Source: Chitinophaga niabensis
GTDB lineage: Bacteria > Bacteroidota > Bacteroidia > Chitinophagales > Chitinophagaceae
Length of the DNA: 64,000 bases
Assembly (NCBI GenBank): GCA_017849435.1
Contig: JAFIGY010000022.1
Coordinates: 211,821 to 275,820, forward strand
Direction of reading: 5' to 3'
Numbering within the stretch: the first letter of the stretch is position 1; each line of letters opens with the position of its first letter. This document shows, in pieces, positions 1 through 64,000 of this stretch. A program made the position numbers and the translations under genes. A model generated the notes under the pieces. It had not been told where the DNA came from. It did not search any database and worked only from the letters and a program-made list of their open reading frames with translations.

Positions 1-11
1 GTAAAAAAGAA

Positions 12-704
12 ATGACAGAGCATAAAGCACACACCAAACAACCGGCACATAACAAGGAGTTCGACCTGCAGCAAACGGCAGACAGGGCGCAGGACTTCTA
101 TGCCAGGAACAAGAACATCATCAACATATCCCTGCTGGCCATCGTAGTGATCGTTGGCGGCTTCTGGGGTTATAACCGTTTCGTAAAGGCTCCGAATGAA
201 AAGAAAGCCCAGGAAGCGATCTTCCAGGCGCAGAACTTCTTTGCCGTGGATTCCTTCAGGCTCGCCCTGCATGGCAACGGTAATACTTACGGATTCCTGC
301 AGGTGATTGAAAAATACGGCGGCACGAAAGCCGGCAACCTCGCCAAATACAGCGCAGGTGTTTGCTACGTGAAGCTGGGTGAATACGAAAAAGGAATTGA
401 ACAGCTGAAAGCCTTTTCCAGCAAAGATCTCGTGATTCAGTCCCTCGCAAACGGCCTGATCGGGGATGCTTATATGGAATTGAACAAAATCACCGAAGCT
501 GTTGACTACTACAAAAAAGCAGGAGCTGCGGATAATGATCTGACCGCTCCGATCTATCTCCTCCGCGCAGGCCTGGCTTCCGAAAAAGCCGGTAAACCGC
601 AGGACGCCATCGCTATCTATCAGCAGATCAAACAAAAGTATCCGCAGACGAACGAAGGCCGTGAAATGGAGAAATACCTCGCAAGACTGGGAGTAGTGAA
701 ATAA
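12..704 (+). CDS. Membrane-anchored tetratricopeptide repeat protein (YfgM-like)
   Basis: A 230-residue protein with a hydrophilic N-terminus, one membrane segment at about residues 36-57 and a helical region with TPR character from about 60 to the end (for example GEYEKGIEQLKAF, NKITEAVDYYKKAG, GKPQDAIAIYQQIKQ). The layout matches the YfgM/ancillary SecYEG type of TPR protein, which scaffolds periplasmic folding factors; that role is inferred from architecture only. No in-frame stop lies between the window edge and this ATG, so a longer N-terminus is not formally excluded, but the ATG gives a normal start. ribH follows after 9 bp, so the two are probably co-transcribed. Confidence 0.85.
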   Translation: MTEHKAHTKQPAHNKEFDLQQTADRAQDFYARNKNIINISLLAIVVIVGGFWGYNRFVKAPNEKKAQEAIFQAQNFFAVDSFRLALHGNGNTYGFLQVIEKYGGTKAGNLAKYSAGVCYVKLGEYEKGIEQLKAFSSKDLVIQSLANGLIGDAYMELNKITEAVDYYKKAGAADNDLTAPIYLLRAGLASEKAGKPQDAIAIYQQIKQKYPQTNEGREMEKYLARLGVVK

Positions 705-713
705 TTTCGGGAA

Positions 714-1208
714 ATGTCCAAACACAATCAAACATTACTTGACAATACTGGCATTCTTCAATTGGAGGGTGCCAGTGTTGTTATAGTTTATACGGAATGG
801 AACGACTTCGTGACCAATGAACTCGTGGCGGGCAGCGAACGTACGCTGGATGCCTACAAGGTACACCACAGGAAAGTGAAAGTGCCCGGTTCGTTCGAGT
901 TGCCTTTCGCCTGCCGCCAGATCTGGGAGCAAACAAAAGGGACCGGTGCGCAACCTTCCGCCATTATCGCTTTCGGTTGCGTGATCCGCGGAGAAACACC
1001 GCATTTCGATTATGTATGCAAAGCAGTAACGGATGGCATCCTTCAGCTCAACCTGGAATTGCCGGTACCCGTTATCTTCGGCGTGCTTACCGTGGATAAT
1101 GAACAGCAGGCTACAGACCGCCTCGGTGGCGCACATGGACACAAGGGAGAAGAGGGCGCGCTCACTGCACTGAAGATGATCCATTTTCAACGCCAGCTCA
1201 ACAAGTAA
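714..1208 (+). CDS. ribH: 6,7-dimethyl-8-ribityllumazine synthase
   Basis: Lumazine synthase condenses 5-amino-6-ribitylaminouracil with dihydroxybutanone phosphate in the penultimate step of riboflavin synthesis. At 164 residues it has the family's usual size. Visible motifs in order: an aromatic-Asn substrate motif near residue 29 (EWNDF), VPGSFELPFA, GCVIRGETPHFDYVC containing the catalytic His, FGVLTVDNEQQATDR, and HGHKGEEGA near the C-terminus. It sits 9 bp downstream of the TPR gene and 21 bp upstream of the Fe-S protein gene. No other riboflavin gene is in the window, so the gene is separated from a classical rib operon. Confidence 0.96.
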   Translation: MSKHNQTLLDNTGILQLEGASVVIVYTEWNDFVTNELVAGSERTLDAYKVHHRKVKVPGSFELPFACRQIWEQTKGTGAQPSAIIAFGCVIRGETPHFDYVCKAVTDGILQLNLELPVPVIFGVLTVDNEQQATDRLGGAHGHKGEEGALTALKMIHFQRQLNK

Positions 1209-1229
1209 AGAATTATTTAACTTACAGCG

Positions 1230-1949
1230 ATGAACGTACAGCTTTTCATACCTTGCTTCGTTGATCAGCTTTTCCCCGAAACGGCCTTTAACATGGTTAA
1301 AGTGCTGGAGAAGCTGGGTTGCAAGGTTAGTTATAATACCGATCAGACTTGTTGCGGCCAGCCCGCTTTCAATGCAGGCTATCAGGATGAATGCCGTTCC
1401 GTGGCCACCAAATTCCTGAAAGACTTCCATACATACGATTATATCGTTGCACCCAGCGGCTCCTGTACCGGTTTTGTGCGGAACTATTATGGAAAGCTCT
1501 TCGATAATTCCGCCGCGCATAATGATGTGAAGCTGCTCCGGAAAAATCTTTATGAATTCACCGAATTCCTCACCGATGTACTGAAAGTCACCGATGTTGG
1601 CGCTACGCTGGAGGGTAAGGGTACTTACCACGACGCCTGCGGTGCACTGCGCGAATGTGGTATCAAACAGGGACCACGGCAACTGTTGTCTAAAGTAAAA
1701 GGACTGGAACTGAGAGAGATGAATGACTGCGAAGTCTGCTGCGGCTTCGGCGGCACGTTCTCCGTGAAGTTCGAACCAATCTCCGTTGGTATGGGAGAAC
1801 AGAAAGTGCTGAACGCGATCGACAGCGGAGCGGACTTTCTCATTTCCACTGATCTCAGCTGCCTCATGCATCTGGACGGCTACATCCGCAAACATGATCA
1901 TTCCATCAAGATCATGCACATCGCCGATGTACTCGCCAGTGGCTGGTAA
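1230..1949 (+). CDS. (Fe-S)-binding protein with two CCG domains (LutA/YkgE type)
   Basis: A 239-residue cytoplasmic protein with two cysteine-rich CCG repeats: TCCGQPAFNAGY with the following SGSCTG, and HDACGALRECG with CEVCCGFGGT. This is the arrangement of LutA/YkgE and of heterodisulfide reductase subunit B-like proteins, in which the Cys residues bind an Fe-S cluster. LutA acts with LutB and LutC in lactate oxidation, but neither partner is next to this gene. Lactate use is therefore family inference, and a role in another redox process is equally possible. It follows ribH closely on the same strand. Confidence 0.9.
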   Translation: MNVQLFIPCFVDQLFPETAFNMVKVLEKLGCKVSYNTDQTCCGQPAFNAGYQDECRSVATKFLKDFHTYDYIVAPSGSCTGFVRNYYGKLFDNSAAHNDVKLLRKNLYEFTEFLTDVLKVTDVGATLEGKGTYHDACGALRECGIKQGPRQLLSKVKGLELREMNDCEVCCGFGGTFSVKFEPISVGMGEQKVLNAIDSGADFLISTDLSCLMHLDGYIRKHDHSIKIMHIADVLASGW

Positions 1950-1984
1950 TCCATATCCATCATCACCCGTTCAATTTGTTCGTT

Positions 1985-2392
1985 ATGCAATACTGGTTAG
2001 TGAAATCCGAACCATTCAAATACTCCTGGGAACAATTTGAGAAAGATGGCAAAACGATGTGGGATGGCGTGCGTAACTATGCTGCACGCAACAATCTCAA
2101 AGCCATGAAGAAAGGAGACCAGGTGCTTTGGTACCATAGCAACGAAGGCCTGGAGATTGTAGGCATTGCCAAAGTGGTGAAAGAACATTACCAGGATCCT
2201 ACCACACCGGACCCCGCATGGGTGGTAGTGGACCTTCAGCCCTTCAAAAAACTGAAGAAACCCGTCTCACTCGTACAGATAAAAGCCGAAAAAAATCTCG
2301 CCGATATGGACCTCGTGCGCCTGGGCAGGCTCTCTGTGGGCACTGTTAAAGAAGCAGAGTTCAGGAAGATCATGGAAATGGCCGGGATGTAA
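1985..2392 (+). CDS. EVE domain-containing protein
   Basis: A single-domain protein of 135 residues that opens with YWLVKSEP and contains WDGVRNYAARN. Both are hallmarks of the EVE domain, a PUA-like fold related to human THYN1 that binds modified bases. The open frame extends to a TTG at 1976, but family members begin at the YW motif, so the ATG at 1985 is preferred. The next gene, for a sirtuin, starts 10 bp downstream, so the two probably share a transcript. The actual ligand cannot be read from the sequence. Confidence 0.92.
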   Translation: MQYWLVKSEPFKYSWEQFEKDGKTMWDGVRNYAARNNLKAMKKGDQVLWYHSNEGLEIVGIAKVVKEHYQDPTTPDPAWVVVDLQPFKKLKKPVSLVQIKAEKNLADMDLVRLGRLSVGTVKEAEFRKIMEMAGM

Positions 2393-2402
2393 AAATCTTG
2401 CT

Positions 2403-3083
2403 ATGTTACCCAAACTCGTTGTACTTACAGGCGCCGGCATTAGCGCAGAAAGCGGTCTCCGCACTTTCAGGGACAGCGATGGTCTCTGGGAAGGTTATGA
2501 TGTTTACGAAGTAGCGTCTCCCGGCGGCTGGCAGAAGAATCCCGCGCTGGTACAGGATTTCTACAACATGCGCCGCCGCGATGTACTGAAAGCACAACCC
2601 AACGCTGCCCACAAAGGGCTCGCCGCGCTCGAAGAACATTTTGACGTGCGCATTATCACCCAGAACATTGATGACCTCCACGAGCGCGCAGGCTCCACAC
2701 GCGTACTGCATCTGCATGGCGAAATCCTCAAAATGCGCAGCGAATACGATGATACTACCTTATATCCTGTTACCGGCGATATTCAAATGGGAGACATCGC
2801 GCCTGATGGCGGACAGTTTCGCCCGCACGTTGTGTGGTTCGGAGAAGCCGTTACCATGATAGAACCTGCAGTGCTGGAGATTGTACAGGCAGATATATTC
2901 GTGCTGATCGGTACTTCGCTGAATGTATACCCGGCAGCGGGTCTGGTGGATTACCTCCGTGCGGACGTTCCCAGATATGTGATCGATAAAAAGATCCCAC
3001 CGGTGAAGGACAGCGGATATCATTTAATTGAAAAACCTGCTACGGAGGGGATCGAAGAATTGATGCGGTTACTCCTCCAATAA
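2403..3083 (+). CDS. cobB: SIR2 family NAD-dependent protein deacylase, cysteine-free
   Basis: A 226-residue class III-type sirtuin. Seen: the NAD motif GAGISAESGL (residues 10-19), TQNIDDLHERAG (86-97), catalytic His105 in LHLHGE, and GTSLNVYPAAGL. Tyr54 and Arg57 (FYNMR) form the Y-x-x-R pair that in CobB/SIRT5 accepts negatively charged acyl groups such as succinyl-lysine. Odd: the segment that holds the four zinc cysteines in classical sirtuins (here 111-140) has none, and the whole protein contains no cysteine. The small domain must fold without the zinc ribbon. Deacylase activity is inferred from family. The symbol rests on similarity to CobB, not on proven orthology. Confidence 0.9.
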   Translation: MLPKLVVLTGAGISAESGLRTFRDSDGLWEGYDVYEVASPGGWQKNPALVQDFYNMRRRDVLKAQPNAAHKGLAALEEHFDVRIITQNIDDLHERAGSTRVLHLHGEILKMRSEYDDTTLYPVTGDIQMGDIAPDGGQFRPHVVWFGEAVTMIEPAVLEIVQADIFVLIGTSLNVYPAAGLVDYLRADVPRYVIDKKIPPVKDSGYHLIEKPATEGIEELMRLLLQ

Positions 3084-3103
3084 AAAACCGCCCGAAGGCG
3101 GCC
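3082..3103 (-). terminator. Rho-independent terminator of the saccharopine dehydrogenase-like gene
   Basis: CCGCC (3088-3092) pairs with GGCGG (3097-3101) around a CGAA loop. Six A on the plus strand (3082-3087) give a U-run when read from the minus strand. It lies directly after the stop of the minus-strand gene and at the tail of the convergent sirtuin gene. Confidence 0.7.
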
Positions 3104-3109
3104 TCTGTA

Positions 3110-4435
3110 TTATTCAAAACTTTCTTCAAACCGTATATCGTATTCCTCCAGTTCGCGGAGTACCGGGTTATAGACCTCGGGCATTACCGGAATGTGAAGG
3201 CCCGTCAGCTGCAGGGAGCCGGACAGCACCAGCTTGGCCATGATCCCCAGCGGCAACCCCACTGTTTTAGCCATCGCTGTTCGCAAATTATCCTCGCCCT
3301 GCACGATCATATAACTGTGCAGTTTGGTGGCCATATTCCTCCGCTCAAATTCAATCTCGTGCAACATCACGATCATGTCCTTGTCCGTAGGCTCCATCTT
3401 CAATCGCGTATCCAGCACATGCTGTAATATCCCGGCATTAGTCTGCTCGCCAAGATTGATCATATCGCCGTTGAGGATACCCAGGTACTTTAACTGTCGG
3501 ATCAGCTTACTTTTACTGCTCACCCCAAGGAACTGCGCGATATTCTCCTCATTGCTCAACTGCTTATCCACCTTCACATGCTGGGCCGCCCACTTGAAAA
3601 AAGGCAGGTTATCCGTATGCTGTTTTTTGCTGTCATCGGTGAGTCCCAGCTTCACCAGTGCATTCCAGCCCTCGCAGAAATCCGGGTACCGCAGGGTGGC
3701 ACGCATGAAAGTAGGGATATTCCTGAGCGAATAGGCATCGATGTAGTTCAGGGAATCCCGGTTAGGGTAGTAGGCCAGTTTACCGAGACCCGGCACCTGT
3801 ACCGTTTTGGATTGGTCAAACAACTGCTGGTAGACCACCTCCTTTACCTTTCCCTTTTCTTTGTAAGTGGCTCCGGAAACGCCGGCCAGCACAATGTTGC
3901 GGGAGTTCCAGGAGATCTTGTACTGCCAGGGATTATCATTGCTCTCCGGAGATACCAAGCCGCCGCAATAAGATTTGAAAGCAAATATCTGTCCCCCTTT
4001 TTTCTCGATGGAATGGATCAGCTTCATGGCGGACATATGATCGATCCCCGGATCAAGGCCCATTTCATACATAAACAACAAACCGGCTTTCTGAATATCT
4101 TTTTGCAATTTGCGAATCTCCGGATCGATGTAAGAAGCTGTCAACAGGTTTTTCGAATAATGAAGGCAATCCTTTGCGATGATGATGTGCAGAACGGGAG
4201 GCAGAAGCGAGATCACCAGATCCGCTTCCTGGATCAGTAGTTGTCTTGTGGATGGATCTTTAATATCGATGGCTGTGGGAGTGGCATAGTAGGACTTGCC
4301 GATCTTGGATTTGATCAGCATCAGGTCATTATCTACCACGGTAATGTGCCACTTTTGCCTCGGGGCATTGGCCAGTAAATAATCTATCAGAGATGTAGCA
4401 GACTTTCCGGCCCCAAACAACAGAATGTTCTTCAT
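3110..4435 (-). CDS. Saccharopine dehydrogenase family protein
   Basis: A 441-residue oxidoreductase. The N-terminus carries a Rossmann nucleotide motif (LLFGAGKSATSLIDYLL), then a strand with VVDNDL, the motif VISLLPP and the segment MYEMGLDPGIDHMSAM, all typical of the saccharopine reductase/carboxynorspermidine dehydrogenase superfamily. The catalytic C-terminal domain runs from about residue 135. Family members act on lysine-glutamate or polyamine adducts; here the substrate is not determined by context, since no lysine or polyamine gene is adjacent. It stands alone, convergent to the sirtuin gene, with a long AT-rich leader shared divergently with gyrA. Confidence 0.88.
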   Translation of the reverse strand: MKNILLFGAGKSATSLIDYLLANAPRQKWHITVVDNDLMLIKSKIGKSYYATPTAIDIKDPSTRQLLIQEADLVISLLPPVLHIIIAKDCLHYSKNLLTASYIDPEIRKLQKDIQKAGLLFMYEMGLDPGIDHMSAMKLIHSIEKKGGQIFAFKSYCGGLVSPESNDNPWQYKISWNSRNIVLAGVSGATYKEKGKVKEVVYQQLFDQSKTVQVPGLGKLAYYPNRDSLNYIDAYSLRNIPTFMRATLRYPDFCEGWNALVKLGLTDDSKKQHTDNLPFFKWAAQHVKVDKQLSNEENIAQFLGVSSKSKLIRQLKYLGILNGDMINLGEQTNAGILQHVLDTRLKMEPTDKDMIVMLHEIEFERRNMATKLHSYMIVQGEDNLRTAMAKTVGLPLGIMAKLVLSGSLQLTGLHIPVMPEVYNPVLRELEEYDIRFEESFE

Positions 4436-4809
4436 AATTTTTTATAGAAAATGGTTAAAAACTATTCGGAGAAAACAATATAATCCCGGGAATGTTCAGA
4501 TAAGCACTGCGGCCTATCCGCGACAGTATTATTGCTTCTCCATCTAAGCGCTTTGATTTTCATAGGGTTATAAACAAATAGCTTGCCAACTTAGGAATAG
4601 CTGGTATATATCAATAAATAGATATATAAAACATTTCCGGGAGATGATGCGAATGTAGTACAAATCCGGGGAAGGATCAAACAACAATATGCTGCAAACA
4701 TGCTTGTTTTTTATTCACATTAAGCCCCCAAACCCTCTAAATACGGGCTGAAACCGTTATATTTGCTCTTCATTTAATAGGACTGAAAAACCTGTAAACC
4801 AATAACATA
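4436..4809. other. Intergenic region between saccharopine dehydrogenase-like gene and gyrA
   Basis: 374 bp without a credible open frame. It is AT-rich compared with its neighbours and must hold two divergent promoters. Apart from a -7-like element before gyrA, I see no tRNA-like fold, riboswitch or clear operator in it. Confidence 0.7.
4758..4765 (+). promoter_or_regulatory. Candidate -7 element of the gyrA promoter
   Basis: TATATTTG matches the Bacteroidota -7 consensus TAnnTTTG exactly and lies 44 bp before the gyrA ATG. No TTTG -33 element is found at the expected 19-21 bp spacing, so this is a partial match only. Confidence 0.4.
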
Positions 4810-7368
4810 ATGATAGAGAACACGGAGAATCAAGACAATCAAGGTGGCGGCAGGATTGTGCAGATCAACATCGAAGAGCAGATGAAAACGGCGTACATCG
4901 ACTATTCCATGTCGGTGATCGTGGGAAGAGCTTTGCCAGATGTGCGGGATGGTTTCAAGCCGGTGCATCGCAGGGTGTTGTTCGGGATGAACGAATTGGG
5001 AAATACGCATAACAAACCTTATAAGAAATCCGCGCGTGTGGTGGGAGATGTAATGGGTAAATACCATCCGCACGGGGATGCATCTGTATACGATACGATG
5101 GTACGTATGGCGCAGCCCTGGTCGCTCCGCTACATGCTCATCGACGGTCAGGGTAACTTCGGTTCTATCGATGGGGACATGCCTGCGGCCATGCGTTATA
5201 CGGAGGTGCGCCTGCAGAAGTTCGCGGAAGCGATGCTGGAAGACCTTGATAAAGATACTGTAGATTTCACGCTCAACTTTGATGACACGCTGGAAGAGCC
5301 GGTGGTACTGCCTACGCGCATTCCCAACCTGCTGGCCAACGGGGCTTCCGGTATTGCGGTGGGGATGGCTACGAACGTCATGCCGCACAACCTGTCTGAA
5401 CTCGTGGATGGCCTCGTAGCATTGATCGATAATCGTGACATCACCATAGATGAACTGATCAAGCATGTAAAAGCGCCTGATTTCCCCACGGGTGGTATCA
5501 TCTACGGGTTTGAAGGCGTGAAACAGGGCTTCGAGACCGGGCGCGGCAGGGTAGTGGTAAGAGGCAAGATCATGTCTGAAACTGCCAAGAGCGGCAAGGA
5601 AAAACTGATCATTTACGAATTGCCTTACCAGGTGAACAAGGCCGTGCTGCATCAGAAGATCGCGCAACTGGTGAATGATAAAGTGATTGAAGGAATTTCC
5701 GATGTGCGGGATGAGAGCGACCGGGAAGGGATGCGCCTGGTGATCGATCTCAAACGGGAAGCCATTCCGAATGTGATCATCAATCAGCTGTACAAATATT
5801 CCGAGCTGCAAACATCCTACGGGATCAACAACGTGGTACTGGTAAAAGGCCGTCCCCGTGTGATGAACCTGAAAGAATTGCTGAATGAGTTCGTGGAATT
5901 CCGCCATGAAGTGGTAACACGCCGTACACAATACGAATTGCGGGAAGCGGAGAAGAAAGCCCACATCCTCGCCGGCTACCTGATCGCGCTGGATCACCTG
6001 GACGAAGTGATCTCCCTCATCCGGAATTCCGCAACGCCGGAGATAGCGCGGGAAGGTCTGATGACGAGCTTCGGCCTCACCGAGATACAGGCAAAAGCCA
6101 TCCTCGAATTACGCCTGCAACGCCTCACCGGCATGGAGCGCGAAAAGATCCGTGAAGAATATGAAGATATCATGAAGCTCATCGAGCGGTTGAAGGAGAT
6201 ACTGGCAAATGAAGGACTGCGGATGCAGATCATCAAGGACGAGCTGGAAGATGTGAAGAAGAAATTCGGGGACGAACGTAAAACCGAGATCCAGTATCTC
6301 GCCGCTGAAATGCGCATCGAAGATATCATTGCTGAAGAAGATGTAGTGATCACTATTTCCCACCTTGGTTATATCAAACGTACTTCCGCTTACGATTACC
6401 GCCAGCAGAAACGCGGTGGCCGTGGCGCGATCGGCGGTAAAACAAGGGATGAAGATTATATCGAACATCTGTTTGTAGCCTCTACACACCATACCATGTT
6501 GTTCTTCACCGAGAAGGGCCGCTGCTACTGGTTAAAAGTCTACGAGATACCGGAAGGAGAAAAGCAAAGCAAGGGACGGGCTATCCAGAACCTGATCACC
6601 CTGCCTTCTGACGACAAGATCCGTGCGATCATCGATATCCGGGATCTGAATGACACAGAATTCATCAATAGCCACTATATTGTGTTATGTACCCGTAACG
6701 GGATCATTAAGAAAACGCTGCTGGAAGAGTTCAGCCGTCCGCGTACGAATGGTGTGAATGCGATCACCATCAACGATGGCGATCAGTTGCTGGAAGCCAA
6801 GCTGACCAATGGCAACAGCGAGATCATGATGGCTATCAAAAGCGGCCGCGCTATCCGTTTCCCGGAAAACACCGTGCGTGACACAGGTCGCGGTGCCATA
6901 GGCGTAAGAGGTATTGAAGTGGACAATGAGAACGATGAAGTGGTTGGTATGATTTGTGTTGATAAAGAAGACGAAAGCCGGACCGTGCTGGTGGTTTCCG
7001 AAAAAGGCTTCGGTAAACGCACCAATATCGAGGAATACCGCATCACCAACCGCGGCGGTAAAGGGGTGAAAACGATCAGCATCACTGAAAAAACAGGCAG
7101 CCTTATTGGTATACTGGATGTAACAGAGACGAACGATCTGATGATCACCTGTAAGTCAGGCATCACCATCCGTATGGCTGTGGTAGACATCCGCGAAGCA
7201 GGCCGGGCCACGCAGGGCGTGCGCCTGATCAGATTGGATGATACAGACGAGATCGCGGCCGTAGCACGTTTGGACGAACAGGAGGAAGAGGAGACGGAAA
7301 ATGGGGAAGGCAACGGCAAAACCGCTGCCGGTAGCGAAGAAACACCTGCCGTTGAACCGGAAGCTTAA
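4810..7368 (+). CDS. gyrA: DNA gyrase subunit A
   Basis: An 852-residue topoisomerase subunit that breaks and rejoins DNA as part of the GyrA2B2 complex. Seen: the N-terminal [15 protein letters not shown] region, the quinolone-determining segment around residues 84-97 ([14 protein letters not shown]), catalytic Tyr130 in AMRYTEVRL, and the C-terminal beta-pinwheel starting with a GyrA box ([11 protein letters not shown], about 530-542). The latter distinguishes it from ParC. The tail is acidic and low in complexity. Odd: the position equivalent to E. coli Ser83 is Ala91, while Asp87 is kept as Asp95. gyrB is not in the window. A TPR protein gene follows after 47 bp. Confidence 0.97.
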
Positions 7369-7415
7369 TTTCAAAACCACAAACAATTAACGATAATTAA
7401 AAAAACCTGAGCCAC

Positions 7416-8663
7416 ATGAAAAAACTATTTGTATCCCTGCTCTTTTGCGGCGCTGGCTTTGCCGTAATGGCACAAAAAGCCAAGGTGAGCAGTGCAGAAG
7501 ATAATCTGAAGAGCGAGAAATTTGATCAGGCAAAAGCAGACATCGATGCAGCATTGCAAAATGACAAAACGAAAGATGATGCCAAAACCTGGTATGTGAA
7601 AGGGAAGATCTATGAAGCACTGGCCACCAAGCACAAAAGTGCCGCTGATGCACTGGTAGCTTATGAGGCGTTCAAGAAAACCCTGGAGATCAACCCGAAA
7701 CTTCCCGAAGCACTGCTGGAGCTGAACAGCCGTATGTACAACATCTACGCAACCATCGGGAATGCAGGCTATGGTAACCTGAATGAACAGAAATGGGATT
7801 CTTCTTTCACCTATTTCAAAAAAGCATTTGAGGTGGCCGACTTCTATAATGGCAAGAACCTGGGAGGTACCATTCCCCGTGATACTGCCATGGTATTCTA
7901 TTCCGGTTATGCTGCCCAGCAGGCCGGAAAGAAGGACGAAGCATTTGACCTGCTGAAACAGGCTGCCAAACTGAGGTACAAAAATGAGCCCGCGCTTTAC
8001 GTAGTACTCGCACAACAATACGAAGAAAGAGGTGATAACGCCCACTGGCTTGCCACGATCGATACCGCCAAAGCATACTTCCCGGCTGACAAGCGTTTCA
8101 ACGATATGGAAATGCTGTATTATTCCAAAACAGGGAAGACCAATGAGCTGATCAGCATGATGGAAAAGAAAGTACAGGAGAATCCTAAAGATTTCGCCCT
8201 GTTGCTGGATTATGCCATCCGCCTGGACAATGTGGGCAATCCCCGCGATGAGAAAGGCGCCGACCTGCCCAAGCCCGCTAACTTCGATGAGCTGATGAAC
8301 AAAGCAGAAGCCGCTTACAAGAAGGCATTGGAGCTGAAAGCAGATGACGCCACCGCCAACTTCCAGCTTGGAGCATTATATTTCAACCGCGCCGTTGCTT
8401 TCAACAAGGAACTGAACGCTATGGACAGCAAACAGCTGGGCACTCCCAAAGCGAAAGAATTGCAAGGTAAAGTAGAAGGGCTGATGAACCAGTCTCTGCC
8501 TTTCTTCGAGAGAGCGGATCAGGGCTTTAGCGCTCAGGGTAAACTCGATCCCAGCGACAAGCGTACATTTGAAAGCTGCCTCTATGCCCTGCAAAAGATC
8601 TACGCGATCAAAAATCAGAACGATAAGGTAGAAGCAGTGAAAAAGAAACTGCAGAACCTCTGA
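7416..8663 (+). CDS. Secreted tetratricopeptide repeat protein
   Basis: A 415-residue protein with an N-terminal signal peptide (MKKLFVSLLFCGAGFAVMAQ, cleavage after AQ). TPR-type helices fill the rest, for example VAYEAFKKTLEINPKLPEALLEL, AGKKDEAFDLLKQAAKL and AAYKKALELKADDATANFQLGALY. It should act in the periplasm or at the outer membrane as a protein-interaction scaffold. No catalytic motif is visible and the partner is unknown. It lies 47 bp after gyrA on the same strand and ends at a strong terminator, so gyrA and this gene probably form one unit. Confidence 0.85.
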   Translation: MKKLFVSLLFCGAGFAVMAQKAKVSSAEDNLKSEKFDQAKADIDAALQNDKTKDDAKTWYVKGKIYEALATKHKSAADALVAYEAFKKTLEINPKLPEALLELNSRMYNIYATIGNAGYGNLNEQKWDSSFTYFKKAFEVADFYNGKNLGGTIPRDTAMVFYSGYAAQQAGKKDEAFDLLKQAAKLRYKNEPALYVVLAQQYEERGDNAHWLATIDTAKAYFPADKRFNDMEMLYYSKTGKTNELISMMEKKVQENPKDFALLLDYAIRLDNVGNPRDEKGADLPKPANFDELMNKAEAAYKKALELKADDATANFQLGALYFNRAVAFNKELNAMDSKQLGTPKAKELQGKVEGLMNQSLPFFERADQGFSAQGKLDPSDKRTFESCLYALQKIYAIKNQNDKVEAVKKKLQNL

Positions 8664-8684
8664 TCATATCAATGATATTCTTAT

Positions 8685-8718
8685 AAAAAGCCGCATCTTT
8701 TAGCAGATGCGGCTTTTT
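8685..8718 (+). terminator. Rho-independent terminator after the gyrA-TPR unit
   Basis: A perfect 14-bp inverted repeat, AAAAAGCCGCATCT (8685-8698) with AGATGCGGCTTTTT (8705-8718), separated by a 6-nt loop. It begins 22 bp after the TPR stop codon and ends in a T-run. Confidence 0.9.
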
Positions 8719-8860
8719 GTTGCATTAACGGGCATAAAATTCTACAGTTATTCCACACTGTTGTTTATCGGCATGTTTGTTCTCATTTCTTTCTCTCCCC
8801 TGTAATAAAAACGTTATCAACACATTATACATCCCCAAGAGATTAATCCCCCGTCTTGGC

Positions 8861-8874
8861 ATGGTAATTACCAT
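8861..8874. promoter_or_regulatory. Perfect palindrome upstream of the KGG protein gene
   Basis: ATGGTAATTACCAT is its own reverse complement and lies 54 bp before the start of the KGG stress-protein gene, a plausible operator position. About four perfect 14-bp palindromes are expected by chance in 64 kb, so this is suggestive only. Confidence 0.3.
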
Positions 8875-8927
8875 AGGCTAGAGGATAACTGTACAATTAC
8901 ATTCATAACCATATCAAATCCTTAATT

Positions 8928-9278
8928 ATGATCACAAGAGCAAAAACAACCGACACTGAAGCGCCTCAACAGCAGCCCCAGATGAAAGAAGGCCGTGCCT
9001 TTCACCATGGAAGCTCCCGTGAAGAAGAACATGATGAATTTGATGAAGATGATCAAATGATAGAAGCGTATGATGAAAATGAAGTTGGAATGGAAGAAAG
9101 ACGCAAACACCGGGAAGCTGATATGGCTGATGGAGATGAGGCCGCGCATCAGCATATTGTCAGAACTCCGAGCAGGCGTGGTTTTGCGGCAATGGACAAA
9201 GAAAAACAAAGAATGATCGCCAGTAAAGGTGGAAAGGCCTCACATGGTGGTGGCCGTAAACCTGGCAAAAATCGTTAA
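8928..9278 (+). CDS. KGG domain stress-associated protein
   Basis: A small, very hydrophilic protein of 116 residues. The middle is rich in Glu and Asp (EEEHDEFDEDD). The C-terminus holds one copy of the KGG motif (IASKGGKASHGGGRKPGKNR), the signature of the stress-induced KGG family also found in GsiB-like general stress proteins. It looks intrinsically disordered with a basic tail after an acidic centre. It forms a single-gene unit bounded by terminators at 8685 and 9302. The family is linked to general stress, but the molecular function is not known. Confidence 0.8.
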   Translation: MITRAKTTDTEAPQQQPQMKEGRAFHHGSSREEEHDEFDEDDQMIEAYDENEVGMEERRKHREADMADGDEAAHQHIVRTPSRRGFAAMDKEKQRMIASKGGKASHGGGRKPGKNR

Positions 9279-9301
9279 ACAGCAGCAGCAATGCTGGATA
9301 G

Positions 9302-9343
9302 CAAATGGCCGGATAATGTTACGATATATTGTCCGGCCATTTG
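9302..9343 (+). terminator. Rho-independent terminator after the KGG gene
   Basis: CAAATGGCCGGA (9302-9313) pairs with TCCGGCCATTTG (9332-9343), followed by TTTTCC. It starts 24 bp after the KGG stop codon. It overlaps the extended open frame of the next gene, which supports that gene's later start at 9377. Confidence 0.8.
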
Positions 9344-9376
9344 TTTTCCGTAAATTGTCATTTCATAACGAACATC

Positions 9377-10336
9377 ATGAAAGCCGTAGCTGTATCCGCC
9401 TTTAAAGCAGTTCCCCAAATCATGGAACTCCCTGAGCCCGATGTAAAACCTGGTACTATCAAGATCAGGCTGGCCGCTGCCGGCTTGAATCCTTATGACT
9501 GGAAACTTGTAGACGGCATCATGGACGGCCATATGCCGCATACTTTCCCAATGATCCTTGGCACGGACGGCGCAGGCGTTGTAACGGCAACAGGAGAGGG
9601 GGTTACCCGGTTCCGGAAAGGAGATCGCGTCTATGGCCAGGTTCTGCATGCCCCTATCGGGGAAGGCTCTTACGCGGAATATGTAGTGGTTCCTGAAAAT
9701 GCCAGGATCACGCATGCTCCGGAGAAGATTTCGTTAAGTGAAGCAGCGGCTGTTCCCACAGCGGGCATGACGGGTGCGCAATTGCTGGAGAAGTCAGGAT
9801 TACGGGCAGGGCAAACATTATTACTGATCGGCGCAACAGGCGGAGTGGGATCTTTCACGGTCCAGCTGGCGAAAGCGAAAGGCATACAGGTGATTGGAAC
9901 AGCAGGTTCAGCAGAGGAAGCAGAACGCCTCAGATCCCTCGGCGCAACAACCATCATCAACTACAAGGAGACCCCGGTCCGGGAAACGGTTCGCCAGCAA
10001 TATCCCGCAGGTGTGGACGGCCTGATCGATCTCATCAATAATGCAGCAGGATTTACGACTATGATGACCCTGGTAAAAAAAGGAGGCGCCGCACTCACCA
10101 CCCTGTTCGTGGCGGATCAACATGCTATTGAGGCGCAGGGATTGCACGGTGGGAACTTTGAGACCAAGGGATCTCCTGCGTCACTGGACGTGCTGAAACA
10201 AGCCATCGATGCCGGACAACTGAAGGTGCCCGTGGATCAGAAAATATCGCTGGAGGAAGCTCCGGCTGCTATTGCTGATAGCCGGGAGCGGAAGAGTCGC
10301 GGTAAAACCATCATCCTGATCAACGACCAGCTGTAG
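9377..10336 (+). CDS. NADP-dependent oxidoreductase of the quinone oxidoreductase (MDR) family
   Basis: A 319-residue zinc-independent medium-chain dehydrogenase. Seen: a GroES-like N-terminus with NPYDWK and LGTDGAGVV, the tyrosine-containing GSYAEYVVVPE, and a nucleotide-binding motif LIGATGGVGSFTVQLAKAKG at about residues 150-170. It lacks the structural-zinc cysteines of alcohol dehydrogenases, as quinone reductases and NADP-dependent alkenal reductases do. The frame is open back to 9329, but that stretch lies in the preceding terminator, so ATG 9377 is used. Its tail overlaps the convergent BNR gene by 17 bp. The substrate is unknown. Confidence 0.88.
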   Translation: MKAVAVSAFKAVPQIMELPEPDVKPGTIKIRLAAAGLNPYDWKLVDGIMDGHMPHTFPMILGTDGAGVVTATGEGVTRFRKGDRVYGQVLHAPIGEGSYAEYVVVPENARITHAPEKISLSEAAAVPTAGMTGAQLLEKSGLRAGQTLLLIGATGGVGSFTVQLAKAKGIQVIGTAGSAEEAERLRSLGATTIINYKETPVRETVRQQYPAGVDGLIDLINNAAGFTTMMTLVKKGGAALTTLFVADQHAIEAQGLHGGNFETKGSPASLDVLKQAIDAGQLKVPVDQKISLEEAPAAIADSRERKSRGKTIILINDQL

Positions 10337-11627
10337 GATCCCATTCCAGCACCGTTACCGGTTGCGGCGGCAGATCCGATCTCCCTTCACCATCCCGCTG
10401 GTCCGCCATTTGAACGAATAAATGCAGTTTCTTCGCGGTTCTCCAAAGTTCCGTATCGTACGAAGGCTCCCATGAACCAACAGAAGTATCTGTGAGATCG
10501 GTAACCGTCCATTTTCCGCGTTGCACATCCCTGCTAACGGCAATAGATACACGATTACTTCTTTCTTCATCCCTGAAAACAAGCGCGACATTACTTTTTC
10601 CCCATGCGATGATCTGTGGCCTGGACACCGGGATGCGTTTGGTGCCGCCGCCACTCAGGCTGAAAGGCGTTCTCCGGAATTTCAGCGATTGTACCATCCA
10701 GCGTCCGCTTTGCAGGAAAGCTACGTGATACTGTGGAATGGAGTCGCCCTGCTCCCGCCAATACGTCGCGACGAACGGACGACCGTTTTCATCCGTGCAC
10801 ATGGAGGTTTGGTTGATCAGTTCGCTTTTTTGCGGAATGCGGCAAATGTATTCTGCGTTCGAGGTGTTGATCGGCAGTTGATATTTTTCACCGGTAGATT
10901 TTTCCCAGGTCAGGCCACCATCCCGGGAACGGGCATAACAGAGATCGTGATTCGTGCTGGCATCTCCACTTTCCCGCCATACCCACGACAGATGGAACAC
11001 GCCCTTACTATCCATACAAGCCTGCCAGTAAGCATTCCGCATATTTTCTCCGTCCACCAGGTTATTGTGTACCCGTTGCCAGCGAGCGGTTTGCACATCA
11101 TAGCGGTTCATCACGAGGTTCCCTTGCCCCGAGCGGCCATCGCGATACAGAAAAAGGAGGTTACCATCCGGTGTGCGGTAAAATTCGGGATAGGTCACCT
11201 TTTCCTCCTGTGTGCCCGTCATACTCATCTTCTCCGTCATTTCCAGTGAAAAAGGCGCTTTGCTTTTACAATACCGCAATGCATTGGCGTGATGATCCCA
11301 GGCCAGGTGAAGGTAGCCTTTGCCATCGATCTCCAGGCAGATGGTGTTATGGGCATCGGCGGCATTGCCTTTGAGGGGAGTGGTTTTGAGCTCCCATTTA
11401 CCGGCGGGGAGGGTTCTTTTGCCCAGGACCACATGGGCGTCTTTGTCGTAATAAGCGATGAACTGTGTTTGGTGTGCAGTGGCGAGGGCGTTCTTCCGGA
11501 ACACCACCACATTCACGGAATTGCCTGCCCAGCCTTCACCAACATAAGAGGTGACAGGCTTTTGTTGTGCGAAGAGCGTTGTGCTGCAGAAAAGCAGCAT
11601 CACATAACGTGGAAAATATACTTTCAA
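10320..11627 (-). CDS. Secreted BNR-4 repeat family protein
   Basis: A 435-residue protein with a signal peptide (MLLFCSTTLFAQ). Its body fits the BNR-4 repeat family (sialidase-like beta-propeller): HLAWDHHANALRYC, a repeat with SRDGGLTWEK, FHLSWVWRESGD and VSRPQIIAWGKSNVALVFRD. Related propellers occur in sialidases and in some polysaccharide lyases. This suggests binding or cleavage of an extracellular glycan, but I see no residue set that proves catalysis. It is probably co-transcribed with the YjbR gene 20 bp upstream. It is convergent with, and overlaps by 17 bp, the oxidoreductase gene. Confidence 0.75.
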   Translation of the reverse strand: MKVYFPRYVMLLFCSTTLFAQQKPVTSYVGEGWAGNSVNVVVFRKNALATAHQTQFIAYYDKDAHVVLGKRTLPAGKWELKTTPLKGNAADAHNTICLEIDGKGYLHLAWDHHANALRYCKSKAPFSLEMTEKMSMTGTQEEKVTYPEFYRTPDGNLLFLYRDGRSGQGNLVMNRYDVQTARWQRVHNNLVDGENMRNAYWQACMDSKGVFHLSWVWRESGDASTNHDLCYARSRDGGLTWEKSTGEKYQLPINTSNAEYICRIPQKSELINQTSMCTDENGRPFVATYWREQGDSIPQYHVAFLQSGRWMVQSLKFRRTPFSLSGGGTKRIPVSRPQIIAWGKSNVALVFRDEERSNRVSIAVSRDVQRGKWTVTDLTDTSVGSWEPSYDTELWRTAKKLHLFVQMADQRDGEGRSDLPPQPVTVLEWDPTAGR

Positions 11628-11647
11628 AACGATGATGATTTAAGCGG

Positions 11648-12001
11648 TTATTCCTTTTGCAATTCTTCCCGTATCTTTTTGGGAAGCCCGGCCACAACAA
11701 GATCGTAAGATTTTTTCGTCCATTCCAGCAAAAGTTTATCGGGAATAGAGCCATCGAACAGCACAGTATTCCAGTGTTTCTTGTTCATATGGTAACCGGG
11801 TTGAACCGCTTCGTAGCGTTCCCGCAGTTCCACCGCCTCATCCGGATCGCATTTGAGGTTCACGCTTTCAAATTCCTCCACATCCAGCAAGGCGAATATT
11901 TTACCCTTCACGGAAAACACGAGGGTCGTTTCTCCAAAAGGAAATCCTTCCGACGTTACCGGCAGGGATAAACAGAAGTTGTGATATTTTTCGAGGTTCA
12001 T
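11648..12001 (-). CDS. MmcQ/YjbR family protein
   Basis: A 117-residue member of the YjbR/CyaY-like fold family. Typical features are the N-terminal LSLPVTSEGFPFGETTLVFSV, then GKIFALLD, VNLKCDPDEAVELRERY, PGYHMNKKHWNTV and the C-terminal helix LLEWTKKSYDLVVAGLPKK. Members are called DNA-binding because of structural similarity, but a defined role is lacking. It appears to be the first gene of a two-gene unit with the BNR protein. Confidence 0.9.
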   Translation of the reverse strand: MNLEKYHNFCLSLPVTSEGFPFGETTLVFSVKGKIFALLDVEEFESVNLKCDPDEAVELRERYEAVQPGYHMNKKHWNTVLFDGSIPDKLLLEWTKKSYDLVVAGLPKKIREELQKE

Positions 12002-12062
12002 GATGTCATTGATTTAAAGTTACCTGTCGTTCTTCAGTTCGAATGCTGATGTGTATTGATAT

Positions 12063-12200
12063 TCAGGCTATGGCCTGCATACCGCGGATGGTGGCTTTAT
12101 TGTCGTTTAATCCTAATACAGTTTCAGCAAGGTAACATTTTTCCAGCGTTGCAGTGCCGTTCTCCTGTACTACCAGGTTTTCAATGCCTTTACCATTCAT
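12063..12200 (-). CDS. Possible small protein of 45 residues
   Basis: An intact ATG-to-stop frame reading MNGKGIENLVVQENGTATLE, continuing with KCYLAETVLGLNDNKATIRG and ending MQAIA. The composition looks protein-like and is more GC-rich than the AT-rich DNA just upstream. I do not recognise the family. It could be a short peptide gene, or a remnant of a longer gene degraded in this region. No clear ribosome-binding site or promoter was seen, so its expression is uncertain. Confidence 0.35.
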   Translation of the reverse strand: MNGKGIENLVVQENGTATLEKCYLAETVLGLNDNKATIRGMQAIA

Positions 12201-12661
12201 ATCGGGTTATTTGCTTGAGAAGATTTTATGCCGGGATAAAAATTTATGAAATGCTATGAAACAGAGAGGGATTTAGGGTAGAGGGCGTTTCGGGGCTGAT
12301 GAAATTTTTAATTCAAAAAATAGTAATTTAAATATTGAAAATCAATTCGATATTATTTGTATGAAAGATTGCTTAAAACGAGAAGCAAATTGAAATTTCA
12401 GTGATTTTTTAGTTCAGATAATAAGCTGATGTTCAGTTTATTAGAAAACATTTATTCAATATTTCTTTCTGATCATTTTTTCCTGTTGTTGGGTGATGGT
12501 TTCTTCGCAAAGCGATAAAGTAACTAAGCGGATTGTAAGAGATTGAGGGGCAAGGGGTTATGACTTAAATTGTATTTAACATAATATAAATTATAGAATA
12601 AAATAAGCAATCGCTGTGAAAGTATGGTAATTCGATGGTCAGCCATATTTCTACAAAAAAA
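12201..12661. other. AT-rich intergenic island
   Basis: About 460 bp with long A/T runs, markedly poorer in GC than the surrounding genes. I find no credible protein frame, tRNA fold, terminator or repeat. It may be decayed sequence or carry an unrecognised RNA. Confidence 0.6.
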
Positions 12662-13720
12662 TCACCCCCGAGTCACCTCGTTCCTCCCCAACCACTCATG
12701 CCCAACGTTATACACCATAATCCCTTTCACGGCTTCCTCAATATGTACCGCCGGTCGCTCGCAATTAAACCGGTGCAATACCTGGGGCAAAACATCCTTC
12801 TTATGATTGGCTGTCCCAAAAATGAGATCCAGCGCAGGATGAGGACCATTGAGCAAAGTATTGAAAAACGCCTTGCTAATTCCCGTGTCAAAATGCGGAA
12901 AGGCGAAAACTTTGTAGGGCAGCTTGAATTTCTCTACAAGGTAGTTCACACTGGTAGTGGTTTGCCGTAATTGTTCTTCAAAGCTCAACTCCGTATAATA
13001 CGGATGGTCGATGCTATGCCCTCCCACCGAGAACCCCTGATCCACCAGCAACTGCACTTCCCCGCTGGTCATAAACGGCCTCCTCTCCCGCAGGTACCCT
13101 TCAAAATCCACAGACAACACTTCCCCCAACTGATCGGTGAGCCCACGCTCCCGGTACTTGATCCGGTGCATGGCATCGGAGATCTCCGCCACCGGCGTGT
13201 CCGGCCTCAATTGCAGTATCCTCGAGGCTTCACACAACTGTGCTTTGGAAGGACTCCCGGACTGCAACGCTTCGATCATCAAACTGATCTTGAAATGATA
13301 GTAAAGCGATTTATTATCCAGGAAATCTGTGTTCAGGAAGAAGACAGCGGGCAACCCTTTCCGTTGCAAAATGGGAGCGATGATCTCCTTCACCTCCCGC
13401 AATCCATCATCAAAAGTCAGTAAAAAACTATCGGCCGGCAATGGCTGACCGGCCCGGATGCTGTCCAACACCTGCTGCAGTGTTACCGGTTTGAAATGTT
13501 TGAGCAGGTAATCGAGATCCGTTTCAAATTCCCGGACGTTCTTGTAAGGATAAAGATGTTTGATATGCGGAACACTTTCATTGCTCACCAAATGGTGATA
13601 AGGCAACAGGATGCGCCCGCGGTACAATTTCCTGAGCAGGGATAAATTCAACAGCCTTACGCCTTTATAGTAAATGTTTTTGAGGGGGTTCATGTCTGAG
13701 GGATCGTTCGTTTGAGACAC
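12662..13720 (-). CDS. Polysaccharide deacetylase family protein (NodB homology domain)
   Basis: A 352-residue protein with a NodB-type carbohydrate esterase 4 fold. Seen: TFDDG, containing the catalytic base and metal-ligand Asp pair (about residues 122-126), and HSIDH, the H-x3-H metal site (about 247-251). A variant FAFPHFD stands where FAYPYG is usual. No signal peptide is obvious; the N-terminus is basic and amphipathic. Family members remove N-acetyl groups from glycans. In Bacteroidota such proteins often act in polysaccharide or glycan assembly, but no glycosyltransferase is adjacent here, so the substrate is open. Confidence 0.85.
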   Translation of the reverse strand: MSQTNDPSDMNPLKNIYYKGVRLLNLSLLRKLYRGRILLPYHHLVSNESVPHIKHLYPYKNVREFETDLDYLLKHFKPVTLQQVLDSIRAGQPLPADSFLLTFDDGLREVKEIIAPILQRKGLPAVFFLNTDFLDNKSLYYHFKISLMIEALQSGSPSKAQLCEASRILQLRPDTPVAEISDAMHRIKYRERGLTDQLGEVLSVDFEGYLRERRPFMTSGEVQLLVDQGFSVGGHSIDHPYYTELSFEEQLRQTTTSVNYLVEKFKLPYKVFAFPHFDTGISKAFFNTLLNGPHPALDLIFGTANHKKDVLPQVLHRFNCERPAVHIEEAVKGIMVYNVGHEWLGRNEVTRG

Positions 13721-13744
13721 AAAATACTAAAACCTGAAATTAAA

Positions 13745-13780
13745 AAAGAAGCCATATCAAAAGTATGATATGGCTTCTTT
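13745..13780 (-). terminator. Rho-independent terminator of the desaturase gene
   Basis: AAAGAAGCCATATCA (13745-13759) pairs perfectly with TGATATGGCTTCTTT (13766-13780) around a 6-nt loop. A-runs on the plus side give a U-tract for minus-strand transcripts. It lies between the desaturase stop and the deacetylase start, so the two genes are separate units. Confidence 0.85.
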
Positions 13781-13831
13781 CTATGTAGATATTTCCTTTG
13801 TTATAGCTGATTAAGAGATCTATTTCATCCC

Positions 13832-14611
13832 TTACGCCGCCTTCTTCACTCTCTTCGGCACCGCAATCTTCGCTGTCGCCGTTTCCTTCAACCGAATAAT
13901 CCCTACCCAATGCATCACTTTCATCACCGGGTAAGTGGGATCGAATTCATACCATTTCTTTGCGAAGTTCGCGCTGTCCTTATGTTTGTGGTGGTTGTTC
14001 TGGAACAGTTCGCCCAGCAGGAAAATGCCCCAGGGCTCTGAATTTCTGGAGTGATCCCCGTTGTCGAAATTGCTGTAACCATATTTGTGGCCACACCAGT
14101 TCACGATAGCTCCCTGTATGGGACCCATCAGGAAGTGAATGGGCAGCAGCAGGTACCACCAAAAGCTCGGTGCAAACACGGCATAAAAAGCCACATAGAT
14201 ACCAACCCAGATCAAACGGGTTATCCGGTTGTCACCGAACTTATCCATCGCTTCCCAGGTAGGCAGCGGCTCTTGCGTGAACTGCGCATCCGGCAGGTTG
14301 GTACGGTTCACAAATCTGGCGTAAATCTCCCGGGTGTGGATCATCATATGCCAGACATCCTTGAAGAAATGCGGAGAATGCGGATCATGCTCTGTATCGC
14401 TGTACTCGTGGTGCATACGATGCATTACACCATAAGCCCGGGGAATCAGATAAGAAGATCCCTGGAAGAACCACGTGCAAAAATAGAATACCCGCTCCCA
14501 ACCTTTGCTGGTTTCGTACATCTTGTGAGATGCGTACCGGTGCAAAAAGAATGTATGAAAGAAAAGAGATAAGAACCAGTGTGAGAAAAAGAAGATCAGT
14601 ATCGCTGTCAT
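13832..14611 (-). CDS. Acyl-CoA/fatty acid desaturase, membrane di-iron type
   Basis: An integral membrane desaturase of 259 residues. Three histidine boxes are visible, HRYASH, HRMHH and NNHHKH, which hold the di-iron centre; hydrophobic segments lie before and between them. It introduces double bonds into acyl chains and so adjusts membrane fluidity. The open frame extends to an ATG at 14644. However, an exact -7 element (TACCTTTG, 14649-14642 on the minus strand) would start transcription near 14636, inside that extension, so the ATG at 14611 (MTAILIFFF) is preferred. It is a single-gene unit with its own terminator. Confidence 0.9.
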   Translation of the reverse strand: MTAILIFFFSHWFLSLFFHTFFLHRYASHKMYETSKGWERVFYFCTWFFQGSSYLIPRAYGVMHRMHHEYSDTEHDPHSPHFFKDVWHMMIHTREIYARFVNRTNLPDAQFTQEPLPTWEAMDKFGDNRITRLIWVGIYVAFYAVFAPSFWWYLLLPIHFLMGPIQGAIVNWCGHKYGYSNFDNGDHSRNSEPWGIFLLGELFQNNHHKHKDSANFAKKWYEFDPTYPVMKVMHWVGIIRLKETATAKIAVPKRVKKAA

Positions 14612-14641
14612 GTTATACCACTCAGTTAAAAATGTGAAGAG

Positions 14642-14649
14642 CAAAGGTA
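14642..14649 (-). promoter_or_regulatory. -7 promoter element of the desaturase gene
   Basis: TACCTTTG on the minus strand matches TAnnTTTG exactly. It sits about 31 bp before ATG 14611 and only 2 bp before the alternative upstream ATG 14644. No good -33 element was found at the expected spacing. Confidence 0.45.
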
Positions 14650-14722
14650 ACCTTAAATAATGGCAATCAGGAGGAATTTAACGCGACATTAATGTATATA
14701 TTAATATGTGATATGATTCCCC

Positions 14723-16333
14723 TTACTCTATCTTTACCCGCCTGAGTTCCAGCAGGTTAAGTCCATTGCTGGTAAACCCTTTGACGTTGGGTTGACGGAA
14801 GCGTACGGACATATCATAGAACAGCGGCACCACGGGAGCGTCCCGGATCACGATCTGGTCCATCTGCTGATAATACCGGTACCGCACGGAATCCCGCACT
14901 TCCCGGAGGGCTTTTTCATACAGCTGGTCGAAGGCCGGATTGCTGTACCGGGTATAATTCGGGGGCGCAGGGTTCTTGCTGTAGAACATGGCCAGGTAGC
15001 TTTCGGCATCGGGATAATCCGCGATCCAGCTGGCGCGGAAGAAGGGAACGGCAGATTTGGCCACCTGATCCATCAGCGTCCCTCTTTGAATGATCTCCAC
15101 CCGCACCGGGATACCTGCCTCTTGCAGCTGATGCGCTACGTAATCGGCCAGGTCTGAATAGATGGGAATGGAAACAAGTTTGATGGGCGATAGCCCCTTA
15201 CCATCAGGGTACCCGGCTTCTTTCAGCAACTGCCTGGACAAACCGGGATTATACGTATATCCCTTCACGTTAGCTGTATCGAAAGAAGGCAATCCCGCCG
15301 GTACAAACCCGGAAGTTGCCGGTATACCGATGCTGTTCCGCAAATAGGTCATCATTTTCACACGATCGAACCCGTAATTGATCGCCTGCCGTATCCTGAT
15401 ATCCTGCAGCGGCGATCCCTGTACCCCGGGCTTCTCCGGATCCATCACGATCCCGAAATACTCCACGTTCAGATAAGGCGCCTTCATCAGCACGATCTTC
15501 CCATCCCAGGCTTTCTTCAGCTGTCCCTGCTTGGTGAGCACTTCGTCTTTAAAGGAAGATTCGATATCATTGATGAAATCCAGCTGTCCCTGCCGGAATA
15601 ACAGGAACTCGGTACCCTTGCTGTCGATGAAGCTGACTTTAACGGCATCGAGGTATGGGAGCGACTGACCAGCGCCGTCTTTCTCGAAATAATGCTTGTT
15701 CTTATGCAGGATCAGCGCCTGCCCTTCATCCCAGTAATGGAACACAAACGGCCCCGTGCCACAGGGATGTTTCCGGAAATCTTTCCCGTACCGCTCCGGC
15801 GCTTCATGCGGAATAACGGAGCAATACTGCATGCTGAGTATCCCGATGATGGGATGAAAAGGTGCCAGCAGCACAAGCTGAAAGGTGCTGTCATCCAACG
15901 CGCGGAAACCGTTCCCGGGATCCACCCTGCCATTGAATATCCACGCTCCGGGCGATGCAGTGGCGGGATCCATCACGCGGCGGAAACTGTATGCCACATC
16001 TGCGGCCACCATCTTCCGGCCTTTGCCGCCGGGAAATATTTCCTGATCGTGAAAGTAAACGTCTGTGCGCAGATGAAACGTATAGGTAAGCCGGTCGTCA
16101 GACACTTCCCAGCTTTTGGCAAGCGATGGCCGAAGGTTGAGCATACTGTCCGGCTCCACGAGCGTATTATACATCTGCCGCACCGCCCAGATGATCGCCT
16201 GGTTCTTGGCGAAAGCAGGGTCGAGTGTAGGAATACCTTCCTGCTGATTGTAGCGGAAGACCATTTTGTGATCGTGGCGGCTTTGGCCACAGGACATCCA
16301 TAGTACGGCAAACAGAACGAGAGAATACTTCAT
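14723..16333 (-). CDS. Peptide ABC transporter substrate-binding lipoprotein (family 5, OppA/DppA)
   Basis: A 536-residue solute-binding protein of the SBP_bac_5 family. It starts with a short hydrophobic signal ending at a cysteine (FAVLWMSCG), so it is probably a lipoprotein. Seen: IPTLDPAFAKNQ, WEVSDDRLTYTFHLR, PGGKGRKMVAADVAYSFRR, the conserved GTGPFVF and the C-terminal APVVPLFYDM. It should capture peptides or similar solutes for an ABC importer. A matching permease (20599-21657) lies 4.3 kb away on the same strand, separated by unrelated genes. The second permease and the ATPases are outside the window. Confidence 0.9.
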   Translation of the reverse strand: MKYSLVLFAVLWMSCGQSRHDHKMVFRYNQQEGIPTLDPAFAKNQAIIWAVRQMYNTLVEPDSMLNLRPSLAKSWEVSDDRLTYTFHLRTDVYFHDQEIFPGGKGRKMVAADVAYSFRRVMDPATASPGAWIFNGRVDPGNGFRALDDSTFQLVLLAPFHPIIGILSMQYCSVIPHEAPERYGKDFRKHPCGTGPFVFHYWDEGQALILHKNKHYFEKDGAGQSLPYLDAVKVSFIDSKGTEFLLFRQGQLDFINDIESSFKDEVLTKQGQLKKAWDGKIVLMKAPYLNVEYFGIVMDPEKPGVQGSPLQDIRIRQAINYGFDRVKMMTYLRNSIGIPATSGFVPAGLPSFDTANVKGYTYNPGLSRQLLKEAGYPDGKGLSPIKLVSIPIYSDLADYVAHQLQEAGIPVRVEIIQRGTLMDQVAKSAVPFFRASWIADYPDAESYLAMFYSKNPAPPNYTRYSNPAFDQLYEKALREVRDSVRYRYYQQMDQIVIRDAPVVPLFYDMSVRFRQPNVKGFTSNGLNLLELRRVKIE

Positions 16334-16430
16334 AAATCCACCGAAAAGGTAGCCATAATCTGCCAGTGATCAAAAAATCAGCCGTCGAATCATCCTTTTA
16401 AAATATCTTTCCACCCAAATTTAAACCGTC

Positions 16431-18062
16431 ATGAGAAGTTTTTTCTTCCTGCTGTTGGCCTGTTCCATAATATCCGATGCACGGGCGCAAAAGCCTTTCA
16501 CACATGCAGATACGCTGCGGGGTACGCTCACGCCTGAACGAAGCTGGTGGGATGTTACCTTTTACGATCTGCAGGTGAAAGTGAATCCGGATGAAAAATC
16601 CCTCACCGGTACCAATACGATCCACTACCGCGTACTCCGGTCTTCGCAAAAGATGCAGATCGACCTGCAGGAGCCGCTGGTGATCGATACGATCCTGCAG
16701 AACGGGCGCCCCCTCTCCTTCACCCGGGAAGGTGCAGCCTGGTTCGTGGCGCTGACAGCCCCCCAGCCCCAGGGCTCTCTCCATTCCCTCACGATCCGCT
16801 ACCACGGGCATCCGCGTGTAGCCGTGAACGCGCCCTGGGATGGTGGCCTGGTATGGGGAAAGGATTCGCTGAACCGCCCCTGGATCGCAACGGCCTGCCA
16901 GGGCCTCGGCGCAAGTGTATGGTGGCCGAATAAAGATCATCAGAGCGATGAGCCGGACAGTATGCGCATCACCGTTACCGTGCCGGAAGAACTGACAGAT
17001 GTCTCCAATGGACGGCTCCTGTCGCAGCGAAAGAACGGAGACGGTACCGCTACTTACACCTGGTTCGTGAGCAACCCCATTAATAACTATGACGTAGCCC
17101 TGAACATCGGCTACTACAACCATTTCTCAGATACCTACACCGGAGAGAAAGGTCCCCTTGATCTCGACTACTGGGTACTCGATTACCATCTGCCCGTCGC
17201 AAAGGAACATTTCCAGGTGGTGAAGCCGATGATGAAATGTTTCGAGCACTGGTTCGGGCCGTATCCTTTTTATAAGGACAGCTACAAGCTCGTGGAAACA
17301 CCGCATCTCGGAATGGAACATCAAAGCGCGGTGGCCTACGGAAACCGCTACAAGATGGGCTATCGCGGAGCGGACCTCTCCGGTACCGGCTGGGGATTGA
17401 AATGGGATTTCATCATCATTCATGAAAGCGGTCATGAATGGTTCGGTAACAACATCACCACGAAAGACATCGCGGATATGTGGGTGCATGAATCCTTCAC
17501 CAATTATTCCGAAACCCTCTTTACCGAATGCCAGTACGGCAAAAAAGCCGGAGACGCTTATGTGCAGGGCACCCGGCGGGGAATCAGGAATGACCGCCCG
17601 ATCATCGGGCCCTACGGCGTGAATCAGGAAGGTTCCGGCGACATGTATCCCAAGGGGGGTAATATGTTGCATACCATCCGGCAGGTGATCAACAATGATG
17701 AAACATTCCGTAAAATTCTACGTGGACTGAACAAAACGTTTTATCATCAGACAGTTACCACACAACAAATAGAATCTTACATCAATCAGAACAGCGGACA
17801 TAACTTCAGTAAAGTATTCGACCAGTACCTGCGGCGTTCCCAACTGCCCGTTTTTGAATACACCATCAGCGGAAATACCCTGAAATACAGGTGGGTGGCT
17901 GATGTAGCGGGATTTGACATGCCACTGAAAGTAACGCTGGAAGATGGAAAATATACTTTTATCTATCCCGGCAAAGACTGGAAAACGGCATCGCTCAAAT
18001 TGAAAGATCCTGCACAGTTTAAAGTGGATGATAACTTTTACGTGAAGGTGAAAGCGATATAA
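16431..18062 (+). CDS. M1 family metallopeptidase (secreted aminopeptidase)
   Basis: A 543-residue zinc aminopeptidase with a signal peptide (cleavage after ARAQ20). The zinc site is HESGH (331-335) with Glu354 eighteen residues later, the exact M1 spacing. The exopeptidase motif is GMEH (294-297), where GAMEN or GGMEN is usual. The N-terminal saddle-like domain precedes it. The protein is shorter than E. coli PepN and resembles the compact leukotriene-A4-hydrolase-like Bacteroidota type. It should trim N-terminal residues from peptides in the periplasm. It is followed after 17 bp by the DciA-like gene. Confidence 0.92.
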   Translation: MRSFFFLLLACSIISDARAQKPFTHADTLRGTLTPERSWWDVTFYDLQVKVNPDEKSLTGTNTIHYRVLRSSQKMQIDLQEPLVIDTILQNGRPLSFTREGAAWFVALTAPQPQGSLHSLTIRYHGHPRVAVNAPWDGGLVWGKDSLNRPWIATACQGLGASVWWPNKDHQSDEPDSMRITVTVPEELTDVSNGRLLSQRKNGDGTATYTWFVSNPINNYDVALNIGYYNHFSDTYTGEKGPLDLDYWVLDYHLPVAKEHFQVVKPMMKCFEHWFGPYPFYKDSYKLVETPHLGMEHQSAVAYGNRYKMGYRGADLSGTGWGLKWDFIIIHESGHEWFGNNITTKDIADMWVHESFTNYSETLFTECQYGKKAGDAYVQGTRRGIRNDRPIIGPYGVNQEGSGDMYPKGGNMLHTIRQVINNDETFRKILRGLNKTFYHQTVTTQQIESYINQNSGHNFSKVFDQYLRRSQLPVFEYTISGNTLKYRWVADVAGFDMPLKVTLEDGKYTFIYPGKDWKTASLKLKDPAQFKVDDNFYVKVKAI

Positions 18063-18079
18063 TTTCTTACCTTTACCGC

Positions 18080-18367
18080 ATGCGTTACAAAGTAGTGAGT
18101 ATGGGCGATGCGCTCAAAGAATTCCTCAACAAGAGCCGGTTCAAACCCAGGCTGATGGAGGTGCGCATCCAGGAAAACTGGGAACAGGTAGTAGGCAAAA
18201 CGATCGCGCGGTATACGGAAAGTGTGCAATTGTTCGACAGTAAATTAGTCATTACTACTACGGTAGCGCCTTTAAAACAGGAACTTAACTATTCGAAAGA
18301 CCGGATCATCCGGTTGGTGAATGATATGCTCGGGGAAGAGATCGTGAAGGAAGTGATGATCCGTTAG
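18080..18367 (+). CDS. DUF721 (DciA-like) protein
   Basis: A 95-residue protein with the DUF721 pattern: MGDALKEFLNKSRFKPRL, then NWEQVVGKTIARYT, the strand KLVITTTVAPLKQEL and a C-terminal helix. This domain is shared with DciA, which helps load the replicative helicase in bacteria that lack DnaC. That function is assigned by family only. Its stop overlaps the convergent DUF4252 gene by 4 bp. It may be translated from the M1 peptidase transcript. Confidence 0.88.
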   Translation: MRYKVVSMGDALKEFLNKSRFKPRLMEVRIQENWEQVVGKTIARYTESVQLFDSKLVITTTVAPLKQELNYSKDRIIRLVNDMLGEEIVKEVMIR

Positions 18368-18882
18368 ATCTGGTCCTTGAACCGGCTGACGAGATACTGA
18401 AGATCTTTCATCGTGAACCGGGTCTTCAGATGCAACATCACCATCTCCCCTTCATCCTGCACCAGCAGCACAAGATGGTCCAGCCGGTCATCATTCCCGC
18501 TCCTGCTCAAAAAATGTACATTGCTGCCTTTGTGCCGCACTTCCATCAACGGCTCAAACTTTGCTTCTCTGGCCAGTTCTTCTTTCAATAACCGGATCGA
18601 TTCATCCGGAATCTTCTTCCCTTTGTCCATTTCAATGGTATAGACTTTCATGCTGCGCACTTTCTTCAGCGCCCATTTGATGTCTTTCGCATCTCCGTTG
18701 AAGGCGCTTTTAGGGATAAACCAACTGACGATGCGCAAGGGCAGGAAACTCAGGCCGATACGATGGGTTTCGGCAACGGGACTGAACTCATGGGAGAACC
18801 GGCAGAGTTGTTTCCGCTGTGCGGATGCCGGGCTGGCGGCCAGTATGGCGCATAAGGCGACAAGCAGGATGGAGCGGTACAT
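18364..18882 (-). CDS. DUF4252 domain-containing secreted protein
   Basis: A 172-residue protein with a signal peptide (cleavage after SAQ near residue 21) and a DUF4252 body, including MKVYTIEMDKG, LMEVRHKGSNVHFLSR and a C-terminal LHLKTRFTMKDLQYLV. It is the last gene of an operon that starts with an ECF sigma factor, and its upstream neighbour belongs to the same family. Two DUF4252 proteins behind a sigma/anti-sigma pair suggest envelope proteins that are targets or sensors of that sigma factor. The biochemical role is unknown. Confidence 0.82.
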   Translation of the reverse strand: MYRSILLVALCAILAASPASAQRKQLCRFSHEFSPVAETHRIGLSFLPLRIVSWFIPKSAFNGDAKDIKWALKKVRSMKVYTIEMDKGKKIPDESIRLLKEELAREAKFEPLMEVRHKGSNVHFLSRSGNDDRLDHLVLLVQDEGEMVMLHLKTRFTMKDLQYLVSRFKDQI

Positions 18883-18885
18883 AAG

Positions 18886-19410
18886 CTAAGGTTTCTTTTT
18901 AGGAAGTTTGCTGAGATTTTCGAATCCGTCGATCTTCACATCCTTGGCAATATCCGAGATCTCGTTGAGACTGAGATCTCCGAAGAGCGTCAACGCCAGG
19001 AAGGTGTCTGTGCTGCCGACGAGCATCACCAGTTCGCCGATGTTCCCTTTATTGTTCTCCTTCACCATGAACTTCACATCGGCATCCTTGCTGCGCACGC
19101 TCATCAGCTCTTCCAGTTCTGATGTGAGGAACTGTGCAGCTTCCCTGTACAAGCGTTGCCCGTCTTTCGCATCTTCTTTCACGAGAATACGCAGCCCTTT
19201 CAGTTTGCTGGTGACAGATGTGATCTTCTTGAAATCAGGATCGTCTGTGGCCACCTTGGAAAACATCGTGAACATTTTAGGTGTGATGTTAACCACGGTA
19301 AAGGCGGGATCATTCTGATATTTCTGGAAGAATTTATCGATAACGCTCTGCGCATGCAACAGTTCCGTGCTGCATAACACGATGATGAGCAGAAAAGATA
19401 GTCGTTTCAT
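18886..19410 (-). CDS. DUF4252 domain-containing secreted protein
   Basis: A 174-residue protein with a signal peptide (LLHAQ) and a DUF4252 domain: FFQKYQNDPAFTVVNITPKM, LKGLRILVKEDAKDGQ, LMSVRSKDADVKFMVKENN and the end LALTLFGDLSLNEISDIAKD. It resembles its downstream neighbour, which starts 3 bp after its stop, so the pair probably arose by duplication. It is third in the ECF sigma operon. Function unknown; the location suggests envelope stress or surface adaptation. Confidence 0.85.
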   Translation of the reverse strand: MKRLSFLLIIVLCSTELLHAQSVIDKFFQKYQNDPAFTVVNITPKMFTMFSKVATDDPDFKKITSVTSKLKGLRILVKEDAKDGQRLYREAAQFLTSELEELMSVRSKDADVKFMVKENNKGNIGELVMLVGSTDTFLALTLFGDLSLNEISDIAKDVKIDGFENLSKLPKKKP

Positions 19411-19466
19411 CTGTAATAAAGATTTTGTGTTACTGGTAATTGTTGATATGCAGTTCTAGAATAGCT

Positions 19467-19979
19467 TTAGTTATGACCACCCTGTACGATCTCCTGAGCT
19501 TCGCTGAAATAGCTGAGCTTCTCCATCTCTGTTTTTCCTTTGTTCAGGTGTTTTGAAATAAGCTGCAGTGCGCGTTGTGTTTCCTGGTAGGCGATCTTCG
19601 GATCATCGAACGTATCGCGGAAGGCCAGTTCAGGATTATTGCCGCCTGCGTGTTTATGCTGGAATTTGGTAACGGAATACCCTACTCCCACCGCCAGCAA
19701 CAACACCGCCGCATACTTCATCCAATGGTGCCAGAAAGGCCGGATGATCTTTGCGCTTTCGGGGTGTTCCCAGGGCGCGGGCACATCTGTAAAGAGTTCC
19801 GGCATCGGCATCTCCCCTTCTGCATGGAAATAACGGAACAGGGGCGCCGCTTCCATCAGGTCCACCGGCAGGGCATCCTCATGTTCTGCGTAGAACAGGC
19901 GCAACTGTGCTTCTTCTGCTTCGGTTGTCTCACAGGCCCAGTATTTTTCCAACAGAGCCCTGATGTCATTGTATTCCAT
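19467..19979 (-). CDS. Putative single-pass membrane anti-sigma factor
   Basis: A 170-residue protein with a cytoplasmic N-terminus (MEYNDIRALLEKYWACETTE), one membrane span at about residues 88-106 (MKYAAVLLLAVGVGYSV) and a periplasmic tail. The topology and its position directly after an ECF sigma gene, overlapping it by 14 bp, fit an anti-sigma factor. No zinc-binding His-x3-Cys-x2-Cys motif is visible, so it would be a non-ZAS type. The frame is open to 20024, but the ATG at 19979 gives the natural N-terminus. Confidence 0.75.
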   Translation of the reverse strand: MEYNDIRALLEKYWACETTEAEEAQLRLFYAEHEDALPVDLMEAAPLFRYFHAEGEMPMPELFTDVPAPWEHPESAKIIRPFWHHWMKYAAVLLLAVGVGYSVTKFQHKHAGGNNPELAFRDTFDDPKIAYQETQRALQLISKHLNKGKTEMEKLSYFSEAQEIVQGGHN

Positions 19980-20484
19980 ACACATGCAAATTTTGTAATT
20001 GCTCCCGTACCTGTTTCCTGGCACGGTGCAGGTTCACTTTCACTTCACTCATTTCTATATGCAGCACCTCTGCGATCTCCTGGTAACTCAAACCGTCGAT
20101 ATCCCGGAGTTGCAGAATGGTGCGGTATTTCTCGGGCAGTCCGCGTATAAGTCCATGCACCCTGCGCATCAGATCACTCCTCTCGGCTTGCTGGTGCGGC
20201 GTATGCTGATGCGCAGCGGGCACTTCCTGAGCGCGGTCCAGATCATCGGTGATCCGGTACTTTTTGCTCTTGAGCTTGTCCAGCGCCAGGTTCCGCGTGA
20301 TGCGCATACACCAGGCTTCCAGGTTCTGGAGTTCACCCATTTTTTCCTTGTTGTGCCACACCTTTACGAAGGCATCCTGGATAATGTCTTTGGCGTCTTC
20401 CTCGTTGCCCAAAAGATGCAGCGCGAAGCGGAAGAGCTTCTGCTTGATAGGCATGATCTGGTTGAGGAATACTTCTGACGACAT
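19966..20484 (-). CDS. ECF-type RNA polymerase sigma factor (sigma-70 family)
   Basis: A 172-residue sigma factor. Region 2 is visible as NEEDAKDIIQDAFVKVWHN followed by LEAWCMRITRNLALDKLKSKK. Region 4 is LPEKYRTILQLRDIDGLSYQ with EIAEVLHIEMSEVKVNLHRA. It directs RNA polymerase to a dedicated promoter set and is normally held by the anti-sigma factor encoded next. It is the first gene of a four-gene operon with the anti-sigma and two DUF4252 genes. ECF operons usually autoregulate, but I could not identify its promoter. Confidence 0.93.
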   Translation of the reverse strand: MSSEVFLNQIMPIKQKLFRFALHLLGNEEDAKDIIQDAFVKVWHNKEKMGELQNLEAWCMRITRNLALDKLKSKKYRITDDLDRAQEVPAAHQHTPHQQAERSDLMRRVHGLIRGLPEKYRTILQLRDIDGLSYQEIAEVLHIEMSEVKVNLHRARKQVREQLQNLHVYGIQ

Positions 20485-20598
20485 TTTCAGTTTTTAGTTT
20501 GGCGGAAGGAGGCATTCCTTCGGTGCGATACAATAGGAAGACGACCCGCCTGACCGTTTGTTACAAAATAACAGAAAAAAAATCAGGGCTACTGGAAA

Positions 20599-21657
20599 TC
20601 AGTTACTTAAACGGATACGGGGGTCAATAATGCTGTAGAGAAGATCCGCCAGGAGGTTGATCACCACAAAAATGCCGGCGGTAAAGAGCACAGCGCCCAT
20701 TACCACGGGGAAATCGAATTTTTCGAGGGCGTCTACGGTCACTTTTCCGATGCCTTTCCATCCGAAGATGTATTCCACGAAGAATGCCCCCGCCAACAGT
20801 TCTGCGAACCATCCGGTGATGGCGGTGATCACAGGGTTGAGGGCGTTGCGGAGCGCGTGACGGTAGAGGATGGCGGTTTGACCAAGCCCTTTGGCGTAAG
20901 CCGTGCGGATATAATCCTGATTCAGCACATCCAGCATGGCGCTGCGGGTGAGTTGCACAATGATGGCCAGCGGCCTTATGCCGAGGGTAATGGCGGGGAG
21001 GATGAGGTTCCGGAGGTTGAGGATCCTGCCGTCGAATGGATCGATATCGAAAAGACTGCCGGTCATATATAAACCCGTGTAATCGCTCCATACGAATCCG
21101 AACAGGTAAGCCAGCACGATCCCCGCAAAGAATGACGGCGCCGAAATGCCGATCACACTGGCGAATACGGCGCTGGTATCCATCCAGGTATTCTGTTTTA
21201 CAGCAGAAAGTACTCCCAGCGCTATGCCCACAACGGTGGCAAAGATCATTGCCGCCAAAGCCAGTACGAGGGTACCCGGCAGGGCTTCGGTCAATATTTC
21301 CCACACATCCTTCTTGCCCTGGTAGCTCCGGCGGAGGTACGGGGTTTTGATCACCAGCGCCTGATTTCCCCCAACGCTGAAAAGGGCATATCCGTTCAGG
21401 GATTCTTTCAGTTCCTGCCTCGAATGGATGCCGATGGGCGAAAGATCATTGAGATATAAAAGAAATTGTATGCTTTTGGGCTGATCAAGATGCAACTCCT
21501 TCCGCACATTCTCCAAAGAAGCCACGTCTGCCCGCTGCCCCAGTGTAAGCCGCGCAGGATCCGCGGGCAACACATTGAAGAGCAGGAAGATGACGATCAC
21601 CACGCCGAGGAGGACGAGGATGCCGTAACCCAGCTTGCGTATGAAGAAGCGGAACAT
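20599..21657 (-). CDS. Peptide ABC transporter permease (DppB/OppB type)
   Basis: A 352-residue inner-membrane permease. It has an N-terminal membrane segment (ILVLLGVVIVIFLLFNVLP), a long periplasmic loop typical of DppB/OppB, and several further spans. An EAA-like coupling loop reads AYAKGLGQTAILYRHALRNA. Its start codon abuts the stop of the BT_3928 gene, so it is translated from the same message. The substrate-binding protein at 14723-16333 is the likely partner. No DppC-type permease or ATPase is beside it, so the transporter is split in the genome. Confidence 0.9.
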   Translation of the reverse strand: MFRFFIRKLGYGILVLLGVVIVIFLLFNVLPADPARLTLGQRADVASLENVRKELHLDQPKSIQFLLYLNDLSPIGIHSRQELKESLNGYALFSVGGNQALVIKTPYLRRSYQGKKDVWEILTEALPGTLVLALAAMIFATVVGIALGVLSAVKQNTWMDTSAVFASVIGISAPSFFAGIVLAYLFGFVWSDYTGLYMTGSLFDIDPFDGRILNLRNLILPAITLGIRPLAIIVQLTRSAMLDVLNQDYIRTAYAKGLGQTAILYRHALRNALNPVITAITGWFAELLAGAFFVEYIFGWKGIGKVTVDALEKFDFPVVMGAVLFTAGIFVVINLLADLLYSIIDPRIRLSN

Positions 21658-22746
21658 CTAGGGAATATCGTTATAATGCCATTTGCCTTTAATGGTTCCC
21701 CTGTCCAGCAGTATCAGGCAGGGTGTACTGCGACCGGCGGTCTTGATAGCTGTACCATCCATCTGCAGAAATTGGAAATCCAGTCCGCGTACAGTTTTGA
21801 ACTGTTCCACCGCATCTTTGGGCGAGCTTGTGATACCAAAGATCACCAGTTTGCCTTCTTTGGCCTGTTGCTGCAATGCCTGTATCTTCTTTTCCCATCC
21901 TTTACCGGCTTCCTGTACATCGCGCACCAGCAACAGGTATACGGGCAGGCTTTCCATTAATACCGCACGGTTCTGGTTATTGCCGTCGAAATCTGTAAGG
22001 ATGAAATCCTTGATCGCAGGTTCTGCATTACCTTTCTTCACGAGCTTATCCTTCCGGTCCACATATTTCCATGTAGAATCCTGCCAGGGATAATTCTCGG
22101 TGGTAAATTCCTGCTGTTTGCCATCCTTTTCATAAATGAGCACCATTTCATAAACATCCGGCGTAGAACCGGGCGGCACTTTCATTTTTTGGGGAATGTT
22201 GTTGCCCACTTTGTAAGGCAGGCAGTCCACCACCGGGAGATGCGCGAGCGTATACCATTGCAGCACTACGGGGAAAAGCACAGCCAGTATCATGACGATG
22301 CCGGTGGCCTTGCCGGAGAACAGCGGCCTGATGTGGTTGCGGCAAATGAAGATCACGATGATCAGGGCCAGCAGAACAACGTCTTTCCAGAATGACTGAG
22401 CGGCAGTGAGCCTGATACAGTCGCCAAAACAACCGCACTCGCGGATCTTACCGCTGAAGAGCGCAAAACCTGTGAGGAAAGTAAAGAATATGATGAGCAG
22501 GAGCAACAGAAAGGAAAAGATGCGCATCCGGTATCCCAGCAGCACAGCGAACCCTGCAATGATCTCAAAAGCGTTCATGATCAGGGAAAATGCCAGGGAG
22601 AAGGGTACGAGGAAAGGCAGATGCAGCACCTCGAAAAACTCGTCCATCTTATAACTCAGGCCCAATGGGTCATTCGCCTTGATAAGACCGGAGAAGATAA
22701 ACAATACCCCAACAAGGATGCGCGACAGGATTACGATTGGTTTCAT
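21658..22746 (-). CDS. BT_3928 family protein (DoxX/MauE membrane domain plus thioredoxin-like domain)
   Basis: A 362-residue fusion. Residues 1-150 form a four-helix DoxX/MauE-like membrane domain starting MKPIVILSRILVGVLFIFSG, with a cysteine cluster ECGCFGDC. The C-terminal half is thioredoxin-like (VYLLLVRDVQEAGKGWEKKI and STPCLILLDRG, the cis-Pro region) but has no CxxC active site. The frame extends to 22821, but the start at 22746 matches the family. Member proteins are common in Bacteroidota beside DUF1599 genes, as here. The likely area is redox or quinone-linked membrane chemistry, unproven. Confidence 0.85.
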   Translation of the reverse strand: MKPIVILSRILVGVLFIFSGLIKANDPLGLSYKMDEFFEVLHLPFLVPFSLAFSLIMNAFEIIAGFAVLLGYRMRIFSFLLLLLIIFFTFLTGFALFSGKIRECGCFGDCIRLTAAQSFWKDVVLLALIIVIFICRNHIRPLFSGKATGIVMILAVLFPVVLQWYTLAHLPVVDCLPYKVGNNIPQKMKVPPGSTPDVYEMVLIYEKDGKQQEFTTENYPWQDSTWKYVDRKDKLVKKGNAEPAIKDFILTDFDGNNQNRAVLMESLPVYLLLVRDVQEAGKGWEKKIQALQQQAKEGKLVIFGITSSPKDAVEQFKTVRGLDFQFLQMDGTAIKTAGRSTPCLILLDRGTIKGKWHYNDIP

Positions 22747-22789
22747 GCGGAAAAGTAAAAAATTCAATGTAAAGATTAAAAATAATGAA

Positions 22790-23329
22790 TTACTTCCTTT
22801 CATCCAGCTGGATGAGCGCAAATACGGCGTAATTCACGATATCCACATAATTGGCATCCATTCCTTCCGAGATCAGTGTTTTCCCTTCATTGCGAAGGAT
22901 CTGTTTGATGCGGAGCAGTTTGGTAAGGATAAGGTCAGCAAAGGATTCCTGGCTCATGTCCCGCCAGGCTTCGCCATAATCATGGTTCTTATCCTGCATC
23001 ACACCATAAATGAAAGATATCTTCTCATCATACAACCGTGAAACGGTTTCTACAGGCAGGTCTTCGTAAGGATCATCCGGTAATTCCATCTGTATCAAAG
23101 CAATCACCCCGTAATTCACGATACCCCGGAACTCTCCGCCGATATCGTCAGATACCTTCTGCTTTCCAAGCTCCTGGATATTACGGATGCGCTGGGCTTT
23201 GATGAAGATCTGGTCAACGATCGATATAGGCCGCAACACCCGCCAGGAAGTACCATAGTCCTTTGTTTTCTTGATGAATATATCCTTGCAGCCGCTGATC
23301 ACTCCCTGATATTGTTCCTGTGTGCCCAT
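22790..23329 (-). CDS. DUF1599 protein with internal duplication
   Basis: A 179-residue cytoplasmic protein of the DUF1599 family. Two similar halves are evident: KTKDYGTSWR, KAQRIRNIQELG and GIVNYGVIALIQME in the first, KNHDYGEAWR, KLLRIKQILRNEG and DIVNYAVFALIQLDE in the second. Each half looks like a helical MazG-like nucleotide-pyrophosphatase-type fold, but the identity of any substrate is inference. It heads an operon with BT_3928 and the ABC permease and diverges from folP across 81 bp. Confidence 0.88.
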   Translation of the reverse strand: MGTQEQYQGVISGCKDIFIKKTKDYGTSWRVLRPISIVDQIFIKAQRIRNIQELGKQKVSDDIGGEFRGIVNYGVIALIQMELPDDPYEDLPVETVSRLYDEKISFIYGVMQDKNHDYGEAWRDMSQESFADLILTKLLRIKQILRNEGKTLISEGMDANYVDIVNYAVFALIQLDERK

Positions 23330-23410
23330 AGATCAATTATGAATTAACTGCGAATTACGCGCTTTTTTATGATAATTTTACCCTATTTACCATTCGTAAT
23401 TCGTAATTAA

Positions 23411-24247
23411 ATGAACCGTTTCACCATCCGGTGCCGGGGAAAGCTGACAGACCTGTCGAAGCCCCTGGTGATGGGGATCATCAATATCACAGACGATTCT
23501 TTCTTCGCGGAAAGTCGTACCCGTGAGCTGCATCATATCGTAGAGCGGGCCGGTGACATGCTGCAACAGGGCGCCGCCATGCTGGACATTGGCGCACAGA
23601 GCACCCGCCCCGGCGCCCCCGAAACAGGTCCGGATAAAGAACTGGAACGATTACTCCCCGCCCTGCACGCCATCCTGCATCACTACCCGGACGCAATACT
23701 GTCCATCGACACCTATCATGCAGCGGTAGCAGAGAAATGCATCCTTGCCGGCGCGTCCATCGTGAACGATATCAGCGCCGGCGATATGGATCCGCAGATG
23801 CTGCGCACCGTAGCCAGACTACAGGTTCCGTTCATCGCCATGCATATGAAAGGCACTCCTGCCGATATGCAGAAGAACCCTCAGTATGAGGACGTTGTCC
23901 GGGAAGTACTCGATTACTTTATCCGGAAAGTGGCACAATGCCGCGAAGCCGGTATCCGGGATGTGATCATTGATCCCGGTTTCGGATTTGGCAAAACACT
24001 GGAACATAACTACCGGCTGTTGAAAGAAATGGAAGTGCTGCACATGCTGCAAACGCCGCTGCTGGTAGGCGTTTCCAGAAAGTCCATGGTATACCGGCTG
24101 CTGGGTAACACCGCAGCGGATGCACTGAACGGTACTACGGTATTGCATACACTGGCTTTAGAGAAAGGTGCTTCCATCCTGCGGGTGCACGACGTAAAAG
24201 CCGCTACGGAAGCCATTCACATCGTTTCTTATCTGCAGGCGCTGTAG
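23411..24247 (+). CDS. folP: Dihydropteroate synthase
   Basis: A 278-residue TIM-barrel enzyme that joins p-aminobenzoate to dihydropterin pyrophosphate in folate synthesis, the target of sulfonamides. Seen: VMGIINITDDSFF (the family motif is usually N-x-T-P-D-S-F, here T-D-D-S), DIGAQSTRPGAP, SIDTYHA, GASIVNDIS, HMKGTPADMQ, IIDPGFGFGKT, VGVSRKSM and the C-terminal LRVHDVKA. cdaA follows after 27 bp, a frequent Bacteroidota pairing. The leader contains repeated ATTCGTAATT units but no exact promoter match. Confidence 0.96.
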   Translation: MNRFTIRCRGKLTDLSKPLVMGIINITDDSFFAESRTRELHHIVERAGDMLQQGAAMLDIGAQSTRPGAPETGPDKELERLLPALHAILHHYPDAILSIDTYHAAVAEKCILAGASIVNDISAGDMDPQMLRTVARLQVPFIAMHMKGTPADMQKNPQYEDVVREVLDYFIRKVAQCREAGIRDVIIDPGFGFGKTLEHNYRLLKEMEVLHMLQTPLLVGVSRKSMVYRLLGNTAADALNGTTVLHTLALEKGASILRVHDVKAATEAIHIVSYLQAL

Positions 24248-24274
24248 CTGCACAAATATTTCTATTTTTACAGG

Positions 24275-25084
24275 ATGAAGGAAGTATATCAATTTTATGG
24301 ATTTGAGTTTCGCTGGTTGAACGTTCTGGACCTGTTGATCGTAATTTTTCTGGTGATCCAGCTTTACCGGCTGCTAAAAGGCAGTCTCGCCTTCAATATC
24401 TTCATCGGCCTGCTGATGGTGTATGCGGCGTTCTTTCTCGTGCGCGCCCTGCAGATGCCTATTCTGACCAGTATCCTTGGTAATTTTATCAATATCGGAC
24501 TGATCGCTATCATCATCATCTTTCAACCCGAGATCCGCAAATTTTTACTCGTACTGGGGAAGAAAACACCACTCAGCAAAGACAGTTTCTTCACCAAATT
24601 ATTCCTGCCTGACCGCTTCAAGAGTTATAAGGAAGAAGAAAATATCATCAGCGAGGTGATCATTGCCGTGAGTCACATGATGGCCAGCCAGACCGGGGCC
24701 CTCATCGTGATCGCCACCACTTACCGCGTGAAATTCGATACCGCCAGCAGCATTTCCATCGACGGGAATGTGAGCGCCAAGCTGATAGAAAGTATTTTCG
24801 AGAAGAACAGTCCCCTCCACGACGGTGCGCTGATTGTTGTTGGGAACAAGATACTGGCCGCCAAGGTGATACTGCCCGTTTCCGAAAATCCCAACCTCCC
24901 CACCCGCATCGGCATGCGGCACCGTTCGGCCGTAGGCATCACAGAACACAGCGATAATCTGGCCATCATCGTTTCCGAGGAGCGTGGGCACGTCTCTTAT
25001 GCGCAGGACGGGCAACTGACGCAGAACGTTTCCCTTGAGGAGTTGAAAGTAAAGCTGTATGAAGTGCTGGTAGACGGATACTGA
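24275..25084 (+). CDS. cdaA: Diadenylate cyclase
   Basis: A 269-residue membrane-bound c-di-AMP synthase. Three N-terminal membrane spans (about residues 15-90) precede a DAC domain (about 115-260) with the catalytic HDGALIV and GMRHRSAVG motifs. It converts two ATP into c-di-AMP, which controls potassium and osmotic balance in many bacteria. It lies directly after folP and is probably co-transcribed. No regulator such as CdaR is adjacent. Confidence 0.95.
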   Translation: MKEVYQFYGFEFRWLNVLDLLIVIFLVIQLYRLLKGSLAFNIFIGLLMVYAAFFLVRALQMPILTSILGNFINIGLIAIIIIFQPEIRKFLLVLGKKTPLSKDSFFTKLFLPDRFKSYKEEENIISEVIIAVSHMMASQTGALIVIATTYRVKFDTASSISIDGNVSAKLIESIFEKNSPLHDGALIVVGNKILAAKVILPVSENPNLPTRIGMRHRSAVGITEHSDNLAIIVSEERGHVSYAQDGQLTQNVSLEELKVKLYEVLVDGY

Positions 25085-25103
25085 TACCTCCCGAAAAGCA
25101 AAG

Positions 25104-25125
25104 TCCCCCCGCTATCGCGAGGGGA
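25104..25125 (+). terminator. Possible weak terminator hairpin after cdaA
   Basis: TCCCC (25104-25108) and CGC (25110-25112) pair with GCG and GGGGA (25117-25125) around TATC, with one mismatch. It lies 20 bp after the cdaA stop. No T-run follows, so termination is uncertain. Confidence 0.3.
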
Positions 25126-25165
25126 TCAATGTTTGGGGGGATGTTGTTTATAAATAATAAAGTAA

Positions 25166-25447
25166 TTAATCAAGTCGTATATCCAGCGCCTGCTCCCGGA
25201 CTCTCATCACATATTTCCCTGCCGGAAGGCTTTGTAACTGTAACGTATACACGCCGTTTTTATGTCCGCCCTGTAAAGGGATCATTCTCACCGGCACCTG
25301 CTGATCATCATAAATGGTACATTGTACCGTTCCTTTCTCCCGTTCCATCATTCCTATGCAAACGCATACCGTCCCTTTCTCGGCAGGTAGCTGTCTTAAC
25401 GCAGGATTTCCGGAAAACAGAAATAATAATACACTCCAGATATACAT
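25166..25447 (-). CDS. Small secreted protein of unknown function
   Basis: A 93-residue protein with a hydrophobic N-terminus (MYIWSVLLFLFSG). The C-terminal part reads like a beta-sandwich strand pair (GVYTLQLQSLPAGKYVMRV), a pattern common in Bacteroidota surface proteins and sorting domains. The opposite strand also has an open frame (25129-25449), but this one has the more protein-like composition and a signal sequence. No known family is recognised. It stands between the convergent cdaA unit and yraN. Confidence 0.55.
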   Translation of the reverse strand: MYIWSVLLFLFSGNPALRQLPAEKGTVCVCIGMMEREKGTVQCTIYDDQQVPVRMIPLQGGHKNGVYTLQLQSLPAGKYVMRVREQALDIRLD

Positions 25448-25569
25448 AAGAAGCCGTTTGGTGGATGATGTTCCAGGCTCTTACAGGAGATGATTAAAAG
25501 ATCAGGTAAACAAATATACGACAATTTATATCTTTCAAAGATTGAATTTGTTAACTCCCCGTTAACCAA

Positions 25570-25926
25570 TCAGAAGGCATCCTCCAGGTGCAGAACCTCG
25601 GGGGCACTTTCAGGTGCTAATATAATGGAAATGATGTCAAAACGTATGTGATCCGGGTATAAATGATATTGTTCCATATATCTGTCCGCTGCCTGCAAAA
25701 GAAGCTGCTGCTTGTGGGAATGCACGGCCTCCTCGGGCATCCCGAAAGCCTGTCCGCTACGGGTTTTTACTTCCACAAAAACAAGGGTATTGTCCTGCCG
25801 CGCAACGATGTCGATCTCCTTGCGGCCATACCTCCAGTTCATATGCAGTATCCCGTACTGCCGTTCGCGAAGGAAATCAGCGGCCAGCTGCTCTCCCTTT
25901 TTCCCTAACACCTGATGAGATGCCAT
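25570..25926 (-). CDS. YraN family protein (UPF0102)
   Basis: A 118-residue protein with a restriction-endonuclease-like fold. The motif GRKEIDIVARQDNTLVFVEV followed by KTRSG gives the Asp and Glu-x-Lys of a PD-(D/E)xK centre. The N-terminal GKKGEQLAADFLRERQY is the family's first helix. YraN proteins are thought to act on DNA or RNA structures, but a defined substrate is lacking. It diverges from manA across 35 bp. Confidence 0.93.
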   Translation of the reverse strand: MASHQVLGKKGEQLAADFLRERQYGILHMNWRYGRKEIDIVARQDNTLVFVEVKTRSGQAFGMPEEAVHSHKQQLLLQAADRYMEQYHLYPDHIRFDIISIILAPESAPEVLHLEDAF

Positions 25927-25961
25927 GTGATTTTTCTATTTTTACAACTTAACAATGGATC

Positions 25962-27161
25962 ATGAGCAACCGGAAATTATTCTACCTGAACGGAAAGGTA
26001 CAACATTATGCCTGGGGAGGATTCACCTATATCCCCCATTTACTCGGACTGCCTGTTAGCGACAAGCCCTGCGCTGAATACTGGATGGGCGCGCATCAGA
26101 GCGCCCCTTCCCTGCTGGATGGCACGCAGCCGCTCAATGAATACATTGCCGCGCAGCCGGTGGAAGTATTAGGCCCGCAGGCAGCCGCCCGTTTCGGCGA
26201 ACTTCCCTACCTCTTTAAAATACTGGATGTGAAAGACATGCTTTCCATTCAGGTGCATCCTACCAAACCGGAAGCGGAGAAAGGTTTTGCGCGGGAAAAT
26301 GCGGAAGGCATTCCCCTGAACGCGCCGCATCGTAACTATAAAGACGCCAATCACAAACCGGAGATCATGGTAGCGCTCAGCGACTTCTGGCTGCTGCATG
26401 GCTTTTTACCGGAAGAACAACTGCGAAAGGTGTTGCAGGACGTACCCGAGCTTCGCTCACTGGCACCCATATACGAAAAGGAAAGCTATTACGGGTTATA
26501 CAAAACCGTGATGGAGATGCCGCAGGAGAACGTGAATCAATTATTACGACCATTGGCGGAAAGAGTGCTACCTGCCTACGAGGCCGGTACACTGTCCAAA
26601 AACGATCCCGCCTTCTGGGCCGGCCGCGCCATCGCAAACGATCCACAGGGAATGGCGAACCTTGACCGCGGCATTTTCTCGATCTATTTCTTCAACATCG
26701 TATACGCCGCGCCCGGAGATGCCGTGTTCCAGGACGCCGGTATCCCGCATGCCTATCTCGAAGGCCAGAACGCGGAGCTGATGGCGAATTCAGACAACGT
26801 GCTGCGCGGCGGGCTTACCCCCAAACACATCGATGTACCGGAGCTGCTGAAGCACACCCGTTTTGAGGCCGTGCATCCGCAGATCATGAAAGGTTCAAAG
26901 ATGCATGGCGGGCAGGAACAGGTGTATCATACGCCCGCACCGGATTTCGAGATCAGCACTATCCACATCGCCGCGGGGCAAAGCTACACGCACACTACCA
27001 CCGGGCCGGAGATATGGATCGTGTTAGGCGGGGAAGCCGTGGCAAAGGGATCCGCGGAGCTGAACCTGCAGAAAGGCCATACAGCGTTTGCCGCCTTCGG
27101 GGAAAGCTACCGGATCACGGCAGATACTCCTACCGTGATCTTTAAAGCTACTATTCCTTAA
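25962..27161 (+). CDS. manA: Mannose-6-phosphate isomerase, class I
   Basis: A 399-residue zinc cupin enzyme that interconverts mannose 6-phosphate and fructose 6-phosphate, linking glycolysis to GDP-mannose formation. Seen: YAWGG near the N-terminus, the metal-binding QVHPTK, DANHKPE and GIPHAYLEGQNAE, and the catalytic-arginine region SDNVLRGGLTPKHID. The length is typical of the class I type. The start ATG at 25962 is 35 bp from the divergent yraN start. Confidence 0.95.
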   Translation: MSNRKLFYLNGKVQHYAWGGFTYIPHLLGLPVSDKPCAEYWMGAHQSAPSLLDGTQPLNEYIAAQPVEVLGPQAAARFGELPYLFKILDVKDMLSIQVHPTKPEAEKGFARENAEGIPLNAPHRNYKDANHKPEIMVALSDFWLLHGFLPEEQLRKVLQDVPELRSLAPIYEKESYYGLYKTVMEMPQENVNQLLRPLAERVLPAYEAGTLSKNDPAFWAGRAIANDPQGMANLDRGIFSIYFFNIVYAAPGDAVFQDAGIPHAYLEGQNAELMANSDNVLRGGLTPKHIDVPELLKHTRFEAVHPQIMKGSKMHGGQEQVYHTPAPDFEISTIHIAAGQSYTHTTTGPEIWIVLGGEAVAKGSAELNLQKGHTAFAAFGESYRITADTPTVIFKATIP

Positions 27162-27166
27162 TTGAC

Positions 27167-27174
27167 TATATTTG
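27167..27174 (+). promoter_or_regulatory. -7 promoter element before the DUF6580 gene
   Basis: TATATTTG matches TAnnTTTG exactly, 24 bp before the ATG. A TTTA at 27141-27144 could serve as a weak -33 element at 22 bp spacing. Confidence 0.45.
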
Positions 27175-27198
27175 TACTGCTAAAGCAAATGCTTTTCT

Positions 27199-27792
27199 AT
27201 GAAGAAAGAAACATTATCCAGAGCACTCCTGATAGCAGGGCTTATTTTTATCACCTTCATCTGCCGGTTGCTCACCAACCGCATGGGTATCTATAACTTC
27301 ACCGCGATGGGCGCCGGTGCGCTCTTTGCAGGCGTAGTACTGAAAGAGAAAAAATATGCTTATGCCGTGCCATTGATCGCGCTTTTCCTCAGCGATCTTT
27401 TCTTTGAATTGTTTACGGAGATAAAAGGCTTTTACGGCGGGGAAATGACTTTCGTATACCTTGCTTTCGTGCTCACTACCTTCATTGGAACACGTATCCG
27501 CAAGGCCAATGCCGGTAACATTCTCCTCGCTTCCATCGGTTCAGGGGTATTGTTCTTCCTGCTGTCCAACCTCGGTACGTTCCTGTTCCGGGATCTGTAT
27601 CCGCATACGTTCAGCGGGCTGATCTCCTGTTACGCAGCAGCCATCCCGTTCTTCCGGAATGATTTCTTCGGTAATTTCTTCCTGAACACGATCATGGGAA
27701 ATATCTTTTACAGCGGGCTGTTGTTCGGGGCTTACGCTTTGCTGAAACCTGTTTTCTTCAGAGAACACGCTGCAGAAAAACAGTTTGCATAA
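27199..27792 (+). CDS. DUF6580 family putative membrane transport protein
   Basis: A 197-residue membrane protein with about five to six hydrophobic segments, containing NFTAMGAGALFAG, VPLIALFLSDLFFELF and a C-terminal NDFFGNFFLNTIMGN. The architecture resembles the ECF-transporter S-component or ThiW-like fold often suggested for this family. This points to uptake of a small molecule; the ligand is unknown. No riboswitch was detected in the short leader. It forms its own unit with an exact -7 element upstream and a terminator downstream. Confidence 0.85.
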   Translation: MKKETLSRALLIAGLIFITFICRLLTNRMGIYNFTAMGAGALFAGVVLKEKKYAYAVPLIALFLSDLFFELFTEIKGFYGGEMTFVYLAFVLTTFIGTRIRKANAGNILLASIGSGVLFFLLSNLGTFLFRDLYPHTFSGLISCYAAAIPFFRNDFFGNFFLNTIMGNIFYSGLLFGAYALLKPVFFREHAAEKQFA

Positions 27793-27818
27793 GATCAGTT
27801 TTTGTGTTTATAAACCGG

Positions 27819-27850
27819 AAAGGATGGGGGGAAGCCTTCATCCTTTTTTT
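27819..27850 (+). terminator. Terminator after the DUF6580 gene
   Basis: AAAGGATG (27819-27826) pairs with CATCCTTT (27839-27846), followed by a T-run to 27850. The convergent Dph6-like gene ends at 27849. Confidence 0.7.
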
Positions 27851-28505
27851 ATTCCCATTGCAGGAACCAATACTTTTCATGCTGTACCTTCCTGTACTGC
27901 GGCACCATTACCGGGTTCCGGAAAAGCGGGCAGTCGGTCACCAGTGTATGGAACTCTCCGTTCTCCCCGCAAACATCCACTTCCGCCGCTTCCAGGGCTG
28001 CGATGACCACATCATCGAGTGTGAGGCCGAGGAACCCCTCACCCAGCCGCTCGTTACAAGACACGATCATACTCCTCATCCCTTCCTGCAACATCCGGTA
28101 TACGAGCAGTTTCCGTTCCAGCTGCCAGAGCGGAAGGATGGCTTCCAGCCCGGCCGCGGCACAAACTTTTTCTTCCCAGTCGCGGTGCGGTTGCAGGTCA
28201 ATATCCCCGAAAACGGCCGCCTGTGCGGCATAACGCTCCCGCATACTGTTTAACGTATGGATAAAATTGGTTTCATAATCCTGCCAGGAACTCGCAACGG
28301 TCACCAGCGGCAATTGCAGCGCATCAGCCTGCTGTTGGAGAATGCTCAGCGGAAGACCGTGTGAACGGGAGATATGCCCCTGCTCGTTCATAACGTTCAG
28401 CAGCGCAACGGGCCGGAATCCTTGCTGCACGGCCAGCATGAGCGCATAGCAACTATCCTTGCCACCGCTCCAGGAACAGATGATATTTCGGGAGGGATCA
28501 GTCAT
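27849..28505 (-). CDS. Dph6-related ATP pyrophosphatase (diphthine--ammonia ligase-like)
   Basis: A 218-residue ATP-binding protein of the adenine nucleotide alpha-hydrolase superfamily. The PP-loop reads [14 protein letters not shown] near the N-terminus, followed by [17 protein letters not shown] and [15 protein letters not shown]. In eukaryotes and archaea the relatives amidate diphthine on EF2. Bacteria lack diphthamide, so the function here must differ and is unknown. The start codon overlaps the lepA stop by 8 bp, implying translational coupling. Confidence 0.88.
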
Positions 28506-30291
28506 TCAGCTTGAGCACTGCCAGGAAGGCCTCCTGCGGCACTTCCACGCTACCGATCTGGCGCATGCGCTTCTTACCTTCTTTCTGCTTCTCGAGGAGC
28601 TTGCGTTTACGGGAAATGTCACCACCATAACACTTGGCGGTAACGTCTTTCCGCATGGCGCTGATGTTCTCCCTCGCCACGATCTTGGCGCCAATGGCAG
28701 CCTGAATGGCGATGAGGAACTGTTGGCGTGGCAGCAGCTCTTTCAGTTTTTCACAGAGCTTGCGGCCGAAGTCGTTAGCGCGGCTCCGGTGGATGAGGGC
28801 GCTGAGAGCGTCCACTTTCTCGCTGTTGAGGAGGATGTCCATTTTTACGATATCGCTTTCGCGGAAACCGATGGGCGAATAATCGAACGAAGCATAGCCA
28901 CGGGTCTGGCTTTTCAGCTTGTCGTAGAAATCGAACACGATCTCGGTAAGCGGCAGTTCGAACATCAGCTCCACCCGCGTGGTGGTGAGGTAGCTCTGGT
29001 TGAGGAGGATACCGCGTTTACCCAAACAAAGCGTCATGATATTGCCGATGTATTCGGGTTTGGAGATGATCTGCGCGCGGATGAACGGCTCTTCAATGCG
29101 TTCGAGTTTAGTAGGATCGGGCATTTCGGCCGGGTTGTTCACCTGGATCACTTTGTCTTTCGTATCATATGCAATGAAACCTACGTTGGGAACGGTGGTG
29201 ATCACGGTTTGATTGAACTCCCGCTCAAGACGCTCCTGAATAATCTCCATGTGCAACATGCCGAGGAATCCGCAGCGAAAACCGAAGCCCAGGGCCTGGG
29301 AGGTTTCCAGCTCATACGTGAGCGAAGCGTCGTTCAGCTGCAGTTTGTCCATACAATCCCGCAGCTCTTCGAAATCTTCGGTCACTACCGGGAAGATGCC
29401 GGCAAATACCATCGGCTTCACCTCTTCAAAACCTCTAATGGCCTCGCGGCAGGGATTATTGGCGAGGGTGATGGTATCCCCTACTTTCACTTCTTTAGCA
29501 TTCTTGATACCGGTGATGATGTATCCCACATCTCCGGTACTCACCCGCTGTTGCGGTTCGAGCCCGAGTTTGAGGATGCCTACTTCATCAGCTTCATATT
29601 CTTCACCGGTATTAACGAATTTGATCTTGTCGCCTTTTTTGATCGAACCGTTGTATATCCGGAAATACGCGATGATACCGCGGAAGGAATTGAACACACT
29701 GTCGAAGATCAAAGCCTGGAGCGGCGCTTCGGGTTCGCCTTTCGGTGCGGGGATACGGGTAACGATGGCTTCGAGTATCTCTTCAATACCGATACCTGAT
29801 TTACCGGACGCCAGCAGGATGTCCTCGGACTTTACACCGATCAGTTCAATGATCTGATCTTTCACTTCCTCGATCATCGCACCGGCCATATCGATCTTAT
29901 TGATCACGGGAATGATCTCGAGATCGTTGTCGAGCGCGAGATAAAGGTTGGAAATGGTCTGCGCCTGTATGCCCTGTGCAGCGTCCACCAACAGCAAAGC
30001 GCCTTCGCAGGCGGCCAGTGCGCGGGACACTTCATAGGAAAAGTCAACGTGACCAGGGGTATCGATCAGATTAAATATATATTTTTCGCCATTTTTGGCG
30101 GTATAGTTCATTTGAATAGCATGGCTCTTGATGGTGATCCCTTTTTCCCTTTCGAGATCCATATCATCCAGTACCTGCGCCTGCATATCCCGGTCGGAAA
30201 TGGTTTTAGTGAACTCCAATAAACGGTCGGCCAATGTGCTCTTACCATGGTCAATGTGTGCAATAATGCAAAAATTCCGGATATTCTTCAT
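28498..30291 (-). CDS. lepA: Elongation factor 4 (translational GTPase LepA)
   Basis: A 597-residue GTPase of typical length. Seen: P-loop [14 protein letters not shown], switch [31 protein letters not shown], and the EF4-specific C-terminal domain including [20 protein letters not shown] and [22 protein letters not shown]4 binds ribosomes and can back-translocate or rescue them under stress. It heads a unit with the overlapping Dph6-like gene and diverges from the acyl-CoA-binding protein gene. Confidence 0.97.
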
Positions 30292-30374
30292 ATATAATCC
30301 TGTGTGATCTGCGTTCTAAGGCCTCGGATGACAATTTTACCGCTTCCATCGCAGACCAGGCTTCGTACAAGGCG

Positions 30375-30382
30375 CAAAGGTA
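30375..30382 (-). promoter_or_regulatory. -7 promoter element of lepA
   Basis: TACCTTTG on the minus strand matches TAnnTTTG exactly and would give a leader of about 75-80 nt before the lepA ATG. No -33 match is seen at standard spacing. Confidence 0.45.
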
Positions 30383-30420
30383 TTAAATTTTGTTCTTACA
30401 TTTATCCTCAAAATTACATC

Positions 30421-30678
30421 ATGGCACTGCAACAACAATTTGAAGAGGCTGTGGCAGCCAGCAAAACCCTGGACACGAAACCGGACAACGACATCCTCCT
30501 CCAACTCTATTCCCTTTACAAACAATCCACCGAAGGAGATATCAATATAGAACCACCCGCCAACATGTTTGATTTTGTCGGGAAGGCCAAATACGACGCC
30601 TGGAATCATCTCAAAGGCAAAAGTAAAGAAGAGGCTATGCAGCAGTATATCGACCTTGTGAAGAAATTGAAAGGATAA
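30421..30678 (+). CDS. Acyl-CoA-binding protein
   Basis: An 85-residue four-helix ACBP. Seen: [25 protein letters not shown] and [20 protein letters not shown], which carry the acyl-CoA-contacting Tyr and Lys residues of the family. It buffers and transports long-chain acyl-CoA in the cytosol. The frame is open back to 30304, but the family N-terminus and size fit ATG 30421. ACBP is mainly eukaryotic but is found in Bacteroidota. The ornithine aminotransferase gene follows after 23 bp. Confidence 0.93.
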
Positions 30679-30701
30679 AGGAATTGAGTACCTTTGAAGC
30701 T

Positions 30702-31937
30702 ATGGTACCGAATTTTACGATCAGTGAAAAGACCCAGCATTTTCTTGGCCTTGAAGAGCAATATGGCGCACACAATTATCATCCGTTGCCTGTTGTATTA
30801 ACCCGGGGCGAAGGTGTTTTTTTGTGGGATGTGGACGGGAAACGTTACTACGATTTTCTTTCCGGCTATTCTGCCGTAAACCAGGGGCATTGCCATCCCA
30901 AAATACTGGCAGCGCTGATCGAACAGGCGCAGCAGCTTACATTAACCTCCCGCGCTTTTTACAGCGATGTGCTGGGGGAGTATTCCGCTTATATCACCCG
31001 TTATTTCGGATTTGACAAGGTGCTGCCGGTGAACACCGGTGTGGAAGCCGTGGAAACCGCGCTGAAGCTCTGCCGCCGCTGGGGATATGTGGTGAAAGGC
31101 ATTCCGGAGAACAAGGCAAAGATCATCGTTTGCGCCAATAACTTCCACGGGCGTACGCTGAACGTGGTTTCTTTCAGCACCGATCCGGTAGCCAAAAAAG
31201 ATTTTGGTCCCTATATGCCCGGTTACGAAGTGATCCCCTTCAACAACCTGGCCGCACTGGAGAATGCACTGCAGGACCCGAATGTAGCCGGTTTCATGGT
31301 AGAGCCCATACAGGGCGAGGCCGGTGTAGTGGTACCCGATGAAGGATATCTTTCCAAAGCCCGTCAATATTGTATAGACGCCCGCGTGCTTTTCATTGCG
31401 GATGAAATACAGACCGGTCTGGCCCGCACCGGCAAGCTGCTGGCCTGTGATCATGAAAATGTAAGACCCGATATACTCATCCTCGGCAAAGCCCTTTCCG
31501 GTGGCATGCTTCCCGTATCCGCCGTGCTGGCGGACGATGAGATCATGCTCACCATCAAACCCGGCGAACATGGATCCACCTACGGTGGCAATCCCCTCGC
31601 CTGCAAAGTGGCGATGGCTTCGCTGGAAGTGTTGCGCAACGAACAGATGGCGGAGAACGCGGTGAAGATGGGAGCACTGCTGCGGAAAGGTCTGGAAGAT
31701 ATTGGTTCCCCTCATATCAGTATTGTTCGCGGCAAAGGTCTGCTCAACGCCATCGTAATCCGGCATGCGCACGAAGATGCAGCCTGGGAGCTTTGCCTGG
31801 CTTTGAAAGAGAACGGCCTCCTCGCCAAACCCACGCATGGCGACAAGATACGCTTCGCTCCTCCCCTCGTCATCAATGCTGCACAGATCGAAGAATGTGT
31901 GGCCATTATCAAAAAAAGCCTGACCACGCTCGATTAA
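30702..31937 (+). CDS. rocD: Ornithine--oxo-acid aminotransferase
   Basis: A 411-residue class III PLP aminotransferase that converts ornithine to glutamate semialdehyde. Seen: [12 protein letters not shown] near the start, typical of ornithine aminotransferases, [17 protein letters not shown], the cofactor region [15 protein letters not shown], and the Schiff-base lysine in [13 protein letters not shown]. The open frame begins at a TTG at 30684, but the ATG at 30702 ([11 protein letters not shown]) is the likelier start. No other arginine or proline catabolic gene is adjacent. Confidence 0.94.
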
Positions 31938-31949
31938 TTCTCATTTATG

Positions 31950-31957
31950 TAGATTTG
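31950..31957 (+). promoter_or_regulatory. -7-like element immediately before the VIT-like gene
   Basis: TAGATTTG matches TAnnTTTG exactly but ends only 4 bp before the ATG at 31962. If used, the transcript would be essentially leaderless, or translation would begin at a later codon such as ATG 32013. Confidence 0.35.
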
Positions 31958-31961
31958 TGTT

Positions 31962-32597
31962 ATGGGCAGGAATAACCAAGGCATCCGCAGCTCCGGCTGG
32001 AAAACTGACCTGATGATCGGCTTCCCCGACGGGTTGTTGCTGTTGCTATTCACCACACAGGTGTTGCATACCAAAAGTCTTACTGTACAAGCCTTCTATA
32101 CCATCCACTTACTGATCCTCGGCCTGGGCACCCTCCTCATCATGCTGGCCGTATTCCGTGCCAATCGCGGGGATGACGATGAAGGCGTGATGACTGAAGA
32201 AGAGCAGCAAAAACTCGAACATCTCGATATCTCTCAACAAACCATCGCACACATTTCCGATGAAATGCAGCGTGATCAACAGCAATGGGAGAATACACTA
32301 AAAGCGGAGAACGTGCAGTTACAAAAGTTCGGGTTGATACATGCCCTGCGCAGTACGCTGGTGACGGGGATATTTTTTCTGATCGGCGGCCTGATCGCGT
32401 TCTTTCCTTATCTCGCGCAGGAAAATTTCAATTCCGCATCCGGGGTAAGTCTCACCTTGAGTTTGATCAGTCTTTTAGTCTTTGCCTGGTTCAAATCGCA
32501 ACTCACCGGACAACGTACGTTCTGGCTGGCTTTCCGGTATATGCTAACGGGAGGGCTGGTGATACTGGCCTCTTACCTTATAGCCATTGCTATTTAA
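31962..32597 (+). CDS. Divergent VIT1/CCC1-like membrane protein
   Basis: A 211-residue protein with two N-terminal spans, a central charged coiled region (about residues 72-115) and three C-terminal spans (LVTGIFFLIGGLIAFFPYL onward). The order resembles the VIT1/CCC1 iron/manganese transporter family, with GFPDGLLLLLF in place of the usual GANDG motif. The acidic metal-ligand residues of that family are not conserved in the first helix. Metal transport is therefore a guess from fold. Its tail overlaps a convergent small membrane protein gene by 8 bp. Confidence 0.6.
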   Translation: MGRNNQGIRSSGWKTDLMIGFPDGLLLLLFTTQVLHTKSLTVQAFYTIHLLILGLGTLLIMLAVFRANRGDDDEGVMTEEEQQKLEHLDISQQTIAHISDEMQRDQQQWENTLKAENVQLQKFGLIHALRSTLVTGIFFLIGGLIAFFPYLAQENFNSASGVSLTLSLISLLVFAWFKSQLTGQRTFWLAFRYMLTGGLVILASYLIAIAI

Positions 32598-32982
32598 CGG
32601 ATTGCTGACGGTGGAGCAGCACGCAGATGAAAGCTGTAAGCGCACCGGCCAGTGATAAATACAACCCGATCTTTTGATCCGGGCAGATGCCCATTTCGCA
32701 GCGGGAAAAGAGGAGCATGTTACGAAAGGTCCATGCGGCGAGGAAAGCGCTGGTGAAGAGGTTGATGCGGGGGGCCCAGGGTTTCCGTACGAGGAAAAGC
32801 ACCAGCACCGCCAACGCTACTGCAATGCAAAGCTTGCCCGGTTCTCCGAAGCTGGAACCTGTTGTATTCAGCCCTGTGAATACCTTCGTCACCGCACCGG
32901 TCCGGATACTGATCCAGGGAAGGAATGCGCTGATCATGACGAGGATAGCGGCAGCGCTGCCGATGATAGATGTTTTGGACAT
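32590..32982 (-). CDS. Hypothetical four-span membrane protein
   Basis: A 130-residue hydrophobic protein with about four membrane segments: SIIGSAAAILVMISAFLPW, KLCIAVALAVLVLFLV, an aromatic middle helix and a C-terminal LYLSLAGALTAFICVLL. Two cysteines lie in a loop (RCEMGICPD). No family is recognised. The N-terminal FLPW pattern is common in small Bacteroidota membrane proteins that carry a short extracytoplasmic loop after helix one. Confidence 0.65.
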   Translation of the reverse strand: MSKTSIIGSAAAILVMISAFLPWISIRTGAVTKVFTGLNTTGSSFGEPGKLCIAVALAVLVLFLVRKPWAPRINLFTSAFLAAWTFRNMLLFSRCEMGICPDQKIGLYLSLAGALTAFICVLLHRQQSVK

Positions 32983-33021
32983 GGGTGCAAAGTAAAAAAT
33001 TAAAAACGAGAAAGAAAAAAT

Positions 33022-33051
33022 AAGCCGGCAGGTTGGATACCCTGCCGGCTT
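33022..33051 (-). terminator. Terminator of the S9 peptidase gene
   Basis: AAGCCGGCAGG (33022-33032) pairs perfectly with CCTGCCGGCTT (33041-33051). Read on the minus strand it is followed by TTATTTTTTCTTT, a good U-tract. It begins 6 bp after the peptidase stop. Confidence 0.88.
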
Positions 33052-33057
33052 TATTCA

Positions 33058-35232
33058 TTACCGTTTTCCCGGCGGACAATTCATTCTCAGGAATCCCGTA
33101 TATAATTTCGACAGGTGACTGAATGTGCCCTCCCTTTCAGATATTCCGTGCGTACGGTTAGGATAAGCCATGAACTGGAACATCTTGTTGTATTTGATCA
33201 GTTCATTTAGCAGCATTTCCGCATTCTGATAGTGAACGTTATCGTCCCCTGTACCGTGAATATACAAGAGCCTCCCGCGGAGGTTCTTCGCATAGGTGAT
33301 TGGCGAACCTTTTATAAAATCCTCTTTATTCTCCTGCGGCAGCCCCATGTAGCGCTCCTGGTAGATATTGTCGTATGTAAGCTGATTGGCCACCGCGGCA
33401 ATAGCGATACCGGTTTTGTAGATCTCGGGAAACTGGAACATCAGGTTCAGCGTCATGGAACCGCCGCCGCTCCATCCCCAAACCGCTATCCTCGTGCTGT
33501 CCACAAAGGGCCATTTTATGATCTCCTTTGCCGCCATCGCCTGATCCCGGGCATTGAGCGTACCTACTTTCCGGTAGATGCTTTTCCGCCAGGTACGGCC
33601 TTTAGGAGCAGGCGTGCCGCGGTTGTCCAGTGAAATACAGATGTACCCGTCTTCACTCAGGTCACCATTATAAAGATAATTCTGCGTGCTGAAATACTTG
33701 TCTGTCACCGTGCAGGATGCGGGCTCTCCATATACATAGAACACTACGGGATACTTTTTGGTGGAATCAAAAAGATGGGGCCTCGTCATCCAGCCATCCA
33801 TCGTTACGCCGTCCGCTGTAGTGACCTGGAAAAAACGGGCGCCTCCGGGTTTGGCGGCAGCTGTTGCGTAGACCTGCGCTAAGTCTTTGCCACCGAGACC
33901 TTTGTGGTCGGAAAGGTTGATGAACTCGTCATATTGCCTGAACAAATGGTTTTCATATTGATGTTTCGCGAATAATCCATTCGGAGAGATGCTGTAGGAA
34001 TGCCAGCCCGGTTGATCTGCGGGTGTGATCCGCTCTGCCTTACCACCACTGAGCGATACCCGGTAAAGGTATTGCTGGGTGGCATTTTCCGGCGAAGCCA
34101 GCAGGTAGATGAAATTATTCTTTTCATCGATGCACACGATGCGGATCACATCGTAATTGCCCGGTGTGAGCAGCTGCTCCTGTTTTCCGTCCGCGGAAAT
34201 GTTGTACAGGTGCCGCCATCCGTCTTTTTCGCTGACCCAGATGAAAGATTTCCCGCCCTGCACCCAATCCCAGCCGGTGATATCGTCTTCGTCCCACCGC
34301 GACTTCACATCTACCCAGGCATCGTCCTGCTCCTTATAGATCGTTTGTGCCTTACCGTTAGTAGCATCCAGCAGCATCAGGTCAGACGTGTTCTGTTTGC
34401 GGTTCAGCTGCTGGATGATCAGCGTGTTCTTCCCGGGCAGCCATTCCATCCTTGGAATGTAGTGTTGCCGGGCATCTCCGGGCACCTGCATCCAGGTGGT
34501 CTTTTTACTCTGCAGGTTCACCACGCCTACTTTGCAGCCGGAGGGATCCTCTCCTGCCACGGGATATTCCACGGGCACGGTGAAGGAATAGATGGAATCC
34601 GTGTTATTGATCATGAGGAAGTCCTTGATCCTGCGGGCATCTATCTGCCAATAGGCAATGCTTTTGCTGTCGGGGCTCCAACGGAAACCATCGCGGCAGC
34701 CAAACTCCTCTTCATACGCCCAGTCGAACGTACCATTGATCAGTTTACGGGTGCCATCGGTGGTGAGTTTTGCGATTTTCCCGGTTGCAAGGTCTTCCGA
34801 GTAAAGGTTATGTCCGCTGACGTAGGCTGCTTTTTTCCCGTCCGGGGAGAGTTTGGCGAACATGAGGGAGCTTTCGGGTAAGGAGGCGCCGAGTTTGTGC
34901 AGTTTATTGCCGGTCCGGTTAAATATCCAGTAGTCTCCACGGGTATTATACCGCCATACCCGGCGGGTATTGGTGAAAATAAGGACCTGTTGTTCATCGG
35001 GAGAGAAGCTGAAGGATGAGATTTCCAGGTTTTGTTTAGTGCCCGGAGGGGTGAGGGACTGGGCGCTGATTCTTTCGGTAGCGTCGCCCCCCTTTACAGG
35101 CTTGGCCACGATAGATCCCAGGGATTCATTCCAGACGGCATCTCCTTTCCGGGTCCATTTTACATCCTGACTGAAACCATGCAAACTCAAAACCAGGCAA
35201 CAGTATAATAAAACATTGCGGGATAGATGCAT
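33058..35232 (-). CDS. S9 family peptidase, dipeptidyl-peptidase IV-like
   Basis: A 724-residue secreted serine peptidase. A signal peptide (LVLSLHGFSQ) precedes an eight-blade DPP4 propeller (about residues 80-460; repeats such as FRWSPDSKSIAYWQID and LIIQQLNRKQNTSDLMLLD). The alpha/beta-hydrolase domain follows, with the nucleophile in GWSGGGSM, Asp in GTGDDNVHYQNAE and His in RTHGISERE. The propeller motif EEEFG contains the Glu pair that binds the free N-terminus of substrates in DPP4. It should release dipeptides from peptide N-termini in the periplasm. Confidence 0.95.
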   Translation of the reverse strand: MHLSRNVLLYCCLVLSLHGFSQDVKWTRKGDAVWNESLGSIVAKPVKGGDATERISAQSLTPPGTKQNLEISSFSFSPDEQQVLIFTNTRRVWRYNTRGDYWIFNRTGNKLHKLGASLPESSLMFAKLSPDGKKAAYVSGHNLYSEDLATGKIAKLTTDGTRKLINGTFDWAYEEEFGCRDGFRWSPDSKSIAYWQIDARRIKDFLMINNTDSIYSFTVPVEYPVAGEDPSGCKVGVVNLQSKKTTWMQVPGDARQHYIPRMEWLPGKNTLIIQQLNRKQNTSDLMLLDATNGKAQTIYKEQDDAWVDVKSRWDEDDITGWDWVQGGKSFIWVSEKDGWRHLYNISADGKQEQLLTPGNYDVIRIVCIDEKNNFIYLLASPENATQQYLYRVSLSGGKAERITPADQPGWHSYSISPNGLFAKHQYENHLFRQYDEFINLSDHKGLGGKDLAQVYATAAAKPGGARFFQVTTADGVTMDGWMTRPHLFDSTKKYPVVFYVYGEPASCTVTDKYFSTQNYLYNGDLSEDGYICISLDNRGTPAPKGRTWRKSIYRKVGTLNARDQAMAAKEIIKWPFVDSTRIAVWGWSGGGSMTLNLMFQFPEIYKTGIAIAAVANQLTYDNIYQERYMGLPQENKEDFIKGSPITYAKNLRGRLLYIHGTGDDNVHYQNAEMLLNELIKYNKMFQFMAYPNRTHGISEREGTFSHLSKLYTGFLRMNCPPGKR

Positions 35233-35539
35233 AAGCGTTTAGCTGAAATAGTTAGTAATGAGTAAAAATAGGGGGAATTATCCACAATGTGGGGGTAACA
35301 AGATGTCAAAAGGGTGGATCTGTCAATGAGCGGAAAAAGTGGCCCGATGTTTGAATTCTACCCCCTGAATGCTTGCTACAGCATACAATGGAGAACCGGT
35401 GCAACCAAAAGATTTGAAAACATCGATAGTGTATCTTTCTGAAAATTTGAATATTTATTCATAATATTTTTTGACAATTTGTTTTTTTATGTATTTTTAT
35501 GGAATCGATCTGTAATCCTATTGAAAAACTACAGTATTT
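35233..35539. other. Intergenic region between S9 peptidase and a small hypothetical gene
   Basis: 307 bp, AT-rich towards its right end. Apart from a promoter-like element at 35470-35499 I see no gene, RNA fold or repeat. The peptidase promoter must lie at the left end, but no exact consensus match was found. Confidence 0.6.
35470..35499 (+). promoter_or_regulatory. Promoter-like element before the 84-residue gene
   Basis: TTTG at 35470-35473, an 18-bp spacer and TATTTTTA at 35492-35499, close to TTTG-N19-TAnnTTTG with one mismatch in the -7 part. It lies about 40 bp before the ATG at 35540. Confidence 0.4.
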
Positions 35540-35794
35540 ATGGTACAAGTAACCTATTCGTACAAAAACCGGGAATTCTTTCAATTGGAAGACTCCATCA
35601 TGAACCAGATCGCAGAAAGCGGAAAACGGATGCTTTTTGCTCTTCTGGAACCCATCCACGATCATTTGATGCATGAGAACGGGAAGATCCGCATTTGTTT
35701 GGATGAACATCCGAACATTGAGCTGGAGGGCTTCAGCGCGCCGGTGAAATACCGGATCGAGCGAACCCTGCGCGGGGAAGATCATGGATTTTAA
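35540..35794 (+). CDS. Small conserved-looking hypothetical protein
   Basis: An 84-residue cytoplasmic protein without a signal peptide. It begins MVQVTYSYKNREFFQLEDSI, has a central helix (NQIAESGKRMLFALLEPIHD) and a strand pair IRICLDEHPNIELEGFS. It has its own promoter-like element and a strong terminator, so it looks like a real single-gene unit. No family is recognised and no function is proposed. Confidence 0.65.
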   Translation: MVQVTYSYKNREFFQLEDSIMNQIAESGKRMLFALLEPIHDHLMHENGKIRICLDEHPNIELEGFSAPVKYRIERTLRGEDHGF

Positions 35795-35836
35795 GACATT
35801 ACCTGCTTAACCGGATACACACAACAACTGCTCAAT

Positions 35837-35870
35837 ACTGCGGTGCGCCCCCTGCACCGCAGTTCTTTTT
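35837..35870 (+). terminator. Terminator after the 84-residue gene
   Basis: ACTGCGGTGC (35837-35846) pairs perfectly with GCACCGCAGT (35854-35863) around a 7-nt loop, followed by TCTTTTT. Confidence 0.88.
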
Positions 35871-35889
35871 TACCTACTGATCTCTTTCA

Positions 35890-36378
35890 ATGGCCAGGAT
35901 TAACCGTACGATCACGGTAAGGAGTTCGAGAACGCTTATCGGAAGGTTATTTTTTCTAATTGCCTGCTTTTCATCACTTACCGGGTTGATCAAAGGTTTT
36001 CGCATGCTTGCCTTTACCGGCCTGCTCTGCCTGCTGCTGATCACAGGGCGCTGGCTGCTCCGGAAGCTGACGGTCATATCCCTGGACAGTCAGGGGATAT
36101 CTTACGCCAGTCCCTTTAAAAAGGTCCGCCTTTCGTGGGCGGAAGTACAAACGGCCGGGGTGTATTACATCAGGAACGGGGAAGTTTGCAGAATTCCTCC
36201 GGATGCCACTATCCCGGACCTGCATCATGTTCCCCGAAAGATATTCGTTTCCACAAATACCGATTATTCCCCGTGTCACGATCGACGCATCAGCGATACC
36301 TGTATTCACTTCCGCTGGAGCTATGACGCCTGGCGCGTGATCTCTGCTCATACCGGCAAACAGGCACATGCTGCATAA
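35890..36378 (+). CDS. Hypothetical membrane protein with PH-like domain
   Basis: A 162-residue protein with two N-terminal spans (LIGRLFFLIACFSSLTGLI and LAFTGLLCLLLITGRWLL). A soluble domain follows, starting TVISLDSQGISYASPFKKV and then LSWAEVQTAGVYY. That strand order resembles the bacterial PH (DUF304-like) domains that sit behind membrane helices. Function unknown. It forms its own unit between two terminators and converges on the Bax-inhibitor gene. Confidence 0.65.
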   Translation: MARINRTITVRSSRTLIGRLFFLIACFSSLTGLIKGFRMLAFTGLLCLLLITGRWLLRKLTVISLDSQGISYASPFKKVRLSWAEVQTAGVYYIRNGEVCRIPPDATIPDLHHVPRKIFVSTNTDYSPCHDRRISDTCIHFRWSYDAWRVISAHTGKQAHAA

Positions 36379-36409
36379 AAAACCCGCAGCTAACCGCTGC
36401 GGGTTTTTT
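36377..36409. terminator. Bidirectional terminator
   Basis: AAAAAACCCGCAGC (36377-36390) pairs perfectly with GCTGCGGGTTTTTT (36396-36409) around TAACC. The symmetrical A and T runs allow it to serve both the plus-strand PH-like gene and the minus-strand Bax-inhibitor gene. Confidence 0.92.
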
Positions 36410-36429
36410 ATCGAATTACAATTTCGTTT

Positions 36430-37170
36430 TTACTTGCTATTCAATTTGGACAACAGACGCAGTATCTCAAGGTACAACCATACCAGCGTTACCATCAGGG
36501 CAAATGCGCTGAACCATTCGAAATATTTGGGTGCGCCCTGCGCTACCCCGTTTTCGATCAGGTCGAAATTCAGGATCAGGTTCAAAGCTGCCACCACGGT
36601 CACCACTACGGAAAAAGCAATACCAATCATGCTGCCTTCATGCAGGAAAGGAATATCGATATTGATCAGTCGCAGCACCCATGCGATCACATAAAACATA
36701 GCGATACCGGCAGTTGCAACAATGATCACGGATTTGAATTTTTCCGTTGCGCGGATGATCCGTGCCTGATACAGCAACAGCATAGCGAGGAAAGTACCAA
36801 AGGTCAGACCTACCGCCTGCAGCACGATACCCTGGTATCTACTGCTAAAGTAAGCTGAAATGGCCCCAAGGAACAAACCTTCGGCCAATGCATAGGCCGG
36901 GGACAGATAACCGCTCCATTCCTTCTTAATATTAATGATCACGCCCAGTATCAAACCGCCAATTGCGCCACCGATCATGTATCCGAAAACATTCTCACCT
37001 TTTGCAAAAATGCCCCAGGAGTAAACGGATGAGCAAAGCAGTAATGCAAAAAGGAAACCCATCTTACCGATCGTACCGCGCAGGGTCATCGCTTCTCCGT
37101 ATTGCAAACGGGATGCTTCTTCAAAAGTCTTTTCTTTCAGTACAGGGTTATTGGATTCAAAAAGTGCCAT
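36430..37170 (-). CDS. Bax inhibitor-1/YccA family membrane protein
   Basis: A 246-residue protein with seven hydrophobic segments and a soluble N-terminus (MALFESNNPVLKEKTFEEAS). Features of the bacterial Bax-inhibitor-like group: MTLRGTIGKMGFLFALLL, SPAYALAEGLFLGAISAYF and a C-terminal NLILNFDLIENGV. Relatives are calcium-leak channels or protease modulators; here the function is inferred only. The frame extends to 37203, but ATG 37170 matches the family start. Confidence 0.9.
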   Translation of the reverse strand: MALFESNNPVLKEKTFEEASRLQYGEAMTLRGTIGKMGFLFALLLCSSVYSWGIFAKGENVFGYMIGGAIGGLILGVIINIKKEWSGYLSPAYALAEGLFLGAISAYFSSRYQGIVLQAVGLTFGTFLAMLLLYQARIIRATEKFKSVIIVATAGIAMFYVIAWVLRLINIDIPFLHEGSMIGIAFSVVVTVVAALNLILNFDLIENGVAQGAPKYFEWFSAFALMVTLVWLYLEILRLLSKLNSK

Positions 37171-37211
37171 ACTTGAAAAATTTTTATTCCGGTAAATATA
37201 CATTTTTTTGA

Positions 37212-37757
37212 TCAGTCCTCTTTACTGCCCTTCTCCCCGGTGAACCAATGTTCCTTATCCCGGAAGAGCACATTAAAGGTGGTGAGTGATCCGTAAATAC
37301 GGGTGATGTATTGTTGCAGGTTCACTTTGTCCTCATCGCTGAGCAGCTTATGCGCATTGATCTGCTGTTCCAGCACCCGCAGCCGGTCCCGCACCATCAC
37401 GATCTTGTGAAAGAATACTTCCACCGGTATTTCTTTAGGCTTCATCGAGGCATCCTTAGGCTGTAACACCATCGTTCCGCCTGCCCACCTCTCCCCCAGC
37501 GGCACCACCTCCGAAAAACCGCCCCAAAGGCGGAGTATCTTCAGCAAAGACGCCTCCACCTGCGAAACGGTTTCTACTTCCGCGGTGCGGTTCTCGGAAT
37601 ACAATACTTCAAAAAGCGGATCCTGTTTGTCCACTTCCACAATCCCCTGATTAATAAAAGTGATCACGTATTGCGCGTACCTGACGCCGATGATCACACC
37701 CGGTCCGTAATGCGCGTGCTGCACACGGGAACCGATGCCTGCAGTAAGTTCTTCCAT
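37212..37757 (-). CDS. Conserved hypothetical protein with Tudor-like N-terminus
   Basis: A 181-residue cytoplasmic protein. The N-terminal [20 protein letters not shown] has the H-x-x-Y/F-G-x-G-x-V pattern of small beta-barrel domains found at the C-terminus of UvrD-type helicases and in CarD-like proteins, which bind protein or nucleic acid. A helical C-terminal part (about 110-175) follows. No family name can be assigned. It lies between the Bax-inhibitor and MscS genes on the same strand. Confidence 0.7.
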
Positions 37758-37808
37758 ACTATTATGTATATATCCTTTTATATTCCACGAATCTTTTTTA
37801 ACAAAAAT

Positions 37809-38711
37809 TTAGGAGTGCTCGGATGCATTTACCTCCCTTCCGGAGAAGGAAAGGATGGTATTGATCAGAAGCCGGCGCATTTTGCGTTCTGTTTCCTTAT
37901 CCGGGCGCGGGATCAAGAACTGCACTTTGTAATGCACGAGGTCTTTTTTGATCTCCAGTATCTTGAGCGAAAAACTGTTCTCCATGATATTGGTGGCAAA
38001 GGGACGCAGCACATCTTTCATTTCTTTTTCGAGCACATCGGGAGCGGACTGGTGTTTGAGGTCCAGTTCAAATTCGATGGTCAGCTTTTTGATGTTCTGC
38101 TTGCTCTGGTTGACCACCATGGAGGAGAAGATCACAGAGTTGGGGATCAGCACGATGTCGTCATCCTCATTCTGCAGCACCACATTGATCAGCGTGATGT
38201 CCAGTACCCGGCCGCGGTAATCGCCTACCTTGATCTGGTCGCCCAGCGAAAGCTGATCGGTGAACATAATGATCAGCCCGTTAATCATATTGGCGATGTA
38301 CTCCTTGGAAAGCAGGGCAAAGGCTGCCGCTGCGATGCTGAGACTGAAGAACATGTCCTTGATGTTCACGCCGAAGAAGATCATGCCGGAGACCAGGAGC
38401 ACAATCGTATTCAGTACGGAAGAGATGCGGTTGATGCCCAACACGAAGTTATCCCGCGTGAGCCTTTGCAGGCGGTTTTTGCTGAGGTACCAGGAGATCA
38501 TCACGATCCAGCCTATGGAGATCAGCAGATTGGCGCCGAGGAACAGGGAAACGGCATTGGCCATCTTCCCCAGCCAGACGTACTTTGCAAACAACGCATG
38601 TTCCGTGAAGTTAATGTACACCACCGCGCAATACAGCAGCAGTTTGAGAATGAAAAGGGCAATCTCTTTTCTGAATCGCTTCCTGTTATATGTAGCCTGT
38701 TCCGTAAGCAT
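37809..38711 (-). CDS. Mechanosensitive ion channel family protein (MscS)
   Basis: A 300-residue channel with N-terminal spans, a pore-lining helix region (DMFFSLSIAAAAFALLSKEY, then IANMINGLIIMFTDQLSLGD) and the MscS beta-domain (IKVGDYRGRVLDITLINVVL, IVLIPNSVIFSSMVVNQ). The pattern FxxD-x-L-x-x-GD is diagnostic. It opens when the membrane is stretched and releases solutes during osmotic downshift. An exact -7 motif (TAAATTTG) lies only 8 bp before the ATG. Confidence 0.93.
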   Translation of the reverse strand: MLTEQATYNRKRFRKEIALFILKLLLYCAVVYINFTEHALFAKYVWLGKMANAVSLFLGANLLISIGWIVMISWYLSKNRLQRLTRDNFVLGINRISSVLNTIVLLVSGMIFFGVNIKDMFFSLSIAAAAFALLSKEYIANMINGLIIMFTDQLSLGDQIKVGDYRGRVLDITLINVVLQNEDDDIVLIPNSVIFSSMVVNQSKQNIKKLTIEFELDLKHQSAPDVLEKEMKDVLRPFATNIMENSFSLKILEIKKDLVHYKVQFLIPRPDKETERKMRRLLINTILSFSGREVNASEHS

Positions 38712-38718
38712 ATGCGGC

Positions 38719-38726
38719 CAAATTTA
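38719..38726 (-). promoter_or_regulatory. -7-like element before the MscS gene
   Basis: TAAATTTG on the minus strand matches TAnnTTTG, with a predicted transcript start at or within a few bases of the ATG at 38711. The leader would be almost absent. No -33 match. Confidence 0.35.
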
Positions 38727-38785
38727 CGTAATTGTGCCTGATGTTGTATCTTGATGCCACTACTCTTTAAAACCACCTGTTGTAT

Positions 38786-41023
38786 ATGCAGAAATTGTTG
38801 TTCTCTTTCTTCGTTACCCTGTGCTTTGTTCCGGCATACGCACAGCTGAAACCTTCGCATAATCTTGTTTTCGACCATCTCGCAAAGCGCTGGGATGAAG
38901 CGATGCCGTTAGGTAATGGCATGCTGGGCGCGCTGGTCTGGGAGAAGAATGGTAAACTGCGGATGTCCCTCGACCGGGTAGACCTCTGGGACGAGCGGCC
39001 CGCCCTTGACCTGAAAGGCCATACCTTCAAATGGGTAGAGCAACAGGTACTGAACAACCGGTACGATACTGTACAACGCGCCATGGATGAGCCGTATGAA
39101 GTATCCGCCTGGCCCACCAAATTGCCCGGCGCAGCGCTGGAGTTCAACATCAGTAACATTGGCACAGTCCGGTCCAATGTGCTGGACCTGGCAACCGGCC
39201 TCAATACTGTCACTTTCACCAACGGCGTTGTCTTCAAAACCTATGTGCACGCCACCGCGGCTATGGGCTTCTTTACGTTTGAACATTGTGGAGAAACATT
39301 AACGCCGGAACTGATCATTCCGAATTATAATACCGGCCGAAGCGGCGGGAACGGTAACAGTGTAGACGGCCTCGGCCTGGAACGGCTGGGTTATGCCAAA
39401 GGAACCCTGAACCGGAAAGGGAACGAAATACATTATCATCAACCCCTGCACAACGGACAGTATTATGAAGTGCTTGTAAAATGGCAACGCCTGCCGGATA
39501 ACAGGATCACAGGTGTGTGGACCATCACCGGCAATCAACCCGCAGCTGCATCCTTTGAACAACCTGGCCTGTGGGCGTCCCATAAAACGTGGTGGGCGCA
39601 ATTCTGGGGACAATCCTCCGTTTCCCTGCCAGACACCCTGCTGGAAAAACAATACTATCGGGAATTATACAAACTGGGTGCCATAGTACGGAAAGGCGCT
39701 CCCGCTATTTCATTGCAGGCGGTATGGACGGCGGACAACGGTAACCTTCCGCCCTGGAAAGGCGATTTCCACAGTGATCTTAATACCCAGCTTAGCTATT
39801 GGCCCGCCTATACGGCCAACCACCTGACTGAAGCTGCTACCTTTACGGACTGGCTCTGGAAAATACGCGCGGAGAACAGGAAAACCACACAACAATACTT
39901 TGAAGTACCCGGACTAAACGTTCCCGGCGTAGCTACCATCAATGGATACCCGATGGGCGGATGGGTGCAGTATTCCCTCTCTCCCACCGTGGGCGCCTGG
40001 GTTTCCCAGCATTTTTACTGGCAGTGGAAATATTCTATGGATGCGGGGTTACTGAAAGAAAAAGTATATCCTTACCTGCATGAAACGGCTACTTTCCTCG
40101 AGAACATCACCCGCATGCAGAACGGGAAACGTATGTTGCCCCTGAGCTCCAGCCCGGAATATCATGATAACAGCATCCGGGCCTGGTTCCGTAACTGGAC
40201 GAACTACGATCTTTCCCTCAGTCATTTTCTTTTCAAAGCAGCGGCGGAAGTAAGCGATGCCATGGGTAAACCGACAGAAGCCAAACACTGGCTGGCTGTA
40301 AAGGAAAGCCTGCCTGCGCTGGATGTGAATGAAACGGGACTGACGGTGGCTCCCGGAGAGAACCTTACCGGCTCACACCGGCACTTTTCGCAGTATATGT
40401 CCGTGTACCCGTTAGCGTTATTAAACGTCCGCAAACCGGAAGATAAAACGATCATGCTCAACAGCCTCCGGCAGATCGAGAAAAAGGGAACCCGTGCATG
40501 GGTAGGCTACTCTTTCGCCTGGATGGCCTCTTTGTACGCGAGGGCCAATGAGGCGGACAGTGCATTACGGTACCTGCAGATATTCGCATCCAATTTCTGT
40601 TCTGTTAACAGCTTTCATCTGAACGGGGATCAACGGGGCGGACAGTATTCCGGTTTTACCTACCGTCCGTTCACGCTGGAAGGTAATTTTGCTTTTGCGC
40701 AAGGCGTACATGAACTGCTTTTGCAAACCCGGGATGGTGTGGTGGAAGTATTTCCCGCTGTGCCGAAGAACTGGAAAGACGTCAGTTTCCGGTCTCTGCG
40801 GGCCGAAGGCGCTTTCCTGATCGATGCGCGGAAAGAGAACGGCGTGCCGGTACAGGTGAGAATAAAGGCGGAAAAGGCCGGTGTGCTCAGGATGCAACTC
40901 CCCTTCCCTACCTGGCTGGTAAAGCCCGTTCCGCGAAACGCCGTTCAGGTGAAAGACAGAGGGCTGGTAACGGTGTCGATGAAAGCCGGGCAGGAAATTG
41001 TATTTGAAAATGCTTATGAATAG
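38786..41023 (+). CDS. Glycoside hydrolase family 95-type protein
   Basis: A 745-residue secreted enzyme with a signal peptide (FFVTLCFVPAYAQ). Seen: the GH95 N-terminal beta-domain (AMPLGNGMLGALVWEKNG, SLDRVDLWDERPAL), the (alpha/alpha)6 barrel with NTQLSYWPAYTANHL carrying an Asn at the catalytic-base region, LPLSSSPEYHD with the probable acid Glu, and a beta C-terminus. The family includes alpha-L-fucosidases and alpha-L-galactosidases; which sugar is cut is unknown. TTG 38780 also opens the frame, but ATG 38786 is preferred. No SusC/SusD pair is adjacent, so it is not in a typical polysaccharide utilisation locus. Confidence 0.88.
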   Translation: MQKLLFSFFVTLCFVPAYAQLKPSHNLVFDHLAKRWDEAMPLGNGMLGALVWEKNGKLRMSLDRVDLWDERPALDLKGHTFKWVEQQVLNNRYDTVQRAMDEPYEVSAWPTKLPGAALEFNISNIGTVRSNVLDLATGLNTVTFTNGVVFKTYVHATAAMGFFTFEHCGETLTPELIIPNYNTGRSGGNGNSVDGLGLERLGYAKGTLNRKGNEIHYHQPLHNGQYYEVLVKWQRLPDNRITGVWTITGNQPAAASFEQPGLWASHKTWWAQFWGQSSVSLPDTLLEKQYYRELYKLGAIVRKGAPAISLQAVWTADNGNLPPWKGDFHSDLNTQLSYWPAYTANHLTEAATFTDWLWKIRAENRKTTQQYFEVPGLNVPGVATINGYPMGGWVQYSLSPTVGAWVSQHFYWQWKYSMDAGLLKEKVYPYLHETATFLENITRMQNGKRMLPLSSSPEYHDNSIRAWFRNWTNYDLSLSHFLFKAAAEVSDAMGKPTEAKHWLAVKESLPALDVNETGLTVAPGENLTGSHRHFSQYMSVYPLALLNVRKPEDKTIMLNSLRQIEKKGTRAWVGYSFAWMASLYARANEADSALRYLQIFASNFCSVNSFHLNGDQRGGQYSGFTYRPFTLEGNFAFAQGVHELLLQTRDGVVEVFPAVPKNWKDVSFRSLRAEGAFLIDARKENGVPVQVRIKAEKAGVLRMQLPFPTWLVKPVPRNAVQVKDRGLVTVSMKAGQEIVFENAYE

Positions 41024-41128
41024 GCGCGGCTTTTACGCTAAATTCAAAACACTCCTCACCACATTCAAATCGCCTGTTCACGCCTCATCGGCAAATGCCT
41101 TCCTTTGCAGGAAGATTGTTTCTCCTGT

Positions 41129-42895
41129 ATGTTGAGAAAAACGTCATACACCATTCTCTTCCTGCTCTGCTGCCATTGTCTGCAAGCGCAGCAGGTCCTC
41201 GATTCCATTCATCCTTTTTTCCGGGGAAAGCTGAAAGCGGAAAAAATAAGGGATGACTTTGATTACTTCGAGGTGATGCGGCCTTCTTATAATAAAGGGA
41301 AGCAGTTGTATAATGACGTTATTCTGGCACTTTTTCATTCCAAAGCCTTATACTTCAAAACCGCGCTCAACCAGAAGGAAGTACTCGGGGAGCTGGATTC
41401 CTTTCGCTTTAATTCGGTGGACCGTACTGTATTTGAAAGCGGATCGCCGTATGTGAAAAGTACCGCAGTACCTTTGTTCGACTCTTCGGAGATCATTGTA
41501 ACGGCCTATGGCATTAATCCGGGGAACAGGGATCTGTACCAGTTCCGGGTATTGCAGGATAAAGAAACCGTCATCGTACCCTGGAGAAAGATCAGTTTGT
41601 TTTCCCCGGTTATGGTCCACTTCCGGCGTAATGTTGACGGGAGCGAACAAAAGGAAATGGCCTACCTGGGGTCGTTCAGGGCACCGATCGGGAGTAGTCT
41701 GACGATTGAGTGCAGGAATATCATGGCCCCCGACACCACGTATACCATTTCAGCGGTTTGGATACAAAGAGCACCCGCCGTGATAGCCACTTTCACTGTG
41801 AAAACCATGCGTGATTTCTTCGAAGTATATAAATACCAGTGGAAACACGATTTTTTCAAGCCCGACGGCGCTACTTACTACGGCAATATAGTAATGCCGC
41901 CGGTAGACAGTCTACTGCAGCAGCAAAAAACGTTTGATCATGCAGATAACAACATTTTTTTCTATCTGAAAGACAAGGTAAAATCGGAGAAACTGGTTGA
42001 ATATAACATCGTACGTGGGAAAGACAGCAGCGGCTGGACGCCCAACAGCTTCGATCCCAATATCATCTGGTTAAAAAACCTGCAGCCGGGAGATTACCAA
42101 CTGCTGCTCCGCTATAGTTTTCAAAAGCAAAACGCCGGCACCTATGCTTTTCGCGTACGGCCGGCATGGTATCAAACCATTTGGTTCAGGATCGGGGCGG
42201 GTATCATCGTGATGATCATCTTATCGCTGCTGTATGTTCTGTATATTTCACGTCAACAAAAGACAAGGTTAAAAAAGGAAACGCTGCATAAACAAAGGGT
42301 GCAGACTGAATTGAAATCCATCCGTTCCCAGTTCAACCCGCATTTTGTATTCAATTCCCTGAACTCTATCCAAAACCTGATCAATAGCAGGAAAGTGGAA
42401 GAAGCGAACAAATACCTGTCTGATTTCAGTTCGCTGATGCGGGATTCATTGAAAACCGGCAGCCGAGAAATGGTCAGCCTCACAGAAGAGTTAAGAATGC
42501 TGAAAAGCTACCTTGAACTGGAACGCCTGCGGTTTGGCTTTGAATATGCTTTCCGGGTGGATGAAGCGATCAACCCCATTGAAACCGAAATACCCACCCT
42601 GCTGCTACAACCATTGGTGGAAAACGCTGTTAAGCACGGTATTTCGGGGCTTTATGAAAAGGGTATCCTGATGCTCCTTTTTGAAAAGGACGGGAATGAT
42701 CTGCGGGTGAGCGTGGAGGACAACGGTAAGGGGTTTAATACAGACCAGCCGTCGGATGGATATGGCCTGAAGCTGACTGCAGAACGCATCGCACTGCTGA
42801 ATGAAACCATGAAAGGGCAACATATTGCAATGAACAAACATAGTGCGGCCGGAGACACGCAGATAAAGTTATTGTTTAAAAACTGGTTCTTATGA
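41129..42895 (+). CDS. Sensor histidine kinase, LytS/YehU type
   Basis: A 588-residue kinase with a signal sequence (YTILFLLCCHCLQAQ) and a large extracytoplasmic sensor region (about residues 22-345, beta-rich, ending GTYAFRVRPAWYQTIW). One span follows (IGAGIIVMIILSLLYVLYIS), then a His_kinase domain with the phospho-acceptor motif RSQFNPHFVFNSLNSIQNLI and an HATPase region (LLQPLVENAVKHGI, SVEDNGKGF). TTG 41105 extends the frame, but ATG 41129 precedes the signal peptide directly. It overlaps its response regulator by 4 bp. The signal sensed is unknown. Confidence 0.93.
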   Translation: MLRKTSYTILFLLCCHCLQAQQVLDSIHPFFRGKLKAEKIRDDFDYFEVMRPSYNKGKQLYNDVILALFHSKALYFKTALNQKEVLGELDSFRFNSVDRTVFESGSPYVKSTAVPLFDSSEIIVTAYGINPGNRDLYQFRVLQDKETVIVPWRKISLFSPVMVHFRRNVDGSEQKEMAYLGSFRAPIGSSLTIECRNIMAPDTTYTISAVWIQRAPAVIATFTVKTMRDFFEVYKYQWKHDFFKPDGATYYGNIVMPPVDSLLQQQKTFDHADNNIFFYLKDKVKSEKLVEYNIVRGKDSSGWTPNSFDPNIIWLKNLQPGDYQLLLRYSFQKQNAGTYAFRVRPAWYQTIWFRIGAGIIVMIILSLLYVLYISRQQKTRLKKETLHKQRVQTELKSIRSQFNPHFVFNSLNSIQNLINSRKVEEANKYLSDFSSLMRDSLKTGSREMVSLTEELRMLKSYLELERLRFGFEYAFRVDEAINPIETEIPTLLLQPLVENAVKHGISGLYEKGILMLLFEKDGNDLRVSVEDNGKGFNTDQPSDGYGLKLTAERIALLNETMKGQHIAMNKHSAAGDTQIKLLFKNWFL

Positions 42896-43638
42896 TCACA
42901 GCGATCATCATAGACGATGAGCCGAATAATATCGACAACCTGAAAAGCCTGCTGGATCAGCATTGCCCACAGGTGGAGGTAAAAGGGACGGCGAAGAATG
43001 CAGATGAAGGCGCGCTGCTTATCAACCGCCTGCAGCCTGACCTGGTATTACTGGACATACAGATGCCGGACAAGAACGGGTTCGAAATGCTGCAATCGCT
43101 CTCCAGTTACGACTTTGAAGTGATATTTGTTACGGCATACGACCAATACGGTATGCAGGCGGTAAAGTTCTCGGCCATCGACTATCTGCTGAAGCCGGTC
43201 AATGTGGAAGAACTTATATCCGCGGTGGGAAAGGTGCTGAAAAGAACAAAAATGAGGAAAGAGAACCTGTTGCTCAATAACCTCATGCAATACATTCAAA
43301 ACAATAAATCCGGCCATAAACTTGCTTTATCCACCTTAAAGGAAACACGCTTCGTAAGCCCGGAGGAGATCATCCGTTGCGAGTCCTCCAACGCCTACAC
43401 GTTATTTTACCTGCATGAGCAACAAAGGATAACAGTATCCAGACCTATTTTCGAATACGAGGAGATCCTGTCAGGATACGGCTTTTTACGTTGTCACCAA
43501 TCGCATCTCGTGAACAGGCATTTTATCAAAAGCTGGGTCAAAGAAAATGGCGGATACCTGCTGCTCAATGACGGCACCCGCATTCCTGTTTCCAGAAGCA
43601 AGAAAGATGCGATACTGAAAGAACTGGGAAAACATTAA
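42892..43638 (+). CDS. LytTR-family response regulator
   Basis: A 248-residue regulator: receiver domain (about 1-120) with acidic pocket IIIDDEPNN, phospho-acceptor Asp55 in VLLDIQMPDKNGF and Lys in YLLKPVNVEEL. A LytTR DNA-binding domain (about 145-245) follows, with IIRCESSNAYTLFYL and FLRCHQSHLVN. It is encoded ATGA-overlapped with the LytS-type kinase and should be its partner. A TlpA-like thioredoxin gene follows after 10 bp and may be a target or co-transcribed. Confidence 0.95.
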   Translation: MITAIIIDDEPNNIDNLKSLLDQHCPQVEVKGTAKNADEGALLINRLQPDLVLLDIQMPDKNGFEMLQSLSSYDFEVIFVTAYDQYGMQAVKFSAIDYLLKPVNVEELISAVGKVLKRTKMRKENLLLNNLMQYIQNNKSGHKLALSTLKETRFVSPEEIIRCESSNAYTLFYLHEQQRITVSRPIFEYEEILSGYGFLRCHQSHLVNRHFIKSWVKENGGYLLLNDGTRIPVSRSKKDAILKELGKH

Positions 43639-43648
43639 ACCATCACAT

Positions 43649-45022
43649 ATGAAATTATTAGCAACTTTAGCGCTTGCACTCATACCGGCATTCTCATGGG
43701 CGCAGGTGACCATCAAAGGCACGGTAAAGAATAACGGCGACAGCATGCTCGTTTTCCGGAAGGCCGGATTCCACCCCATCACCCGGGAACGTCAGGACAA
43801 ACGGTACAAAGCACCGGTAGACAAACATGGAAAGTTCCGGATCACATTGCCGGAAGAGGGCGTTGGCGAGTGGCTCCTGGAGTTCGATGACCAATTTCAG
43901 TTTTTTGTGCTGGTGCAGGGGCATGACGTTGAAGTGAAAGGCGATTTTTCAAAGCCGGAACCATTGACCGCTATAGGAGAAAACGCCGGTGATTTCAATT
44001 ATCGCGCGTATTGGGAGAAAGAGGCATTGCCGAAATTTGATCACAATAAGCATTACAGGAACAGCCTCCGCTCTTCAAAGATCGATAGCGTTATACTGGC
44101 CCGGAATACGGCCGCAGCTTACTACCAACAGGTACTGGACGAATACAAAAGCACCCACCGGATGAGTGAACGTTGCTATCAGTGGCTGAAAACAAAGTAC
44201 AGGTACGAACCCTATGAAAGAACCCTCGTGGAAAATACTGACAGGAATCATGGTGTGGACAGCAGTGTGGTATCCGCAATCATGGCATGTGGCACAAATG
44301 ATGATTTCGCTGCCCTGAACTGCGCAGAATACAACGACCTGATCAGCATGCTCTACATGCATTACCAGTTCAACAAATTGAAATTCCCTTTAAAGGTCGC
44401 CGATTACTTTGATTTCGGTACGGGCAACATCTTAAAAGGAAGTACAAGGGATGTTTTTCTGACCCGTGAGATCGTGGTGCTGTCACAGGCCGAAGACAGC
44501 ATCTATAGACCGCTTTTCAGCAAATACAAAAACATTGTAAAGGACAAACATTTGACAGAACTGGTGCTACGGGCGCGTAACGAGTACCGGGAAAGACTGG
44601 CGGCGAGTAAATTGTCAAAAGAGAATATCAGTCAGCATACTTCGCTGAACGAGATCTTCGGCAAATACAAAGGCAAGGTGATCTACGTCGATTTCTGGGC
44701 CAGCTGGTGCAGTCCCTGCCGTTCTGAAATGCCGAATGCTGCCAGGTTGAAGAAAAAGTTGTCTGGCAGGGAGGTGACCTTTCTTTACCTGGGCCATGGC
44801 GATAAAAAGGAGAACTGGCTGGCAGCGAGGAAAGAACTGGAGATAGACGGAGAACATTACCTGTTAGACGGCAAGTTAATGAAAGAGGCTTCGGAGGTGT
44901 TTGGTATTACCGGTATCCCACATTATGCGATCATCGACAAGCGGGGGAACATCATCCGTAAAAGCGCAGCAAGACCGCAGGAGGCTTATGAAGAGTTGTT
45001 AAAGCTGGCTGACCTGCCTTAA
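43649..45022 (+). CDS. TlpA-like thioredoxin-fold disulfide reductase
   Basis: A 457-residue periplasmic protein. A signal peptide (LALALIPAFSWAQ) is followed by an N-terminal DUF4369-like beta-domain (VTIKGTVKNNGDSMLVFRKA), a helical middle and a C-terminal thioredoxin domain. The active site is Cys354-Ser-Pro-Cys357 (FWASWCSPCRSE) and the cis-Pro loop is TGIPHYAIID. Such proteins keep cysteines of exported proteins reduced or act in stress defence. It lies 10 bp after the LytTR regulator gene, an arrangement seen for other Bacteroidota TlpA proteins near regulators. Confidence 0.9.
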   Translation: MKLLATLALALIPAFSWAQVTIKGTVKNNGDSMLVFRKAGFHPITRERQDKRYKAPVDKHGKFRITLPEEGVGEWLLEFDDQFQFFVLVQGHDVEVKGDFSKPEPLTAIGENAGDFNYRAYWEKEALPKFDHNKHYRNSLRSSKIDSVILARNTAAAYYQQVLDEYKSTHRMSERCYQWLKTKYRYEPYERTLVENTDRNHGVDSSVVSAIMACGTNDDFAALNCAEYNDLISMLYMHYQFNKLKFPLKVADYFDFGTGNILKGSTRDVFLTREIVVLSQAEDSIYRPLFSKYKNIVKDKHLTELVLRARNEYRERLAASKLSKENISQHTSLNEIFGKYKGKVIYVDFWASWCSPCRSEMPNAARLKKKLSGREVTFLYLGHGDKKENWLAARKELEIDGEHYLLDGKLMKEASEVFGITGIPHYAIIDKRGNIIRKSAARPQEAYEELLKLADLP

Positions 45023-45045
45023 GTGGCCAGCCTTAACAACCCGGA

Positions 45046-46002
45046 TCATTTAGGAAGATGCATATCCATCGCGCCTGCTACTTCTGTGGATACCTCTCCG
45101 AGCAGGCGACTGGGGCCGTTGGGGTTCGTACCCGGGTCGCCATTGCAATTCTGGCCGGTGTAAACTCTCACAAAATCGATATAGGTCAGTTTGACGGGCC
45201 TGCCGTCTGCGTCTACTGCATTAGTAATATCGAAAACATTGTAGCCGCGGCCTTCCTTCGCCTGTATACCGAGGAAGATGGGCGAGCCGCTGTCTGAATA
45301 TCCCCATTCAAAGGGCTTATTGGTGATCAGACCCGGGCCGTAAACAGGGTCGTTCTCCTGCACGAGAGTACTCTTCAGAAGCGTACCTTCAAAAATAAGC
45401 GAGTCCTGATTGGAAACCCAGGTTGGGTAGTAGGCCTGGTTATGGAATGGATTCCGTAATACATAACCGGTTTTCCCCTGATTGTCTTTCCAGCGGATGT
45501 CGTCTGTTAAGTTCTTGGGGTTGTAGTAAGTGATGCGATATCGTTTGATGGTTTCGCTTTTGTTGTATTCGCTGCCGGCCAGTTCGTACCATGCATTGTC
45601 ATCAGGCAAACCGTTACCGTTCAGGTCCTGCATCACCATCACGATACCCGCCTCTGACCATTCCTGACCTTTGTTCACCAATGGATTCCCGTAAATCCCG
45701 ATATCATATCCATCCTTATTATCTACAGAATGATCAAAGCCGAATATCACATAACCTCCATAGCTGCCCAGCGACAAAAGCGCGTTTGCGCTGCCCACCA
45801 GCTTTTGCGCTCCTGCAAGGTCACCTTTTACGGATTCGTTCACAAACTGACCGGGAGCGGGAAAATACTCATACACTTTACTGATAAATCGTTTACTCGT
45901 TTCCGTAGTCGGGCGGTAATATTGTCCCGGTGAAACCTGATCCTTTTGTTTAGAACAGGCTGCAAAAACGATGAGCGCCAACGCAGTGCAATACTTTTTC
46001 AT
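45046..46002 (-). CDS. Surface lipoprotein of the cobalamin-uptake operon (BtuH-like position)
   Basis: A 318-residue lipoprotein (lipobox ALIVFAACSK). The body is beta-rich, with YGGYVIFGFDHSVDNKDGYD, a calcium-loop-like DLNGNGLPDDNAWYELAG and DITNAVDADGRPVKLTYIDF. It is the last gene of the riboswitch-controlled operon, 1 bp after btuG. In gut Bacteroides, extra surface lipoproteins of such operons, including BtuH, bind vitamin B12; I assign a cobalamin-related surface role by context. Similarity to BtuH itself cannot be confirmed without alignment. Alternatively it could bind another ligand of the same receptor. Confidence 0.72.
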   Translation of the reverse strand: MKKYCTALALIVFAACSKQKDQVSPGQYYRPTTETSKRFISKVYEYFPAPGQFVNESVKGDLAGAQKLVGSANALLSLGSYGGYVIFGFDHSVDNKDGYDIGIYGNPLVNKGQEWSEAGIVMVMQDLNGNGLPDDNAWYELAGSEYNKSETIKRYRITYYNPKNLTDDIRWKDNQGKTGYVLRNPFHNQAYYPTWVSNQDSLIFEGTLLKSTLVQENDPVYGPGLITNKPFEWGYSDSGSPIFLGIQAKEGRGYNVFDITNAVDADGRPVKLTYIDFVRVYTGQNCNGDPGTNPNGPSRLLGEVSTEVAGAMDMHLPK

Positions 46003-46003
46003 G

Positions 46004-47110
46004 CTAGTTGTTTTTTAGAAATACAAAATGCGCGGGAATATCCCCCGTAGTGATCGACCACTTGTGTTTGCCTTCTTTGTTATAGCAATGCAAAGTTCCC
46101 GGTGTTACATAGTCCTTTGCATCTGTTACAAATACATCCTCCGTTTCGGGATCTACGGCAATGCCATAGGGTATCTTGATATCCTTATCCGTTCCGTCTG
46201 TAATGAAATTCTCATTCAGCTTTGTTTCGGTCTTCACATTCAGCAGGGTATAACTGATGGTGTTGCTGTGGGTGATATAGCTCCATTCAACACTGTAGAT
46301 GTACGCTAAATCTTTGTGAATGCAGAGGTTGGACGCAGCGATATCCAATACCTGTTTCAGCTGGTCCGTATGGGTATCAATTACGTATATGCGTGAGGGT
46401 ATGGTGTAATAGTCCCCCCGGGAGGTAACGTACAAGTCGCCATAAGCATCCAACACCATGCGATGCAGGTTGATGCCCGCTTCTATCCGCCTGATTTCCC
46501 GCCTCGTATCGAGGTCAATGACAGAAACAGTTTTTTCATAGTTCGGAGGATTGTATCCTCCTGAATTCGCTACATACAATTTATTGCCCATTACCACCAG
46601 CTGCTCCGGGTTCCTGCCCGTTCTGATGCGGTCCTCGATCTGCCAGGTGGCCGTATCCACGATTGCTACATAGCCATCATTAGAAGTGATGCAGGCTTTG
46701 CCTTTATAAAAATCGACATAACGGCATTGGTTGATATCGATCTGCCGGATGCGGGTGACCGTTTGCGCGTCTACCACTTCCACTTTGTTGGAATTATTGA
46801 CAACGATGTACATCTTGCTGCCATAGATACGGATATCGTTCCCCACATCCCCCAGTCCGCGCGTCACCTCCGGGTTGTAGGCCGTAAATACCCGACGGTC
46901 ATATTGCCCGGTAACGAGATCAAGGTAATCCAGCGAAGCCTTGTTCATGTTCATGTTGCCTTCGTTCAGCAGGTACAATCCTTTCACAATGCCCCCTGGT
47001 GGCACAACGCGCTGGTAGCCGGCGATCATCTCCGTTTCCACCCGCGGTATCACGATGCCTTTCCGGCAGGCAGCGAATAAAAGCAGCAAAGGCAGGTATC
47101 TGTAAAGCAT
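46004..47110 (-). CDS. btuG: BtuG-type cobalamin-binding beta-propeller lipoprotein
   Basis: A 368-residue lipoprotein (lipobox LLFAACRK) with a seven-bladed propeller. The blades show the family's wording: LNEGNMNMNKASLDYLDL, GDVGNDIRIYGSKMYIVVNN, LYVANSGGYNPPNYEKTVSV, ITDGTDKDIKIPYGIAVDPE and VTDAKDYVTPGTLHCYN. BtuG of Bacteroides binds B12 very tightly at the cell surface and passes it to BtuB. A TTG at 47116 overlaps the receptor stop, but ATG 47110 is the better start. It is third in the operon. Confidence 0.88.
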   Translation of the reverse strand: MLYRYLPLLLLFAACRKGIVIPRVETEMIAGYQRVVPPGGIVKGLYLLNEGNMNMNKASLDYLDLVTGQYDRRVFTAYNPEVTRGLGDVGNDIRIYGSKMYIVVNNSNKVEVVDAQTVTRIRQIDINQCRYVDFYKGKACITSNDGYVAIVDTATWQIEDRIRTGRNPEQLVVMGNKLYVANSGGYNPPNYEKTVSVIDLDTRREIRRIEAGINLHRMVLDAYGDLYVTSRGDYYTIPSRIYVIDTHTDQLKQVLDIAASNLCIHKDLAYIYSVEWSYITHSNTISYTLLNVKTETKLNENFITDGTDKDIKIPYGIAVDPETEDVFVTDAKDYVTPGTLHCYNKEGKHKWSITTGDIPAHFVFLKNN

Positions 47111-47112
47111 GG

Positions 47113-49074
47113 TCAATAAGCGATGTTGAGGGTGAGACGATAATTCCTTCCGGGCATGGGGAAGTTGAGTACCACATCATAATACTGGTTCAGCAGGTTA
47201 TTCACTTCAGCCGTCACGCCCAACGCCCGGCCCTTCCATTGAAAACGTTTTGCGATTGAGGCATCGCTGGTGTACCAGGGTTCGATGTAATTCACGGGAA
47301 TGTTGGTTTTCTGCGAGTAGCGCTCGCCAGTGTAAATAAAGCTGTAATTCAGGTCCCACCCTTTCCAGCTGACACCGGATACGAACGAACCGCTGTGGCG
47401 GGGCGTGTAAGGTATCTGGTGGCCGTAATTGTAACCTCCGGGTGTAAGGTCCAGCGCCTGTTGCCAGCTGTAGTTGATGCCGATAGTCAATGGCAGGAAT
47501 GCGGTGCGGATATTCACGTCTATACCGTGAATGCCTACACGATCCAGGTTCATCATCGTCCACCGGAACAGGTTCGCTGCCGGAACGGCCACGATCTTGT
47601 CCCGCACGGAGTTGTAATACCCGTCCACCTGCAGGGCCAGGTATTGCCACCGGCCCCGGAGGGGTTTTGCATAGCTGAACCCGATGTTATACTGGCGGGT
47701 ATATTCCGGCCGGAGGCTCGTATTCCCGATGAAAGTGTAATAGAGATCATTGAAAGTGGGCATGCGGAATATTTCCTTATAGAAGGCCCTTCCGCGGAAG
47801 TTATGCGCTTTGAACGGCTGCCAGGAAACGGAGAAAGACGGCGTCAGTTCCTGCTTACGGCCTGCGCTGGTAAAGAACTTCACCTGTTCATTCACAAACG
47901 TACCGAGCAAACTCCCTTGCAGCTCCACCCGCTCGAAATACATCCGTGTAGCCAGTGCCGTTAGTTGTGTGTACCGGGTGGGGTAAGCAAAACGGTAGAT
48001 GTTGGCGTCCAGGGTATTGAGCATGAAGTCGGTACTGAGCACGGTTTCCCACCAGGAGGTGAGCTGATAATGATGGGCGAGTGAGCAATACCCTTCCTGC
48101 TGGGTGTACCGGTTATCGAGGAAACCGGCCTCGTTGCTGTATTCCGGGTCCAGGTAACGGGTGAAGAGGTGTGTGTATTTCCCGCGGGCGGCGATCTTGT
48201 ACTTTTTGGAGAACTGATGGGTGAGGGAGCCTTGTATGAAGAAGTCCTTATCCCACAACCGCTGACTGTATTCAAAGCGGTTTGCGACGATGGCGCCGGG
48301 CAATCCGCGGGCGGAATGATAATGATATAATTTGAAGGTCCAGCTGCTGCTGTCTTTCCACATTCCCTGTAAACCCGCTTCGATCCGCCAGGCCTGTATA
48401 TCTGCGTTCCTGCGGACAGCCGTGGTATCGTATACACCGTTGGTGTACCTGAATTTGTACCGGCCGTTTGCCTGCATCCATTCCGCGCTCACGCTGCCGG
48501 ATATACGTTCCGTGATGCGGGCCTGCCAGCGGAGAGCAGGGTTTACCAGACCGAAGGAACCCGTCTTGAAACTGAACTTTCCTTTCGAGCGTTCCTGTTC
48601 GCTGAACGCGATCTTTGCGGATTCGATGTACAACGCACTGGCAGCTGCGAATCCACGGGCGGGCTGGAAGATGTTGTTCTGTTGACCACTATACAGACTG
48701 ATACTGTCGATATTATCCAGAGAGAATTTCCCCAAATCGATCTGCCCGTTCTGCGCATTCCCCAGCTGCAGCCCGTCGTAGAACACGGCTGTATGTTGTG
48801 TACCCATACTACGCACATTGATCGTTTTCAGTCCGCCGATGCCGCCATAATCCTTCAGCTGCACGCCGGCGAAAAAGCGCACCGCGTCTGCCACAGAAAG
48901 ACTGTTCAACCGTTTTAACTCCGCTCCTGCAAGGGTTTGAACGGGATGTGCCGTGTTGATGGTCAGCGGGATCCTACGGGCTTCCACCCTTACTTCCCTG
49001 AGCGTATCCTGTGCGGAAGCGCTGCCTGCCAACAGCAGACAGGCTCCCATGCAGGTTATCATGCCCGGCTTCAT
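47113..49074 (-). CDS. btuB: TonB-dependent cobalamin receptor (BtuB type)
   Basis: A 653-residue outer-membrane barrel with a signal peptide (LLLAGSASAQ). A TonB box follows at residues 23-32 (DTLREVRVEA, compare DTLVVTA of E. coli BtuB). Then come a plug domain (about 35-150; LKTINVRSMGTQHTAVFYDG) and a 22-strand barrel ending in an aromatic residue (TLNIAY). It carries no N-terminal carboxypeptidase-like domain, unlike SusC proteins. Its ATG overlaps the stop of the upstream DUF5074 gene. The riboswitch and the BtuG gene downstream support cobalamin as ligand. Confidence 0.9.
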   Translation of the reverse strand: MKPGMITCMGACLLLAGSASAQDTLREVRVEARRIPLTINTAHPVQTLAGAELKRLNSLSVADAVRFFAGVQLKDYGGIGGLKTINVRSMGTQHTAVFYDGLQLGNAQNGQIDLGKFSLDNIDSISLYSGQQNNIFQPARGFAAASALYIESAKIAFSEQERSKGKFSFKTGSFGLVNPALRWQARITERISGSVSAEWMQANGRYKFRYTNGVYDTTAVRRNADIQAWRIEAGLQGMWKDSSSWTFKLYHYHSARGLPGAIVANRFEYSQRLWDKDFFIQGSLTHQFSKKYKIAARGKYTHLFTRYLDPEYSNEAGFLDNRYTQQEGYCSLAHHYQLTSWWETVLSTDFMLNTLDANIYRFAYPTRYTQLTALATRMYFERVELQGSLLGTFVNEQVKFFTSAGRKQELTPSFSVSWQPFKAHNFRGRAFYKEIFRMPTFNDLYYTFIGNTSLRPEYTRQYNIGFSYAKPLRGRWQYLALQVDGYYNSVRDKIVAVPAANLFRWTMMNLDRVGIHGIDVNIRTAFLPLTIGINYSWQQALDLTPGGYNYGHQIPYTPRHSGSFVSGVSWKGWDLNYSFIYTGERYSQKTNIPVNYIEPWYTSDASIAKRFQWKGRALGVTAEVNNLLNQYYDVVLNFPMPGRNYRLTLNIAY

Positions 49075-50387
49075 GGCTGAAAGACTACCATGGCAGGGAA
49101 ATACCAGCCATTATAGGTAACGGTCCGTTTCAGCGTACCGGTGTTCGCATTATAGAAAAGCAGCCGGTTGATGTTACCGGTATACTCGCCGTTGATGGTG
49201 GTGAGCACCAGTTCATCGGTATGTGGATCATAGGCTACCCCGGCGCCATAGAAAAATTGTCCGTCCGGCAGTGTAATGAACGGCACATCGAGGGAAGCCG
49301 TATTACCCGCTACATAACGGTACAGCTTGTTACCATAGCCCCAGCCTTTGCCGGGCTGTACCACGAAAATATTGTTGTCTTTCGTGGAAGCAGCCATGGA
49401 CACACTTCTCCACGCGCCCCAGGGAACAACGGCCTTGAACTTCATTTTCACGGAATCCAGCGTAAGAGTTTGCGGGTCAATACTCATCAGCAGGGAATCC
49501 TTCACTCCGTATACCTTCCCGTCTTTCGCCTGTACAAAACCGATGGTGGCTTTCACAGGTTTTTTTACAACACCGTAGGTAGCCACATCCAGCACCACCA
49601 TTCCATCTGCCGCCGTATGTGCGAATACGTAATTGCCGGCTTTCAGCATGTTCCCTACCATTCCGGTAACACCCGAGAGCTTGTCGCCCAGCGTGAACGT
49701 CTGAAGGTTGATAGGATAGATACCGTTACCGGTGCTCACGAGCCCGCGGGTGGCATCAATTCCCACAAAGGCTACGGCATCGCCGCCCGCAGGTTTTTCG
49801 ATGCGGCCGGTTTCTTTCAGGGAAAAGGCATCTGCCGCTATCAGCGGGCCGCCGGCTTTTACGACGAGATACAGCTTGTTCTGGAAGATGGCACCGTATT
49901 GCAGAGTATTCATCACCCCGCCCAAAGGTGCAGCAGGGTTTTCCTTTTTATGGACCCAGGGGGTGAGGGTGTCCACACCATAAGGAGAATAGAACACGCT
50001 GCCCGTTTCTGTTCCGAACCAGCCTTCATTGAGCACATAAAATCCATTCTCATATCGGCCCCAAACCTTTATCTGATAGGCCACTGAATCCGTTCCCGCA
50101 GCATTCGATGCACGGAAGCTGATGCGGTAGGTTCCTCTTTCTTTCGCTTCAAAAGTAAAAGTAGCTGTGGCGCCCGCCGGTGTGTTGTTCACCAGCCATT
50201 GATAACGCACGTTGTTCGTATCGCTGAGTTTCGGGCTTAACGTTCGGGATTGCCCCAGTTGAAGGGTATCCTCTGTTTTGTCGGCAGTGGCTTTGAGCGC
50301 AGGCAGCACGGTATCCTTATTCCGCTGGCATGCTGCGAATACGATCATCAGTGCCAGACCTGTGAGCACTTGTAAATGTTTGTTCAT
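49071..50387 (-). CDS. DUF5074 beta-propeller lipoprotein with Ig/PKD-like domain
   Basis: A 438-residue lipoprotein (lipobox MIVFAACQR). Residues about 25-105 form an Ig/PKD-like sandwich (RYQWLVNNTPAGATATFTFE, YRISFRASNAAGTDSV). A DUF5074 propeller follows (GFYVLNEGWFGTETGSVFY, GYGNKLYRYVAGNTAS, GAGVAYDPHTDELVLTTING). It is the first gene behind the cobalamin riboswitch, so a surface role in B12 capture or receptor gating is inferred. The frame extends to 50447, but the lipoprotein signal begins at ATG 50387. Confidence 0.82.
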   Translation of the reverse strand: MNKHLQVLTGLALMIVFAACQRNKDTVLPALKATADKTEDTLQLGQSRTLSPKLSDTNNVRYQWLVNNTPAGATATFTFEAKERGTYRISFRASNAAGTDSVAYQIKVWGRYENGFYVLNEGWFGTETGSVFYSPYGVDTLTPWVHKKENPAAPLGGVMNTLQYGAIFQNKLYLVVKAGGPLIAADAFSLKETGRIEKPAGGDAVAFVGIDATRGLVSTGNGIYPINLQTFTLGDKLSGVTGMVGNMLKAGNYVFAHTAADGMVVLDVATYGVVKKPVKATIGFVQAKDGKVYGVKDSLLMSIDPQTLTLDSVKMKFKAVVPWGAWRSVSMAASTKDNNIFVVQPGKGWGYGNKLYRYVAGNTASLDVPFITLPDGQFFYGAGVAYDPHTDELVLTTINGEYTGNINRLLFYNANTGTLKRTVTYNGWYFPAMVVFQP

Positions 50388-50434
50388 ATGCTTGCTTGTT
50401 TTGTACGATGACAAATTCACAGCATGCATGCGGC

Positions 50435-50453
50435 GTATGCACAACATGCATAC
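50435..50453 (-). promoter_or_regulatory. Hairpin in the leader between riboswitch and first gene
   Basis: GTATGCA and TGCATAC form a perfect 7-bp stem with a 5-nt loop, 48 nt before the start codon. It could be part of the expression platform. No U-run follows, which favours translational over transcriptional control. Confidence 0.4.
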
Positions 50454-50548
50454 CCAACGCGCAAATGAGGGCTTCGTAAAATGAGAATATAATGCCTGTT
50501 AAGGCCCTACATCCCTGGCTTTTCACCCGAAAGCGTTGAATGGAAAAG

Positions 50549-50742
50549 CAACTGGCAGGTCTTCTGGCTCTCCTGCTTTTCCGGCGGCCTTCCCTTCCTG
50601 ACGGAAAGTGGCTTGGAGTGTTCCGGAAAAAACGATCCTTATGAAAAGGATGCAGGATTACAGCTACGGGGATAGCTCCGGTTTTGCACCGGATTCCCTT
50701 TTAATGCAACATCCGTATGAACGGATACAGCAACCAAATGCA
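50549..50742 (-). promoter_or_regulatory. Cobalamin riboswitch
   Basis: On the minus strand the leader contains the conserved core GGGAATCCGGTGCAAAACCG (within 50678-50698), then TCCCCGTAGCTGTA (50659-50672) and, at the 3' end, the B12 box GCCAGAAGACCTGCCAGT (50551-50568). These match the adenosylcobalamin aptamer in order and spacing. The riboswitch precedes a BtuB/BtuG operon, and high B12 should reduce expression. The distance from aptamer to start codon is about 160 nt, unusually long. Confidence 0.93.
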
Positions 50743-50746
50743 GGTG

Positions 50747-50778
50747 CAAACCTACGTTTCGGTTTTGAATTCTCCAAA
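50747..50778 (-). promoter_or_regulatory. Promoter of the cobalamin operon
   Basis: Minus strand: TTTG (50778-50775), a 20-bp spacer and TAGGTTTG (50754-50747), an exact match to the Bacteroidota -33/-7 consensus. The predicted transcript starts near 50741, exactly at the beginning of the riboswitch. It lies just after the stop of the permease gene, so the B12 operon is independently transcribed. Confidence 0.75.
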
Positions 50779-50783
50779 TAAGG

Positions 50784-52214
50784 TTAGCGGAGCCGGCTGT
50801 GCTTCCTGCCATATCCGAAGTAAATGACAATGCCGATGAGCAGCCAGGAGATCAGACGGATCCAGGTGCCTGCAGGCAATGAAACCATCATGATGAGGCA
50901 GGTGACAATACCGAGAATAGGCACTACCGGCATGAACGGTGTTTTAAAAGGACGGGGAAGATCGGGTTGTTGTTTGCGGAGGATGAGCACACCGAGGCAT
51001 ACCATCACAAATGCCAGCAGGGTGCCGATGCTCGTCATCTCCCCCACTACGCTGATCGGTACGAATCCTGCGAACAGCGCAATGAAAATACAAAGTACGA
51101 TATTGGAACGGGAAGGCGTTCTGAAACGCTGATGCAGGCGGGAAAATACCGGCGGCAGCAGACCATCTCTGCTCATGGAATAAAACACCCTCGATTGCCC
51201 CAGCAGATCTACAAGAATAACGGAGGTGTAACCGATAAGAATAGCGAGGATGATAGCGATGCCCAGCCACTTGTAGGGCGTTTTGGCGATAGCGGTAGCC
51301 ACGGGTGCAGCATTATTCACAAACTCCCTGTAATTGGAAAGTCCCGTCAGCACATAACCGAATAACACAAAAAGTACAGTACAAATGATCAGCGAGCCCA
51401 ATATGCCTATCGGCATGTTCTTTTTGGGGTTCTTTGTTTCCTGTGCCATGGTGGCTACAATATCAAACCCGATGAATACGAAGAACACTACGCCCGCGCC
51501 CCGCAGAATACCGCTCCAGCCGAACTCTCCGAAGGTGCCGGTATTGGCTGGTATATAAGGATGATAATTGGCAGGATCGATGTACTTCCAGCCGAGTGCA
51601 ATAAATACCAGCACCACGCCTACTTTCAGTGCCACCACGATCGCGTTGAACAGCGCGGAGCCTTTGGTACCGCGGATAATAATGGCTGTGACGAGCAGGA
51701 TGATCAACACGGCGGGCAGGTTGATCCAGCCACGTATAATCTCCCCGCTTTGCAGGGTAAGTGTTTCGAATGGCGACTTCACCAGTTGTGGCGGCAGATG
51801 CAGCCCGAATTCTCCAAGGAACCGTACAAGGTACTGGCTCCAGCTGATCCCTACCGTTGCCGCCCCCACGGAGTACTCCAGCACCAGGTCCCATCCGATG
51901 ATCCAGGCGAAAAACTCTCCCAGCGTGGCATAGGCATAAGTGTAAGCGCTCCCGGAAACCGGTACCATGGCCGCGAACTCCGCATAACATAATGCACTGA
52001 AAGCACAACCCAGCGCCGCTACGAGAAAAGACAACGTAACGGCAGGCCCCGCGTTGTTGGCCGCCGCAATCCCAGTGAGCGAAAATAATCCCGCCCCAAT
52101 GATCACGCCGATCCCTATTGCAACGAGATTAATGGCGCCCAGGCTGCGTTTTAGTGTATGATCGCCGGATTCAGCGGCTTCCTGCTGCAGGAGCCGGATG
52201 GACTTTTTAATCAT
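50784..52214 (-). CDS. APC-family amino acid permease
   Basis: A 476-residue transporter with twelve or more spans. Seen: the substrate-site motif VAIGIGVIIGAGLFSLTG, SALCYAEFAAMVPVSGSAYT with Y-A-E-F, FFVFIGFDIVATMAQETKNP and the C-terminal LFYSMSRDGLLPPVFSR-like loop (here VFYSMSRDGLLPP). The pattern fits cationic amino acid transporters of the YfnA/CAT type. It stands upstream of the B12 operon but is a separate unit. An exact -7 motif lies 34 bp before its ATG. Confidence 0.93.
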   Translation of the reverse strand: MIKKSIRLLQQEAAESGDHTLKRSLGAINLVAIGIGVIIGAGLFSLTGIAAANNAGPAVTLSFLVAALGCAFSALCYAEFAAMVPVSGSAYTYAYATLGEFFAWIIGWDLVLEYSVGAATVGISWSQYLVRFLGEFGLHLPPQLVKSPFETLTLQSGEIIRGWINLPAVLIILLVTAIIIRGTKGSALFNAIVVALKVGVVLVFIALGWKYIDPANYHPYIPANTGTFGEFGWSGILRGAGVVFFVFIGFDIVATMAQETKNPKKNMPIGILGSLIICTVLFVLFGYVLTGLSNYREFVNNAAPVATAIAKTPYKWLGIAIILAILIGYTSVILVDLLGQSRVFYSMSRDGLLPPVFSRLHQRFRTPSRSNIVLCIFIALFAGFVPISVVGEMTSIGTLLAFVMVCLGVLILRKQQPDLPRPFKTPFMPVVPILGIVTCLIMMVSLPAGTWIRLISWLLIGIVIYFGYGRKHSRLR

Positions 52215-52247
52215 GGGGGCGAAGGTAAGCCGGATTATTTAGTCTAC

Positions 52248-52255
52248 CAAAACTA
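52248..52255 (-). promoter_or_regulatory. -7 element of the amino acid permease
   Basis: TAGTTTTG on the minus strand matches TAnnTTTG and lies 34 bp upstream of the permease ATG. The nearest TTTG is at 24 bp spacing, longer than optimal. The element overlaps the last codons of the GH76 gene. Confidence 0.4.
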
Positions 52256-53380
52256 TAGACTTTTCTTATCCAACCTGCACAAAGCTTCAAACAACATGAT
52301 CCCGCTAAGCTGGATGGAAGCATCCTGTTGGGCGCCGGGAGGTTGCTGCCGCCAGGTGGTTTCAAAGAGGTATTCCGGTCTTTTGATCCCCTTTCCCAGC
52401 AGGCTTTTTCCGTTGTTGCGCAGGTATTGTACGAAGTGTGTTTTCGTTGAGGCGTCAAGGTTACCTTGCAGGATAAGTTGGGTGAAATAGCGGATGAAGA
52501 TCCCTTTGAAGAGCCCCGCATCACCGCCGTGGCCTTCTCCTTTCAGGATGCCATCGGGTGAGAAACGGGCGGTATCATTCACCACGAAGGTGGCGGTACG
52601 AAGCGCCTGTTCCAGGTAAGACCGGTCTTTCGTGAGGGTGTATAGCTCAAGGGCGCCTCCTAACCAGGTGCCCTGGTTATAAGTAAACACCATTCTGGGC
52701 GTGGTGTTCACTTTGCGCACACCGTCCTTCTCGGTCATATTATCCCATACGGTACCGTTCTCCGGGTTTACGAGATGTTCCAGTTCCCAGGCGTATATTT
52801 TTTTGGCGAAATCAAGATCTTCCTGTTGCCTGTTCAATCGATACATCCGTGCTGCAATGATCATAGCGGGACCGTTGGAGCAGGCATTCTTGGAGTGCGG
52901 CGTTCTGATCATCCACATCACGCCACCACCGGCTACGTCCGTCCATCCCGGTTTGATCATGGCCCACAGTTCTTCTGCAAGCGCTTTGTAACGGGGCGTG
53001 CGCGTAACGTCATAGGCACGAAGCATAGCCAGCGCAAGCCATTCCATATCGTCATAATAATCATTCCGCCATTTGTTGCCGTTCTTTTTATACATCCCGT
53101 TCAGCAGGCGGTCCAATTGCTGTATGTAAGCTTTGTTGCGGGTGCGTTCATATCCGTCTACCAGCACATCTGCCGCGTGGGCATTCCACCAGTAGTCGAA
53201 GGACACATTGCCGGAATTATTATGAACATAATATTGATCCGTTGTTGACCAGTATTGTTCATTCAGGGCGAGATACCCGCTGTCCGCCGCGCGGGACCAG
53301 GATTGTGCAGAAGAAACGTTTGTAATGAAAAGGCATAGCGCGACTGGCGAAAGCAGTCTGAAAAGACAGTGGAATTTCAT
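52253..53380 (-). CDS. Glycoside hydrolase family 76 protein
   Basis: A 375-residue secreted (alpha/alpha)6-barrel protein with a signal peptide (LFITNVSSAQ). The catalytic Asp pair is Asp110-Asp111 in NDYYDDMEWLALAML. Other family features are FDYWWNAHAADVLVDGY, MWMIRTPHSKNACSNGP and TYNQGTWLGGALELYTLT. GH76 enzymes are mainly alpha-1,6-mannanases acting on yeast or bacterial mannans. No SusCD pair is adjacent, so the substrate is inferred from family only. It diverges from the isoprenoid-synthase-like gene. Confidence 0.92.
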   Translation of the reverse strand: MKFHCLFRLLSPVALCLFITNVSSAQSWSRAADSGYLALNEQYWSTTDQYYVHNNSGNVSFDYWWNAHAADVLVDGYERTRNKAYIQQLDRLLNGMYKKNGNKWRNDYYDDMEWLALAMLRAYDVTRTPRYKALAEELWAMIKPGWTDVAGGGVMWMIRTPHSKNACSNGPAMIIAARMYRLNRQQEDLDFAKKIYAWELEHLVNPENGTVWDNMTEKDGVRKVNTTPRMVFTYNQGTWLGGALELYTLTKDRSYLEQALRTATFVVNDTARFSPDGILKGEGHGGDAGLFKGIFIRYFTQLILQGNLDASTKTHFVQYLRNNGKSLLGKGIKRPEYLFETTWRQQPPGAQQDASIQLSGIMLFEALCRLDKKSL

Positions 53381-53515
53381 GAAAATCGAATTAAGCGTTG
53401 GCCATTAGTGGCGAAGGCTTAAAAATAGATATTAAATTTCATAAAACAGAGGACACTCTTTTTTCCGGAAAAACACTATTTTGCTGTCATAACCGTCCAG
53501 CAACTGTCAACATCC

Positions 53516-54514
53516 ATGCCAGCAACGTACACTGTGAGCTTGTACAGCACCGCACACCGCCTGCACGCGCTTCATCGCCGGCTTCGGCAGCAGGAAAAGT
53601 ACATCCGGGAGCAACTGCCTCCTATCCTGCGGGCGTTTGAAGAGGGCCAGCAGGGAAAATTCTCCGGGAAATCCGTTAAAAGGATGATCAAATACTGGCA
53701 ATTATCGCTCAATGTTATTTGCGACAGTCTGTACCGGCTCACCGGCCGTGAGCTGAGTGAAGATGAGCAGTACCGGATCATATTGTTCGGTATTCTCGGT
53801 CCGTTGTACGACGATCTTTTCGACGACGGAATACTCGATCATCCGCAGATCGAGGCATTCACGCTGGAACCGGAGGGGTTTGTGGCCGAGGGGTTCGAAC
53901 AGTATGCCGTGAAACAGGCATATCTGCAACTGCTCGCAAAAGTACCGCAACGGCAGCATGTGATCCGTCATCTTCACGAGGTTTTCCTATGGCAGAAAGC
54001 CTCCCTGCAGCAGATGCAGAACACTATCGGCGAAGAAGAGCTCTACCGGATCACTTACGAAAAAAGCTATTGTTCCTTCCTGCTCTGTTATTCCATCCTC
54101 GATCACTATCCCGAACCTGCAATACTGGAAATGCTGTACCCCGCCGCCGGGCTCCTGCAACTGACCAATGATATCTTTGATGTTTATAAGGATATTCAGG
54201 GAGGTATTTATACCGTTCCCAATCTTTACCGGGATTTCGACAAACTTCGCAGCAGGTTCATGAGCGATGTGGCACAACTGAACCAAAGGCTGCAACAGTT
54301 ACCCTATCAAACCCGGGAAAAGAAAATATTCGGGATTACTATTCATGCACTTCATGCCATGGGCTGCATCGCCATGGAGCAGCTGCAGAAAACCACCCGG
54401 GATGTGGCAGCCCTCACCGAGCTCAGCCGGGAACAGCTTGTTTGCGATATGGACAGTTTCTTCCAGAAAGTCAGGTGGATCAGGCAGGTACAATACCTGG
54501 TGAACTACGGCTGA
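53516..54514 (+). CDS. Class I isoprenoid-synthase-like protein
   Basis: A 332-residue, all-helical cytoplasmic protein. Two acidic motifs stand where class I terpene synthases and prenyltransferases bind magnesium-diphosphate. The first is DDLFDD (residues 99-104, preceded by ILGPLY). The second is LTNDIFDVYKD (216-226), which resembles an NSE/DTE or second Asp-rich motif, followed by IQGGIYTVPN. Their separation of about 115 residues fits the fold. Overall similarity to named terpene cyclases is not obvious, so whether it makes, cyclises or transfers a prenyl chain is unknown. It has no biosynthetic neighbours. Confidence 0.7.
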   Translation: MPATYTVSLYSTAHRLHALHRRLRQQEKYIREQLPPILRAFEEGQQGKFSGKSVKRMIKYWQLSLNVICDSLYRLTGRELSEDEQYRIILFGILGPLYDDLFDDGILDHPQIEAFTLEPEGFVAEGFEQYAVKQAYLQLLAKVPQRQHVIRHLHEVFLWQKASLQQMQNTIGEEELYRITYEKSYCSFLLCYSILDHYPEPAILEMLYPAAGLLQLTNDIFDVYKDIQGGIYTVPNLYRDFDKLRSRFMSDVAQLNQRLQQLPYQTREKKIFGITIHALHAMGCIAMEQLQKTTRDVAALTELSREQLVCDMDSFFQKVRWIRQVQYLVNYG

Positions 54515-54609
54515 TCCCCTGATGTCAATCAGATACTCCCCTAATGGCCGTCATACATCCTCCCCTCACATCATGGTACTTTTGGAAGAAAGTGGAAAAA
54601 TAAAGCATA

Positions 54610-54990
54610 ATGAGGAACGGAAAACTAGGAATGCTGATTGCGGAAAATGAGTCATGGCGAAGCAGTATTAAGTTTCTGGAAGAACAGAACATACGTTTCA
54701 AAACGCAGCTGGCAGATATCCTGAGTAAGGATGGTCATGTTCCCGGGCTTGATCAGTTGGAGGATTTCCAGAACAGGTTCATTAAAATGGATGAGCAGAT
54801 AAGCCTGGTCAGGCATGAGGTAAGGGAACAGCTTTACCAGTTGCAGCAATTTTCCCGTGGAAACAGCCTTCAATACAGGAGGGCTATTGAATTGCAGGAA
54901 GGGTTGAAAGTAAAAGTGCACATACTACATGAAAACTTCCGGAAACTTAGAACGGAGTTCAACATATACCTGCAATCCAATGTACACTAG
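54610..54990 (+). CDS. Hypothetical coiled-coil protein
   Basis: A 126-residue, largely helical protein with heptad-like repeats (LEEQNIRFKTQLADIL, MDEQISLVRHEVREQLYQLQ, LQEGLKVKVHILHENFRKL). No signal peptide or membrane span. Its stop overlaps the convergent REC-CRP gene by 4 bp. It is transcribed towards the signalling genes but on the opposite strand. A role as partner of that module is possible but unsupported. No family recognised. Confidence 0.65.
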   Translation: MRNGKLGMLIAENESWRSSIKFLEEQNIRFKTQLADILSKDGHVPGLDQLEDFQNRFIKMDEQISLVRHEVREQLYQLQQFSRGNSLQYRRAIELQEGLKVKVHILHENFRKLRTEFNIYLQSNVH

Positions 54991-56045
54991 CAAATCATGT
55001 TTGCCAGTTTCTTTTCATTGATGATCACGATCGCTCCTTCCCTGATATCGATGAGTTTTTCCTCTCTGAAGTCACCGAGGGTACGGATAAGGGATTCCGT
55101 AGCAGTGCCGGCAATAGTGGCCAGATTATCCCGGCTGATGTCAATAGTGAAAGGGGTTTCCGGTTGCTGATTATATTTCCGGTTTAGGTTCATCAACGCT
55201 TCTGCCACCTTCTTCCGGAGGGAATTATATGCCAGGCCCAGGAGTTGCTGCTCTTTATTGGAAACGTTCCTTGCCAGCATCCGGATAAATTGAAAAGCAA
55301 CTTCCTGGTTACTGTTGAGCAGTTCTTCAAAATCTTCTCTTGGAATAACCGCTATTTCACATTCTTCCATGGCTTCCGCTGTATCTTTATATACGGTGCC
55401 TTCCAACAGGGCAACATATCCCAGAAAATCGCCGGCATTGTATAGCTCCACTACCAGTTCCTTTCCATCCTCATTCCTTTTAAAGGTCTTTACTTTTCCT
55501 CTTTGAACATAATACAGGCGGAGCGGGTGATTCCCTTCCATATAGATCACCTGCTTCTTCTTATACCTGTCCACATTCCTTCCATCGGCAAGTGACTGCA
55601 GGTTGATTTTCCCCGTGGCCTCCTGCATGAGTTGATGAAGCCCCTGCAGATTGGCAGGGAAATTTTGTTTTTTGACATCTGCTTTCCTGAGGCGCCCTTC
55701 CACGGCATGAAGGAGATCCGTACCACTGAAGGGCTTGGTGATATAGTCGTCTGCCCCCATCTCCATTCCTTTCCGGAAATCGCTCCTTTCTGTTTTGGCA
55801 GTCAAAAAGATGAATGGAATTTCTCTTGTTTTTGGATTTTTTTGTAACATATGCAACACACCGTATCCATCCAGTACCGGCATCATGATATCACAGATCA
55901 CCAGGTCCGGATGATGCTCCAATGCCTGTTCCACTCCTTTTTTCCCATTTTCCGCAGTCAAAACCGAATATCCGGCGAGCTCAAGTATTTCCGCGGTATT
56001 CTCACGGATTTCTCCGTTGTCTTCAATTAAAAGAATTGTTTTCAT
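54987..56045 (-). CDS. Receiver-CRP fusion response regulator
   Basis: A 352-residue protein with three parts. A receiver domain (1-120) has phospho-acceptor Asp52 (ICDIMMPVLDG) and Lys104 (ITKPF). A cyclic-nucleotide-binding-like beta-roll (about 150-260) includes YVQRGKVKTFKRNEDGKE and YNAGDFLGYVALLEG. A CRP-type winged helix (about 275-345) has the recognition segment TATESLIRTL (E317-S-x-x-R321), the Glu/Arg pair used by CRP and FNR to read TGA half-sites. The roll lacks the full cAMP-binding signature and cysteines for an Fe-S cluster, so control is probably by phosphorylation. It overlaps the histidine kinase gene by 23 bp. Confidence 0.9.
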   Translation of the reverse strand: MKTILLIEDNGEIRENTAEILELAGYSVLTAENGKKGVEQALEHHPDLVICDIMMPVLDGYGVLHMLQKNPKTREIPFIFLTAKTERSDFRKGMEMGADDYITKPFSGTDLLHAVEGRLRKADVKKQNFPANLQGLHQLMQEATGKINLQSLADGRNVDRYKKKQVIYMEGNHPLRLYYVQRGKVKTFKRNEDGKELVVELYNAGDFLGYVALLEGTVYKDTAEAMEECEIAVIPREDFEELLNSNQEVAFQFIRMLARNVSNKEQQLLGLAYNSLRKKVAEALMNLNRKYNQQPETPFTIDISRDNLATIAGTATESLIRTLGDFREEKLIDIREGAIVIINEKKLANMIC

Positions 56046-57612
56046 GATAGCCTGTTACTTTATTCAAAGGAAATACAATCGTAAAAGTAGTGCCTTTTTC
56101 CAGTTCACTGTTACAGGAAATATGGCCGTTCATCAGTTCACTGTATTTGCTGACGATATGAAGCCCCAATCCCGTACCCTGAATGTTTGCCGCATTGGCG
56201 CCACGGAAAAAACGCTCGAACAAATGCTGTTGGTCTTCTTTCGACATCCCGATACCCTGATCTTTTACTTCCAGGCTGAAGGCATCGCCTTTGTTTGCTG
56301 TGCGCAGATGAACCCGGGAATGGGCAGGTGAGAATTTGACGGCATTCACGAGCAGATTCATAATAATATGACGTAACAGCGTAGGGTCTAATGCTATTTC
56401 AGGATCGCCGGTATGCTCATATTCCACATGCTGGCCCTCTTTCAAAAGTCCCTGCACCTCCTGTATCATATCAGCGATCTGTTCTGGAACATTGAAATTC
56501 ATCATGCGCACCTGTATCTTCCCTTCTTCGATCTTGCCTACAGACAGAAAATCATTCAGTATGTCCGTGAGCAGGTTCACAGAACTAACGATCCGCTGCA
56601 GGTGCCGGTTACGCTTAGGCTGGTCTGCCTCTGCCGCATATTGTTTAACGAGGAATGCAGAAGACAGGATCGTGCTAAGGGGTGTACGGAATTCATGGGA
56701 TGCCATGGAAACGAAACGGGATTTCAATTCTCCCAGTTCCTTTTCCCGACCCAGCGCCACCATCAGCTCTTCCTTGGATAGTTCCAGTTGCTCAAGCGCT
56801 TTCCTGAGCTGTAAGGTACGGTCTTCCACCATCTGCTCGAGTTCCGTATTCAACTTCTCAATCTCTTCTTCCGCTTTTTTCCGGAGCGTGATATTATTGA
56901 TATAGGCGATTACAAATGCACCTTCCTCATTGTGATAGTGGCTCAGGCTTATTTCCACCGGGAACTCTGTGCCATTACTGCGCACTGCATAAAGATCCAT
57001 GCCAATCCCCATCGGTCTGTTCTGTGGATGGCGGTTATAACGGTTCCTGTGCCCGATGTGTTTTTCATGGAATCGCCTGGGCAGGAGTTGTTCCACCTTT
57101 TTCCCCAACAGTTCCTCCCGCCGGTAACCAAATTCCGTTAATGCAAAATCGTTGATCATAACGATCTCCCCTTGTTCATTGGCTACAATGATCCCCAGGC
57201 TGGCATAATCAAACAGGGCTCCGAAACGCTGCAACTCTTTTTCTATTTGCTGGCGGTAATGAAGCACGGAGCCAATGTCAGACATTCGGAAAAAACAGTA
57301 GCTATGATTATTGTAACGGAAAAGGAGATTTTCATAGGTGCAGCGGACCGTTTCCCCCTTTTTATTCATCCAGGTGATCTCCTCCTGAATGCCAACACCC
57401 GTCTGGTTATAACCGATCTGATTGCTATCGAGTACTGATGCCGCCTCCAATATGTCTTCTGTCTCAAGCATCTTCATACCGGCCTCATTCATGTAGATCA
57501 GCTTCCCGTCCTTCATGTCCCTGATCCCTACCAGCCCTGAATGCCTTTCCATAATAGCCGCAAATATGGATAGCTGAAAACCTTCGTTGAGGTGATTTGT
57601 CAATGTAGTCAT
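56023..57612 (-). CDS. PAS-domain sensor histidine kinase
   Basis: A 529-residue cytoplasmic kinase without membrane spans. Two PAS regions (about 12-110 and 125-245; second with ASLGIIVANEQGEIVMINDF, REELLGKKVEQLLPRRFHEK and VRSNGTEFPVEISLSHYH) lead through a coiled coil to HisKA (HEFRTPLSTILSS) and HATPase (HIIMNLLVNAVKFS, DQGIGMSKED, GTGLGLHIVSKY). Cytoplasmic PAS kinases often sense redox state, oxygen or ligands. No heme-ligand pattern can be proven here. It is the natural partner of the overlapping REC-CRP gene and has its own promoter at 57651-57682. Confidence 0.93.
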   Translation of the reverse strand: MTTLTNHLNEGFQLSIFAAIMERHSGLVGIRDMKDGKLIYMNEAGMKMLETEDILEAASVLDSNQIGYNQTGVGIQEEITWMNKKGETVRCTYENLLFRYNNHSYCFFRMSDIGSVLHYRQQIEKELQRFGALFDYASLGIIVANEQGEIVMINDFALTEFGYRREELLGKKVEQLLPRRFHEKHIGHRNRYNRHPQNRPMGIGMDLYAVRSNGTEFPVEISLSHYHNEEGAFVIAYINNITLRKKAEEEIEKLNTELEQMVEDRTLQLRKALEQLELSKEELMVALGREKELGELKSRFVSMASHEFRTPLSTILSSAFLVKQYAAEADQPKRNRHLQRIVSSVNLLTDILNDFLSVGKIEEGKIQVRMMNFNVPEQIADMIQEVQGLLKEGQHVEYEHTGDPEIALDPTLLRHIIMNLLVNAVKFSPAHSRVHLRTANKGDAFSLEVKDQGIGMSKEDQQHLFERFFRGANAANIQGTGLGLHIVSKYSELMNGHISCNSELEKGTTFTIVFPLNKVTGYHENNSFN

Positions 57613-57650
57613 TTAATGTCCGGCTATTACAAGTGTATTAGAAACTGTCT

Positions 57651-57682
57651 GAAAGGTAAGTATTTTATATGTTTACATCAAA
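57651..57682 (-). promoter_or_regulatory. Promoter of the histidine kinase/REC-CRP operon
   Basis: Minus strand: TTTG (57682-57679), a 20-bp spacer and TACCTTTC (57658-57651), one mismatch to TAnnTTTG. The start would be near 57644, leaving a leader of about 32 nt. Confidence 0.6.
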
Positions 57683-57732
57683 GCAATCGCTTCAAAGCCC
57701 GGCAAATTTGTGGCCGTTTGACTCCCTGCCAT

Positions 57733-57746
57733 ATGACAGCTGTCAT
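57733..57746. promoter_or_regulatory. CRP/FNR-like palindromic operator
   Basis: ATGACAGCTGTCAT is a perfect 14-bp palindrome with half-sites TGAC/GTCA in the N4 spacing of FNR/DNR boxes (TTGAC-N4-GTCAA type). It is centred about 62 bp upstream of the predicted start of the USP gene, a class I activator position, and about 95 bp upstream of the kinase start. The REC-CRP protein encoded in this divergon is the obvious candidate to bind it. Confidence 0.55.
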
Positions 57747-57767
57747 GCAATTCCATGACCCTCATCA

Positions 57768-57798
57768 TTTCCGGTTTTGCCCGATCCTGATATACTTG
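57768..57798 (+). promoter_or_regulatory. Promoter of the universal stress protein gene
   Basis: TTTC (57768-57771), a 19-bp spacer and TATACTTG (57791-57798), each element one mismatch from TTTG and TAnnTTTG. The start would be near 57802, 18 bp before the ATG. The imperfect elements fit an activator-dependent promoter. Confidence 0.5.
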
Positions 57799-57819
57799 TG
57801 CAGCGATTAAAATGATATT

Positions 57820-58500
57820 ATGAAAAGGATTCTTGCCATATTAGATGCATCACATTTCCCGGATACTGAACTCCGCAGTTTTCATTATATGGCCGGGCTC
57901 TCCGGGGGAGAGCTTACGGAGATCTTCCTGGAAGATATCGTTGCGGGGAGTAACAACGGCATTCCTGTTGCTACAGTTGTTACCGAGAGCCGGTTCGCAG
58001 ACCTGTTGCTCATTAATCAGCAAACTTCTTTTGCAGAACTCGCAAGCAGCCAGCCTCCGGAATTTGTGAAAGATACACTCACTGAAGCAGAATGCCCGGT
58101 TATGATCGTTCCGGAAAATACGGCTCCGGTGAACGAAATTATTTTCACCTACAATGGCACACATTCATCCATGTATGCGATCCGCCAGTTTACACAACTA
58201 TTCCCCTCCCTTTCCGATATTCCGGCACAGGTTGTTTATGTAATCGAAAACGGCAACGGAGAGATACCGGATAAAAAATTGCTGACAGCATATATGGAAC
58301 AGCACTACAGGCATGTCAGCTACACGGTTATGGAAGGAGAGCCTGCACCGGCACTCCTTGGACTTCTGCTGCATAAAAGGAATTGCATTGTATGCATGGG
58401 CGCCTATGGACGAAGCAAAGTCTCCCGTTTCTTCCATCACAGTCATGCCGACAGTATCCTGCGGATGTTTAATGTCCCCATGTTTATTACCCATCCCTGA
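57820..58500 (+). CDS. Universal stress protein family protein
   Basis: A 226-residue protein. The second half is a UspA domain (about 105-226) with NEIIFTYNGTHSSMYAIRQF and the C-terminal MGAYGRSKVSRFFHHSHADS. The usual ATP-binding pattern G-x2-G-x9-G-(S/T) is changed at the third Gly (His), so nucleotide binding is doubtful. The first half (LAILDASHFPDTELRSFHYM, TLTEAECPVMIVPE) is a shortened UspA-like repeat. Divergent from a kinase/REC-CRP operon, with a CRP-like palindrome between, it is a probable target of that regulator. Confidence 0.85.
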   Translation: MKRILAILDASHFPDTELRSFHYMAGLSGGELTEIFLEDIVAGSNNGIPVATVVTESRFADLLLINQQTSFAELASSQPPEFVKDTLTEAECPVMIVPENTAPVNEIIFTYNGTHSSMYAIRQFTQLFPSLSDIPAQVVYVIENGNGEIPDKKLLTAYMEQHYRHVSYTVMEGEPAPALLGLLLHKRNCIVCMGAYGRSKVSRFFHHSHADSILRMFNVPMFITHP

Positions 58501-58748
58501 AGAGCCAATGTGCTAAAAATAAAAAACGATAAAGGAAACCAGCCGTATGGACACGCTCCAACTAAACCAGAGGCGTACATTACAATGACAAACGGCACAT
58601 CAGCTTTAAATAGTTTGTCAACTTCCGGTTAATATTCTGATTTTCTTTCAATTGTTATGAAAATGTTGTAATATTAGTAGTGTATGATATAGCGATCCCG
58701 AATTCCAATTGACCCATATGTAGATCACCAAAATCATCCACATCCATT

Positions 58749-61070
58749 ATGAAAAGAATTCCCTTATTGGCAATAGCCTTGCTCTGCCTCTGCCATGCTT
58801 ATGCCCAACAGGCCAGAATGGGCCGGGTATTTGACCTATACACACTTTCACCGGTTAAGAACGCTGATGTTTACGCAAATGGCAAACTATACTCTGTTAC
58901 GGATGCCAATGGTTATTTCAGTTACGAATGCGCCGGATGCACACTAACAATAAAAGCATCCGGCTACGAACCGCTGACCCTGCAGGCGAGGGACGGCAAC
59001 ACTCTCCTGACCGTAGGTTTAACGGCTGCCTCCTATAATCTCAATGAAATAACGGTGAGTGCCGTAAAACCCGGTGCCAATCTGCTACAGCCGCGATCCG
59101 TGGGTATACTTACCCGGCAGGATCTCCAGCGGAATGACGGACTGTTCCTCGAAAACACCCTGAACCTGATACCTGGCATACGCATGGAAAAAAGGACCAT
59201 GGCCGGCGGACAACGCATTACCATCCGGGGGTACGGGAATGGCACCAACTTCAACGGCACCGGCTATAAGTCCTATCTCAACGGCATCCCTGTCACAGAT
59301 GCAGAAGGCAGCACCATCCTTGACGATATCGATTTCTCCGTTCTGGGACGGGTGGAAGTTATCAAGGGTCCCGCTTCCAGTTTGTATGGCAGTGGCATCG
59401 GCGGAGTGCTCAAAATGTATACGGCCAAACCGGCCTGCTATGGCACCAGCATCCTGCAGGAAGCGCTGGCCGGCAGCTATGGGCTCTTCCGGACTAACAC
59501 CCGTATATCGCACGCGGGAAATAAATCTTCCATTATGCTGAATTATGGACATCAGAATTATGACAGTTACCGCATCCAAAGCGCGTCTAAAAAAGATTTT
59601 GTTTCCTTCATCGGCGATTTCACCCCGAATGAAAAACAGGTATTCTCCGTTTATGCAGCTTATAATAACTCCCGGGATCAGTTAGCCGGGCAGCTGGACA
59701 GTATCCAGTTTGCACAAAAGAAAGATACCGGTGAGGTGCCTTATCTGAAGAACAATGGTTACGTGGCTTTCGAGACTTACCGTGCCGGATTGTCCCATCA
59801 ATACAGCTTTTCACCTCACATCAATAATACCACCAGTGCTTTTTTTGGAGGATATAAACAATCCCAGGCCTTTGCCGTTGGCTTCTCTTCTAACATGACG
59901 CAGAACTTCGGAGCGCGAACGGCTTTCGGTTTCAACTTCTATGGCAGGCGGGTATCGCTGAACGGTACGATTGGCGCGGAATTCCAGAAAACGAATTCGT
60001 TCAGGAAGAGTTACGGACTCACCAATAGTGTGTTGGGCGGTCTTAGTGGCGACCTGGAGCTGTCCACCATGCAATACAGCCTTTTCACCCAATGGGAACT
60101 GAAGTTGCCGGAGGGATTTTTGATCACCGCGGGTCTTAGCAATAATTATATTGAATATGGTATTGACGACCGGCTTACGAATTCCGCCAATCCCACTCAT
60201 AAGGACCAGTCCGGGCGCAAGGTCTTCACCCCTGTGCTCACGCCACAGATCAGCATACTCAAGTCACTGAGTGATGCAATATCCGTATATGCCGGTGTAA
60301 GCAGGGGTTATTCTCCACCCGTATCCGGCCAGGTGGTCATTCCCCAGATCAGCCAGGTGAACACCGGTCTGCGGCCGGAAAAAGCCGTGCAGTATGAAGC
60401 AGGTACCAAGGGCAGTTTGTTGCGCAAGCAGCTTTCCTTCCAGCTGGCCGTATTTGATATGGAGATCAGGGATAAACTTACGTCCCAGGCCATAACAGGC
60501 AGTAACGGTACTGTGCTCTACACAATGGCCACCAATGCCGGCGGACAACAAAACCAGGGAATGGAAGTGGACCTCGCTTACACCATCACGCCCCGTTCAT
60601 CCACCGTTTTCTCCCTCATCCGCCCGTTCCTCACCTACACCTATTCTCACTTTACCTATAAACAATTCAAAAGTGACAATAACAACAACGAGAAAACCAT
60701 CGACTACAGCGGCAGGAACGCTTCCGGTGTACCGCCCCACCTGTTCAACGCTGGCGTGGATATCGTTACCCGGCCAGGGTTTTACCTGAACACGACCTGG
60801 CAGTATGTGGACAAGATGCCGATCACTTATGACAACGCTCACTATGCAGACGCCTATACGTTGCTACAGTCCAAACTCGGATATCGTCATGATTTTGGAA
60901 AACATTTTAACCTCGATGTATTTGCCGGCGGTCATAACCTGACCGGCAGCCGGTATTATACCATGGTATTCCTCAACGCCAACTTCAGTGCGGCTTCTCC
61001 AAACATTTACCTGCCCGGTCCCTATACCGCCACATGGTACGGCGGATGTCACCTCACCTATAAATTCTAA
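58749..61070 (+). CDS. TonB-dependent receptor of a heme-type import operon
   Basis: A 773-residue outer-membrane receptor. A signal peptide (LLCLCHAYAQ) is followed by a carboxypeptidase-like regulatory beta-domain (about 22-95; DANGYFSYECAGCTLTIKAS with a C-x2-C), a plug (about 100-230; QRITIRGYGNGTNFNGTGY, RVEVIKGPASSLYGSGIGG) and a barrel ending in Phe. The HmuTUV genes follow in the same operon, so heme or a related iron chelate is the likely cargo. It belongs to the FecA/ShuA-like rather than the SusC group, as no SusD is present. hmuT follows after 9 bp. Confidence 0.9.
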   Translation: MKRIPLLAIALLCLCHAYAQQARMGRVFDLYTLSPVKNADVYANGKLYSVTDANGYFSYECAGCTLTIKASGYEPLTLQARDGNTLLTVGLTAASYNLNEITVSAVKPGANLLQPRSVGILTRQDLQRNDGLFLENTLNLIPGIRMEKRTMAGGQRITIRGYGNGTNFNGTGYKSYLNGIPVTDAEGSTILDDIDFSVLGRVEVIKGPASSLYGSGIGGVLKMYTAKPACYGTSILQEALAGSYGLFRTNTRISHAGNKSSIMLNYGHQNYDSYRIQSASKKDFVSFIGDFTPNEKQVFSVYAAYNNSRDQLAGQLDSIQFAQKKDTGEVPYLKNNGYVAFETYRAGLSHQYSFSPHINNTTSAFFGGYKQSQAFAVGFSSNMTQNFGARTAFGFNFYGRRVSLNGTIGAEFQKTNSFRKSYGLTNSVLGGLSGDLELSTMQYSLFTQWELKLPEGFLITAGLSNNYIEYGIDDRLTNSANPTHKDQSGRKVFTPVLTPQISILKSLSDAISVYAGVSRGYSPPVSGQVVIPQISQVNTGLRPEKAVQYEAGTKGSLLRKQLSFQLAVFDMEIRDKLTSQAITGSNGTVLYTMATNAGGQQNQGMEVDLAYTITPRSSTVFSLIRPFLTYTYSHFTYKQFKSDNNNNEKTIDYSGRNASGVPPHLFNAGVDIVTRPGFYLNTTWQYVDKMPITYDNAHYADAYTLLQSKLGYRHDFGKHFNLDVFAGGHNLTGSRYYTMVFLNANFSAASPNIYLPGPYTATWYGGCHLTYKF

Positions 61071-61079
61071 ACAAGCGGT

Positions 61080-61952
61080 ATGAAAAGAATATACCTCCTC
61101 CCTCTGCTGCTCCTCTGTGCCTGTGGCCGGTTTGGCCATCAGAACGGGCATGGGACGGACAGTACACGCATCGTATGCCTCGCCAAACAGTACAACGAAG
61201 TGATCTATGCGCTGGGGACAGAAAAGAACCTCGTTGCAGTGGACCTTTCCAGCACCTATCCTCCTGCCATCAAATCATTACCCACTGTGGGCTATCACCG
61301 GGCATTAAGCGCGGAAGGCATCATTGCGCAAAATCCCACGCTCGTAATCCATGACAACAACATCGGACCGGAACCGGTGATGCGGCAGCTGGAGCAAATG
61401 AAGATACCCATGAAAACCTTTGCTGACAGTGTTTTCACGATTGAGCAGGATAAAGCCATGATCCGGCAGCTCGGCGCTTATTTCAGCAGGGAAAAGCAGG
61501 CGGACAGCCTCTGCCGGCAGCTGGATTCGGATATGGAACACGCCCTGGCCGAAGCGCGGCAATACAGTGATACTCCCAAAGTGGTGATCATTCATTTCGG
61601 CCGTGCCATGAATATTTATCTTGCCATCACACAGAAAAGCACGGCGGCTAAAATGATACGATGGGCCGGAGGGGTTATTCCCATATCCGGAGATAAAGGC
61701 ATGCAGCAGGTGTCTCCGGAGCTGATCGCACAGGCTGATCCGGATGTGATCCTGTTGACGGACTTTGGATACGACCGGCTGGGCTCCGCAGAGAAAGTGA
61801 AAGAACTGCCGGGTGTGGCCGGTACAAAAGCCGCACGCAATAACCGCATCTACCGGATAGAGGAACATGATATCATTTATCTCGGTCCCCGTACCGGCGC
61901 CAATGTACTGGCTTTCCAAAAACTGATCCATGCGGGACCGGCAGCACAGTAA
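61080..61952 (+). CDS. hmuT: Heme ABC transporter substrate-binding lipoprotein
   Basis: A 290-residue periplasmic binding protein of the TroA/BtuF fold with a lipobox (LLLLCACGR, Cys15). Seen: IVCLAKQYNEVIYALGTEKN, VGYHRALSAEG with Tyr72 at the position of the heme-coordinating Tyr in HmuT/ShuT, and the C-terminal KAARNNRIYRIEEHD. The GY-x-R-x-LS-x-EG motif separates HmuT from cobalamin-binding BtuF. Its stop overlaps the permease start by 23 bp. Confidence 0.85.
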   Translation: MKRIYLLPLLLLCACGRFGHQNGHGTDSTRIVCLAKQYNEVIYALGTEKNLVAVDLSSTYPPAIKSLPTVGYHRALSAEGIIAQNPTLVIHDNNIGPEPVMRQLEQMKIPMKTFADSVFTIEQDKAMIRQLGAYFSREKQADSLCRQLDSDMEHALAEARQYSDTPKVVIIHFGRAMNIYLAITQKSTAAKMIRWAGGVIPISGDKGMQQVSPELIAQADPDVILLTDFGYDRLGSAEKVKELPGVAGTKAARNNRIYRIEEHDIIYLGPRTGANVLAFQKLIHAGPAAQ

Positions 61953-62958
61953 AGTCTACCTGCTGCTGATCATTCTGCTGCTCACAGCCATGCTCTTCTC
62001 CGCCTGTTTCGGCGCAGTCAATATTCGCATGGATGAGATCTCCAGTGCATTCGGCAAATTCTTTTCTGCACGAAACGATCTCAGTTTGCACGAACGCATT
62101 TTCCTTGACATCCGTTTGCCGAGGGTATTATTCTGTGTACTGGCCGGAGCTGCATTGGCCATTGGTGGCGTGCTGTTGCAGGCACTTTTCCGGAATCCCC
62201 TCGTAGAACCGGGCCTGATCGGCACCTCAAGCGGTGCTGCTTTTGGGGCGGCGCTGTATTTCGTACTTGGCGCCACGTTACATTTTCATGCCGGTGAATG
62301 GACTTTACCCATCGCCGCTTCCGCGGGCGCTATGATCGCCACTTTCCTGGTGCTGGGATTATCCGCAGGAAAGAAAGGAAGCAAGACCGGCATCGTCACC
62401 CTCCTGCTGATGGGCATCGCGGTGAATGCTTTGTTTCTTAGCGGTACAGGATTTCTTTCCTACATCGCCCGCGATCCGCAGGCACGCTCCATTACTTTCT
62501 GGAATCTTGGCACGCTTTCCGGCGCCAACTGGCATGCCGTGACCATCGCTGCCGTTGTACTGGCCACCTGTTGCTGGCGGGCACTTGCCAATGCGCGAAA
62601 ACTGAACCTGTTGATGCTGGGGGAAGATGAAGCCATGCTGGCCGGGGTTTCCGTACCACGGTTGAAAATGGAGATACTCCTCACCAATGTGATCATGATC
62701 GCAGTCGTAACGGCTTTCACAGGCGTGATCGGGTTTGTGGGATTGGTAGTGCCGCATTTTCTACGGATATGGAAAGGGGCGGATAACCGTTACCTGATCA
62801 TCGGCGGTGCATTGGCCGGGGCCGTGCTGCTCAGCTTTGCGGACATCATTGCACGGTTACTGCTGCGGCCTGCAGAACTGCCGATCGGGATCGTTACCGC
62901 TTTCGCCGGTGTGCCGGTTTTCATCTTCTTACTGCGAAAGAAAAATTATTATTTCTGA
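61930..62958 (+). CDS. hmuU: Heme/iron ABC transporter permease (FecCD family)
   Basis: A 342-residue inner-membrane permease with about nine or ten spans. Seen: IRLPRVLFCVLAGAALAIGG, QALFRNPLVEPGLIGTSSGA, GKKGSKTGIVTLLLMGIAVN, FWNLGTLSGANWHAV and GFVGLVVPHFLRIWKGADNR, all FecCD hallmarks. It forms the channel for the substrate delivered by HmuT and works with the HmuV ATPase, encoded 2 bp downstream. Confidence 0.92.
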   Translation: MRDRQHSKVYLLLIILLLTAMLFSACFGAVNIRMDEISSAFGKFFSARNDLSLHERIFLDIRLPRVLFCVLAGAALAIGGVLLQALFRNPLVEPGLIGTSSGAAFGAALYFVLGATLHFHAGEWTLPIAASAGAMIATFLVLGLSAGKKGSKTGIVTLLLMGIAVNALFLSGTGFLSYIARDPQARSITFWNLGTLSGANWHAVTIAAVVLATCCWRALANARKLNLLMLGEDEAMLAGVSVPRLKMEILLTNVIMIAVVTAFTGVIGFVGLVVPHFLRIWKGADNRYLIIGGALAGAVLLSFADIIARLLLRPAELPIGIVTAFAGVPVFIFLLRKKNYYF

Positions 62959-62960
62959 CA

Positions 62961-63731
62961 ATGCTGACCTGTCATCATATCACCGTCGTGCGGAACAACC
63001 GGACTTTATTGAAAGATGTCAACTTTCAACTGGATGCCGGGAAACTTCACCTGATCATAGGGCCTAACGGGGCGGGGAAATCCACGCTGTTGCGCGTGAT
63101 CAGCGGACAAATGGCATCCTCTTCCGGTACTGTATCTTATGGAGGTAAATCTATTTCTGCTTTCAATCCACGGGAACTCGCCAAAGTGCGGGCGCTGCTC
63201 TCCCAGCACCAGGAACTTTCTTTTCCGCTGAAAGTCCGGGAGGTGGTCATGATGGGGAGGTATCCACATATACAAGGCAGGCCTTCGGAAAAAGATATGC
63301 GCTATGGACAGGAAGCGATGCAGCTCTTCGATCTCGTTCCTTTATCTGACCGCGATTATACCAGCCTGTCCGGCGGTGAAAAACAACGGGTACATTTTGC
63401 CCGTATCCTTTCGCAGATATGGGAACCTGTTCCGGGTTCCTGCCGCTATTTGTTACTCGATGAACCGCTCACGTTCCTGGACGTGCATTACCAGTTCCGG
63501 TTCATGCGATTGTTGAAAGAATTGTTACAACAGCAGGATCTCGTGATCACCGGCGTAGTACATGATCTCCATATCGCTACCCGGTTCGCCGATCACCTGC
63601 TGTTATTGCACGGAGGTGAACTCGTTAGCCGGGGCAGCCGGGAAACTGTGCTGAGTGCAGATAATATTCAACGTTTTTATCAACTCGAAGAAGAAGATGC
63701 AAGCACGATCATCGGCAAAGCATTCAGATAA
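62961..63731 (+). CDS. hmuV: Heme ABC transporter ATP-binding protein
   Basis: A 256-residue ATPase. Walker A is GPNGAGKST (34-42), the signature is LSGGEKQR (136-143), Walker B is YLLLDEP (163-169), and the switch His lies in GVVHDLHIA. HmuV-type wording is seen in LAKVRALLSQHQELSFPL and VVMMGRYPH. It powers import through HmuU. Its 3' end overlaps the convergent YdeI-like remnant by 8 bp. No HmuS or HmuY follows in the window. Confidence 0.93.
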   Translation: MLTCHHITVVRNNRTLLKDVNFQLDAGKLHLIIGPNGAGKSTLLRVISGQMASSSGTVSYGGKSISAFNPRELAKVRALLSQHQELSFPLKVREVVMMGRYPHIQGRPSEKDMRYGQEAMQLFDLVPLSDRDYTSLSGGEKQRVHFARILSQIWEPVPGSCRYLLLDEPLTFLDVHYQFRFMRLLKELLQQQDLVITGVVHDLHIATRFADHLLLLHGGELVSRGSRETVLSADNIQRFYQLEEEDASTIIGKAFR

Positions 63732-63888
63732 ATTGTTTGGGTTTTATCCCTTTTTCACCACAGGTCACAATCTCCCGTATCCTTTGTTCCCGCGTTTCCG
63801 GGCGCTTCGCCAATACGAGCCATTGCAGAAGGCGCTTCTTGTCAGAACGGCCAAGACCTGAAAAGTGATCCCTGGCTTTAGGATTCTT
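63724..63888 (-). CDS. YdeI/OmpD-associated family protein, 3' part only
   Basis: The minus-strand frame from about 63888 to the stop at 63724 reads KNPKARDHFSGLGRSDKKRL and then LQWLVLAKRPETREQRIREI, ending EKGIKPKQFI. This is the usual C-terminus of YdeI/OmpD-associated proteins. The frame upstream turns abruptly into sequence from another gene (a CydB start) near 63886-63893, so only about 55 codons are native. The missing 5' part is not in the window. The break looks like an assembly join rather than a natural pseudogene. Confidence 0.65.
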   Translation of the reverse strand, partial: KNPKARDHFSGLGRSDKKRLLQWLVLAKRPETREQRIREIVTCGEKGIKPKQFI

Positions 63889-64000
63889 TCGGCCTCGTTG
63901 TCGCGGCCCAGCAGCTTGAGCAGGCCGGCCACGCCGAAGTCGAAGCCGTCCATGATCGCGAACGCGACCAGCAGCGTGCCCAGCAGCGCCCACCAGACCA
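63889..64000 (-). CDS. cydB: Cytochrome bd oxidase subunit II (CydB), foreign N-terminal fragment
   Basis: The last ~112 bases read on the minus strand as VWWALLGTLLVAFAIMDGFD followed by FGVAGLLKLLGRDNEAER, the N-terminal helix and the DGFD-x-GVG motif of CydB. It is about 70 % G+C (77 of the last 110 bases by my count), against roughly half for the neighbouring genes. It is cut by the window end on one side and fused to a YdeI-like gene on the other. The style is proteobacterial. It most likely does not belong to this chromosome. Confidence 0.72.

Follow-up and report, generated by a model that had tools for sequence, protein, structure and literature searches.

We identified in Chitinophaga niabensis a pair of genes that probably encodes a low-oxygen (or redox) switch resembling FixL-FixJ-FixK, a regulatory cascade of rhizobia, but reduced to two proteins. 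Within the window (the whole 64,000-nt stretch of DNA analysed), a histidine kinase gene (56,023–57,612, minus strand; 529 aa, with PAS, HisKA and HATPase_c matches) overlaps by 23 bp the gene for a receiver–CRP fusion response regulator (54,987–56,045, minus strand; 352 aa, assigned by domain matches and alignment). Divergent from this operon lies a putative target, an ORF for a USP-like protein (57,820–58,500, plus strand; 226 aa), which had zero matches in a PDB search and whose weak Usp match (29.3 bits against a cut-off of 24) covers only residues 155–224 in the C-terminal half. This gene content is as the initial annotation described it. Convergent with the fusion gene is a 126-aa ORF (54,610–54,990, plus strand) with zero Pfam or NCBIfam matches. 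Of 80 named loci, 79 have a kinase match next to the fusion, as do 19 of 20 same-genus loci; homologs of the window USP are present in just six of the 80, some of them short.

In the mechanism that we propose, a FixL/DosP-like PAS kinase would phosphorylate Asp-52 of the fusion, the output of which would be a FixK/FNR-type DNA-binding module joined to the receiver. Two dimers of the fusion would bind TGAN6TCA-N10-TGAN6TCA, the dyad nearer the start being centred on -41.5, a class II position, and the farther one on -63.5, presumably for activation rather than repression. One such double operator in the window would serve both the kinase–regulator operon and USP, with either dyad acting as the proximal one at one of the two promoters; since the operator is shared in this way, the system should regulate itself. 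The 126-aa ORF would be served by a second double operator of the window, and the wider regulon would include the cbb3 oxidase (ccoN/ccoO), a ccoI-like ATPase and USPs.

The fusion comprises a receiver (residues 4–116), a cNMP-binding fold (160–246) and a Crp-type HTH (279–349), identified by Response_reg, cNMP_binding and HTH_Crp_2 matches. Structure models of the kinase and the fusion (pTM 0.45 and 0.42, respectively), the latter of moderate confidence, were used for domain limits only. The phospho-acceptor Asp-52 is invariant in all 81 aligned fusions, as are the Lys, the Thr/Ser and the acidic pair of response regulators (each 81/81). The HTH Glu and Arg highlighted by the initial annotation are likewise retained in 81/81 and, together with the cNMP-binding fold, place the fusion in the CRP/FNR superfamily; the best CRP-chain match has an E value of 1.7e-19, and PhoB is the top NCBIfam match, via the receiver and far under its cut-off. 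The output consists of cNMP_binding and HTH_Crp_2 and not of the LuxR-type HTH of FixJ. The cAMP contacts of E. coli CRP (E72, R82, S83, T127 and S128) correspond to Tyr, Lys, Asp, Lys and Glu in the window fusion; among the 81 fusions R82 is retained in six, S83 in two and the other three in none. With Asp-52 invariant and the cAMP contacts mostly replaced, the fusion appears kinase-driven, which agrees with the earlier proposal that a kinase takes the place of cAMP. Where three aligned sequences (L220, L221 and L226) have their Cys columns, the fusion carries no cluster-type Cys. The accompanying claim that the kinase also replaces an Fe-S cluster was too strong, because the same genome encodes a Cys-bearing FNR whose recognition helix is almost that of the fusion and because two other genomes, G228 and G095, carry double operators without a full-length fusion.

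The palindrome first noticed in the divergent intergenic region, ATGACAGCTGTCAT at 57,733–57,746, is indeed present and forms part of a conserved CRP/FNR-type operator, made up of two tandem dyads 22 bp apart and followed by a -7 box at a constant offset. It had been called the only strong palindrome of the region, but a second dyad of the same family, ATGACCCTCATCAT (57,755–57,768), is spaced exactly 22 bp from it, and a 34-bp element (57,734–57,767) holds the TGAN6TCA parts of both. The unit is the dyad pair TGAN6TCA-N10-TGAN6TCA and not the single palindrome. A motif-free palindrome count in the upstream regions of the window kinase and 71 orthologs (72 in all) returned ATGA-N6-TCAT 17 times versus 0.6 in block shuffles, TGAC-N4-GTCA 13 times versus 0.2 and TGAT-N4-ATCA 10 times versus 0.6; TGAN6TCA was absent within 400 bp in 34 of the 72 upstream regions. 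In 80 related loci fetched by protein only, TGAN6TCA pairs had a spacing of 22 in 50 instances, and all other spacings up to 44 occurred 0–5 times each, the runner-up being 24 (five). Spacing 22 also accounted for 54 of the 121 distinct pairs among the 150 rows listed from 13 own-genus genomes, followed by spacing 21 with 22 of 121, which may be coding words. Loci L143–L214 were fetched via the double pattern itself and may include chance sites.

The Bacteroidota -7 box TAnnTTTG lies at offset 23 past the proximal dyad in 23 of 116 rows exactly and in 54 with at most one mismatch, versus three and seven rows, respectively, at the runner-up offset of 45 and a background of 1.1% per offset; these counts, like those of targets, exclude loci L001–L047 and sites with fewer than three consensus half-sites. 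The box was missing at the expected offset on both sides in 40 of 104 unique double sites. PMC9723704 positions the box at -12 to -5, and combining this position with the offset of 23 puts the dyads at -41.5 and -63.5, so that the proximal one would occupy the class II position as judged by its distance to the -7 box. Both divergent promoters of the window fit this geometry: the predicted -7 boxes of USP (TATACTTG, 57,791–57,798, plus strand) and of the kinase–regulator operon (CAAATTTG, 57,703–57,710, minus strand) each have one mismatch to TAnnTTTG and lie 23 nt past the proximal dyad, with predicted transcription starts at about 57,803 and 57,698, respectively. ATGACCCTCATCAT would be the -41.5 site of the USP promoter, and ATGACAGCTGTCAT would act at -41.5 for the kinase promoter and at -63.5 for the USP promoter. 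The initial annotation had placed ATGACAGCTGTCAT at about -62, which fits when counted from the predicted USP start (57,803; -63.5); the dyad centre is 80 bp from the USP ATG. The second double operator (54,520–54,553, plus strand) deviates at one of 12 fixed bases and lies upstream of the 126-aa ORF, with an exact -7 box TACTTTTG (54,577–54,584, plus strand) and a predicted start at about 54,589; a perfect double dyad lies no more than 350 bp upstream of 10 among the first 60 listed homologs of this ORF. A double dyad plus -7 box at offset 23, with at most one mismatch per part, occurs twice in the window versus zero times in 20 first-order Markov sequences of 64 kb.

Outside the window, ccoN/ccoO of the same genome are preceded by a double operator and its -7 box, and relatives too carry double operators upstream of low-oxygen respiration genes. 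Together with the FixL-like PAS, these cbb3 targets fit the earlier guess of a low-oxygen response. The closed circuit ending on USP that had been envisaged does not hold, as the same element would serve the kinase operon and, elsewhere in the genome, ccoN/ccoO and others. A further double operator in this genome is separated by 22 bp from a plain FNR gene's start, with no -7 box on that side. G228 and G095 have six and three double operators, respectively, upstream of cco genes, and one in G228 is located downstream of a Cys-FNR gene, ahead of a 180-aa ORF and a ccoI-like gene. Six targets of 227–241 aa (L080 and L094 among them) were considered as FNRs; the identity was rejected after the two that were scanned gave zero Pfam matches.

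Occurrence of the double operator was compared with that of the fusion in 150 genomes of genus g15. Double operators matching the consensus at 4 of 4, a criterion derived from the Chitinophagaceae motif, were found in 9/20 genomes with the fusion versus 0/130 without it (p = 2e-9), being missing in the other 11 fusion-bearing genomes; the association was weaker at 3 of 4 (9/20 versus 8/130, p = 2.7e-5) and at 1 of 4 (10/20 versus 29/130, p = 0.012). The sites are mostly near the fusion gene, so that part of the association may stem from co-inheritance. Of 38 fusion-bearing genomes in the own class, 10 lacked any double site. Outside it, 186 genomes were covered; 68 contain the bare double pattern although none of them has a full-length fusion, which indicates a chance background.

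Besides the fusion, the C. niabensis genome encodes another fusion that has no kinase next to it, as well as a plain FNR (L218, 4,838–5,557) and a Cys-bearing FNR (L220, 6,310–7,026) with matching helices, those of the Cys-FNR and the fusion being nearly identical. With odds only a little short of even, the Cys-FNR (probably Fe-S) and the kinase-driven fusion would share the operators and provide two inputs to one regulon, an arrangement that overlaps with our preferred explanation and is known for FnrN and FixK in some rhizobia. Sharing would account for double operators both in G345, which has the fusion and no L220-type FNR, and in G228 and G095, where another regulator can own them; most Cys-FNR genomes of g15, which are without the double operators, argue against it.

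No membrane segment was seen in the kinase. Its model has two PAS folds (residues about 10–112 and 125–242), followed by HisKA (His-306) and HATPase_c. By its matches, PAS-B is FixL/DosP-like: it hits FixL 1d06 with an E value of 3e-11, heme PAS domains of FixL and DosP make up most of its top PDB matches, and the FixL alignment is ungapped through the FixL ligand His. His-185 occupies this putative heme-ligand position, which is His in 68 of the 69 orthologs covering it (80 rows in the alignment). An alternative with odds somewhat below even is that the PAS kinase responds to another signal without heme O2 sensing, the conserved His coming from a wider PAS motif. A similar H..HR..Y...P..R.MG stretch in the PAS of PDB 10jx points this way, as do the absence of the segment in seven longer kinases (L080, L093, L094, L096, L098, L100 and L105) and residue 205, which aligns to the distal Arg of FixL (Arg-220) and is Met in the window (Met in 33, Leu in 20 and Arg in 7 of the 80 kinase rows). 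Against it stand the PAS-B matches, the near-invariant His, the distal Met that DosP likewise has and the low-oxygen genes among the putative targets.

It is rather unlikely that the double operators are mainly read by a conventional FNR (L220 or L218) and that the fusion, with its similar helix, regulates something else. The near-identical helices, the fusion-less G228 and G095 with L220-type Cys-FNRs (62% and 58% identical) and the operator beside the plain FNR gene would suit such a reading. In g15, however, L220-type FNRs (E < 1e-38; CxxC in 30/30 checked) occur in 132 of 150 genomes and are unassociated with 4-of-4 operators (8/132 versus 1/18); 115 of these genomes lack the fusion, and 0/115 have such operators. 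G345 (86% complete) has the fusion and four 4-of-4 operators with no FNR match at E < 1e-38. L218-type FNRs (at least 40% identity) occur in five g15 genomes among the matches listed, and one of these five (G376) belongs to the nine genomes that have 4-of-4 operators. Slightly less probable still is a two-input gate in which one dyad can be occupied by the fusion and the other by the Cys-FNR; if true, both oxygen chemistries, PAS heme and Fe-S, would be combined on a 34-bp element and, in the window, at two divergent promoters at once.

A single occurrence of TGACN4GTCA in 64 kb does not stand out from chance (0.71 expected; at least one in 52 of 100 shuffles). The genome-wide enrichment upstream of genes anticipated by the initial annotation was not supported: TGACN4GTCA occurs 22 times versus 55 for the reversed pattern, and ATGAYN4RTCAT 40 times versus 9, with all 15 examined of these 40 inside ORFs. 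The reversed pattern makes a poor control, since TGA/TCA words number 555 versus 162 for ACT/AGT in the 80 loci, and our argument is therefore built on the spacing, the -7 offset and the co-occurrence. An origin of the palindrome by chance, as an inverted repeat that happens to fall between divergent promoters, would be permitted by its expected frequency but is highly improbable given the two -7 boxes at exactly offset 23 and the recurrence of the double dyad in related loci.

FixLJ and FnrN/FixK are treated in PMC4999443. Our candidate switch has in common with FixL-FixJ-FixK a FixL-like PAS kinase, a receiver step, a DNA-binding output of the CRP/FNR type, putative targets that include cbb3 oxidase and a FixI-like ATPase, and hemN within the cluster. 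It differs in the distal PAS Met, in combining the receiver and the FixK-like module in one protein without a LuxR-type FixJ output, and in an operator that pairs two tandem dyads with a -7 box of the Bacteroidota type. With FNR-type regulators it shares the CRP fold, the recognition-helix Glu and Arg, TGA half-sites and, as predicted, the class II position; unlike FNR, the fusion has a receiver instead of cluster-type Cys, and the two dyads are fixed 22 bp apart. The cNMP-binding fold and HTH are common to E. coli CRP, from which the fusion differs by substitution of most cAMP contacts, by the added receiver and by TGAN6TCA in place of a longer site; the receiver is common to OmpR/PhoB-type response regulators, which lack the CRP-type output. 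Among the papers listed by searches of the open full-text literature, none had a title or abstract opening describing the fusion or the operator, which is weak evidence of novelty as subscription journals lie mostly outside it. If our reading is right, an exact operator, its regulator and base-precise predicted starts define a testable low-oxygen regulon in Chitinophagaceae and some flavobacteria, and the fusion would represent an alternative construction of the FixJ-FixK relay in which one protein carries both steps.

In the genome that contains the window (5.0 Mb, 23 contigs; window at 211821–275820 of contig C18), the gene for the 352-residue receiver-CRP fusion (54987–56045, minus strand; Pfam receiver, cNMP-binding and Crp HTH domains) overlaps by 23 bp that of a PAS histidine kinase (56023–57612, minus strand; Pfam PAS_9, HisKA and HATPase_c), for which a structure model shows two PAS folds. 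A USP-like ORF, matched by Pfam only over the C-terminal half of Usp, lies divergently at 57820–58500 (plus strand). Between kinase and USP, at 57734–57767, is a double operator, that is, two TGAN6TCA dyads 22 bp apart. At an offset of exactly 23 nt on each side is a predicted −7 box (the Bacteroidota TAnnTTTG) with one mismatch, TATACTTG at 57791–57798 facing the USP and CAAATTTG at 57710–57703 facing the kinase. A second double operator with one mismatch, at 54520–54553, has an exact box (TACTTTTG) and precedes a 126-aa ORF; homologs of this ORF have a perfect double dyad (box with at most two mismatches) within 350 bp upstream in 10 of the first 60 listed. Twenty simulated 64-kb sequences from a first-order Markov model contained no double operator with box. 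Of 20 loci from the same genus (one genome contributes two), a double site is present in 17, the kinase in 19 and a window-type USP homolog in 14; the last is rarer among the 80 named loci collected more widely by protein match, being found in only 6. Elsewhere in the window, a 332-aa ORF (53516–54514, plus strand) has no Pfam match at 0.001 and contains DDLFDD and NDIFDVYKD, which by eye recall a class I terpene synthase. Just downstream of the USP, consecutive genes for a TonB-dependent receptor, Peripla_BP_2 protein, FecCD permease and ABC ATPase (58749–63731, plus strand) form a predicted uptake cluster for iron, heme or cobamide.

A count of 4-base palindromes in the upstream regions of 72 kinases, made with no prior motif, also recovered the motif. 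ATGA-N6-TCAT (17 versus 0.6) and TGAC-N4-GTCA (13 versus 0.2) came out on top, and TGAT-N4-ATCA (10 versus 0.6) ranked among A/T runs. TGAN6TCA lies within 400 bp upstream in 38 of the 72 regions, 31 of which have a copy that keeps three or more of the four flanking consensus bases, and a pair 22 bp apart is present in at least 20 among the matches listed. Across 919,958 bases in the 80 named loci, some of which are close relatives, there are 555 copies of TGAN6TCA, which form 50 pairs at 22 bp, five at 24 and at most two at any other distance up to 44; none of five control words exceeded two pairs at any distance. When the pattern was opened to spacings of 16–28 in 13 own-genus genomes, 54 of the 121 distinct pairs among the matches listed were at 22 bp, 22 at 21 and one to eight at each other spacing. 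The raised count at 21 may reflect either coding words or a second spacing.

For the distance from operator to −7 box, offsets 0–89 were scanned in 133 gene-facing rows, each holding three or more consensus half-sites. The box starts 23 nt past the proximal TCA exactly in 23 of 116 long-enough rows and with at most one mismatch in 54. The second-best offset, 45 (3/99 exact, 7/99 with at most one mismatch), equals 23 + 22, which would fit a one-dyad shift of the register. Per unique double site (n = 104), the box is on both sides in six, including the site between kinase and USP, on one side in 58 and on neither in 40, with a background of 55 in 4992 positions. Offset 35 is an A in 63% of 70 oriented sites. 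A study of Flavobacterium psychrophilum (PMC9723704) places the TAnnTTTG box at −12 to −5, which would make offset 35 the predicted start and center the dyads at −41.5 and −63.5; the study also reports the cbb3 oxidase up under oxygen limitation. Isolated strong dyads in the 80 named loci have an exact box at offset 23 in 11 of 315 cases and at other offsets in 0–3, so single-dyad promoters may exist.

Six perfect double sites were found in the own genome. One is at the window and another, with a −7 box, precedes a ccoN/ccoO fusion gene. Three more separate a ccoI-like ATPase gene from one for a radical-SAM/TRAM protein, a plain FNR gene from a GcvH-like gene (only the GcvH side has a box), and the gene of a cytochrome c-domain protein from a 443-aa ORF. 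The sixth, at locus L143, has poor half-sites. The cco cluster of this genome also includes hemN. In the loci from L048 upward, 133 gene-facing targets were counted at 103 sites, and 63 of these targets have a box. The target clusters are the kinase (21, 10 with a box), Usp (9, 4), ccoN (9, 7), ccoI-like (7, 6), a protein of unknown type that Pfam does not match (6, 0), CRP-type proteins, a fusion among them (5, 0), a short protein of unknown type (5, 4), HSP20 (4, 3) and the window's USP type (3, 2). A Pfam scan of representatives confirmed the ccoN, ccoI-like, Usp, HSP20 and CRP types and gave no match for L051, a representative of the window's USP type. In locus L218, a partial Cas9-like ORF (8533–11001, plus strand; HNH_4 and a weak Cas9_a match) lies 2.5 kb away from the double site beside the plain FNR gene.

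Which protein reads the operator was addressed in 247 Bacteroidota genomes, a full-length fusion being a match with E below 1e-60. Within the own class (61 genomes), double sites occur in 28 of 38 genomes with the fusion (131 sites) and in 6 of 23 without it (14 sites). Outside the class the fusion is found in 0 of 186 genomes, yet 68 match the double pattern, mostly once each, which we regard as background. Among 150 genomes of one genus, presumably Flavobacterium, double operators with all four half-sites matching consensus are present in 9 of 20 genomes with the fusion versus 0 of 130 without (p = 2e-9); island co-inheritance may explain part of this association. The same sites showed no association with Cys-FNRs related to that of L220 in these 150 genomes, and all 30 best hits checked of that type carry CxxC. 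Counterexamples are G228 and G095, both without a full-length fusion, which have six and three double sites, respectively; the two read in each adjoin cco genes (L221, L224), and each genome encodes a Cys-FNR. Where double operators track the fusion, the fusion is likely their reader, and an FNR can probably read the same double operator. Two islands of the presumed Flavobacterium (L233, L234) carry several double operators together with the fusion and its kinase; ORFs around them, judged by first residues, resemble MBL-fold, cation ATPase and USP proteins. In G228, one double site (L223, 6721–6754) lies between a hydrogenase small-subunit gene and a hypA-like ORF.

PAS-B of the kinase (56845–57255) best matched FixL in the PDB (1d06, E = 3e-11), followed by the PAS of a multi-sensor kinase (10jx), then by DosP and further FixL chains, with a blue-light PAS last. 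Kinase His185 aligns with the FixL ligand His, and this column is His in 68 of 80 rows, Gln in one and gapped in 11. Of the gapped rows, L059, L060 and L123 are truncated, L073 begins later and the other seven are longer kinases without the FixL-like segment (L080, L093, L094, L096, L098, L100, L105). At the distal position, 33 of the 80 rows have Met, 20 Leu and seven Arg. We infer that PAS-B may bind heme. Six of the seven loci with longer kinases (all except L093) have a double site at about 8260–8520, some 1.2–1.5 kb downstream of a fusion gene and upstream of a 218–241-aa protein; two members scanned had no Pfam match.

An alignment of 81 fusions (that of the window, its own-genome paralog and those from 79 of the 80 named loci) shows no variation at Asp52, the active-site Lys, or the Glu and Arg of the HTH. 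The columns where E. coli CRP contacts cAMP read Tyr, His or Phe at E72, mostly Lys (Arg in six) at R82, Glu or Asp (Ser in two) at S83, Lys or Arg at T127 and Glu or Lys at S128. Judged by these residues, the fusion looks built for phosphorylation rather than cAMP. Together with the kinase it would do the kind of job for which FixL-FixJ-FixK uses three proteins. The fusion differs from FixJ in its output domain, from CRP in the cAMP contacts and from FNR in Cys; by column comparison it lacks those that L220, L221 and L226 carry N-terminally and ahead of the IP motif. Its closest named relatives are from Chitinophaga. The fusion itself is not rare, since all 79 genus genomes searched gave a match at E ≤ 1.6e-108 and at least 589 stretches of the named collection encode relatives, possibly including receiver-only ones. 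A second receiver-CRP fusion in the own genome (G000:C2:541366-542400; L217, 7340–8404), 51–53% identical, has no adjacent PAS kinase; this orphan regulator may use the operators as well. In locus L120, a fusion gene itself has a double site (5888–5921) lying 74 bp upstream.
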